Positions 1 to 64,000 of a stretch of DNA of 64,000 nt are shown here, piece after piece. Under the pieces are notes generated by a model that made no database searches, had not been told where the DNA came from, and was given only the letters and a program-made list of their open reading frames with translations. The translations under genes were made by a program, and so were the position numbers. The DNA is from Loxodes magnus (taxonomy: Eukaryota; Ciliophora; Karyorelictea; Loxodida; Loxodidae). Every line of letters begins with the position of its first letter. Within the stretch, counting starts at the first letter, position 1. Location of the stretch: positions 50,553 through 114,552 of the forward strand of contig CAMPDV010001437.1 of assembly GCA_946699065.1 (NCBI GenBank), in the 5' to 3' direction.

Positions 1-1079
1 GAATTCTAACGAAATTAAAATTACTTCCAGTATTACTACCAATATAGCCACTCAAATTGCTAACCAAAAGTAAAACCATATCATCAAAAATATCCCTTAA
101 AATACTGTTTTTTAGCTTTAAGATTTTTGCTCTTTATTAGCCATTGCTTTATTTGCATATTAACTCCAAAAATATTAAAATGCATTTCTTTTTAAATAAG
201 ATCTTCTATATCGAGATAGGAACTAAAGAAAAGGTAGATTCTAAATTGCCAAGTAAATTAAAAAAATAGAAGATGGTAAGTTACCTAAAACCTACAGTTA
301 AAATAAAGATTTTAGAAAGAACTATTGAACCTACAAATAAGAAGTATGTCTATTTTATTTAGAGTTTGTCAAGCTTTAAAGATATAAAAGAACGAAACTG
401 AGTTTATTCTATATACTATCAAAGTAAGTAGATTCAGAAGTACAGGATTAAATTCTTCTCATGGAAGATTAAATGATGCTAAACCTTAACAAAATACTCA
501 ACATATTGGGCCATTTTCTCATATTTCTAGGTGTGATTATTTGGTTAAAGCTCTTAAATTTAAGAATTTTCTAATTCGATACACTAAGAAATGCTAGCTA
601 TGCCTATTGCAATCAAGTTATATCATGCTTCTATTATTTGCTTATAATTATCATAGAATAAAAGGCTTATAGCTTTTAATTTTATCAGGAGTTTATTATT
701 TGTTCAAATGTACAGGGATTTCCACTAAACAGAAGCAAATTAAGCTGGCGTTTTTATTAATCAGTCTATATATTTTATAAGCATAAGTTTTTATAATCCT
801 GCTAAGTTTAATTTCATAGTTAAATACTTAACATTTAGAGTTTCATCCAAAACTTTGTTATCTCAGGCTAAAAAATAAAGTTTTTTCTTACTATTACTTA
901 AAATTCGGTCCTAAAATAATTGCTGCTAAAGAGATCAACAATTTTATTATTTCTATACCCAATATAAAAGAGGGAAGAATTTTGCTTTGCATATAAAAAA
1001 TGAGAGATTTATGAAAGGAGTTAATAGTCCGATTGAAGAAATAATTGAAGTGAAATATGTCTGATGTATTGATGTCAAG
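1..1079. other. A+T-rich sequence, no gene supported
   Basis: I find no motif, repeat or clearly protein-like reading in either strand that I would defend. It may hold the 3' continuation of the minus-strand block beginning near 3.5 kb. Confidence 0.3.
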
Positions 1080-3480
1080 AAAATGGCTATTCAGATTTAG
1101 GTTAACTCATTCCTAAGCTTTTAAAAATGAGAAATTATCTTTATAGTCTAAGCACGTTTTGATCCATGAATTAGCTTTTATTATATTCTATAAATTTGAT
1201 GAGTAGTTCTATTAGATTATCGTGCTTTTTGAAGCCACTTCACCTTTCATTCTAACTGTTAACACTTTTATTCAAAAGCATCTCTGAGTTTAAAATCTTC
1301 TTTGGTTCTATTTTTGCTGAGTGAACTAGTTTGATTTCTTTTTTTCGGACTTTCAAAAATGATTATGGTAATCGTCACTTTGTTTCTATCTTAAAAAATT
1401 ATAAAATATCTTTACATACTAATTTTAGAGTTAATAATCAGATTAAAATAAACTCTTTTACATGTTACTCTTCAGCCTTGACAGTTCCTTTCCCTTTTAT
1501 TTCCTTTTTCCTTGGCAGATTATCTCAATTTCCTTTATTTAAAAAACTGCTTTTTAATTTTTTCTTCAATAATTTAATCTTTTCTAGTACTTTCTGTATA
1601 AGTACTTACTTTCGTCGTTTAGTCAATATGCTTTAGATATTTTTCTAATACTGAAGTTTCTTTTAAAGTGATTTGTTGATTCTTTATATCTTCAGTTTTT
1701 TGGAGTTTTATCTGATATAGGTAAACTAGGAACTTTGCACTTAGTCTTTTCTTGTTTGATTTTATATTCTTGATCCAAGTTCTACTATTAACCTCTTTTT
1801 TGTTATCATTTTTTTAATCTAAGAAACTTTTCTTCTTTGTATATTACCCTGATTTCTAAGATGCTTAGCTCAAGCTAGTAGGAGGAATTGATTTATTCTC
1901 TAAATTCTTATAATAATTTGGCGTCGCTTGTTTCCTTTTTATTCTATTATTATAGTAGGTTTTTAAGACTTGAGGCTTTTCTGCTTACTTATTATCATTG
2001 CAAATTAGAGCTTAAATAGCTTTCTAAATTAGATTGGATTTGTAAGTTTTTTTAATTAGAAATTTTTTGAGTAACCTGGCTTTTTTTATCCTTTAGACTA
2101 ATTTAATTTTACTATTTTTCGTTTTTACTTAGATTACTGTTCCACCTGTCGCTCATATCTTGATCATTCTTGAATTTTACTAAATTTATCATTTTACTTT
2201 ATCTAGTGTCTTTGAGCAGATCTGAAGATAGAAAGCGGGGAAAATTGAAGGGAGATAAAAATTTATCCTCAAGATGCTTCTACTTACTTACAGCATTTTG
2301 GTCACCTCTCCATATTACCCTTATAAAATTAATTCCTTTAATGACTCGTTAATTTCAGACAAACTTTAAAGACTTCAGTTAGTTATTTCTCCAAGGATAG
2401 CAGCGTTTATTTCCCTTATTTTTAGCTGTTTTGCCTTACTAGCTTTCAGTTATTTTTCATCCTAAATAACCATTAAAAAATTCTTAAATTTAGACTCCTT
2501 GATTAATAAAGCTGCTTCTACTTTATTGATTACTAGTACTTTAAATTAATCCCTGAAATTAAGATTTAGACTAATCTGAATAACTTTAATTCTTTGAAGT
2601 ATTTTCAGAAATGTCGAATGGTTTACCTTTTTTCCATTGAACTCTTCTTCTTACTTTAGAGCTGCTATTTCGTGCTATTCTTAAGTTTGTTTATTTCTGT
2701 TTCTCAGCTATGATAATGATAAAGCTTTTTCACACATGTAGTTGTAAAGATTATAATACTTTTTTTATTCTTAATAAATATAAGGTGAGATGCAGATTTT
2801 CTTGGATGAAATGTATCTTAGCTAATATGTAGGAAATTAAGAAGAATTTTGCACTTCTCCAGAATTTACCTTGATATTCTACTTTTAGAGGTAACAGCAT
2901 ATTTTTAAAATACCTATAATCATTTTTAAAGGTATTTTAATTTCTTCATACGAGCTTTCTTAATAACTTGTTATTTCACTTTCCCCACCTAGAAGACCAG
3001 CAATCTATCCAACCTGCTAGCTTAATTGTAATTTTTGGTATTTTTCATCAACATAAAAACAATCTAAGGTTTCTATTTTTCCATGCTATTTTATAATAAT
3101 CTCTTTTCCTTATTCCTTTAGCTAGCTGCTTTTTATTCTGTTACTCGTACTTTTCTAATATCAGTAACTCTTAACCTATTCTTAGAGCTTTAGTATCTAC
3201 TCTAAGTATGGGCAATATTTACGATTAAAGAGGTTCTATTGCAAGTCTATTTTTTAAAGGAAAGTCAAGGTTTATACTAATTTCAGGAAATATCAATTTC
3301 TAGCAACTTTAAGAGATCAGCATTTCAGAAAACTTGCTAAACTTAGTTATGATTAACTATCAGGTTTCTCAGTTACTTTTAGGTGATAAACGAGAAGTCT
3401 TGGATGTAATTATAGGTTAATTTAAGATTCTGTAATGATGATATCTTTCTTTGATATTGTGTCAAGCGTATTAATTTAGT
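1080..3480 (-). pseudogene. Degraded minus-strand coding block, coiled-coil, unrecognised
   Basis: Read on the minus strand with TAA/TAG as Gln, several stretches have the composition of real protein, for example SENTSKNQSYSDQSKSQ near 2.6 kb and DMSDRWNSNLSKNEKQQ near 2.15 kb. A Lys/Glu-rich coiled-coil stretch follows around 1.45-1.6 kb (IIEEKIKKQFFKQRKLRQ). The convincing frame changes several times, so this is either a multi-intron gene or, more likely, a decayed one. The 1.45-1.8 kb part resembles minus-strand sequence at 48.24-48.55 kb, so it belongs to a dispersed coding repeat family. I do not recognise a domain and propose no function. Limits are approximate. Confidence 0.4.
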
Positions 3481-3499
3481 TATGTACTAGGTAATTTAG

Positions 3500-4077
3500 G
3501 TATTTTGCAACTATTCTAATTTATTTTTATGTTTACTAGTTTGGTGATATAAAGTTGTAGGTTTATTTGCATAATTAATTTGTTTAATTTGCGTTTTCAG
3601 AGATGACTGTAAATATGTAGGAAGTAGTTTTTGATGAGTTGGTGGTTATATAATATTGTAGATTTTGTATATTAGGTTGAGATGTATAGGGTATTAAAAA
3701 TAGGATTTAAATAGTAATTGGCTGAAATATTTGTATATGTTTTAGATAATATATTTGGTTATTAGGTTGATTTAGCATAAATGATAGTGAGTTATTGAAA
3801 TAAAATATAGTAATGTAGTGATGTAAAATTGACTAATATATTAGTATGTTACATGTTTGTAAGATTATATTAAATATTTAGTTGTGGCTTAATATTTATT
3901 ATTTATAAATTATCTAAAATTTTAGAGGGAAAATTCTTCCATTTTATATTTTAATTTTAATAGTAATTATTCTTCTATTTATTAAGTTATAAGTAATTAA
4001 AAGGATTATTATTTAGTTTCATATCTAAATCTCTTAAAACCAAAAATTACTTTCTTTTTAGTCTATTCAAAAATAAA
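3500..4077 (+). promoter_or_regulatory. G/T-rich, C-poor leader of the RING/B-box gene
   Basis: About 400 bases before the start codon at 4078 are strikingly poor in C and rich in G and T on this strand. The skew fades into an A+T-rich segment just before the ATG. A similar leader precedes the RING-kelch start codons at 16435 and 39837, so this composition may mark 5' regions of plus-strand genes here. No core promoter motif is recognised. Confidence 0.4.
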
Positions 4078-6979
4078 ATGCTACCATCTAAATGCGAAGC
4101 TTGCGAAAAAGACTTCAACTAAGAGTTTAGAAAGCCTAGAAAGTTGGATTGTGGATGTATTCTTTGTGAGAGATGTTTGAAAAGCTTCTACAAAATCTAA
4201 TAGATGTTTAATTGTAAAAAGCACAACATCATCACTTATAGACCAATTGAAAAATTAGAAATGGAGGTTTCACATCTTTAAGAGGAGTCAAAATAAAACT
4301 TACTGAATATATGTTAAGAGCATAATGAGATTCTAGCTTTTTATTGTCTGAGTGACAGTATATTAATATGTGAAAAATGCCAATGGAATTCTCATAAGAA
4401 GCATCAATGTGGTAGATAAGAGGAAATCGTTCCTATTATGTAAGTTCGAATGTAAATGACTTTGAGTGCTATGAAAGAGAGGTTGAATCAATATTCTTCT
4501 GTCTTAGGCTAATGATAAATGTAGTTGGCTTAAGATTATATGATAAATATAAAATATATAGTATAGATCTATGATAATATCAAGAGAAGTTTAGAGTAAG
4601 CATGTGAGGAGTTGGTGATAAGAGTATAGGAGAAAGGCGAATAGAGTAGGTAGGAAATAAGTTAAAATAATATTTTTGAGATGAGTAAGTAAGTAGAGAG
4701 TATCGGATAAATGTAATAGACCACTATATAGTAATGTGAGATAAAGAAGAATTAATTAGAGAGATTGGAAGTATAGCTTTAAGAAAATCAAATAAATGAA
4801 GAATAAAAATATTCTTAATATTAAGCTATTCTTATACCTTAGAATATGGAAGCTTAAGTTTTTTAAAAGATGATGAAAGGGAGTTAGTTTGGTTTAGAAT
4901 AGGAATTGCATGCTAGATAGAGAGTATAGATATAATCCTTTTAAAGAACTATATAACTTTTATGAAAGGAGAGTTAGTTGTAGGCTTAATATTATGAGAG
5001 TGTTAATAAGGAAAGTAAAGAATAAATCTAAAAGTTACTTTAAGTTATTAAAGAGTAGGATTTGGTGTTGAATGGCTTAAGAGAACAAATATCTCATAAC
5101 TAGCAAGAAATAGAGGATCAAGAGATATAACGAGAGAGAATGCTCTAGCAGTAAAATACTATCTTGAAACAAAATAACTTCTAGTTATAAGACTATAAAA
5201 ATAAGTTTAAGGAATTGAAATAATAAATAAAACATTTATCAATTCAGGGTCTTTAATATTAATTGCAAATAAAGCAGTTACTTTAGACAAAGAGAAGGAA
5301 TAGAGGAATCTCACTATATAGTAGTAGTATGAAAAATTAAATTTATAGAAAGAGAGCAGAATAAGAGAGTTGGAGAGTTAGCTTGAACTTTAAAAAAATG
5401 ATAATAATCTTTTAAGGGGTTAGTTGAATAAGTTGAGTGAGTTAAATAGGCAATAAGAGAATAGTTTGAATGCACTTACTAAGGCTAGCAATAATAATAT
5501 GTCATGGAATCAGGAGTTAAGTTAGTAAATTAAGAGTTTATAATAGGAGAGATCTAATTTTGAAAAATAGATTCAAAATTTATTGGAGGAAAGATAATAG
5601 CTTACGTGTTAGTTGAGTAAGTTTCTGAGTAAGTAAATATAAGCTTAATAAAGTTAGTAGTAAGTCTAGCAGTAAGTGTTAGTTTAAGTTGTTTAGGATA
5701 AGTAAAATAAATAAGTCTAGAGTTTTAAAATATCTAAGAGTAAGCTTCCTAATCTTAATCGACAAAGGTCATAAAATAAGAAATATAAATATCGATAATA
5801 TCACCTAATAATAAATCTGTGAATCTTACAGTTAAATAAGATACACTATCTGATAACTAAAGAACATGATAGAAAAATAAACTAATTTAAAATAATGGTC
5901 ATTGGACATCTTTAAGAATAACAATAAATTAGAATATGGTTTTTAGACGATACAATGTTTATAGATCGTGGATGGTTAATAGCTCTAAATGTATTGGAGT
6001 GAGTTAAAGTTTTAATTTAAAAATGATATATAGATGGTAAGTTTAAATTATAATAAATCTTATTATAGGAAGTACGACACATTTCAAAATTTTAATATAG
6101 GTAAGTAAAAATTGAATATTGTTAACACATAGATGGCAAGTTGACATTTAATATTGTTAACACATAGATCGTAAGTGAACATTGAATATTGCTAACTACA
6201 TAGCTAGTAAGTAAAGATTGAATATTGCTAAGACATAGAAGGTAAGTAAATATTGAATATTGTTAAAACTATAGCATGTAAATAATAATTGAATATTGTT
6301 AAGACATAGGAGGTAAGTAAAGATTGAATATTGTTAAGACATAGAATGTAATTTAACATTGAATATTGTTAAAACTATAGCATGTAAGTAAAGATTTAGT
6401 ATTGTTAAAACTATAGTATGTAAGTTAGCATTGAATATTTTTAACTACATAGATTGTAAATAAAGATTTAATATTCTAAACTATAGATTGTAAGTAAACA
6501 TTTAATATTATTAACATACAGTTGGTAGATAAATATTTAATATTCTTAACACATAGAAAGTAAGCATTTAATGTTCAAATAGAAAGTATCTTAAAATTTG
6601 ACATATGTTTAAAGTTGGTAATAGTTATTTTACATTTTACAATATTAGATAAAAGTATGACATTCATTGTTTCAATATAGAATGTAATTGGAATTTTAAT
6701 TAATTAGTATGTAAGAGGTCTTTATAGGATATTTTCTATTTATAGATCGTAATTGCTTATGGCTATTTTTAATTTTAGGAAGTAACATATTCTTAATTGT
6801 TATTATAATAGAATGTATGTTGATATGTAAAATTATAAGGGGGTAAGTTAGAATACTAATGGAAATGAAGGTTGTAAGAATAAATTGGATTACTGTAGTA
6901 ATAAAATAGTGAGTTTGAGAGTGGACTATTTATATATTTAATTAGGACTCTTTTTAATTAAAAATAATAATAATAATGA
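4078..6979 (+). CDS. TRIM-like RING/B-box/coiled-coil protein with micro-exon tail
   Basis: The start at 4078 opens with a RING-type cysteine cluster (CEACEKDF, then LDCGCILCERCLK), followed by a B-box-like cysteine/histidine pattern (ICQEH, then CEKCQWNSHKKHQC) and about 400 residues of Gln/Glu/Leu-rich coiled coil. RING plus B-box plus coiled coil is the tripartite architecture of TRIM E3 ubiquitin ligases, so E3 activity is an inference from family. TAA/TAG are Gln; in-frame TGA occurs as a plausible Trp (near residue 149). A 38-nt GT-AG intron at 5249-5286 restores the coiled-coil frame. The coil continues to about 5.77 kb, after which the frame is uncertain. The 3' end is the intron array at 5898-6898, then a short final exon reaching TGA at 6977-6979. 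RING-kelch genes elsewhere in the window carry a propeller at the comparable position; I see none here. The end and C-terminal sequence are tentative. Confidence 0.72.
5249..5286 (+). other. 38-nt GT-AG intron in the TRIM-like gene
   Basis: Removing these bases joins ...CAG G to AC AAA GAG and keeps the coiled-coil reading (SIQDKEKEQRNL). Without removal the coil shifts frame. Donor GTCTTTAATA, acceptor TTACTTTAG. Confidence 0.7.
5898..6898 (+). other. Array of 30 intron-like units separated by 3-nt spacers
   Basis: Each unit starts GT (one GC, at 6136) and ends AG. Lengths are 23-35 nt, mostly 31-33. Successive spacers are AATATG, ATC, TGA, ATG, GAA, none, ATG, ATC, CTA, AAG, CAT, GAG, AAT, CAT, TAT, ATT, ATT, TTG, AAA, AAA, TTG, ATAAAA, AAT, TAT, ATC, GAA, AAT, GGG, GTT. 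Twenty-six are 3 nt, two are 6 and one is 0. Central units (6101-6556) share a core starting GTAAGTAAAGATTGAATATT and ending near ACATAG, so they arose by tandem duplication. Outer units (5898-6100 and 6560-6898) no longer align with the core yet keep GT, AG and the 3-nt spacing. If spliced, each spacer is a micro-exon adding one residue and all skipping combinations stay in frame. A further 32-nt GT-AG candidate lies at 5831-5862, but the next interval (35 nt) does not fit the triplet rule. Confidence 0.75.
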
Positions 6980-8216
6980 TATTTATATTTATATGTTTAT
7001 ATTTATATTCACTTTTTTATTTTGGTTTTAAGATACAATGATAGAGAGAAAGGATTATTTGATTTAGCAAAGGGTGAGCTAAATGAATATAATATATAAT
7101 GAAATATTTGTATTTTAAGATTTGTTTAATAGTGTGTTTAGAAAGTGTATTTACTGTTTTTTATGTATGTTATATTCTTAATTGAAATAGCATTCATATT
7201 AAAATATATATTTAAGTTTTAATTAAATAAAATTTATAATTATTTTTGATATGTTTATCATTTATAAGTGTAAATAACTTAAAATTATGTATCTTTGATG
7301 ACTTTCTCTAACTATATTTTAACTATTTTAGTAACTAAACATATTTATTTATTTCAAGTACAGATATATCAGTCTAATTATCAATTTCCTTATTTAATAT
7401 CTCTATATTTATATTTTCAACAATGGATATTACCAAAACTATATAACCAAAGATGTTATGAGAGAGTGTGGATTCCTAATAAGAATGTGTAGATAGTTGG
7501 CTTGTTTAAGGTTGCTAATAAAAGTAATTATTTTGGTATTTAAAGTGTTTAAAGTTATTAAATGCTTGCTTTATAAAATAACACTTTTATTTATTAAAGT
7601 TAGTTTCTTTCTTATTTGAAAAAGTTAAAACTAAAATTACTTTTTTTTAGCTTTTGAATTTTTTATTTTTTTGTAAATAAATTTAATTAATAAAAATTGA
7701 AAAAAGTTATTTTTTCTCAGCATTTCACACTAAAGGAGATTTTATGAACGGATTTTTTAAAAAATTTTAAATTTATTGTTGATGTTGAAATGACTCTTAT
7801 AATGATAAAATCTTACGAAATATAAAATTTATTTTAGATAAAAAATATTAGAGAAATTAGTAATTTTTAGGGGTATTTTTAAAATTTCTGTTTTTCTTTA
7901 GAATTTTACTACAAGAATCTTTAAGGATGGACAAAGAGAAGGTTTTAAGATGTGTATTTAATATTTTAGATATATTTTAATAATGTAAAAAAATAGCATT
8001 TTTCATAATATTTTGGTGATATCTCTCTTTAGAATTAAGAATGTTTGTAATATAGACTATTTTAAACAATACTTATTAATTTTAAATAAGAATTTATTAA
8101 TTTTGTTATTTTTATTTAATAAAGGTAAGGATGATAAATCTAATAAAAAGGTAATTAGAGAAAAATCTATTTTTCTTTATAAAATAAATTCATTATAAAT
8201 GATTATAATTAACAAG
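6980..8216. other. A+T-rich spacer, no gene supported
   Basis: Very A+T-rich sequence between the TRIM-like gene and the G+C-rich Gag-like gene. Short open stretches near 7.3 and 8.0 kb have low-complexity Ile/Tyr/Leu composition and no motif. Confidence 0.5.
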
Positions 8217-9204
8217 ATGTCAGGTCTGAGAAAAGGATTCTATCCACCTCCAACAGGTAATAAAAAAGGAGAAGAGGGCAAGGAAGAAAAGGCCCAATAT
8301 CAACAACAGACTATTCCCCAGACCCAGAAGAAACATCTACAGACTTCTCCAGGGACGCCACTGCAGGAAGAGAAACCTAAAAAGAAAACTTAACTCCAAC
8401 AATCCTCAGTGAGCGATTTCTCTCTGTCCGGATCTGGCTATGATAACGAGCTAGCCATCGAATAAGCAGAGCTCAGACAGGAGGTACAGGACCTCAAGCA
8501 AACTCTAACAAAAATCATGCAAACTGGCACCAAGTTGAGTACTTGGGATTAAGCCCGACTTGTTAAGCTTGAGTAGGAGGTTTTCGATATGCGAGTGGAG
8601 CTCAATAAAGCTCACGACACTATTTTGCTTCAGAGTCGCACTATCGAGTAATTGAGTGGTCAGAAGACCCATTAAGTGTAAGCGTAGGCTTATCAGCCGG
8701 ATTCTGCTCTCCAGTAAAATTAATTCATGGAACTGGAGTAAGAACACGCCTCCTAGACCTCTACCTCCCAAGATCCAATATAGTCAGCCCAAATCTTGTT
8801 ACTGCTGTGGCAGTAGCTGACATCTCTTTAGAAATTGCAGGAAATTTTAAGACTAACAAAGAGAATATTGGAGGACATTAGAGCTGAAGCGGATTAAAGC
8901 AGAATAAGCCTAAAAACAAAAAGAAAGATAATTGTTTTTTAATAAGTAGAGGCTATACTGCGATCCGAACGGGAGGATTTATAGGAAATTGACGCCAGAA
9001 GAAATGAACTAGAAAGACCCAAGGGCGCACATTTATATTCAAGATTTTCTTAATGACTGATCTCAGAGTGACATACAGCCTAGAAGAGTGTCACGGCGAA
9101 AGGAAAACCGTCAAAAAAAACCCGTCCAGAAGTAACACCGACGTTAACCGGGTTTTTAGCATAACTGTTAACTCTCATTTAATCTTAATCTTAATTATAA
9201 ATGA
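8217..9204 (+). CDS. Gag/ORF1-like CCHC protein, G+C-rich fossil
   Basis: A retroelement-type nucleic-acid-binding protein: a Pro/Gln/Lys-rich N-terminus (MSGLRKGFYPPPTGNKKG), a charged, heptad-like middle, and a CCHC zinc knuckle (CYCCGSSWHLFRNC, about 8797-8838) followed by a basic tail. The knuckle's Trp is a TGA codon; the region ends at TGA 9202-9204. Base composition is far richer in G+C than anything adjacent, and Gln is spelled CAA/CAG as well as TAA/TAG, which suggests recent arrival or a different mutational history. No reverse transcriptase, protease or terminal repeats are seen around it, so it may be a retroelement gag/ORF1 or a domesticated relative. It does not look wholly intact. 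Confidence 0.6.
9113..9157 (+). terminator. Hairpin at the 3' end of the G+C-rich element
   Basis: AAAAACCCG (ending 9124) can pair with CGGGTTTTT (9149-9157) around a ~24-nt loop, inside the C-terminal end of the Gag-like gene. It may be an RNA 3'-end structure of the element; chance is possible. Confidence 0.3.
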
Positions 9205-9459
9205 TTAGTAACTAGATGAGAGAAAAACATATTAAATAGTAAAAAAATTAAAATCTTTCAAGTTAGAACTTTTGAATGTCTGCTGATTCTCCAAAATAAA
9301 ACTTAAATAGTTAATTTTTTTAATTTAAAAAGAAAATTTAATTTTTAATATAAGATTTAAAATTTAAAATTTTTATATTAATTAATTCTAAACAAATCTT
9401 AATCAAATTATTTAATATCTACTTATTAAAAAAGCTTCTACTACAAATTACTTTAAATT

Positions 9460-10990
9460 TATATTAAGTGCAAGATAAAGTTTCATGGATCTGTAACATT
9501 GACTAATTAAACTCATTTCCCAATAATTTCGAGGCAGCGGAAACCGTAGTATCTTACCATGCTAAGAAGGTGAAGATAGAGCAAATAATTAAGTAGAAGA
9601 AAAATTAATAAAAATCTAGAAATTTAAATTTGGGAAAGTTAAAGATTAAAAGAAAACTTTCTAGTCAATTAACATGATAAGAGAAATTAACAGCATTCTA
9701 TATGAAAACTTTCTATCTCCATATGTACTTGAGGAGATAAAAAGTGATGAGTATATAATTTAAAAGTCACTAGGCTAGTATACTGAGACCGTAGTAATAT
9801 AAAGTTAATTTTAAGTAATTAAGTCTTAGAAGGTTGTAGCTAGCATATAAGAAAAAAATTTACTTTATAATATCAATTAGGAAAATAGAAACTTAATAGA
9901 GAGCAACCTAATGTTAGCAGAAAGCTTATAATACTTAGAAAAAGCTGAAAAAGAGATTAAAAATTCAGAATATGATTAAATAAAAAAAATTCAGAAAAAA
10001 TGAGGAAAGAGAGAAATTTGAAGATTTTGAAAATATCGAAGGTAAGAAAAAACCGAAATTATTGAAATTAATGAAAGTAGAAATAAACTGAATATACTAA
10101 AAATACTTAAAATATCGAAGATAAGCAAAGAACTGAAACATAATGTAGGCAGGGAAAAGAACGAAGAAATTGAAAATAATGAAGATAGGGAAAAATCTGA
10201 AGAAAATGAAAATAGTGTAAGTATTTAACCTCAAGATTAGAATTAATTGCAATTCATCGAAGAAAAAAATAGTTAAAATGAAGTTTTGAAAAAGATGAGT
10301 TATAAGCTTCACTCAGTGAAAAACTTTGTACAAACGAAATTAATACCCAAGGCTTATTTAAAACAAATGGATTTCTAATTTATATGAAGATAAAGAAACA
10401 GACATAAGATATTCAATCTTCTTTTAGAACTCAAAAGAAAAAGATCATTATAGATAGAAGTGAGCTAATCAACAAATTCCTCTGCAACGTAGAATTTTCA
10501 GATTAACAGATCGATTTTATGAAATAGATCAGTCACATTATTTATAAGAATTCTCACAAGATAAACGACAAAAATATGAAGTAACTAGTCTATTATCAGA
10601 AACATTTGTTTAAGATCAATCAGAAAAAAATTTGGATAGTAACACTGTATGAATAAGATCTTATGCTGTATTTACAAAGAACTTGGGAGGGTAATGGACA
10701 AAGCTAGAAGAACATTTACGGCTACGCAGTAAGAATGCTAGAGTATACAAAAATATTAGAATATAAAGGATCCATGTGCTGATATTTTAAACAAGTTATG
10801 CTAATTTATTATTTACACATCTTGAATGAAAATAAGATACAACATTTTTAAAATTGGTGCTAGTATATTAAAGTATACTAATTATTCTCTTTAATTCTAA
10901 GTATAATTAAGTAGTCAAATATAGCTTAAATTAATAAATTGAAGTTTCAAGTCTATTTTAAATAAGAAGATAGTAGTACAAATTAATTAT
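9460..10990 (+). pseudogene. LINE ORF1-like remnant
   Basis: Sequence at 9470-9960 matches 49.16-49.66 kb closely enough to align by eye, and that second copy runs into LINE reverse transcriptase. A start at 9674 gives MIREINSILYENFLSPYVLE, then a Glu/Lys-rich coil (LAESLQYLEKAEKEIKN). Further on, at about 10.38-10.88 kb, a third frame gives protein-like sequence (RSELINKFLCNVEFSDQQ). The frame changes mean either introns or decay; I favour a decayed LINE ORF1. No CCHC or RT motif is found in this copy, so the RT half is missing. Confidence 0.5.
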
Positions 10991-11149
10991 TAAGATACAC
11001 AGTTTAAGTAATTAAGTACTTACTCTGATAATCTATATTTAATTTAAGTTCTCTATAAGATTTAATATTAAGATGCTAAGGATAGGTTTTAATAGATTAT
11101 ATCATTTAACTGTAAAATTAATTAAAATTAGTATAAATCTAAATGCTTG

Positions 11150-12010
11150 AATAATCCAAGTCTCTTCTAGTGTTGCTACTTGAGAGAGTAACTTTTAGAA
11201 TTACTTTCTCACTCATATGTCTTAGTAGGGTTAAAGGACGGCTTTTAGATATTTCCCTTCTGATTAGTGATTCCAATTTTTTTAATTTCCAAAACCTTTC
11301 AGCATAGCTTTGTATTTTTTTAATTCTAATGCTCTAATATAAACGAGAGAATGTCTTCATTTTCTACTTGGAGTACTATCAAGGTTTAAGACTAGTCAAA
11401 AATGTTTTTCCGTGCTTACGCTTCACAGAAAAATTACAACTATTCTTAGCTTTATATTTTTGCTACTGCTGAAAATTAACTCGTTTTTCGTCTTCTTTAG
11501 AGCTAGACTGAATAATAATTATCACTTCTAACATTGGATTTTAATACTGACAATCTTCAATCCCTATATTATAATTGCATTCCTCAACTTAATTAACAGC
11601 TGACTGATCTCTCAAATCTTTCCTTCATTTTGATTGCCTTTTCAATCCCAATACTCTTTTCTTTACCTAGAAATGCTTTAGCTTTTTAGTTGAAAATCGA
11701 GTCTCTAACTCTTTAATGTATTTTAAAACTAAATTTTCTTTCTATGTTCCAACCCTTCGATTTAAGGGATATTTGAAACCAAAAGAGAGTTGTAAAAACT
11801 GGTTTTAACTTACTTAATAAATTGTTAATCTTCTGTGCTCTTAATAACAACCTAAAATATATATTTAAATCCTTATACTTATATATTAGCCTTTTTATTT
11901 CAGTTTGTATATCTAAATTTACTAATAAAGCATTAATTTACTGTTATAATTAAGAAAGAGTTAAGATGCTGGATTAAGACTTATTATTTTTATTATGTAT
12001 CAAGTAGAGC
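11150..12010 (-). CDS. Minus-strand coding block, coiled-coil, unrecognised
   Basis: Reading down from about 12.0 kb, the minus strand gives a convincing helical segment (QQINALLVNLDIQTEIKRLI) and, after one frame change near 11.75 kb, LKYIKELETRFSTKKLKHFQ. A polar tail follows (SSSKEDEKRVNFQQQQKYKA). Codon use has many TAA/TAG Gln and a few TGA that fit Trp. The frame change could be a short intron or a lesion. No family is recognised. It lies between the LINE remnant and the satellite and has no visible second copy. Confidence 0.45.
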
Positions 12011-23468: not shown

Positions 23469-26300
23469 TTTTTATTTTTCTTATTCTTGAATCTTGACTC
23501 ATTTAAAAAATAATCAATTAAGTTTTCTTATTCTCATATTACTAAAATATTTAGTGTTCGCTCAATCATCTTAAAATCTAATTTTTTTAAAGTTTTTTGT
23601 ACTAAATCATGTTTTTTATCTTAGAATCAATATTTTCTAATATTTGTTTACTCTTTTTTTTCTTAATTTATTAATAGTCGATTATATTCTAGCCTTTCCT
23701 TTTAGTTTTTTTCCATCCTTTATTAATTTTATTTTTGATTGGAAATTTACTCTTTTCTTATTTTTTTTATATTTGTGATTAGTTTTTTATTGTTTCTTGA
23801 ATTTAAAAACTGTATTTTTTTATAATTTATCTGCAAAATAAGCATTCAAGGTCATGTATAAATTTTCCTTATTTGCTATAAATAAAGTTTATTCTTAATC
23901 AATGTGTTTTTCAAAAAATCAGCTCTAAAATGTGAAATTTGCTTTCTAAGTTTATAGATTAATTTAATTTTTATCAATTTCTTGTTTGTAGTTATATATT
24001 TAATTTCTAAATTAAGTCTTATTTTTATATTATTAGTATATATTTTTGTTTTTCATGTATTATATTATTTTTATTGTTCTCTTAAGAAATTTTGTTTGTA
24101 TTTTTAAATTCCTTTAGCAAAGTTTTTTATATGCAGATTTTTTATTTATTCACTATTTATTTCATAGTATTTTTCAATTTTTTTCTTTTTTCTTTTAAGT
24201 TCTGTTTTTACTCTATTTGAATAATTACTAAAATTTTATATCTTGTCTGCCTTTTTTTTCTTGATCATTTCTGAATTATTCTAATAACTTCTTGTAGAAT
24301 TTTAAAAATCTTTATGCTTTCGCTTCTCAAATTTATATTAGTTAAATATATATTAGATTTCTTTAATTGGTGCTTGTGGTACTTTCAAGCATTTTATTAT
24401 TATTCATCTTTGTACTATTTAAATTCTATTTTTTCATTTTGTTATTCCCACCTAATACTATATGGAATTAATTTTAATCAGTATTCTTATTTTAGCATAT
24501 CAAATAATTTGAATAAAACCTTAAGGTTAATTGATTATATTTTTTAAAGAGTTGTGATTATAATATAAATACTGATTATTGAAGTTTTTTGAAGGGCTAT
24601 TAAAGGTTTATCTTTTCTTAATTAAGTTAATTTATTTGATATCCTAAGTATTTCATTTTTTTTTTATTTATATTTTTATCAGAAAAACCTCAATATCTTA
24701 AGTCGTTGAAATCTTATTCTTGAATATTTGTATAAATTCAAAATCTTCCTTGCTAAAATTAAGTTTTATTAGTTAAAAAATATTTCAGTTTCGTTAAATT
24801 AAATTACATATTTTTTTAGTTATTTGCTATTAGTATTAAATCATTTGCCCAAGCAAATTAATTTTTTTAATTTTATGACTTAGATTTTCATATTTACCCT
24901 AAATATCTTAATACTAATATTATATATACCATTGCTAATAGTGATCCTCTTGAGCTTCCTGGTAAAACTCCATTTATTTGTTGAATTTTGATTATAATTT
25001 TTTATACAGATTAAAAGTTATTTATACTAACTAATATGTATCTTTTATTATATTAATTATATTTTATGAATATATAATCTTTTCATTTGGCAAAATTAAA
25101 TTTAAGGATTTATTGTATCCAGCATTTTTAAGCATCAATTAGAATGAGTTTTTATTTTTCTTTTAATTTTTATAGTTTTCTATTATTTATCAAAGTTATC
25201 ATATACTATTAGCAGTTTATATCTTTTTATAAATCCTTTTTGATCTTTACCTAGCAAACCATTCTCTTATATTTCTTAATATATTTGGTTATTTTATCAA
25301 ATAATTTTTAGATTATATCTATGAGTGCTATTGGTGATAATTGTTTCAGTTTTGTTGGATTTATTATAGTGGGTTATTATTATAATAACTTTATTCATTT
25401 AATTAGGTAATTTTTATTACTTCTAGTAGTTTTAGTAAAATTCGCATGGTATTTATCATAAATCGTTATATGAGTTTTTAAATGTTTCATTTTAAATTTA
25501 ATCAAATCCTCAGGCTTTGTTATTAGATAAAGATCTTAATGCATATCCTACTTTTAATGAAATAACTTCCTCATTTTAATCTTTTAACCTTGCTTTATGC
25601 TTGTTCCTTAGATTTTATTAATTCATTTAATATTTTATTTAATTTAGTTTAAAAGCAGGCTTTATAGTTTGTTAAATACACCTTTTTTTCCAATTTTTAA
25701 TTAATTTTTTATTTTAGTTAGCTTTATTTTTTATCCTTTTTGATTTAAAATATTTTGGCTTATTTCCCCATTTCTTGATAGTTACCATTTAGAAATATTA
25801 ATGAATTATTTTAATTTTCTTGTTATTATTCTGTTTGGATTTTAATAAATTTGTCTTTTCTTTTAAATATTTCCTTTTAAGTTTTAATATCTATTATATT
25901 AATTTATTTCTTATATGTATACTTTCTAACTTTATTTTCCTCAGTTTCTATTAATATTATATTTAAGATTATTCAACCTCTTGTTTATTTTTTATTCTCG
26001 CACTATTGAGTGCAGATATAGAAATAATTTCATAATAAGGTTGTATTATTCTTCTAAATTTAGTTATTCAATTAATTAATTAAAAAATTATTATGTTCCT
26101 CTATATTATTCTTTCTAGTATTACTTTCAAATATCTTATTTTAGTTATTTAATTTATAACTTATTTCAATTTATTTCCTTCATTTTGCTAGATAACTTTT
26201 ATCTCATTTAAAGTAAGAAATTATCTTATTCCTACTTTTTCTTATATTATAAACCTGATATTTTCTTACTTACCTATTTAATAATTTATCAATATATGAT
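23469..26300 (-). pseudogene. Decayed LINE reverse transcriptase
   Basis: Minus strand, extremely T-rich on the plus strand. Readable RT blocks in order are: LRSLSNNKAWGFD (about 25.5 kb; the KAxGxD block), GLLGKDQKGFIKRYKLL (about 25.2 kb; the QxGF block), GVLPGSSRGSLLAMVYI (about 24.95 kb; the GxPQGS block), WANDLILIANN (about 24.85 kb; the catalytic YADD block, here AND), then a TNKTQF block and an LRYWGF block matching K-YLG-F. The Trp of KAWGFD is TGA. The catalytic first Asp is Asn and the strand needs several frame changes, so the element is dead. The upstream domain (25.7-26.3 kb) is not resolved. The fossil starts where duplication copy A ends. Confidence 0.72.
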
Positions 26301-26430
26301 CAATTCATTATCTCCTTTTCTTCACTTATCTCTATAACTATTTTTTATCCATTTATATCTATTCAATCAATTATTCAATTTAGGGTTTCAACTCGTTTCT
26401 ACCAAAAGACTGGATTTTGATGATAAAATA

Positions 26431-29400
26431 AAATGAATCTTTATAATATCTAGATAGTAAACTATTAAGATTTGTATGATTAGGAGCAAAGGATGATGAG
26501 AGAGTTTAGGACAACTTGAAAAAGACAAGTATTGGTTAGGTTTTTTATAGTGAGAGACAAGTTAGAACGAATCTGAGAAAATATTTCCTAATTTTATTAA
26601 TTGTCGTAAAGGGTTTGTCTAAGCTTGACTTATGAGATCCCAGAAATTAAGGAAGTAATAGATTTACATCCTCATTTTTTCACTAAACAAATAGATAAAT
26701 AAAACCGATTTATTCAGAAAGAAGAACTTATAAAAAAAGGAGATGTTTACTGTATTGTTAAATTACTACTTAAGATAGTACAGAAAAATTATAATGTTTA
26801 GCAAAATAAATTAATTCAACTTTCTATATGAATTAACATGAAAAATGCTTCATTTAACTAAAATAAGAGCGACTACTGTTTTAGGAAAATAACTTTGTCA
26901 ATTTGTAAAATTTTAACCCTGAAATACTAGGAAGGTACTTGAAATCTGGTAAAGTCCTTAAAGACAAAATAACTCACCCAAAATCTAAATAAGTTGTTCC
27001 TCTTATAAAAAGAGAAATTGAAACTCGTTAGCTGTAACATTTTAGATTAATTACTTCAGAACTACTTGCTTTTTTTAGTAGTACAGGCGAATATCTAAAG
27101 TATTGCTTAAATACAATTCAGTACCTTAAATCCTTATAATCTGCTTCTATATTACAGGTATTGTATTTACTAAAAACGAAACAATTTAAAATAACACAAC
27201 TGTTTAGAGTAAAGTCCAGCCCTTAGTAGAAGGTCAAGATTCACCTTATAAGATAAAATGGAAGGCAATTCATCATATAAAAAGAAAAACCTTAAAGATC
27301 TCAAGCAAGCATTAAAAGGATTTAAAATAAAAGGAATAAATCCGAACATTAGTAATTTTTAACGTTGCAAAACCTTCAAAAGCCGTAGCTAGAACAGTAA
27401 AAGTCCACAGTGGTAAGACTTTTATACCAAGCGCGAAGAAGATAAAAGCAAAGATTTGATTTTCTATTGAGAGATAAAATTTAATGAAATTTTCTGATTT
27501 TTTGTTTTGCGAGATAAAGATAAAGTTTCATATCTGAATTTCCTCTAAGCATATTTATTGCTTACTAAGAATGATTTTTTAGCACAAAAATAAGAAGGAA
27601 GAACTTAATCTTCTTTAGATATAAAAATTGAAGCAACCGCACAAAACAGTTACATGCAAGTTATAAGCCATCAAGACTAAATACTGTAAACTGTCTTCCC
27701 ATTCATAAGAATCATTTATTAAGTTGCCTTGTTCCATAATAAGCTCTTACTTGAATTACTCACCTATTATGAGTTGGTCTGGTTTTCAGATAAATTATAA
27801 CTAAATTAATATTAGTAAATTGGTTAATAGGAGAAGAAGAAAATCGAGGCTTTGTCAGTTATAATTGCTAGGTTAATCACAGAAGTTAAATAGATAATAG
27901 AAAAAGATATTTTTATAGACTGAAATTCTGCATATTTTGAATAAAACGTTACACTATTTATAAATTAAAAGTCAGATAGATTTAAATGCATTTCGTTCTT
28001 TTTCTTTGATAGTCGAATCAGGAAATTGAAATACCTAATTAGTAGTTAAAATTTAACTGATTATATATTATTTGACAGTTAAGATTAAAAAAGAGATTTG
28101 GCTTAGCTGTAAAAGATAACAGGGATTGGGCCTTAATTTTTTAATTTGTAAACTTGTAGCTGAAGGAGGAGAGGAATTATTAGCTGAGATGTGGATGAAA
28201 TATAAATTTTCGGATTTAGCATAAAAACAGCTATAGGGATCCTTCCCTTGAATCAGAAAATTACTTACTAATTTTTATGATGAAGTATAATCTATAAGAG
28301 CCTATAATGGAAATAAATCTTAGAGGTTCAAAATGTGGTTTGCAGAAATGAATAAATGCTTACTCTATAAATTTTAATATTTGAGATATTTAAGCTTAAC
28401 CTGAGAAATGTATAATAATAATTTAAAAAATACTTAAACAAAGAAAAATTAGATAGCTAAATTATAATCGAACGTCAATAGTTAATCTGATCTGATATTA
28501 GTAAAGTATAGTATGAAAATATTTTTCCATTAAAGTTGACTCAAAATAGGATTAATATATGGAAAGTAAGAAAAATAGCTTATACTATTGATAGAGATTC
28601 TAGATTAGAATTAAAAAGTATAACACAATACATAAGTTAAGTCTAGGTAATAAGACAAAATACTGAATAAATTTAGTAAGAGACATTGAATAAGAAGTAG
28701 CTTAATTTAAGGATAGTCAGTTACAATTCTAAACTTGAATTTTTACGCTTACGTCAGTGGAGCAAAAAATATATCAATAATTCAGTAAAACTAGCATAAT
28801 AGGAGAAAATATCTCCTGAGTAGTTTAGCAAGCAAAATTGGGAAAGGAAATATCGAAAACTCATTATCTCATCACAAATTTAACTCATTTTCGAGCAGAT
28901 CAAATCAGAAACACAGAAGTTATCATAAGAAAATAATCCTTTCTATTTAGAATAAAAATACCTTAAAAAGAATTAAAAGTAAAGAGTAAAGCGTAGAGTT
29001 TATCGGAAAGTACTATATAATGAAATAACTTAAATTAAAACAGTAAAACTTTCAAAATTACTTAGAATGGTCTTATAATAATTCTATCCAGAATCAAGTT
29101 ATTATAACTGCATTAATATCTTCCATTCAGCTTTAAGTATATTTATCAAATATAGTATTTAAAGCTATGTAAATTATCTTAGTAAACTATTAAATGCTGA
29201 ATTATGAAAAAATATATAAAATCTATTTTAATAAAAACATTCAGCTTAATAAATATAACTAACTTGATAAGTCAATAAAACATAGTCAATGAAATCTTTT
29301 CTTAACCAAATAAATAAATTTAAAGATTTGGTTTGATCAGATAAAGTAAAAAAAATAAATGAATTACAGAAAGATTTAGGGCTAATTATATATTTGCAAA

Positions 29401-29840
29401 AGGATGCTTTTTTTATGAATATTGTTTACATAAATTAAAAAAGAAAAAAGCAGAAAATAATAGAAACACAATTGCAGAATATTATTGTAATAAGTAAGAG
29501 TAATTTTTGCTTAATTTGCTATGTATGTTCATTAACTAATTTATAATTAAATTTAATATAGCTTATTACTAATAATTTACTCTTCATTTATCCTTTTTAC
29601 TAACGATTAAATTTTTTCTGTTCTTATGTTACTATTTTTTTGTTAGTTGTTCTATTTATCGTTATTAATAACAAGTCCTCTAATTTATATACTTAAGCTA
29701 GTATTGAATAAAGTTGACTCTACGCTTAATAGGAATTATAGATTATTTCAAATCTTAAGCTTCATTAATTGAGCTAATTTTATTAGATAGAAGTTATATT
29801 CCAATGATAAAAAAGCAAAGCTAAAGCATATAATCTAATA
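26431..29840 (+). CDS. Long coding block(s), unrecognised
   Basis: From a start at 26431 (MNLYNIQIVNYQDLYDQEQR), plus-strand sequence is protein-like for long stretches, but the best frame switches. Examples are EIPEIKEVIDLHPHFFTKQI (frame 1), NFNPEILGRYLKSGKVLKD and REIETRQLQHFRLITSELLA (frame 2, about 26.92-27.1 kb), NNTTVQSKVQPLVEGQDSP (frame 3, about 27.2 kb) and EKISPEQFSKQNWERKYRKL (frame 1, about 28.8 kb). This may be one multi-intron gene, several genes or a decayed element. I recognise no family. Both TGA and TGG occur at Trp-like positions. Confidence 0.4.
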
Positions 29841-29880
29841 ATTAAAAGACTGCTAAAAAGATGTTATTATATATATAAAA

Positions 29881-30730
29881 ATGGCTTCTAAGAAATAACA
29901 GAACTTTGAGCAAAACATTTAAACAGGAAAATTCTCTAAAAAATAAAAAAGTGAAATAATTACAATGAGTGAAAGTGAGAAATATGATTGATATGACGAA
30001 CATTAACCACTTGGAAATCCAGAAATTAAAAAAACTTCCGACACAAACTCAAATAGAAATATTATCAAAATCATTAAAAGAGTTTATGTTTAAAAATAGA
30101 TACCTCACTGATAAAGTAGAAAAATTAGAAAAACTAATAACTTCTTTACTTGAGAAACAATATTAATAATCATAAGAAATAGAATAAAAACTGGAACAAA
30201 AAATTCTTTAAATTTAATAATAAATTCAGGTAATTCCATTTTCGATTTAACAGAATTAATCAGATCCTATGGAAATAGAAAATGAAGCCTCAAATTAAAA
30301 TAAGCAGCAAACGTTTATTTAAAATAAGTAGTAAATTTAAATTAAGTAAGTGTTACAGGAATAATAGTTTAAAAGAAGAATAAAATGCTACGTGTGCAAT
30401 AAATAACACCAATGAAAATACTGCTACTAACTAAGCGAAATTTAAAGAATAAATAAGATATTTTTAGAAAACTATTTAGGATATATCCAACATAAAGCGG
30501 AAATATTTATAGAAAAAAATTCTTTAATTCAAATCTTAATCCTTGGATAAATAATTAGGAATGCTAAGTGCAAGACCAAAACTATTCCGAATATTAAAGG
30601 ATGGTGCGCTAATGAAGTGCTACACCGCCTAACTAAGCCTAGTAGGAATTCAAGACAAACTAATAGAGACAAGCTGATAGAATAGGTCAGATGGCTGACT
30701 ACTAAGGCTTTAACAAAGCTTTTTAACTTT
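29881..30730 (+). mobile_element. CCHC Gag/ORF1-like repeat, copy 1
   Basis: An ~850-bp repeat present three times (29881, 36078-36928 inverted, 56640). It encodes a protein starting MASKKQQNFEQNIQTGKFSK, with a predicted coil (DKVEKLEKLITSLLEKQY), a Gln-rich part and a zinc-knuckle-like CYVCNKQHQWKYC. It is followed by a ~100-residue tail ending near KALTKLF. The knuckle Trp is TGA. The 3' end carries a TTTAAC/TAAA-rich stretch, as in retroposed copies. It is a fossil of a retroelement gag/ORF1 or a short non-autonomous relative; no RT is attached. Copies are very similar, so recent. This copy is not wholly intact. Confidence 0.6.
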
Positions 30731-30950
30731 AACTTTTTATAAATAAATAAATTTTGCTATATAATCTGTGTATAAAACATAAGGAATTTTTTAATATCTT
30801 TTAAATCAAAAATTTAATCAATTAAGAATTCAAAAAAATTATATAAAAAAACCTTTTTCTTCATTTTTAAAAGAATTAAAAGAATTTCTTTTTTTATGAT
30901 TATTTGTAAATTAAATCATTTTTATTTTATTTTTTCTAAAAATTTTTGAT

Positions 30951-31335
30951 AAATAAATAAATAAATTGGATTATAGAGCGCGTAGCACTCTCGTTGGTGC
31001 GCAGTTCTTTCAATTAATTTTATTCAATGTCGAAAATTTTTTTTATGTCTCTCTATCCTTGTTTCTCTTCCTGCAGTACGTCCCTGTAATTTTTCCTTCC
31101 AAAGTATAGGATGCAATATGCGATTATGGGTACATTTCCCCAACCTATGATGAAGAAAGTTTCCTCCTGGCATTCAGAGTTCTCCAGCTTGTCACATCTT
31201 CTTTCCCTTGTCTCTGGTTTCTCTTCCTCCGATTTATCCTCTGTCTGCGCTGATTTTTTTGTTGCCTTGCTGGGCCTCCAAGCAACATCCGAAGGAAAGG
31301 GCTTTCCACCCTATTTAAATTATAATAATATATAT
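30951..31335 (-). mobile_element. G+C-rich ~385-bp insertion with small membrane-protein sequence
   Basis: Copy B (57700-57720) reads ...TTTTTGATAGTATAAAACG; here the same flanks are split by ~385 bp, with ATA (containing TA) on both sides. The insert's G+C is far above its surroundings. On the minus strand one frame reads KPFPSDVAWRPSKATKKSAQ, then TEDKSEEEKPETRERRCDK, a hydrophobic segment (ETFFIIGWGNVPIIAYCILY), then RDVLQEEKQGQRDIKKIFDI. That is an acidic/basic domain, one membrane span and a charged tail. There is no start codon in frame, so it is 5'-truncated. On the coding strand the insert ends in TTTA repeats, like a non-LTR tail. Part (CTGCAGGAAGAGAAAC) matches the G+C-rich Gag-like gene at 8.36 kb. 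Confidence 0.7.
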
Positions 31336-32960
31336 AGTATAAAACGTGCAAAAAATAAAAATCAATTTTTTTCGTCTTGGAGATTATTTTTGCTACTAAT
31401 TTTCTATTGATTTTATTACTAAAATCTCTTAATTAATTTTTTCTTCCTTCAATTTTAAAATATTTGATTTAATTAGTTTTTATGATTACTAAAATTTTGT
31501 ATTCCTTTTCTTCTAAAATATGTTTTTATTCTAAAATAATTTTTTTATTTTAATATAAATTTTAGCACTTTTATTATACCTTTTACTTGATCCATTAATG
31601 GGAAACATATTAGAAAATGAATTTAATAATTAAATTAAACTTTTTATTATTTAATAAACTATTTATGTTTCTTTTTAATTACAATTTATTTAAAAAATCC
31701 CACTTTATTATTATTTATTTTTAAAAAATTTAGCTCTAATTCCTTTTATTTTATTCTCAAATATAATATTTTATTTTTCCTAAAAGAGTTATAAAACATA
31801 AAACGCAAGCGAATCTTTTCTTTTGACTTTTTTTAGTTGATTTTAAAATTTTATATTTTTAATCTTAAAAATATAAAAAAATAAAAAAATCTATCTAAAT
31901 TAATAAACAAACTTTAACTCACTCTGCTTTTAATTAAAAAAATAAGAATATTTATAAGATAAATTTTACTCTAAATTTAGATATTTCCTAAAATAAAATA
32001 AGATTTAATTATAATACTTAAAGTTTTCTTTTTATTTTTATTAAAAGAATTCTCACTAGAATATATTTTATTTTCTGAATAATAATTAATAACTTCATTT
32101 TTTATATATTTTAAAATTATAAATCTATGTCTGTCCCCAAATCTTATATAATATATAACGCAGTGCAAAGCTAATATTTCTAATTAATTAAAAAGTTTGC
32201 TAATTTTAACTTTTTATTATTTAAAATTTAATAAATTTAAATTATTTTAAAATATTTAAAATTTTAATATTTTATTACCTTTAAAAATTCCAATATCAAA
32301 TTTAAAATAAGTAAATCTTTATAGCTTTAGAAAAATTGCTAAATAAAGCTAAAAATACTAATTCATCTTTTTAAATTAAAAAAATCTTTAAACAATAAAA
32401 TTAAAAAAATTAAATATAGATAAAATCCATTTTTTTTAATTCTATCTTATAAAATAATTCAATATAATTCAAATATTTTATGTTTATTTTTTAATTCAAA
32501 AATTATTAAAACTTTATATAGTGAAAAATTTTAGTTAAAAAGGATTTAAAATATGTTAATTTATAAATTAATATTTAGATTAAATTTATTGCTTTTATCT
32601 TATTACCTTTTTAAATTAATTAATTAATGGATTAATATTTTTATTTCAACCACTTCAAATTTTTAAATTAATGTAATTTTTCAATAAATGTTTTTAAGAA
32701 AAATATTTACAATTCTTATTGTTTTACATTGTAGACTTAGCCATGCTTAAGTAAAAGTATATTGTCATATATAAATTTTTAATATAAAATACTTAAGGAT
32801 AAATAAATCTCAAACATAAATATACTCTTAAACCATACGTAAATATCTTAATTTTTAATTGCTTTATATCTTCTAAAGCTTTTATACGTAATTAAATACA
32901 TAGTATGCTTTTCCTAACAGTAATAATAAATTTCTTAAATTGTAAAATTAAAAGTCTTAA
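31336..32960. other. A+T-rich non-coding segment, conserved between copies
   Basis: Almost only A and T, with poly-A/T runs and TTAATTAA palindromes. It is nearly identical to 57712-59350. A 63-codon minus-strand open stretch (31977-32168) is identical in both copies, but that only reflects recent duplication. No gene is supported. Confidence 0.5.
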
Positions 32961-32969
32961 TAGTTGTTA

Positions 32970-33760
32970 CTTTCTCTCAACTTATTATTTTCCACTTTTT
33001 CACAGTATTATCATATCCTCCTGATACTATTTATTTGTTGTCCTTACCCAATGCTATAGAATTTAGATAATTTTTTAGCCTTAAAGAGTTTATATGCATT
33101 CACCTATATTAAAGTTCCATATCTACATGATCCAGGAATCGTAACACTTGAAGTTACTAAACTGAATACTTGATACAGTATTTGAATAGCCTTGAAGAGT
33201 TCGAAGTAGCTGACTAGTTGTTAATTCCCATATATTGATTGTCTTATCAATACTTCCCGATATGATCAGTTCTGGTCACTTGAAATCGCTACAGAAAACA
33301 CAGAATCTGTATCTCCCCACAAAGAACCCTTACATTCGCTAGTCCCATTTATTGATCGATTTATCATAACTTCCCAATAAAATTCAATTCTAATCACTTG
33401 ATATCGCTAAAGAATTTACACCATTCGTGTGTCCTTACAAAGAACTTTTTAATTAACCAGTTGCTAAGTTCCATATCATTATCGTACCTTCAGAACTTCC
33501 CGATACGATTCCTTTTCTGGTCTCTTGAAATCGCTACAGATAATAAAGGATTCGTATGTCCCTATAAAGTAATCTTACACTAGCCAGTTGTTAAGACCCA
33601 TATCTTTATCGTATTATCTCTATTTCCCGATACGATTAAATTTTAGTTACTTGATATCACTACAGATAATAAAGTACCGTATATTCTTGGGATATTTTAT
33701 CTAAATATTAAAGAATTACCTTTATTTTTGTCGTAGTTGATTATATTTTCCAGTTTTAAA
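32970..33760 (-). pseudogene. WD40-repeat gene, duplication 2 copy A
   Basis: Minus strand. Repeats readable in order are NLIVSGNRDNTIKIWVLTTG, GIVSGSSEGTIMIWNLATGQ, then a repeat with ILLGSYDKSINKWD and one with LIISGSIDKTINIWELTTSQ. A 19-nt GT-AG intron at 33701-33719 matches the intron position of the other WD40 family. The reading changes frame between repeats at least twice (after ISRDQK and around the fourth repeat), so this copy looks damaged unless further short introns explain it. Its partner at 59.37-60.13 kb shares the same changes, which therefore predate the duplication. The gene is divergent to the Notch-repeat gene. Confidence 0.6.
33701..33719 (-). other. 19-nt intron in WD40 gene
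   Basis: GTAATTCTTTAATATTTAG on the minus strand. It has strong similarity to the 20-nt intron of the WD40 gene at 22.8/46.6 kb, supporting a shared origin and real splicing. Confidence 0.65.
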
Positions 33761-34283
33761 AAAACAAAATAGGTAGAATTTCATATTTAAGAAAAAAAGG
33801 AATTTTAGCTAGAGAATAATTTGCTTATTTTAAAATATTTCTTAAAAAGATACTCTTAATAAATTATATTTCTTTGTTTTGCATTTTTTATTTTATAACT
33901 TACTTTATAATAGTTTAATTATATTATCTCATATAAAGAAAATAATTAGATTTTAAACTTTTGCTATAAGCAAAACTGTTTTAGCATTTATTTAAAGAGA
34001 TCAACGAACTATCCATTAGAAAATATATTTAAGTTAAAATTAAATTAAATAATGAAATATTCTATACAATAATCAATGTAAAATTTAGGATTTAGCTTAT
34101 AAACTAAATTTATAATTAACATATTTTTATGCTTTAATTCCTTTTTTTATTTTACTATATAAAAAAGAAACATTTCTTCCAAAAATCTCTTCTCAATAGG
34201 ATCTATACCAATCAAGATACCACTACCAAAATTTACTTTAAGAACTCAAATTATGTAATAGGAGAATTTTTAACTTTTAAGAA

Positions 34284-36077
34284 ATGTATAAGGGCTTGAA
34301 GGGAAAATCGCATACTGATGTCAAGCACTTAAGAATAAAAGATTTAAAATAAGTACTCAGCAAATATTAGAATCGAATGATTAGAAACAAAATTCAGCCA
34401 CTTTGCAGTGCTAACCGAAAGCATATTCCTTTAAAATTAGTCAATGGATGTAGACCTAAAGATCAACCAAAAAAAATTTATTTATAGAAGTGAAAAAAAT
34501 ACTGATCATATTAAGCATAAGCACTACGTTTAAAAGAATAGCTAAGAGGAGTGTAGTATACATTATATCCAAATAATCTCTGTCAAAAACTTCTGAATCT
34601 CCTGCTGTTAAAACAAAAGAAGAAATTAATATGTTTTTAAATGAAACTTTCTTCAATCTTAGCTGTAACATATAGAAGGCCAATTACAATTTAAGTATAA
34701 ACCATTATAGAATGGAAATATCTTATTTTGCAAAAGGAATCTTTAATCAGTCTCATATAATACCTTGCTTCATTAAAGGCTCTAAAGTCTACAATCCCAC
34801 CTATACGTTCAAAAGAAGAATAATCCAGTTAAATGTTTCTATTTTAATGTAACTAATACAAAAGAATAAATAACTTAGCATTAGTTACTTATATAGAATA
34901 ATGATGCTTGCTTCAAGCAATGATAGGAGACTCAAAGTTCTAATTTCAATGCCTTTATTGCTAAAATCATTTCCATTATTGAGACTGTTGCTTTACTCTT
35001 ATTATTTGCACACCTTATCTTATAGATAACGTTTCATGTAACTAAGAGTATTTAAATCCAATGTGCATTTCCTTAGAATGTTGCAATTATTAAGAAGCTT
35101 GTTTATAAGCTTTAGGTGGATAATGTAGCGCTGAAAAAATAGGTAGCAAAATATGCAATTAAGAATGCTTAGTTCATTAATGTGGTTGAGATGCAATGGA
35201 CAACTTAACTTCATAACTTTCAAATAAGAATTATAACTTTGGATCTTTATTATAAAACTCACCTTTCTGTTCTCCAGGCTGCTTGGATTAAGACTTTAAT
35301 AATACACAAAAAGATAAGTAGGCGACTAAAAATGTGATTTAGCTTGTATGACTGAAAGTTGTTAGTGAGATTAAGAAGATTATTTTTAAAAGAAGCTTCA
35401 TTTTATGATTATAATACACTAAAAATTTACAGTTTCCCAGTAACAACCTGCTTCATAACTCTTATGAATAGATTAATTATTGAAGATGATAAGAACCTCG
35501 ACCTTTAATGTTATATTCCTATGTGCTCAAGTTATGAAAGTTCTAACCAGATTTGACTGACAGAAGTGATAAGGAATGACTTTATTCTAACTGAGAATAA
35601 CCTTAATAATAAGATGAAAATAATCAATAGAACAGTGGAAATAATCCGTAGAATATGAGTTAAAATTAGGCAAATGTATTAGATTAAAGGTACTATTAAG
35701 ATTAATGACACGATTGAAATGACTGCTAACTATCTTCTCATCAAAATTTTACATATTGCAATTTAAATCCACAATATAATTGTAACTGGAATATGATAGG
35801 TAACAATGTAATCCAAATAGTTTACTACGAAAATTCTAAAAGATATTAGAATAGTTTATGCAAGTACGATGGTAATGACTGCTAAGTTTGCATAGATACC
35901 AATAATACATGTCTTCAATCTTAAGGGAACAACATTAGCGATTTAAGTTGCTATAATAAATAATGTAACTGAGATGGCTGAGGTCGTTAAAAGTGTTTAT
36001 AGAAAGGCTGCAAAATCAAACAAATTGGGGATTTAATTTTTCAAGAATAATGCTATTACGAAGAATGCTTTTTTGAT
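34284..36077 (+). CDS. Lin-12/Notch-repeat (LNR) cysteine-rich protein, copy A, cut by a repeat
   Basis: A candidate start at 34284 (MYKGLKGKSHTDVKHLRIKD) opens a region that becomes cysteine-rich from about 35.2 kb: NSPFCSPGCLDQD, PQCYIPMCSSNES, DQRCNQDQWHDWNDCQ, LCKYDGNDCQVC, CYNKQCNWDGWGR. CNWDG-type motifs are Lin-12/Notch repeats (Ca2+-binding extracellular modules), and their Trp codons here are TGA. A secreted or surface role is inferred. The frame changes at least three times, which may be short introns or lesions. The sequence is interrupted after YYEECFFDK by the inverted CCHC repeat at 36078. The homologous gene at 60.66-63.18 kb continues past this point. Confidence 0.6.
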
Positions 36078-36928
36078 AAAAGTTAAAAAGCTTTGTTAAA
36101 GCCTTAGTAGTCAGCCATCTGGCCTATTCTATCAGCTTGTCTCCATTAGTTTGTCTTGAATTCATACTAAGCTTAGTTAGGCGGCGTAGCACTTCATTAG
36201 CGCACCATCCTTTAATATTCTGAATAGCTTTCATCTTGCATGTAGTCCTAATTATTTATCCAAGGATTAAGATTTGAGTTAAAGAATTTTTTTCTATAAA
36301 TTTTTCCGCTTTATGTTGGATATATCCTAAATAGTTTTCTAAAAATATCTTATTTATTCTTTCTTTAAATTTCGCTTAGTTAGTAGCAGTATTTTCATTG
36401 GTGTTATTTATTGCACACGTAGCATTTTATTCTTCTTTTAAACTATTATTCCTGTAACACTTATTTAATTTAAATTTACTACTTATTTTAAATAAACGTT
36501 TACTGTTTATTTTAATTTGAAGCTTCATTTTCTATTTCCATAGGATCTGATTAATTCTGTTAAAACGAAAATGGAATTACCTGAATTTATTATTATATTT
36601 AAAGAATTCTTTGTTCCAGTTTGTTTTCTATTTCTTATGATGATTAATATTGTTTCTAAAGTAAAGACGTTATTAGTTTTTCTAATTTTTCTACTTTATC
36701 AGTGAGGTATCTATTTTTAAACATAAACTCTTTTAATGACTTAGATAATATTTCTATTTGAGTTTGTGTCGGAAGTTTTTTTAATTCTGGATTTCCAAGT
36801 GGTTAATGTTCGTCATATCAATCATATTTCTCACTTTCACTCATTGTAATTATTTCGCTTTTTTATTTTTTAGAGAATTTTCCTGTTTAAATGTTTTGTT
36901 CAAAGTTCTGTTATTTCTTAGAAGCCAA
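36078..36928 (-). mobile_element. CCHC Gag/ORF1-like repeat, inverted copy
   Basis: This is the reverse complement of 29881-30730, ~850 bp, lying in the Notch-repeat gene. With copy 1 it forms large inverted repeats around a 5.3-kb interior, 7.05 kb overall. The zinc-knuckle and coil coding parts are present. It appears complete apart from its first few bases. Right of it the sequence is unrelated to copy B, so the repeat marks a rearrangement junction. Confidence 0.65.
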
Positions 36929-37028
36929 TTTATCTAAATAAAAAGGTCTAGAAAAAGAATTAAAAAATAATCCAAAAGGTGATAAAAAGTGCTAAATAAA
37001 GAGAAAAGTATTGAAACATATTAAAAAG

Positions 37029-37574
<546 letters not shown>

Positions 37575-38106
37575 ACAATCCTAGATTATTAACTTTAAAG
37601 AAAAAATGTAAATAATTAAAATAATCTAAATAAGTTTAAAAAATTAAATAAAATTTACTAATAAAAATATATTTTTTATCAAAACAAATATTCAACGTGA
37701 AATCTATACAAATTTTTAAAGGTTCTTCATTTTTGGACAAAACAAATATCGATTAAAAAAATCTTTAAAATATAATAGACAAAAATTTAATTTGACTCCT
37801 GCATAATCTATAAAAATTTATCTTGATATAAAAAATAAGAAAAATCATTCTTAAAACTTATGAAAGAACAGTAATAAAATTTTTTGAAATAATTAAAAAA
37901 TCTTTAGTTAAAGCTTAAGATTTATCGAGTAATAAGTTTAATTGCAATACAAATAAATAATAAAATTCCTTTAAAATTTGACATAATATAAAGAGAAATT
38001 TGTAATTTAGAAGAAAAAGCAACTTGGAAATATAGAAATAGATCATATTAAATATGAAGTTAGTTTTTGAAAAGAATGCTGCTTATAAGTTTAAAGATGA
38101 AGATGA
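37575..38106. other. A+T-rich spacer
   Basis: Low-complexity A-rich sequence between the ARF gene and the satellite; nothing else seen. Confidence 0.5.
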
Positions 38107-39240
38107 TAAAAAGCTTAAGAACTAAAAGACTGTAAGAAGAACTTTAAGATTGCAAACCGTTAACATTGCGAGCTCGGATCTCTTTCTAAAGTTATATCTG
38201 AATATCGAAAGCGTGGAAATCACAAAATGACAGTAAGATGAACTTTAAGTTAGGAATTCACTTTCCTTTAGAGCTCTGTTCAAATCCTGCCATTGAACTG
38301 AGAATCGAGAGTGCTTAAATATTAAAATTCTGAAAGAGAAACTTAAGTTAAGAATCCGTTAATCGTTAAATGCTCTGATCAATTTCTCCAAAAGAGTTTG
38401 CTGATATTAAGCTAAGAACTATAAAACTGTAAGAGAAACTTTAAATTTGGAGGCCGTTAATCCTTGAAAGGTTCTGATTAAGTTCTCCAAGATTGAACTG
38501 AGAATCGAAAATGCTAAGTACTAAAAGACTGTAAGAAGAACTTTAAGTTCGGAATCCGTTATCCTTGAGAGCTCTAATCAAAATCTCAAAAAAAGTCTGT
38601 GTAGAGTTAAAGCTTATGAACTTTAAGACTTTAAGAAGAACTTAAAGTTTGCAATCCGTTATCCTTTAGAGCTCGATTATTTTCTAAAGCATAGTCTGAT
38701 TGACGAGAGTGCTTAAATATTATAAATCTGTAAGAGAAACTTAAGTTATGAATTCGTTAATCGTATATATCTCTAATCAAGTTTTCAAAAAATTCTGGAT
38801 AGACGATAAGCTTAAGAACTTCAATACGTTATGAAGAATTTAAGTTTAGAATCCATTTTCTAGATTGCTCTGTTTTTTTTCTCAAAATACGTCTGAGTTA
38901 CGAATAAGCGTAAGTACTTAAAGAACGAAAGTACAACTTATTTTATAGACTCCGTTTCATTTGAGATCTTTGGTTTAGTTCTAAATTTTTTTTTCGGGAT
39001 ATAGTTGAAAAACTTAAAAATTGAAAGAAGAACTTTGACTATAAACTCCATTCTGTTTCATATTTATATCCAGTTCTTAAATTATTAGTAATAAATTTTA
39101 AAAGCGGAAGATTTTAAGGTTGAACATTTAGTTAAAGAAATTTCTACTTGATAGTTTTGATCTAGTTCTCGAAAGGAGTCTCATTAGGGATAAAGCTGAA
39201 GAACCTAGAAGATTTTAAGTAGGACTTTGAATTAAAAATT
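38107..39240 (+). repeat. ~100-bp tandem satellite, short array
   Basis: About 11 units of the same family as 12.3-15.8 kb, aligning to the right part of that array (from about 14.4 kb) with some units missing. It begins abruptly at AAAAGCTTAAGAACTAAAAG. Confidence 0.85.
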
Positions 39241-39836
39241 CGTTCCGCCCTTTCTAAGGATTTTCACACTCTCATTTTTTTACCATATTCTTACTTACGA
39301 TTTCTGAGAAATGCAAAATAATTTCATTTTTTTGCGTTTCTGTTGGAATGAGTCTTTGGTTGTAGTTCTTTTCTTCTAAAAATTTTAAATCGTTAAATTT
39401 TTATCTTTTAGCAGTTCCGAGCTTCGTATTATCGTCTATTTTTTCTCATTCTTTTCTTCCTACATTCTAAAGATTTTCAAAGAGCTTTAGTCTTAGTAAA
39501 TGTTCTAACTTAGCTACTTTTTTTGATATTAAGATTAGTTAAAGATTGTGTCCCTTTTTTAGTGCATTGCTCGTAGTAGTTTTTAAAGATTTTAGGATAG
39601 AGATGTTTTTGTTATTTATATAATAAAAAATGTGATTAAGTTGTAAAGCTGGTTGGTTTTTTAAATTTAGCAAAATGTATTGGTGCGGATTGTAGATAGG
39701 TACTTGATATAAGAGGTTAATATTGTAGTATGTATGTAATGATAGATATTTGAATTTATAATGGTTAATTATAATTTTTGATGGTAACTGTTATAAATTA
39801 CCTTTATAAGCTTTTTTAATCTAAATAATAATAAAA

Positions 39837-41288
39837 ATGTAAGCGTTACCAAAATGCTTAATCTGCTAAGAAGATTACAACTTAACTAATGCTCTTCCAA
39901 CTGTCTTACCTTGTGGACATATTTACTGTGGTTTGTGTTTGAATACTCAGTTCTGATTATAAGGCATAATGTAATGTCCTATTTGTTAAAAAGGATTCCA
40001 TTTTAGATTTGAAGACTTACCTTAAGAAAGTGATTTAATAAGAATGATATTTTAAAACTAATAATACATATAAAAGATTTAAGATGCTAGATAGAAATTA
40101 AAAGAGATAAGGAAGTAAATTATGCAAAAATCTAAAACCATTACAACCAAATTATCTAACATTACTAATACTCTCATTATACCATATACTAATATCATCC
40201 AATACACTACCATTAACTACAACTAATAACACTAAAATATTATACAATCATCCTAATTCCCTATTTACTCATTTCTAAAACCAACTCAAATCCAAACTAT
40301 AACAGTCTAACTATATTCCACTATATAACCACCTTTACTACTAAACCCTAAATTAACTTCAAATTATATCACACAAATAAGAAACAAACTATAATACAAT
40401 ACTAAGTAACAACAGTTAAACACTAAACAGACTAATTAACATAAACTAACCTAGTAACAACAGTTTATTCAATCTAACTATATTCACTATTTTAGTTCCT
40501 CTATTTAAAAATTAAGTTTATTTAACATTTAAACTGAGTAATTACGATAAGTCTAAGTTTAAATTATAATTCCAGTATTTAGTAAAAGTATAGAATATTA
40601 AAATAAGTTATATTTAATTGGAGGATAAAACTAAAACTAAAATTAAAAGAAAGGAATAAAAGAGACTTGATAGTTCGATTTCGAAGGTAATAATACAAAA
40701 CTTAGTGATCTAAATGAGGGAAGATGAGCTTTTGGATTAGCAGTAGCTTAAAATTATCTTTATGTGGTTGGAGGAATTACTAATAATTATCAAAAGTTAT
40801 AATTAGTAGAAAAGTTAAAGATAGGAAACTAAAGTAAATGATAAAAATGCTCTTAATTTCCATTCATAATAGCAGGCTAAACTTTAGTAGTAGATAAAGA
40901 CGAATAAAACATTTATTCAATTGGAGGTGCAAATTAGAGAGGATAAACTTTAAAAGATATATGAAAGTATAACATATAGAATGATAGATGGAGTAAGTAA
41001 AATTTGAATCTTCCTGAAGCTGTTGCTTTTCCTATAGTTTCTTTAGAGCCTTTTGTCGTAATCGGAGGTATAAAATTTTTTTCTACAGATCAATATTCAA
41101 GAAGAATATATAAAAGAAACAAATAATAATGGCAATAAAGTTAAATTTTTAAAGATGTTCTATCTTTAACGGAGATGAAAATAAGAGGTGTCTATGGATA
41201 TGTTTTTGCTATAGAATAGAAAAGAGTTTCAATAATGAGGATTGATTTAGAAAAGTTGAGTTATAGAAGTGTTAAAGGGGATAACTGA
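39837..41288 (+). CDS. RING finger plus kelch-repeat protein, copy B
   Basis: Nearly identical to 16435-17882, with the same RING cysteines, G-free linker, 17-nt intron (40607-40623) and kelch blocks. Differences are enriched in the kelch part: EGR-W-AFGLAVAQN instead of EGRYGFGIAAAQN (TGA again at Trp), PFVVIGGIKFFS instead of PFVIFGG-W-KNL, and a 6-nt in-frame gain after the intron. The TGA codons at the kelch Trp sites of copy A are kept. Both copies staying in frame suggests both were translated until recently. End placed at TGA 41286-41288. Confidence 0.8.
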
Positions 41289-42630
41289 GATAATAATAAT
41301 ATTGATATGATTAATATTATTGATAATAAATATAGTTTTATATGTAAGTAGTTTAAATATCTATAGTAAATATGTTACTACTTATTAATATGGTTAATCT
41401 ATACTTATTAATGTTGTATTTTTATAAGTTTTTTTGTATGTTTAAGTGTATATATGATGTTGATATGGTAATGTAGTTATAGCTATATAGTTGACAATAA
41501 AGATTATTTTCCTTACTAGCTCTTTTTAAAGCTGAAATAAATAAAGAATCAAATTTTATCTAAACATCTTTAAAAATCTATTATTCAAATATTATCATTA
41601 TTCAGATACTAACATACAGCTTATAACATACCAAAACATATTCAACAATGTCAAAAAACTATCTTTAATATATCCTTATATTTAAATTATACAAGTACAG
41701 ATTACTATTTATCTAATCAAAACTATAATCAAATTATCATTAACCTATATCTAAATACAAGTCATTATTACTATCATACACTCTAAAATACATACTTTAA
41801 TACCAACTACTAAACTTTCCTATACACATATATCAAATCAGGCCATTATAACCCCTATACTTTTGATAAAAGTTCAATCATAATAAATAAATTATAATAA
41901 ATAACAACGTACACTTGTGTGATAAGCCTTACTTATTTGAGGGTTCTCTCGATTGGTACCAGAATATAACTAGGGTGCTGAAGTCCAATTCTCAGAGTAA
42001 TCCTGCTACTATGTCATTTATCTGGTTAGGAATTGGAAAAGCCTGAAGACATGACTGAGACAAATTATATCTTTAAGTAGAAAAATTAAATTAGATTGTG
42101 AAATTTGGCACAATAATTGGATTTTATTCTATTCCCTTTTAACTTTAGCCTTCGGAAAGAAATACAAAAATTTTGAAAGTAAAGGTAATAAATTTTTATT
42201 TAAAAAACTGAGACAAAAGGACCAAAGAGATCAGACGAAGCCAGAAATATTTCTAGACTATTTTAAAATCCAAATTTGGTTTTTTATTAATTGTGGTGAA
42301 CCTAATAAATGTAGAATCACGTTTATTTATTTATCTTTAGAAACGTTCTCATCAGATTATTAAATCCTAGCCTCCTTATACTTAGCAGATAAAACTTCCC
42401 TTTTAAATTAAGTCTTCTAGGTAGCATTCAAATTAATACTTACTTCTGTGATGTTCGATTTTAACTTAGAAAAAGATGCAAGAGAGTAGAATTTACATAA
42501 TTAAAATTTTAAGTTATCTAAAAGTAGTGTAATATATTACTTAGTAGCACATAAAGGTTAATTGAACCAACTAAATATTATGAATAATCCTTGATTTAAA
42601 TTAAAAGTTCTGAAGAGCCCTACTAGAGAG
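41289..42630. other. Spacer with G/T-to-C/A switch
   Basis: Equivalent of 17883-19120 and nearly identical, including the C/A-rich G-poor stretch, but interrupted by the extra ~90 bp at 41847-41938. No gene assigned. Confidence 0.5.
41847..41938. mobile_element. ~90-bp segment present only in duplication copy B
   Basis: Copy A reads GGCCATTGAGGGTTCTC. Copy B has about 90 extra bases between CCATT and TGAGGG, bounded by ATT on both sides, starting ATAACCCCTATACTTTTGAT and ending TAAGCCTTACTTATT. It could be a small inserted element, an internal eliminated sequence, or a deletion in copy A between ATT repeats. Confidence 0.6.
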
Positions 42631-43430
42631 TAAAGATCTCCTAATGGCAGTGTATCAGGAAAAATATTGAGACCTTTGGCATTACGAAAAGGCTCTGATG
42701 TAGTAAAATGTATTCCTGATATTGATATTTTTGTAAGAAGAGAAGTGATCACTGGAGATAATCCTTTTGAATTCATAAATTATGGAGTAAAAGCGTTATA
42801 GATTTGTCCTTTTGTTTAAAATTAGACTTTTCAACAGTGCTCTATGATCTTAAAACAAGTCTGAAAGCTCTTTTGAATTAAAAGCATCTTGTTGAGAAGT
42901 AATGATATGGTAAGTTCCCACAGCAAATTAGGATAAAATTAAAATCTTAAATCTTATGAAGAAAATAAAGAATTTCTCAGGATAATTGATTTGGCAGGTT
43001 CTTAATTAAAGTATATTTATCCTATATAAAATGTATATAGGATAATTTAAAGTTCCAATAATTAACAGTGATAAATGCTTTAAAAGTGGAAGATGCTACC
43101 TTATTATCTAGATTCTGGTTATCAGTCAATAAAATTAAAAATTGTAAAGTTTTTCTGAAATATTCATTAAGACAACACAAAATGTTCTCATACTAAGCTG
43201 TATGTTCAGTGAAAGAAACAATATAGACGGTTCCAAAAACATTATTATATAAGGTGTATAGAGGAGCAGAAATTAATCATGGTCATCCGAAAGAACGTTA
43301 ATAAATTTATCCTCTTTTGAACAAAATGAAGGTTTACAGTTAACTTTTAGTATTTAGATTTGAAATAAGAATGGTTACTTGGTATTTAAGATAAACAATT
43401 TTATAACATAAGCTTCTTAATTTGATCATA
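42630..43430 (+). CDS. ADP-ribosyltransferase-like protein, copy B (tentative)
   Basis: Counterpart of 19120-19960. It keeps the NCKVFLKYSLRQHKMFSYQA helix and TVPKTLLYKVYRGAEIN. It has diverged more than its partner downstream of the Tyr-Arg-Gly and looks less intact. ART assignment rests on the motif only. Confidence 0.35.
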
Positions 43431-44044
43431 AGTTATTGAAGAATTAAATATATTAATTAAAAGTAGGTAAATTATTGTTTAAGAAGTATAAAAATAAAGA
43501 TTGGCTTTTAAAATTGAATTTAATAAAATCTAAATAAATTAGGCGAAAAATAAAATTTAACAAGTTTGGATTCAAAAATTAGATAGATATAACTTATATT
43601 AATTATTGAAATGATAGATAATTAATTAAATATACAGCTTTTATATATTATCGTATAAAGAAAATAATCAGTTTAGTTTTATTGAATGTAATAATTCTTA
43701 AGCTTTCTAAATTAAGCTTATATCTTATAAAAGTTAAAGATATCTTAAAATTTTATTGATATAATTGCCTGACTTATTCTATTTATTCCTTAGACTAATT
43801 ACACTTCAATATTTAAACTTTTATTTTAGTATTATTTAACTTCTAAACTTTATTTCTGTTTCAGTATTAAGTTCCACTTATGAAGTAAATTTATCTAGCA
43901 TAGTTTTTACCTTTAAATAAAAATCTGCTGACTTATTTTAATATCATGCTTTTAAACTCTCCCTTGCTTCTGTTTGGCTGTAGTTGAATCTTACAAAAAA
44001 GAATTTTCTCCACTAAATTGACAAAAAAGTCTATCTTTGATATT
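43431..44044. other. A+T-rich spacer
   Basis: Equivalent to 19961-20559 with more substitutions than neighbouring parts; nothing supported beyond the possible minus-strand exon noted there. Confidence 0.35.
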
Positions 44045-44719
44045 GAAAGGCATAACTGTAAATCTAAATTTAAAGACTCCTTAGTCTAAATTTTAAGCAT
44101 TTGCTTACATTATTTGGTTACCCTTAAACAGCTTAAGCAAACTCATGGATTTAAGAAGCAAAAATAATTTTCCTAATTTTGTTTGTTGAAAGATATTAAG
44201 TTTCAGCTAAGAGTCAATAAAGCCAAAATTTTATACGAGAAGCTAAATAAAAATTTGAGAAAGAGCTTAGAAACTAGCTATCTAAAACGAATGCAAACGA
44301 TGGTTTTCATATTTATAAGGACAATAAGCTATTTTGGGTAAGAGGAGATAAAGATGTTTTGCCATAAAGATAATAAATAGGATGATAAGGTATTAGAGAT
44401 ACTAAAGGGATAAATATTATCTTTTACTGGTGCTTTCTGAAACTAATAAATAGTAGATATAATCTAGAATAAATATAAATGGTGTGATATAGATTCTAGT
44501 TTAATAGGAGTTAAATGTGGTAGATAATGTTAATCTGTTATATGAATAGAAAGTTGGTTAGTAAGACATATTAATGAATGATATGTTTTACATGTTTATA
44601 AATTAGGCTTAGATACTATTGCTCCCTATCTACATGAAAAGGAATAGATAAGGTTAGCTCTGTATTATATGGAATTGTATTTTGGAATAACTTTGATGAG
44701 GATTGTAGGTGTGGACTGA
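44045..44719 (+). CDS. Myb-like two-repeat DNA-binding protein, copy B
   Basis: Almost identical to 20560-21234, including KCGRQC and LGLDTIAPYLHEKEQIRL, ending at the same TGA. The downstream 1.3 kb (44.75-46.0 kb) is practically unchanged between copies, while sequence upstream of about 44.3 kb differs more. Gene conversion may therefore have acted here. Confidence 0.5.
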
Positions 44720-45124
44720 TTTGATATAGTATTAATAAGTTGATTCTTTGAACTTAAGATTAAATTAGAAGTTATCTTGCTTAATTAACCTCTCTTAAGT
44801 ATTTAAGATTAATTAAAATTAATCTAAACTTCTTAATTAGTCTCAACCAATACACTATAAGGATAAAACCACTTTACAACACCATTCATTATCAATTCAA
44901 ATCACTACACCAATATCATACCATACAGTTTAACTGCCTCCAATTAATTACTCTAAAACTATCTTACATCATAACCAAATCTATAGCATACACACACCAA
45001 CTAACTCAAAACTAATTTTTAAGAACTAGCATACAACTAAGACTAACCATTAGAAAGCTTAGTCTCTTCTTAAACAACAGAAACTAATTAATTAGCCAAC
45101 TAATATTAGGCTACAGCTCATTAC
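44720..45124. other. Spacer with C/A-rich tract
   Basis: Identical in kind to 21235-21640; no gene seen. Confidence 0.5.
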
Positions 45125-45985
45125 TGATAGGTCTCTTAGTAGCTTAGTAGAAATAAAACTAAGAGATTAAGAGTTAAGATAGCTTTATTTAATCAAGTAA
45201 TGCTAATACATTTTCTGAGAACACTTCTTTAGATGTTAATAGACCTTAAAGAAAAGCTCTTAGCAAATCATAACAGATAGATGCTTCAAACAAGATTGAA
45301 TAAGTAGAGTAAAGAGAATCGTAGTTTAATACTTTGAATAGTACTGCAATCTGTTCTTATGATATTCAATCTGTAAAATAAAGTTAGAAGTTGATGAGGA
45401 GGAAAAAGCCTCTTTAGTGAAATAATAAGGTAATAAAAAAGTTAGTTAAACCAGATTTAAATTTAAGCAGAAAAAGGATAGATAAATTATTTATCTTATT
45501 AGGCTAAAAATGATAAGTTTGCTTAAAGACACTTAAAAGAAGCTAAATTTATAGCAGCTACAACATTAATTTAATAGCTTTTAATCTTTATTTTTAAGAA
45601 GTTCTAATTAAAGCAATATAAAAGAGAATAAAACAATAAGCTTAATAAAAGAAATAAGTCTTTATCTATAACAGATAGGTAATACTAGTATAAAGCTTTA
45701 TTAAACAAACTTAACTTTCAAAACATAAGAAACAGAAAACATTCAAGTACTTTACATTTTTAAGAAGTAGGAATAAAACCTAGTTATCAACTATAATTTA
45801 CCAAAAATTTAAGACTTACAAAATAATAGTAGTTTCTCAGTACAAAATTAGATATAATCACAAAAAACCAACTAATTGAAAGATGTAAAATCAACTCTAA
45901 CAAATTAGCAGAGATTGAAGGCTTAACAAAGGCATATCAATGAAGACCCGAATAAATAAAGGCAAATTAAATTTCATTTAAGTAA
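45125..45985 (+). CDS. Unrecognised Gln/Ser/Lys-rich protein, copy B
   Basis: Same protein as 21640-22500 with hardly any base change, including both TGA codons read as Trp. It converges with the WD40 gene. No domain recognised. Confidence 0.5.
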
Positions 45986-46019
45986 GGTAACGGATTCTAT
46001 ATTAAACAATGTCTAAATA

Positions 46020-46720
46020 AGTTTTGCTATAAGATAATAGATTTAATAAGAAAATTAAAAACAGCTAGAGCAGTTGAGAAAGACCCTATCTTTATCGTAC
46101 AATCGGAACTTCCTGAGACAATTGATTTCATGTCACTTGTTAAAGCTACAGAATTAACGTAACTCGAATGACCCGTCAAAGTTCTTTGGAGGGTACCAGT
46201 CTGAAAATCCCACATCTTTATAGTGGCATCGGAACTTCCAGAGACAATTGATTTCATGTCGCTTGTTAAAGCTACAGAGATAACTGAATCCGAATAACCT
46301 TCCAGAGTTCACGTACAACTTCCAGACTGGAAATCCCACATCTTTATAGTTGCATCGGAACTTCCAGAGACAATTCATTTCATATCACTTGTTAAAGCTA
46401 CAGAGATAATTGAATCCGAATGACCTGTCAAAGTTCTTTGGAGGGTACCAGTCTGGAAATCCCACATCTTTATCGTACAATCGGAACTTCCTGAGACAAT
46501 TGATTTCATGTCACTTGTTAAAGCTACAAAATTAACGTAACTCGAATGAGCCGTCAAAGTTAAGTCTAAAATATTAAAGAACTACCTTGAGATTAGTCGT
46601 AGGAAATGTTGTTTAGCAATTTTTAGAAGCAGAGGTTGAATTTGGTATTTAAATAGAAGAAGGGGTATTGTTGGGACTGATTTGTTGTTGTTAATATTTT
46701 TGGTAAAAAAAGAGTTTTAG
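46020..46720 (-). CDS. WD40-repeat protein, copy B (four repeats)
   Basis: Minus strand. Four repeats of 42 aa (126 bp) carry the signatures TAHSSYVNFVALTSDMKS, IVSGSSDCTIKMWDFQTGT and LQRTLTGHSDSIISVALTSD. They are so alike at the DNA level that recent repeat amplification or conversion is certain. A 5' exon (about 46.6-46.7 kb) is joined by a 20-nt intron at 46566-46585. Two TGA codons fall within repeats (DMK-W-IVSG and SCT-W-TLEG). WD40 propellers normally have seven blades, so four repeats imply a partial propeller or dimer. The C-terminus (TALAVFNFLIKSIIL) is not WD-like. Confidence 0.72.
46566..46585 (-). other. 20-nt intron in WD40 gene copy B
   Basis: GTAGTTCTTTAATATTTTAG on the minus strand. 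Splicing yields ...SYDQSQDLTLTAHSSYVN in frame with the WD repeats. Confidence 0.7.
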
Positions 46721-47212
46721 TAAATGATATTAGTTTTGATTGAATTTTGATAACTAAGTTGAATAATTTGGAAATGAAAGTAACTGATCTTAATAATTTT
46801 GGTTATTTAAGTTGAATTAAATAATAAAAATATTGATTTATTAAGATACTTATAAGATTTTATTAATTAAATTATTGAAAATTCTAATTTTTAAGCTTAA
46901 ATGCAGAAAAATATAAAGCTGTCTTTGTCCATTAAAGGTTTTAGAATTTGAATGATTTGATATGTTTTGACTTTTAAATAAAAGGATAAATGATTATATC
47001 AAAAGTTTATAACTAAGAATTTAAATCCTTATTATAATAACTTTACTATGCATTTATTAATCATACCTTATTTGAGTTTTAAATAAAAAGACTCTTACCT
47101 TATTTCAATATAAACCCTTTTAAATGATAAACAAAATAATAAAAATGCTTTAAAAACTACTGTTATTAATTGTTCTTTACACTTACATTTAATCAAACAA
47201 ATTAGTTATTTA
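46721..47212. other. Spacer to duplication edge
   Basis: Identical to 22961-23468. The edge is at about 47212, where A/C-rich sequence unrelated to copy A begins. Confidence 0.5.
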
Positions 47213-48590
47213 AAATTTTAATTATTTAAAATAAATAAAAATTAGTTTCTTAGTTATTAGTTTAAATATAAAAACCATATTTAAACCAAACTATTTATCT
47301 AATTTATAACATCAAACCAATTATACACCAAGTAATTAACTAATATCATACAAAATTTATCATCTTTTAGTCATCAATAATCAATACAAAATATCCATAT
47401 CCAACTTAACTTCACCTTAATTCATCAAAATTTAACCAACATTTTAATCAAACTATAAAAGCAAAACAACGCTACCAGAACAAAACTTTATATTATAAAT
47501 AGTCAACATCCCAATAATCTCAACTAAATACCAATTTAGTCAAATGGTCTTAAGATCACTCATTCAAATAAAAAAACAATGCTTCAAAATTACAAAACAG
47601 CAGACTAATAATCTTATAGGATTAACACTAAAAAATTATAAGATATCACTTTAACATTTAACTAAATTATCAAATATGGATCAACTTATCCCTATTACCT
47701 CTATTTCATCATGTCTAAAAAAAGGTCCAAAATCCAAAATTATAAAACTCTAAAGTAGTTAATCATAGAAATTTCAGTCTATACTTTATGATTCAAACCT
47801 AAATTCCTCTCTTCACCTTTTATCTTAAACCATAAAGTCAGTTTTTAACTAAAGATACTAAGATACTGGACTTTTCTTAAGCAACAAAAAGCAATACATT
47901 AATACTCCACAATTACTAAATCCACATCAAGAGAAGACTATCAAGAAGAAATAAAGGAAACGCAAAACTTTAAACTCTTACAATAATCCTTGCATCTTAC
48001 TATGATAGGCAAAAAGCACAACATGAGAACAATCTAATAAGCATTTCTCTACTGAGATGACAATAGGTTATAGCTGTTCTGAATTTAAAAGGTATTTTGG
48101 GTCTTTTTAACAAACCAAAGTAATATATTCTATTTTAGATTTTAAATTGTACATAATTTACTGATCCTACTTTCTACCTCTAATAATTTTAGAACATCAT
48201 CAAGTATTAATTCTAGAACTAAAAATTATTAAATTTAAAATCTTCTACGCATTACTCTTATACCAGACAGTATTTTTCTTTTATTCCATTTTCTTTGGCA
48301 AGGAATCTTAATTTCCTTTCCTTAAAAGCTGTTTTAGCTTTTTCTTCAATAATTTTAGCTTTCCTTAGTACTTTCTGCTTAGGTTGTTATTTTTATAATT
48401 GAAGCAACATGCTTTTATTATCTATTCTAGTCAATGAAGTTTTCTTTAAAGTAATTTGATATCCTTTTTTGGTTTTAGTTTCGAGCTTTATCTGAAATAG
48501 TTAGATGGAAATTATATACTTAGGCTTATTTGAGATTATATCCTTAAACTAAATCCTATTTTTAGATCAAATTAACTAGTGTAAACAATT
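47213..48590 (-). pseudogene. C/A-rich tract and minus-strand coding repeat
   Basis: 47.23-47.95 kb is C/A-rich and G-poor on the plus strand with no gene seen. At 48.24-48.55 kb the minus strand reads KQKVLRKAKIIEEKAKTAFK, then ERKLRFLAKENGIKEKYC. This matches the degraded block at 1.45-1.8 kb by eye (IIEEKIKKQFFKQRKLRQ). It is therefore a fragment of a dispersed coding repeat family of unknown function, lying head to head with the LINE that follows. Confidence 0.45.
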
Positions 48591-48599
48591 AATTCAGAT

Positions 48600-50990
48600 A
48601 CAAATTATTCAGCAAAGGCATCTAGCTTTTAAATGTAACAAGTATAATACCTTTATAAACTCCTAGAATCAACACTATTTCAACCATACTTTTCAAACAT
48701 TTCCTTTAACTTCCACTAACAAACTTAATGCTAGATACTAAATCAAACCTACTCAGATCCTCTTTATAACTGCAAGTCAGATCATTCTAAGCGAGGAGAA
48801 TAGCTGTGATAGAGTAAATTACTATACAAAAGATTTAGCAACTAAACTCTAAAGTCTCTTCCTCAATAATAACAAATAACTCAAAGAAGCTACTATCTAA
48901 TCAGTTCTTAAACGACCAGGATTAATTTCAATCTTAAAGAATTGTAGATAAATAAGAACACAATAGTCTTAAAAAGAAGTTAAATCCTTATCTAACTAAC
49001 TAAATTGCTTTATAAAGGATAATATATTTAAACAACAATAAACACCTTAAACCACTCTAGTTCAAACCAAAACTACTTTATGGTCAAAAGCAGCAACACA
49101 AATTTCCAACAAGGCAAATCAACAATAGCCAAGCCAATTAAAAGTAAAAACTTTTCAAAACAAAGTAACGTTTCATAGATCTGAAGCTTGACTAATTAAA
49201 ATCATTTACCAATCATTTTAAGGCAGAGGATACGGTAGTACTTTACAGTGCTAGGAAGGTTAGAGCAAATAATTAAGTAGAAGAAAACTTAATTAAAAGC
49301 TAGAAATTTAAATTTGGGAATGCTAAGATTAAAAGAAAACTTTCTAGTTCATTAGCATGATAAGAGAAGATAAATGCATTCAATATAAAAACTTTCTATC
49401 TCCATATGTATTTGAGGAGATAAAAAGTGGTGAGTATATAATTTAAAAGTTACAAAGTTAGTATTCTGAGAGTGGTGTAATATAAAATTAATTTTAAGCA
49501 GTTCAGTCTTAGAAAGGTTGTAGCTAGCATATAAGGAAAAAAATGTACTTTAGAATATCAATTAGGAAAATAGAAACTTAAAAGAGAGCAAATTAACGCT
49601 AGCAGAAGGATTATAATACTTAGAGTAAGCTGAAGAAGAGAAAAAAATCCAGAATATGATAAAAGCAAAGAAGCTTCTGAAAGAAATGAGGAAAGAGAGC
49701 AGATGATCTTATTCTTCTTTCCAAATCTGCAAAGTAGATGTAGAATTTAATAAATGAAGCAAATAAAGTTTTTGCATGAACATATTTAAAGATAAATGCT
49801 ACCAAATCTGAATGCATCTAATTTCTAAAGAAGAATCAGAAATAATAAATTTTAAATTTATTATTAGGAAATTAACCAATTGCTTAAAAAGAACAAGTAA
49901 CATATTTAGGAGTTATTCTACATCAGAAGAAGAACTTGAATCCCCATTGCAAAGAAGTTGCATTCAAATATATAGCTGCAATGAAGAAAGCTGTTTTTTA
50001 ACTGATGAGATATAAGAATGTAACTCCTTGACATTTTAAAACTTTATGTAGACTTTTTACATTACATAAAGCAGAATATGGAGGATATTTAGTACCATGA
50101 AGTATTCAAAAAGGAGTAACTGGAGTTCTGAACAGAATAGAATCAAGCATGAGATTAATTTCAAGAAAAGCTTTTTAAGTAGCAACTTCAACATTTAATG
50201 AATCATGTTATATAGACCTGAATTGATTACCCTTTAAGCACATTATGGCTATAAAATTCTTCAGATTTTACCATAAAATTAAATAAGAAAGTATTGATTT
50301 TCCAAAATCAACAATAGGCTCTCTTTTCATTAATATATGGAAAAAAGGATTTCAATACTACGATTAAATTTAGCAATTATCAGACCTTTATAATATCGAT
50401 CTGCAGAATTAATAGAATAATACCAATCTTAAAATTTTTACTAAACATGTAAGAGAAAAAATACAACAATAATTCTACAAAGTAACTACTAAAAAATTTA
50501 TGAGAATGAAAACAGCTAAAGTATATACTGAATAATTTGGTAATCTTTAACAATTTCCACAAATTACTTATACTAAATTAAACAAATAGTATAGACCAGA
50601 AATTATCAGTATATATAAACTTAGAACCTAAACTTATAATTTCCGTAAGGATCTTTAAGATCGTCATTACCCCATTGAAAATCCCTATTGTATGTGTGGA
50701 GAGTATGAAACTTTCGAGCATATCTTTAAATGTGTGTACTATTCTAATATAATGAATTGATTATCGGAAAAGATCGGAAATTATGACTTAAAGGCGCCTT
50801 ATACTATACGATCAAGAATATCTAAACTAATTTTCAAGGTCTAAATTGGAGTATTTAAACTTATAGATCAAAATATTTCATAAGAAGCTAATGACAAGGA
50901 GACTTGAGATTCTAGAAATGGAGAAAGCAAAAAAGGAAGAAGCTAAAGATGAGTAGAAAGAAGAACTAATTAAGGAAAAATGATGAGATG
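48600..50990 (+). mobile_element. LINE with ORF1 joined directly to the RT C-terminal half
   Basis: 48.6-49.69 kb is ORF1-like (TNYSAKASSFQMQQVQYLYK; later a coil LAEGLQYLEQAEEEKKIQNM) and matches 9.47-9.96 kb. At 49700 it passes straight into RT: ADDLILLSKSAKQMQNLINE, FAWTYLKINATKSECIQF, EQVTYLGVILHQKKNL, AEYGGYLVPW. A C-terminal zinc motif follows (YCMCGEYETFEHIFKCVYY), typical of non-LTR elements. The fingers/palm blocks before ADD are absent, so an internal deletion removed roughly half of the RT. Trp at FAWTYLKIN, VPWSIQ and VTPWHF are TGA. From 49.7 to 50.95 kb the frame is unbroken if TGA is Trp, so the remnant is fairly young. No 3' tail or target duplication identified. Confidence 0.82.
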
Positions 50991-52560
50991 TAAACAATAT
51001 TAAAAAACTCTTTTAGTTTAAATTTAATTTATTTATATGTGATATTCCTTTTTACATTCTTTTACCTTATTTATTTTTATTTACTAAGCTTTAGAAATAT
51101 TTAATGAGTTATGTTGAAAGATTATAATATCAAATGATTTTGCTAGATTGATAAATTTTATGTGGCTTTTACTTTGTAGCTAGTCTAATAATTTTTGCCA
51201 TTCCTTAATGAATTGGATCTTTCTTTAAGAATGTTAATGAACATAGAATCTTATTTTCCTAAACTAACTTTAAGATAATAATATGAGAGTTGTAATTCTC
51301 TTTCTTGACTATTTTATAACTAATTAGGGATTTCTTAATAGTAGCCTATTGATAATAAATTGGTTATGAAGTTAATTTCATAAGTATTACTAGTAATAGG
51401 ATATATTATATTCTAATATTCTTATTTCACTTCCAAATATTTCTCTAATAAACTCATGCTTATTCATATCTATAGCAATCCTATAGTTCTTATTTCTACT
51501 TATCACCTTTAAAATTACTTATATCTTCTAGCTAGCAATTTAACTTTAGTCCTTTTTAATATCGATAAACCTTATTTGCTCAGTATTTCCTATCTTTTAA
51601 CCTATAAATAACTAATTTAATTATTTACAAATAAATAGCATTAAAGCATTTTTTAGCTTGCTTAAGTTAGACTAAAAATAGAGAAGTGTATAACTTACTC
51701 TTAAGCTAGCAAGTTAGATAGACAATATCTATTACTACTAAACTATAACCTAAATAAATAATCCTTTATTTCCCAATTTAATAAATAAGAAGGTATATCC
51801 TTCCTGCATTTTATACTCTAAAACACAAAAAAGAAAGTTAGTCAGTACCATAAATAAAAGGATTATAGTTAACTATGAAGGGATTAGGGAATTAATAGCT
51901 TTAGTTACTAAATAAGTTTGAGATTATATAATTATAACTAAAGGTATAAATGGATGCACTTTCTTAATTCATATCTCTATTTAATATTTGAAGCATATTT
52001 CAAACTCTTTAATCAGATAGTTATTAAAAAAGCTATTAAGATCATTATTTACATTTTACACTAAAGAGAGACTCTAAGTTCAATCTTCTTAGTATTTTTT
52101 AAAATTAGAGTAAGTATTTCTAACTTAAATAGAGCCAGTAGGACAAGGATAATTTGTATTGATAAGATGAGAAATATATGAGATTCTAGTTATTCTCTAT
52201 TAATTCATATTTCAAAGAGCAGAAATAATTATTAAACTGCTTATTTTATTTATTATAACTAGAAACTAAGAAAAAAGTTTATCTAGTTTAATTAATTTAT
52301 TTTAGTAATTTTTACAACTAAAATAGATCTAAAAATTATTTAATCAAGTATATTCTTTTTCGTTTAAATAATAAATACAATGCTTAGCTAATTAATTAAT
52401 TTCTATTTATTAGTCACTTTCATTATATTAAGAGTATTGTTATTTGACTAAGGTTGTAGGATGTTTTTTTGTATTATATATTGCTATTAGTTATAGAAAT
52501 TAAATCTAAGATTGAATAGAAAGCTTTTATATTTAAATCCTAATTTGTACCCTTTTTTAT
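50991..52560. other. A+T-rich spacer, no gene supported
   Basis: No motif or sustained protein-like frame in either strand. Poly-T and TAATTA-rich sequence throughout. Confidence 0.45.
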
Positions 52561-55500
52561 GCTAAAAGGTATTTGCTTTAGTTTTTTAAATTGGATAAAT
52601 AAGTTTTTTGGATTTTTTCCATCAGTAACCTAACATGTTTAAAGCTACATTGGAAATAAGCTTTTATCATATAGATATTTTCATACCTAGTAAAGATAAC
52701 TTTACATATCCTAAATGATCTCATATTTTAAATGATATCAAACTCCAAAAGCATTACAAAAATATATCTCAGAGGCAAGACTAATAGGCTTTAATAATAC
52801 TGGCCTTTCTCTTAATGATCTACCTAAAAGCTTTAGAAAAATAAAATATTACTCATTAATAGAATCTCTACTCATCAAAAATACATCGAGTCAAATAGTT
52901 TTAGACTTATAGATTCAAATTAAGATACTTAGATAGCAATATGAAGGTCTAATTTGTAATTTTCTTATTTTAAATTTCTGGTAAAATGAAGATTTTAAAT
53001 CTTCATATACTTGTTAGTTTAACTAAGACGATGAAGGTTTATATTCTGGTAATTAGTATAGAGAGATTATTTTGCAGGATAACTGCACATTTTATAAAAT
53101 AGCGTTTGATAGTCCGAGTGAAGAATTGAGATATAAATCAAGTTGATTAGTTATAGACTAAAACTAAACTTCAAATAATAAAAAAAGAAGTAGAAGAAAA
53201 GTGTCATTTCTTTGTATCTTCCATTACCTTATAAGGATAATAGCTTCCAGCATGAGCATTCTTAGAACTTAATGTAGCGACTATTTCAACAACCGAAAAT
53301 AAACTTTTGATAAAATGTACTTAAATATAACCAGTAATAAGTATCTCCAGTTTCTATAGTGATACAGAATAATGAATATAACATAATTAACCTAGCTAAT
53401 ATCTTTATAATGTATAGATTTGTTTCTAATTCAAGCATAGATATCTAATCTGTTTCTTTTTGCCAAAGTCTTGATAGCATTTGATAAACTGCTACCCCCT
53501 TTACCACTACATTGTTTATATAAATCAATACTTAAGAGCTGGAGTCAGGAAATTACTATACATTCACTTTTAAGGAGTGACTAAGTAAACTAGCCAAAAA
53601 GTAATCAATGTTAATAGAGTTCCTCAAGCTGAAAATTTTATAGTGAGCTCTCAAAAAGGAAAAGCGTGAGATACCTTATTTACTCTAAAGTGTGATGATG
53701 CTACGGATTTAGATGAAGAATATCCCTTAAGAGCCAGATCTGTTACATAGGATTATTCAATCAAGAATTTCCTTTAAATTAGATAAAGAATATTTACACT
53801 AAAAACTTTAAGTTACCTTAAGTAGATTATACCAGTTCATTAGTAGTAGAAGTCATTGTCTATGACTAATTTAGCGCATCTACTAAAATGTTTTCTACTA
53901 TCTAAGAAGAAAGGATATTATAATTCTTATCTTAGCAAATATAAACCCTATAAACTAGATAATTCGCCTCAGATGTAAAAGCTTAAAATTTTATGCATGA
54001 CGTAGCTATTGAAATAAGTACCAGAACTCTGAATCTTTCTCCTCTAGAATGAAACAGTTCTTATGATATCTTTCCTAAAAAATAGAGAAGCAAGAATAGA
54101 TGGCAATAGCAGTTTCTAGTTACTATGAAGCAAGACTAAAAGTAGCATCTGAAAAACTGCGGAAGTATATAGACAGTATCTGCCAATATCTTAACTAGTA
54201 AACAAAGTACAAGATATCCTTAAACTAGATGGGTTAGCTTATGTAGATCATTAAAAAATTCAACTATATAAAGCTAAACTCGAACAAAAAGCATAAACTA
54301 GTTTTATGACTAGAAGAAGTATCTTTAACCAGGCAAATAATCATATTTTAAACTATCAAACTTATACAGTCTAAATTTGATAACTCCTGTAAATAATTCT
54401 TCTATCCTATGCAAAGTAGAAGGAAATTCCTGATAAGAAATAGAGCTACGAAATTAGAATCTTTTCTTTTATATGATATAAATCATTAAAACTTTAAAGG
54501 AGATATAAGGATAGTAATGGAAATTTCTCTGTCTAAGTACTAAACTACTCTAATGATCTTAAAGGATGCTTTGTTGCATTCTTCATTTTTGAAGAAACAG
54601 ACCATATGAGTTGGATGATTTTAGTTATATCCAATATTTAAATCTTTCGGTTTACTAAATATCTGAATAAGCAAATGAAGGATTCTATGTAAGAAAGGTA
54701 AACTGAAAAAAGTGAAAATCTAAATAGAATTTGTTCTAAGCTATAACCAAACTTAAACACCTTCAAATGTAGTATGCCAAATGTGAGATATTAACGAATA
54801 AAAATGAGATAATGGAATATCATGCTCAATAGAAAAATTCAATTTACTAACTATAAAAAGTGTAAATTGTAGTTAGTCAGGATTTGTTATACTCGCTTCA
54901 GTTGTATAAGAGGTAGAAGAATGAGAAAAAAAATGAAGAAAAACAAAATGATAAAGAATCAGACTAAGGACTTAACTTAAATGAAAAAAGAGAGGACAAT
55001 GAAATTATTAAAGCTATAAGCATCCAGTTATTGCTTACTCATTATTAATCTTATGTTCTATATTTGCCAATTTAAATATTTATAATTCTGCATGTAATGT
55101 CAAAAGGTTAAAGAAAATTTAGATAGAGCCTTATATTTTAGTTCTTTAAATCGACCAGAACTATCTGAATGAATGATTAATGTTTTCATAACAGTTCTTT
55201 GATTAAAGATTCAATTTCAAACTTAAAAAAACTTAATTTTGTATATAGATTTTACTATTGCTTCGTGATGCTTACTGGTAACCTCATAATTGCTACTTAA
55301 TAGAGAAGTTTAGGCTAAAATTTTGGAGTTACGGTTTTAGTAGGTTAAGGAATGTCTATACGGAAGTAGTTTGAATAATTCTTAATATAGTTTAAGAAAA
55401 TCTAGTAACTCATTATTTTTAACTGCTGCATTTTATTCTTAAATTCATTTCATGCATTTTGCTGATAGTATTCTAACCGTAGTTTTAACTATCTTAACTA

Positions 55501-55960
55501 AGTTTCTTTATCCATAAGTTTGCTGGTATAATATCTTCTTAGTTATTTTTACTTAGTAAAACACTATGATTCATCTTATCTTCTGTTAATCTTGCATACA
55601 AATTTTTCACCACCACTTTCAGTCTTTTCTTTAGTAAGAGCTTACTCTGAAACATAATGTATAACTTGACAAATCACGAGATATATGAATAATAGGGTCA
55701 TAAAAAGAACTAAGTCAGCTACTAAATTAGAGCAAACGTTAAATTTATAACTTCAGACATCATTTTATGTTTTTAGAAGAGAACTTAAATACTCAAATCT
55801 AATGAAAGAAGACAACAATGAAAATTATAAGCCTGAAAATATTTTTGGCTTTAGTCCACTTGCATCAGATTGGAAATAAAAAGAAGGAACAAGTTGTGAT
55901 ATAAGTAAGACTGAAAAATGGACAGCATATCGTAATTGTCTATGCAGATTAAAATAGTAG
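52560..55960 (+). CDS. Large membrane protein, possibly REJ/polycystin-like surface protein
   Basis: Plus-strand protein-like stretches in order are YFKWYQTPKALQKYISEARL, GFNNTGLSLNDLPKSFRKIK, SSYTCQFNQDDEGLYSGNQY and DNCTFYKIAFDSPSEELRY (52.7-53.15 kb). Next comes VNRVPQAENFIVSSQKGKAW, then LDEEYPLRARSVTQDYS (about 53.6-53.75 kb), whose TLFTLxC..D..YPL pattern recalls REJ-type extracellular domains. A highly charged linker and hydrophobic segments follow at 55.0-55.65 kb (IIKAISIQLLLTHYQSYVLY). The end is a hydrophilic tail (ENIFGFSPLASDW). The frame changes several times, so introns or lesions are present. Adhesion or mechanosensory receptor is only a guess from family resemblance. Ends are approximate. 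Confidence 0.45.
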
Positions 55961-56639
55961 GGAGGACAAGAATAAACTGCACTGCTTGTAGTAAAATTAG
56001 TTACTTATTGAATTATGATCAAATTGCTTTTTAATTATAATTTATTTATTTTTTAACTAAAATACTTAAGTTCAAAGACTAATGATAAGGTTTTTTACTT
56101 CTCTTTAAAAAATTAAAGTTGTCTTTGTTGCTTTTTTATGCTATTGAGACTTATAATGAGCACTTGCAATTTTCTTATTTTATAGATTTAATATGAAAAG
56201 AGAAATTTGGAGTTAGATTATAAGTTACGAAGAATTTTGAGAGAAGCGAGGCTAAAATATACTGGCTTATATTCCTATATTTCTAGTAGAATAATTAGAC
56301 ATCTTTAAGATTATCAATGCCGTTCATTCTAGCCTTTTAAATTAATTTTCTTTCTTTGAAATCTTCAAAACTAAATTTTAAAAACCAAAGACTTTTCTAT
56401 TTTTGCTAGAAATTAAGATTTTATCTTTTTCTTATATTGTAGCCCTTTGAAAGAGATTACTTTACTATAGCATACTCTTAAATTTTTATATTTCTAAAAA
56501 GATGTTCAAGTGAATAATTTTGCTTTTTACCTTAGAACTATTAATAGATATTTCCCTTTTTTAATTCATAACTTGCTTCATAATCAAGCCTCAAATTAGA
56601 GATGATATTTTTTAATTTATTAAGATATACATATATAAA
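55961..56639. other. A+T-rich spacer
   Basis: No gene supported. It ends at the first base of the CCHC repeat; the last bases (ATATATAAA) resemble those before copy 1 at 29.88 kb, which could be a shared target preference. Confidence 0.5.
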
Positions 56640-57490
56640 ATGGCTTCTAAGAAATAACAGAACTTTGAACAAAACATTTAAACAGGAAAATTCTCTAAAA
56701 AATAAAAAAACGAAATAATTACAATGAGTGAAAGTGAGAAATATGATTGATATGACGAACATTAACCACTTGGAAATCCAGAACTAAAAAAACTTCCACA
56801 CTAACTCAAATAGAAATATTATCTAAGTCATTAAAAGAGTTTATGTTTAAAAAATAGATATCTCACTGATAAAGTAGAAAAATTAGAAAAACTAATAACG
56901 TCTTTACTTGAGAAACAATATTAATCATCATAAGAAATAGAAAACAAACTGGAACAAAGAATTCTTTAAATTTAATAATAAATTCAGGTAATTCCATTTT
57001 TGTTTTAACAGAATTAATAAGATCCTATGGAAATAGAAAATGAAGCCTCAAATTAAAATAAACAGTAAACGTTTATTTAAAATAAGTAGTAAATTTAAAT
57101 TAAATAAGTGTTACAGGAATAATAGTTTAAAAGAAGAATAAAATGCTACGTGTGCAATAAATAACACCAATGAAAATACTGCTACTAACTAAGCGAAATT
57201 TAAAGAAAGAATAAATAAGATATTTTTAGAAAACTATTTAGGATATATCCAACATAAAGCGGAAAAATTTATAGAAAAAAATTCTTTAACTCAAATCTTA
57301 ATCCTTGGAGAAATAATTAGGAATGCTAAGTGCAAGACCAAAACTATTCCGAATATTAAAGGATGGTGCGCTAATGAAGTGCTACACCGCCTAACTAAGC
57401 CTAGTAGGAATTCAAGACAAACTAATAGAGACAAGCTGATAGAATAGGTCAGATGGCTGACTACTAAGGCTTTAACAAAGCTTTTTAACT
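56640..57490 (+). mobile_element. CCHC Gag/ORF1-like repeat, copy 3
   Basis: Starts at ATGGCTTCTAAG and ends at the TTTAAC/TAAA-rich tail, like copy 1, with scattered differences. The CYVCNKQHQ...C knuckle is kept. A fossil carrying a few breaks. It opens duplication 2 copy B. Confidence 0.6.
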
Positions 57491-57704
57491 TTAACTTTTT
57501 ATAAATAAATAAATTTTGCTATATAATTTGTGTATAAAACATAAGGAATTTTTTTATATATTTTCAATCAAAAATTTAATCAATTAAGAATTCAAAAAAA
57601 TTATATAAAAAAACCTTTTTCTTCATTTTTAAAAGAATTTAAAGAATTTCTTTTTTTATGATTATTTGTAAATTAAATCATTTTTATTTTATTTTTTCTA
57701 AAAA

Positions 57705-57720
57705 TTTTTGATAGTATAAA
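57705..57720. other. Empty site of the G+C-rich insertion
   Basis: TTTTGATAGTATAAAA, continuous here, corresponds to the two flanks of 30951-31335 with a single ATA. Confidence 0.85.
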
Positions 57721-59360
57721 ACGAGCAAAAAATAAAAATCAATTTTTTTCGTCTTGGAGATTATTTTTGCTACTAATTTTCTATTGATTTTATTACTAAA
57801 ATCTCTTAATTAATTTTTTCTTCTTTCAATTTTAAAATATTTGATTTAATTAGTTTTTATGATTACTAAAATTTTGTATTCCTTTTCTTCTAAAATATGT
57901 TTTTATTCTAAAATAATTTTTTTATTTTAATATAAATTTTAGCACTTTTATTATACCTTTTACTTGATCCATTAATGGGAAACATATTACAAAATGAATT
58001 TAATAATTAAATTAAACTTTTTATTATTTAATAAACTATTTATGTTTCTTTTTAATTACAATTTATTTAAAAAATCCCACTTTATTATTATTTATTTTTA
58101 AAAAATTTAGCTCTAATTCCTTTTATTTTATTCTAAAATATAATATTTTATTTTTCCTAAAAGAGTTATAAAACATAAAACGCAAGCGAATCTTTTCTTT
58201 TGACTTTTTTTAGTTGATTTTAAAATTTTATATTTTTAATCTTAAAAATATAAAAAAATAAAAAAATCTATCTAAATTAATAAACAAACTTTAACTCACT
58301 CTGCTTTTAATTAAAAAAATAAGAATATTTATAAGATAAATTTTACTCTAAATTTAGATATTTCCTAAAATAAAATAAGATTTAATTATAATACTTAAAG
58401 TTTTCTTTTTATTTTTATTAAAAGAATTCTCACTAGAATATATTTTATTTTCTGAATAATAATTAATAACTTCATTTTTTATATATTTTAAAATTATAAA
58501 TCTATGTCTGTCCCCAAATCTTATATAATATATAACGCAGTGCAAAGCTAATATTTCTAATTAATTAAAAAGTTTGCTAATTTTAACTTTTTATTATTTA
58601 AAATTTAATAAATTTAAATTATTTTAAAATATTTAAAATTTTAATATTTTATTACCTTTAAAAATTCCAATATCAAATTTAAAATAAGTAAATCTTTATA
58701 GCTTTAGAAAAATTGCTAAATAAAGCTAAAAATACTAATTCATCTTTTTAAATTAAAAAAATCTTTAAACAATAAAATTAAAAAAATTAAATATAGATAA
58801 AATCCATTTTTTTTAATTCTATCTTATAAAATAATTCAATATAATTCAAATATTTTATGTTTATTTTTTAATTCAAAAATTATTAAAACTTTATATAGTG
58901 AAAAATTTTAGTTAAAAAGGATTTAAAATATGTTAATTTATAAATTAATATTTAGATTAAATTTATTGCTTTTATCTTATTACCTTTTTAAATTAATTAA
59001 TTAATGGATTAATATTTTTATTTCAACCACTTCAAATTTTTAAATTAATGTAATTTTTCAATAAATGTTTTTAAGAAAAATATTTAAAATTCTTATTGTT
59101 TTACATTGTAGACTTAGCCATGCTTAAGTAAAAGTATATTGTCATATATAAATTTTTAATATAAAATACTTAAGGATAAATAAATCTCAAACATAAATAT
59201 ACTCTTAAACCATACGTAAATATCTTAATTTTTATTTGGTTTATATCTTCTAAAGCTTTTATACGTAATTAAATACATAGTATGCTTTTCCTAACAGTAA
59301 TAATAAATTTCTTAAATTGTAAAATTAAAAGTCTTAATAGTTGTTACTTTCTCTCAACTT
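57721..59360. other. A+T-rich non-coding segment
   Basis: Copy of 31336-32960; nothing beyond poly-A/T structure. Confidence 0.5.
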
Positions 59361-59369
59361 ATTATTTTC

Positions 59370-60130
59370 CACTTTTTCACAGTATTATCATATCCTCCTG
59401 CTACTATTCATTTGTTGTCCTTACCCAATGCTATAGAATTTAGATAATTTTTTAGCCTTAAAGAGTTTATATGCATTCACCTAAATTAAAGTTCCATATC
59501 TACATGATCCAGAAATTATAACACTTGAAGTTACTAAACTGAATACTTGATACAGTATTTGAATGGCCTTGAAGAGTTCGAAGTAGCTGACTAGTTGTTA
59601 ATTCCCATATATTGATTGTCTTATCAATACTTCCCGATATGATCAGTTCTGGTCACTTGAAATCGCTACAGAAAACACAGAATCTATATCTCCCCACAAA
59701 GAACCCTTACATTCGCTAGTCCCATTTTCTGATCGATTTATCATAACTTCCCAATAAAATTCAATTCTAATCACTTGATATCGCTAAAGAATTTACACCA
59801 TTCGTGTGTCCTTACAAAGAACTTTTAATTAAACAGTTGCTAAGTTCCATATCCTTATCGTACCTTCAGAACTTCCCGATACGATTCCTTTTCTGGTCTC
59901 TTGAAATCGCTACAGATAATAAAGGATTCGTATGTCCCTATAAAGTAATCTTACACTAGCCAGTTGTTAAGACCCATATCTTTATCGTATTATCTCTATT
60001 TCCCGATACGATTAAATTTTAGTTACTTGATATCACTACAGATAATAAAGTACCGTATATTCTTGGAATATTTTATCTAAATATTAAAGAATTACCTTTA
60101 TTTTTGTCGTAGTTGATTATATTTTCCAGT
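59370..60130 (-). pseudogene. WD40-repeat gene, duplication 2 copy B
   Basis: Counterpart of 32970-33760 with the same repeat order, 19-nt intron (60077-60095) and inter-repeat frame changes. A few further substitutions are spread through non-conserved positions. Damage shared by both copies predates the duplication. Confidence 0.6.
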
Positions 60131-60659
60131 TTTAAAAAAAACAAAATAGGTAGAATTTCATATTTAAGAAAAAAAGGAATTTTAGCTAGAGAATAATTTG
60201 CTTATTTTAAAATATTTCTTAAAAAGATACTCTTAATAAATTATATTTCTTTGTTTTGCATTTTTTATTTTATAACTTACTTTATAATAGTTTAATTATA
60301 TTATCTCATATAAAGAAAATAATTAGATTTTAAACTTTTGCTATAAGCAAAACTGTTTTAGCATTTATTTAAAGAGATCAACGAACTATCCATTAGAAAA
60401 TATATTTAAGTTAAAATTAAATTAAATAATGAAATATTCTATACAATAATCAATGTAAAATTTAGGATTTAGCTTATAAACTAAATTTATAATTAACATA
60501 TTTTTATGCTTTAATTCCTTTTTTTATTTTACTATATAAAAAGAAACATTTCTTCCAAAAATCTCTTCTCAATAGGATCTATACCAATCAAGATACCACT
60601 ACCAAAATTTACTTTAAGAACTCAAATTATGTAATAGGAGAATTTTGAATTTTTAAGAA

Positions 60660-63180
60660 ATGTATAAGGGCTTGAAGGGAAAATCGCATACTGATGTCTA
60701 GCACTTAAGAATAAAAGATTTAAAATAAGTACTCAGCAAATATTAGAATCGAATGATTAGAAACAAAATTAAGCCACTTTGCAGTGATAACAGAAAGCAT
60801 ATTCCTTTAAAATTAGTCAATGGATGTAGATATAAAGATCAACCAAAAAAAATTTATTTATAGAAGTGAAAAAAAATACTGATCATATTAAGCATAAGCA
60901 CTACGTTTAAAAAGAATAGCTAAGAGGAGTGTAGTATACATTATATCCAAATAATCTCTGTCAAAAACTTCTGAATCTCCTGCTGTTAAAACAAAAGAAG
61001 AAATTAATATGTTTATAAATTAAACTTTCTTCAATCTTAGCTGTAACATATAGAAGGCCAATTACAATTGAAGTATAAACCATTATAGAATGGAAATATC
61101 TTATTTTACAAAAGGAATCTTTAATCAGTCTCATGTAATACCTTGCTTCAGTAAAGGCTCTAAAGTCTACAATCCCACCTATACGTTCAAAAGAAGAATA
61201 ATCCAGTTAAATGTTTCTATTTTAATGTAACTAATGCAAAAGAATAAATAACTTAGCATTAGTTACTTATATAGAATAATGATGCTTGCTTCAAGCAATG
61301 ATAGGAGACTCAAAGTTCTAATTTCAATGCTTTATTACTAAAATCATTTCCATTATTCAGACTGTTGTTTTACTCTTATTAATTGCACACCTTATCTTAT
61401 AGATAACGTTTCATGTAACTAAGAGTATTTAAATCCAATGTACATTTCCTTAGAATGTTGCAATTATTAAGAAGCTTGCTTATAAGCTTTAGGTGGATAA
61501 TGTAGCGCTGAAAAAATAGGTAGCAAAATATGCAATTAAGAATGCTTAGTTCATTAATGTGGTTGAGATGCAATGGACAACTTAACTTCATAACTTTCAA
61601 ATAAGAATTATAACTTTGGATCTTTATTATAAAACTCACCTTTCTGTTCTCCAGGCTGCTTGGATTAAGACTTTAATAATACACAAAAAGATAAGTAGGC
61701 GACTAAAAATGTGATTTAGCTTGTATGACTGAAAGTTGTTAGTGAGATTAAGAAGATTATTTTGAAAAGAAGCTTCATTTTATGATTATAATACACTAAA
61801 AATTTACAGTTTCCCAGTAACAACCTACTTCACAACTCTTATGAATAGATTAATTATTGAAGATGATAAGAACCTCGACCCTTAATGTTATATTCCTATG
61901 TGCTCAAGTAATGAAAGTTCTAACCAAATTTGACTGACTGAAGTGATAAGGAATGACTTTATTCTAACTGAGAATAACCTTAGTAGTAGAATGAAAATAA
62001 TCAATAGAACAGTGGAAATAATCCGTAGAATATGAGTTAAAATTAGGCAAATGTATTAGATTAAAGGTGCAATTAAGATTAATGGCACGATTGAAATGAC
62101 TGCTAACTATCTTCTCATCAAAATTTTACATATTTCAATTTAAATCCACAATATAATTGTAACTGGAATATGATAGGTAACAATGTAATCCAAATAGTTT
62201 ACTACGAAAATTCTAAAAGATATTAGAATAGTTTATGCAAGTACGATGGTAATGACTGCTAAGTTTGCATAGATACCAATAATACACGTCTTCAATCTTA
62301 AGGGAACAACATTAGCAATTTAAATTGCTATAATAAATAATGTAACTGAGATGGCTGAGGTCGTAAAAAGTGTTTATAGAAAGGCTGCAAAATCAAACAA
62401 ATTGGGGATTTTATTTTTCAAGAATAATGCTATTACGAAGAATTCTTTTTTGATAATAATCAGCAAGAATAAGATGATTATCTGTTGTAATCTCAAAGAA
62501 AATGTACTTTAAATAAGCCACGTAATAATTAGTATGATAGAATGTGATTTTTTCGAACGAAATTATGACTCAATTTGTTTTCAGAGTAGAAACACCTTTA
62601 ATCAAAATGATCTATATGAATTTTATATAATTCAGGATAATAAATGTACTAGTGACAAATGTCTGGGATTTTACGAGTCTTTTTTTCATGTAATTAAAAA
62701 TAATGTAGTGGAAATGATTTTAGTTATCATATCATCAATAAAATAGGAAATGGAATATGTGATGAAGAACTGCTAAGTCCTGATTGTAATTATAATGGTT
62801 TTAATTTTGTACAACAGATTTAATTGAAGAATGTAGCAGTCTAAGTCTGGCAATGGATGAATTTTGCCAGGTTGGATAATTAAGCGATTAAAATATCAGT
62901 TTTTATTACTGTAGCTATGATAATGCTTAATGTTGCTTTAAAGTAACGAATAAAATCCGATTCTTATGAAGGATTTCCTTGCTATCCAGATTTACTTAAT
63001 AATGGATTTTGCGATCTTTAATGTTTTGTTAAGTAATGTTAAGAAGATGAAAGATTTTGCATAAAATGTTCAGATACCTTATGTTTTAATGTTAAAAGAG
63101 TAGGAGATTAATTAATTAATTTTAACTATAAGGGTTAGGGTCATCTTTAATTAGAGAAAATGTTTCCTCAAATTAAAGAC
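60660..63180 (+). CDS. Lin-12/Notch-repeat cysteine-rich protein, copy B (longer)
   Basis: Same gene as 34284-36077, uninterrupted. Notable blocks are NLTDWSDKEWLYSNWE (all three Trp are TGA), DQRCNQDQWHDWNDCQ and CYNKQCNWDGWGRKKC. Beyond the point where copy A is cut come IECDFFERNYDSICFQSR, NKIGNGICDEELLSPDCN, CSSLSLAMDEFCQVG and LLNNGFCDLQCFVKQCQEDE. These repeat the NG-x-CD..C...C layout of Lin-12/Notch repeats, at least four in all. Several frame changes (for example near 62.5 and 62.8 kb) imply short introns or lesions. It is probably a secreted or surface Ca2+-binding protein. The 3' end lies close to the minus-strand CCHC gene, tail to tail. Confidence 0.62.
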
Positions 63181-63204
63181 AATAAAAGTTCTTATATTCA
63201 ATAC

Positions 63205-64000
63205 TCAACATTACATGTCTTCATCTGAATCAATTTCAAACTGAGATAATTCTTCTTTCTCTTCAATAAGCTCATAGAATTGTTCTTCCATCTTCTTGTA
63301 ATTTTTCTCCAGCTTATCTAAACAAATTCTAAGGTCATTGTTGTCCTTTTAAAGCTATTTATTCTGTTACTATTAATTACCAAGATCCTGTTTGATTAGT
63401 GTCACACTTGAATCATCTAATATCAGCTTCTTTCTGTAAATACCTCCAAAGTAGTTACAATATAGCCTCCTCGATGTTCCAAATTATTTACGATGCTGCT
63501 CAAGCACTCTTCTTCACTTCAAACATTACCTCCAAAAATGTCCAGCCTTTTGACAATAATAGCAACGTTTTATTAAGGGCTTGAATTAAAATTTTTATTC
63601 TTTTTTACATTTTTTCAATTTCCATCTTTTCTGATTGAAGTTAGTTTTTTTCGATTGGTAATCGAATTTCTTCTTTAATTTTCTAATAGTTGAAATTAGG
63701 AAGTTAAGACTTCAATTTAAAACTAAACTTTACTTACCAAATCTTGATCTTCCTTTTTTCTATCTTACAAAAGAAGCCGAAGATTCAAATTTTCCGCCTT
63801 CAGGATCTATATTTCGGTATTCATTTTCTCAATAATGAATAAAGCGTAATAATGTCTTGCTTGTGGGATTTCTCAAGCTTTTTCAGTTTGCTAGGAAATT
63901 CCGTATTTCCCAATCCTTAACAGGAGTAGATTTATCTTTTTGAATTCTTGGTTCTTGTTAGTTAACTGAGAATTAAGATTGATCTTTAAGGTTAAAATTC
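63205..64000 (-). CDS. CCHC zinc-knuckle protein, Gag/ORF1-like, 5' end outside window
   Basis: Minus strand, running in from beyond 64000. A charged coil region (KSQLPNFNYQKIKEEIRLP) precedes a canonical CCHC knuckle CYYCQKAGHFWRQC at about 63.5-63.56 kb. The rest (GTSRRLYCNYFGGIYRKKL, then YKKMEEQFYELIEEKEELSQ) is a coil ending FEIDSDEDMQC at TGA 63205-63207, a natural-looking acidic C-terminus. A GT-AG candidate intron lies near 63.73 kb (GTAAGTAAAGTTTAG). It is the third distinct CCHC protein in the window and may be a retroelement ORF1/gag relic or a host protein. Confidence 0.6.

Follow-up and report, generated by a model that had tools for sequence, protein, structure and literature searches.

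Schistosome micro-exon genes carry exons of 6-36 bp between longer introns, encode secreted proteins and undergo exon skipping. The array that we describe here, found in a 64-kb stretch of DNA from the ciliate Loxodes magnus (the window), would share with them many tiny symmetrical exons in series. Several other systems are comparable, as far as the excerpted parts of the papers cited here describe them. In the Cryptococcus gene CNN00420, introns were added by multiplication of a repeat that includes a complete intron, as we propose for the array; the repeats there are ~107 nt long and two introns were gained, whereas the array would have ~26 units and 3-nt exons, with sequence lost and splice sites retained (PMC2395259). 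Tetrahymena exon arrays likewise consist of tandem exon-intron units in a ciliate, with uniform exon length and one phase, but their exons encode leucine-rich repeats, whereas the exons predicted here are single codons and more variable than the introns (PMC6564038). Human UBC resembles the array in having splice sites within a tandem repeat; unlike in the array, coding ubiquitin monomers are removed stochastically there, through tandem dual-specific AGGT sites (PMC10809524). A 3-bp exon has been reported in Drosophila homothorax (PMC7392893) and a 1-nt exon in Arabidopsis (PMC4674806), one per gene, whereas the array would hold 25 such exons in series. In the open literature, a body without preprints and with few subscription papers, no mini-intron array with single-codon exons appeared among the matches listed. 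We file the array as an intron-bearing tandem repeat at the limit of exon size.

Judging from the DNA, from which we infer the transcription, splicing, translation, order of events and function of the array, a B-box/coiled-coil gene probably carries at its 3' end ~26 and no more than 30 ultra-short spliceosomal introns, with exons of a single codon between them. Splicing of the array in some form, with variants in which it is untranslated or arose by insertion counted in, is likely. Translation is less sure than splicing.

Table 1. Observed and predicted features of the array, its host gene and other genes of the window.
Feature	Position	Strand	Details
First exon of host gene	4078-5248	+	Cys/His-rich N-terminus, B-box zinc finger, coiled coil; frame f0 coding score
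Predicted ordinary 26-nt GT-AG intron of host gene	5249-5274	+	Placed by the frame change from f0 to f2
Predicted 28-nt intron GTAAGC...AAAG (model B)	5740-5767	+	Removal leaves the frame open to 6036
Four doubtful 5' units	5898-6033	+	Donors GTC, GTT, GTG, GTT
Core array	6037-6898	+	26 units of 23-35 nt that resemble mini-introns, with 25 spacers
13 similar central units	6101-6556	+	Period ~35; TRF and alignment
GC-AG unit of central block	6136-6167	+	
Eleven 3' units	6560-6898	+	No detectable similarity to central units; GTA...AG and spacing retained
Predicted last exon	6899-6979	+	26 codons, then TGA stop; model B translation
Kelch gene, predicted 31-nt intron	17149-17179	+	Duplicate copy at 40551-40582, 32 nt
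WD40 gene, predicted 20-nt intron	46566-46585	-	Frames by eye

The first-pass annotation of this DNA had described thirty consecutive mini-introns at 5898-6898, of 23-35 nt each, one of them GC-AG, with spacers of 3 nt or another multiple of three. With spacers limited to such multiples, we recover the same 30 units, with the same lengths and the single GC-AG unit; of the 29 spacers, 26 measure 3 nt, two 6 nt and one 0 nt. The multiple-of-three rule is partly built into that set because of the choice of units. When spacers of 0-15 nt are permitted at equal cost, the chain search returns 31 units, and its 30 spacers measure 3 nt in 25 cases, 6 nt in two, 0 nt in one and 10 nt in two. Neither 10-nt spacer falls within 6037-6898: the first is found amid the weak 5' units and the second follows unit 30; within this core all spacers are 3, 6 or 0 nt long (23, one and one, respectively) despite the range permitted. 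Core donors are GTA in 25 of the 26 units and GCA in the remaining one, and acceptors are TAG (22), AAG (3) or CAG (1). The longest unbroken run of the array is 15 units. The lengths of the 30 units span 11 different values, and a YTNAY branch-site-like motif is present in 20 of them, several times far upstream, and missing from 10. The four units at the 5' end fare worse than the 26 of the core, which stand: none has a GTA donor, and taken alone they form a chain of 3 that is matched by shuffles at P=0.0062 and by 10 of 1250 overlapping windows of the same size elsewhere. This segment may be exon instead.

We compared chains of units at 3-nt spacing with dinucleotide-shuffled sequence, which gives the only unbiased tests because GT and AG serve to define a unit in the first place. 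In the diverged 3' part (6583-6910), eight units form one chain, and the maximum in 20,000 shuffles is 5; the 5' part (5890-6100) holds a chain of 5 against a shuffle maximum of 4. Outside the array, the longest chains in the 64-kb window reach 3 to 5 units for spacings of 0-9 on either strand, and 621 overlapping 328-nt windows on the plus strand contain chains of at most four. The array is a real and statistically strong sequence feature. G+C along the window is 0.19-0.31, and chance or an assembly artefact in such AT-rich DNA might be invoked, as GT and AG are common and tandem repeats are prone to misassembly. This explanation is extremely improbable: 0 of 20,000 shuffles reached the 3' chain, and dissimilar 3' units would be an unlikely product of repeat misassembly. 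A stable RNA fold was also sought in the array and none was found (z +1.3 and +0.7), and we rejected a structured RNA on these values. Rfam (at gathering score) and tRNA scans of the window returned zero matches.

A repeat that decays outside any splicing context may resemble such an array, and we used repeats from prokaryote and viral collections for comparison. The controls comprise at least 244 loci and 1.9 million bases, preselected for three such units in a row: at least 118 stretches from genome_contigs and at least 120 from viral_contigs, both sets found with a looser pattern, and six loci that match a generic GTAAG pattern. Those six were read as chance or repeats. The array-specific pattern has no match in viral_contigs, and one of the six that at first appeared array-like (L003) proved to be a bacterial-code reading frame of 984 aa whose repeats are coding. 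At least 22 control chains have seven or more units, and the longest has 17, compared with 15 in the unbroken run of the array; when GTA...TAG is demanded, the longest run is 10 in the window and 8 among the first 124 control loci. Core identity is 0.47-0.58 in 8 of 14 measured control chains and 0.51-0.54 in the flanks of the array. Length and core divergence alone prove nothing, because control repeats match both. What sets the array apart is its spacer diversity. As the earlier annotation held, the spacer triplets vary freely, with 14 distinct triplets among the 23 core spacers of 3 nt, whereas control chains of seven or more units, among the 244 preselected loci, have one to five each and never exceed five, which also argues against chance. 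Spacer pair identity is 0.44-1.0 in 14 control chains and 0.17-0.35 in the three parts of the array; two control chains (0.44 and 0.45) come near the array values, and eight further chains have one to three distinct spacers.

These values bear on the reading of the array as a decaying minisatellite without splicing, in which TAG-N3-GTAAG would be retained through some other role, such as that of a bipartite DNA- or RNA-binding site. The central units are a clear tandem repeat, the retained motif is contiguous (TAGNNNGTAAG), and repeats of spliceosome-free genomes do contain long 3-nt-spaced GT...AG chains with dissimilar cores. We nevertheless judge this reading unlikely, since spacers are far more alike in the control chains, the retained positions fit donor and acceptor consensus, and the array runs on one strand, behind a gene. 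Among the 13 central units, GT or AG is altered only once, by a GC that is the tolerated variant of GT, within a GCAAGT donor that is otherwise perfect.

The central units are tandemly repeated, as first proposed, and TRF and alignment support 13 similar copies. In this block, spacer columns have a mean of 6.3 non-consensus letters out of 13, compared with 1.5 in unit columns, and three randomly drawn columns match the spacer total in 0.25% of draws (P=0.0025). Spacer and unit columns would diverge alike in an ordinary minisatellite and do not do so here. Diversity is 0.645 for spacers, which are nearly saturated, and 0.194 per unit column. The flanking units have lost their similarity to the central ones, another point of the annotation that our alignments bear out: when the 17 non-central units are compared with the central consensus, none outscores shuffled sequence at p<0.05, the lowest p being 0.098. 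GT, AG and triplet spacing are retained where unit interiors are random, as judged by shuffles and alignment. The block itself is uneven. Unit columns are overdispersed (variance/mean 2.9), the distances of the two unit halves are uncorrelated (r -0.16), at odds with what simple stepwise duplication would predict, and the correlation of a spacer with its preceding unit is weak (r 0.23, P 0.038). Gene conversion that reshuffles the block, constrained unit positions or a burst of copies might explain these departures.

A burst is central to the idea that the introns were gained by insertion, so that the triplets would be ancestral codons and the central introns recent copies of one element. Near-saturated spacers and uncorrelated unit halves, as in a star-like burst, are in its favour. 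We find it distinctly improbable all the same, because a fixed 3-nt offset demands a special target rule, spacers correlate with the preceding unit as if the two were co-copied, and the unit columns are overdispersed. Excised germline elements are TA-bounded, and their excision at the array would leave 7-nt pieces and no multiple-of-three rule; we rejected this possibility. In its passage on such elements, PMC11441545 reports that the classical kind were not detected in Loxodes.

The array lies on the sense strand of its host gene, 3' of the coding part and 5' of AT-rich DNA (GC 0.18 at 6899-7700 vs 0.28 at 4078-5897). The host had been annotated as a RING/B-box protein. Pfam identifies the B-box (PF00643, E 1.5e-7, over its cut-off) but reports none of the RING families even with E values of up to 1 admitted, so that only the B-box half of that assignment stands and the protein falls short of a TRIM-like RING/B-box architecture. 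A long coiled coil, read by eye, follows the B-box. Searched with the C-terminal region of the modelled host protein, Pfam and PDB gave nothing above cut-off (the lowest Pfam E values, 0.0045 and 0.008, are both under curated scores), and no relative of the host protein was confirmed in viral_contigs. Removing the predicted 26-nt intron joins host-gene frames f0 and f2. Beyond ~5757 the coding score is weak, and two models describe how the gene may reach the array: in model A the frame extends as far as 5897 and 5898 is the first base of the array, as in the first-pass annotation, and in model B a 28-nt intron is removed, the frame continues to 6036 with a single TGA taken as Trp, and the array begins at 6037. 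The 28-nt intron is tentative because of the weak coding score. Both models enter the array in codon phase 0, in which the spacer codons of model B read EMILKHENHYIILKKLIKNYIENGV.

The genetic code determines how these frames are read. The first exon of the host gene contains 56 TAA or TAG and two TGA codons within 390 codons; because of the former, TAA and TAG must be sense codons. Both encode Gln in Loxodes. In-frame TGA codons of the window fall at sites where kelch and RING proteins usually have Trp. We translated the TGA of the kelch gene as nine different residues and compared Pfam bits. Trp gave the best bits in Kelch_1, Kelch_3, Kelch_4 and Kelch_6, Tyr scored slightly above Trp in Kelch_2 and PF24996, Gln was best in PF24981, and Trp tied sixth of the nine in PF24681. 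Both TGA codons of a WD40 gene face Ser and Arg of sister repeats, and an ARF-like GTPase gene (36990-37580; PF00025, E 6.5e-60) has one in-frame TGA. Since the WD40 sites, the ARF-like TGA and the mixed Pfam ranks count against it, reading TGA as Trp inside genes of the window is likely rather than proven. TAA and TAG as Gln, together with TGA probably as Trp, probably point to a karyorelict-like ciliate. The section of PMC11441545 on the karyorelict code of Loxodes describes UGA as the only stop, which can also mean Trp.

Because the codons of the spacers fit phase 0 no better than chance (P=0.44, with another phase higher), the single argument for translation of the array is the multiple-of-three rule, which does suggest it. 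The array might instead be spliced within a 3' untranslated or other non-coding part, the gene ending at an upstream in-frame TGA and the 3-nt spacers being kept by ancestry. TGA codons are present upstream in all three frames according to the translations, and spacer codon usage is not coding-like, both of which favour such an arrangement; yet TGA is probably Trp inside genes here, the two core spacers that are not 3 nt long (0 and 6) still keep to multiples of three though other values were permitted, and unit lengths drift freely where spacers do not. An untranslated array is, on balance, improbable. We also regard as doubtful a hypervariable tail, in which 26-30 single codons would each lie between their own introns, the introns being homogenised or under constraint and the variation of the codons either free or driven, with length changing by intron-codon units and variants arising by retention or skipping. 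The first-pass annotation had envisaged free skipping of any subset of micro-exons, and we would not follow it there: a single dropped micro-exon would need an intron of ~67 nt, twice the longest unit. Nor is its proposed TGA switch retained, as the TGA spacer (6000-6002) lies within the doubtful units, is absent in model B and probably means Trp. Adaptive variation through the array is unlikely.

In our preferred reading, that of translated single-codon exons between spliceosomal introns, an intron and its neighbouring codon would have multiplied in tandem at least twice, leaving old units at both flanks, without the original sequence but with splice sites, and a younger block in the centre. 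Each intron would probably be recognised across itself (intron definition) and the introns removed one by one, because simultaneous binding of a donor and an acceptor that are 3 nt apart is hardly possible. The joined codons would then add ~25 residues in phase 0 before a short last exon. GT, AG and spacers in multiples of three would be kept by purifying selection because failure of an intron would usually shift the frame. Selection for splicing had been proposed earlier; in its purifying form it best explains the retained sites, and splicing itself we infer from sequence features. The tail may be near-neutral, with selection acting on splice sites and not residues, because the spacer codons carry no coding signal. 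Thus, the array would probably be a tolerated, near-neutral outcome of intron duplication and not a device for diversity. If confirmed at the RNA level, it would take splicing far beyond known gene structures. If spliced, its ~26 introns would be removed 3 bases apart, a test of intron definition and of the limits of splice-site proximity, and intron number would have grown by tandem duplication and then been locked by purifying selection, a testable form of neutral complexity. Since such structures would escape gene finders and aligners, more of them may exist.

Predicted introns in genes of the window number four and measure 20-32 nt. According to the intron statistics given in PMC11441545, Loxodes magnus introns have a mean length of 19.3 and a mode of 17, and 93% are up to 25 bp; the array units are similar in length to the predicted introns of the window but longer than these published ones. 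The two kelch copies differ by a 1-nt indel that lies inside the predicted intron if the acceptor is TTAG, with the kelch frame restored (by eye), and the lengths of the other indels in this coding region add up locally to multiples of three. At 13526-15430 and ~38100-38850 lie tandem repeats of 97-101 nt; GTAAGA...TTTAAG occurs in many of them, and their lengths break any single frame. We tried the repeats at 13526-15430 as exon-intron units and found no rule.

Other features of the window were also recorded. A gag-like frame at 8200-8870 has a CCHC knuckle pattern by eye, and Pfam reported nothing in the frame given. A LINE-like reverse transcriptase fragment lies at 49219-50187 (PF00078, E 2.5e-5, under the curated cut-off); a search of viral_contigs confirmed no relative of it. 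Switch II of the ARF-like GTPase reads WDANKQQ, and WDxGGQ is usually conserved in this region of ARF-like GTPases. The segment 16740-17080 of the RING-kelch gene is strongly strand-biased, with 7 G and 80 C in 341 nt, and its second copy is nearly identical. Large segmental duplications pair 14991-22790 with 38404-46278 and 31334-36079 with 57711-62456, at 93-99% identity. An element of ~860 bp occurs three times (29867-30730, 36079-36941 and 56632-57492), the middle copy being inverted relative to the other two.
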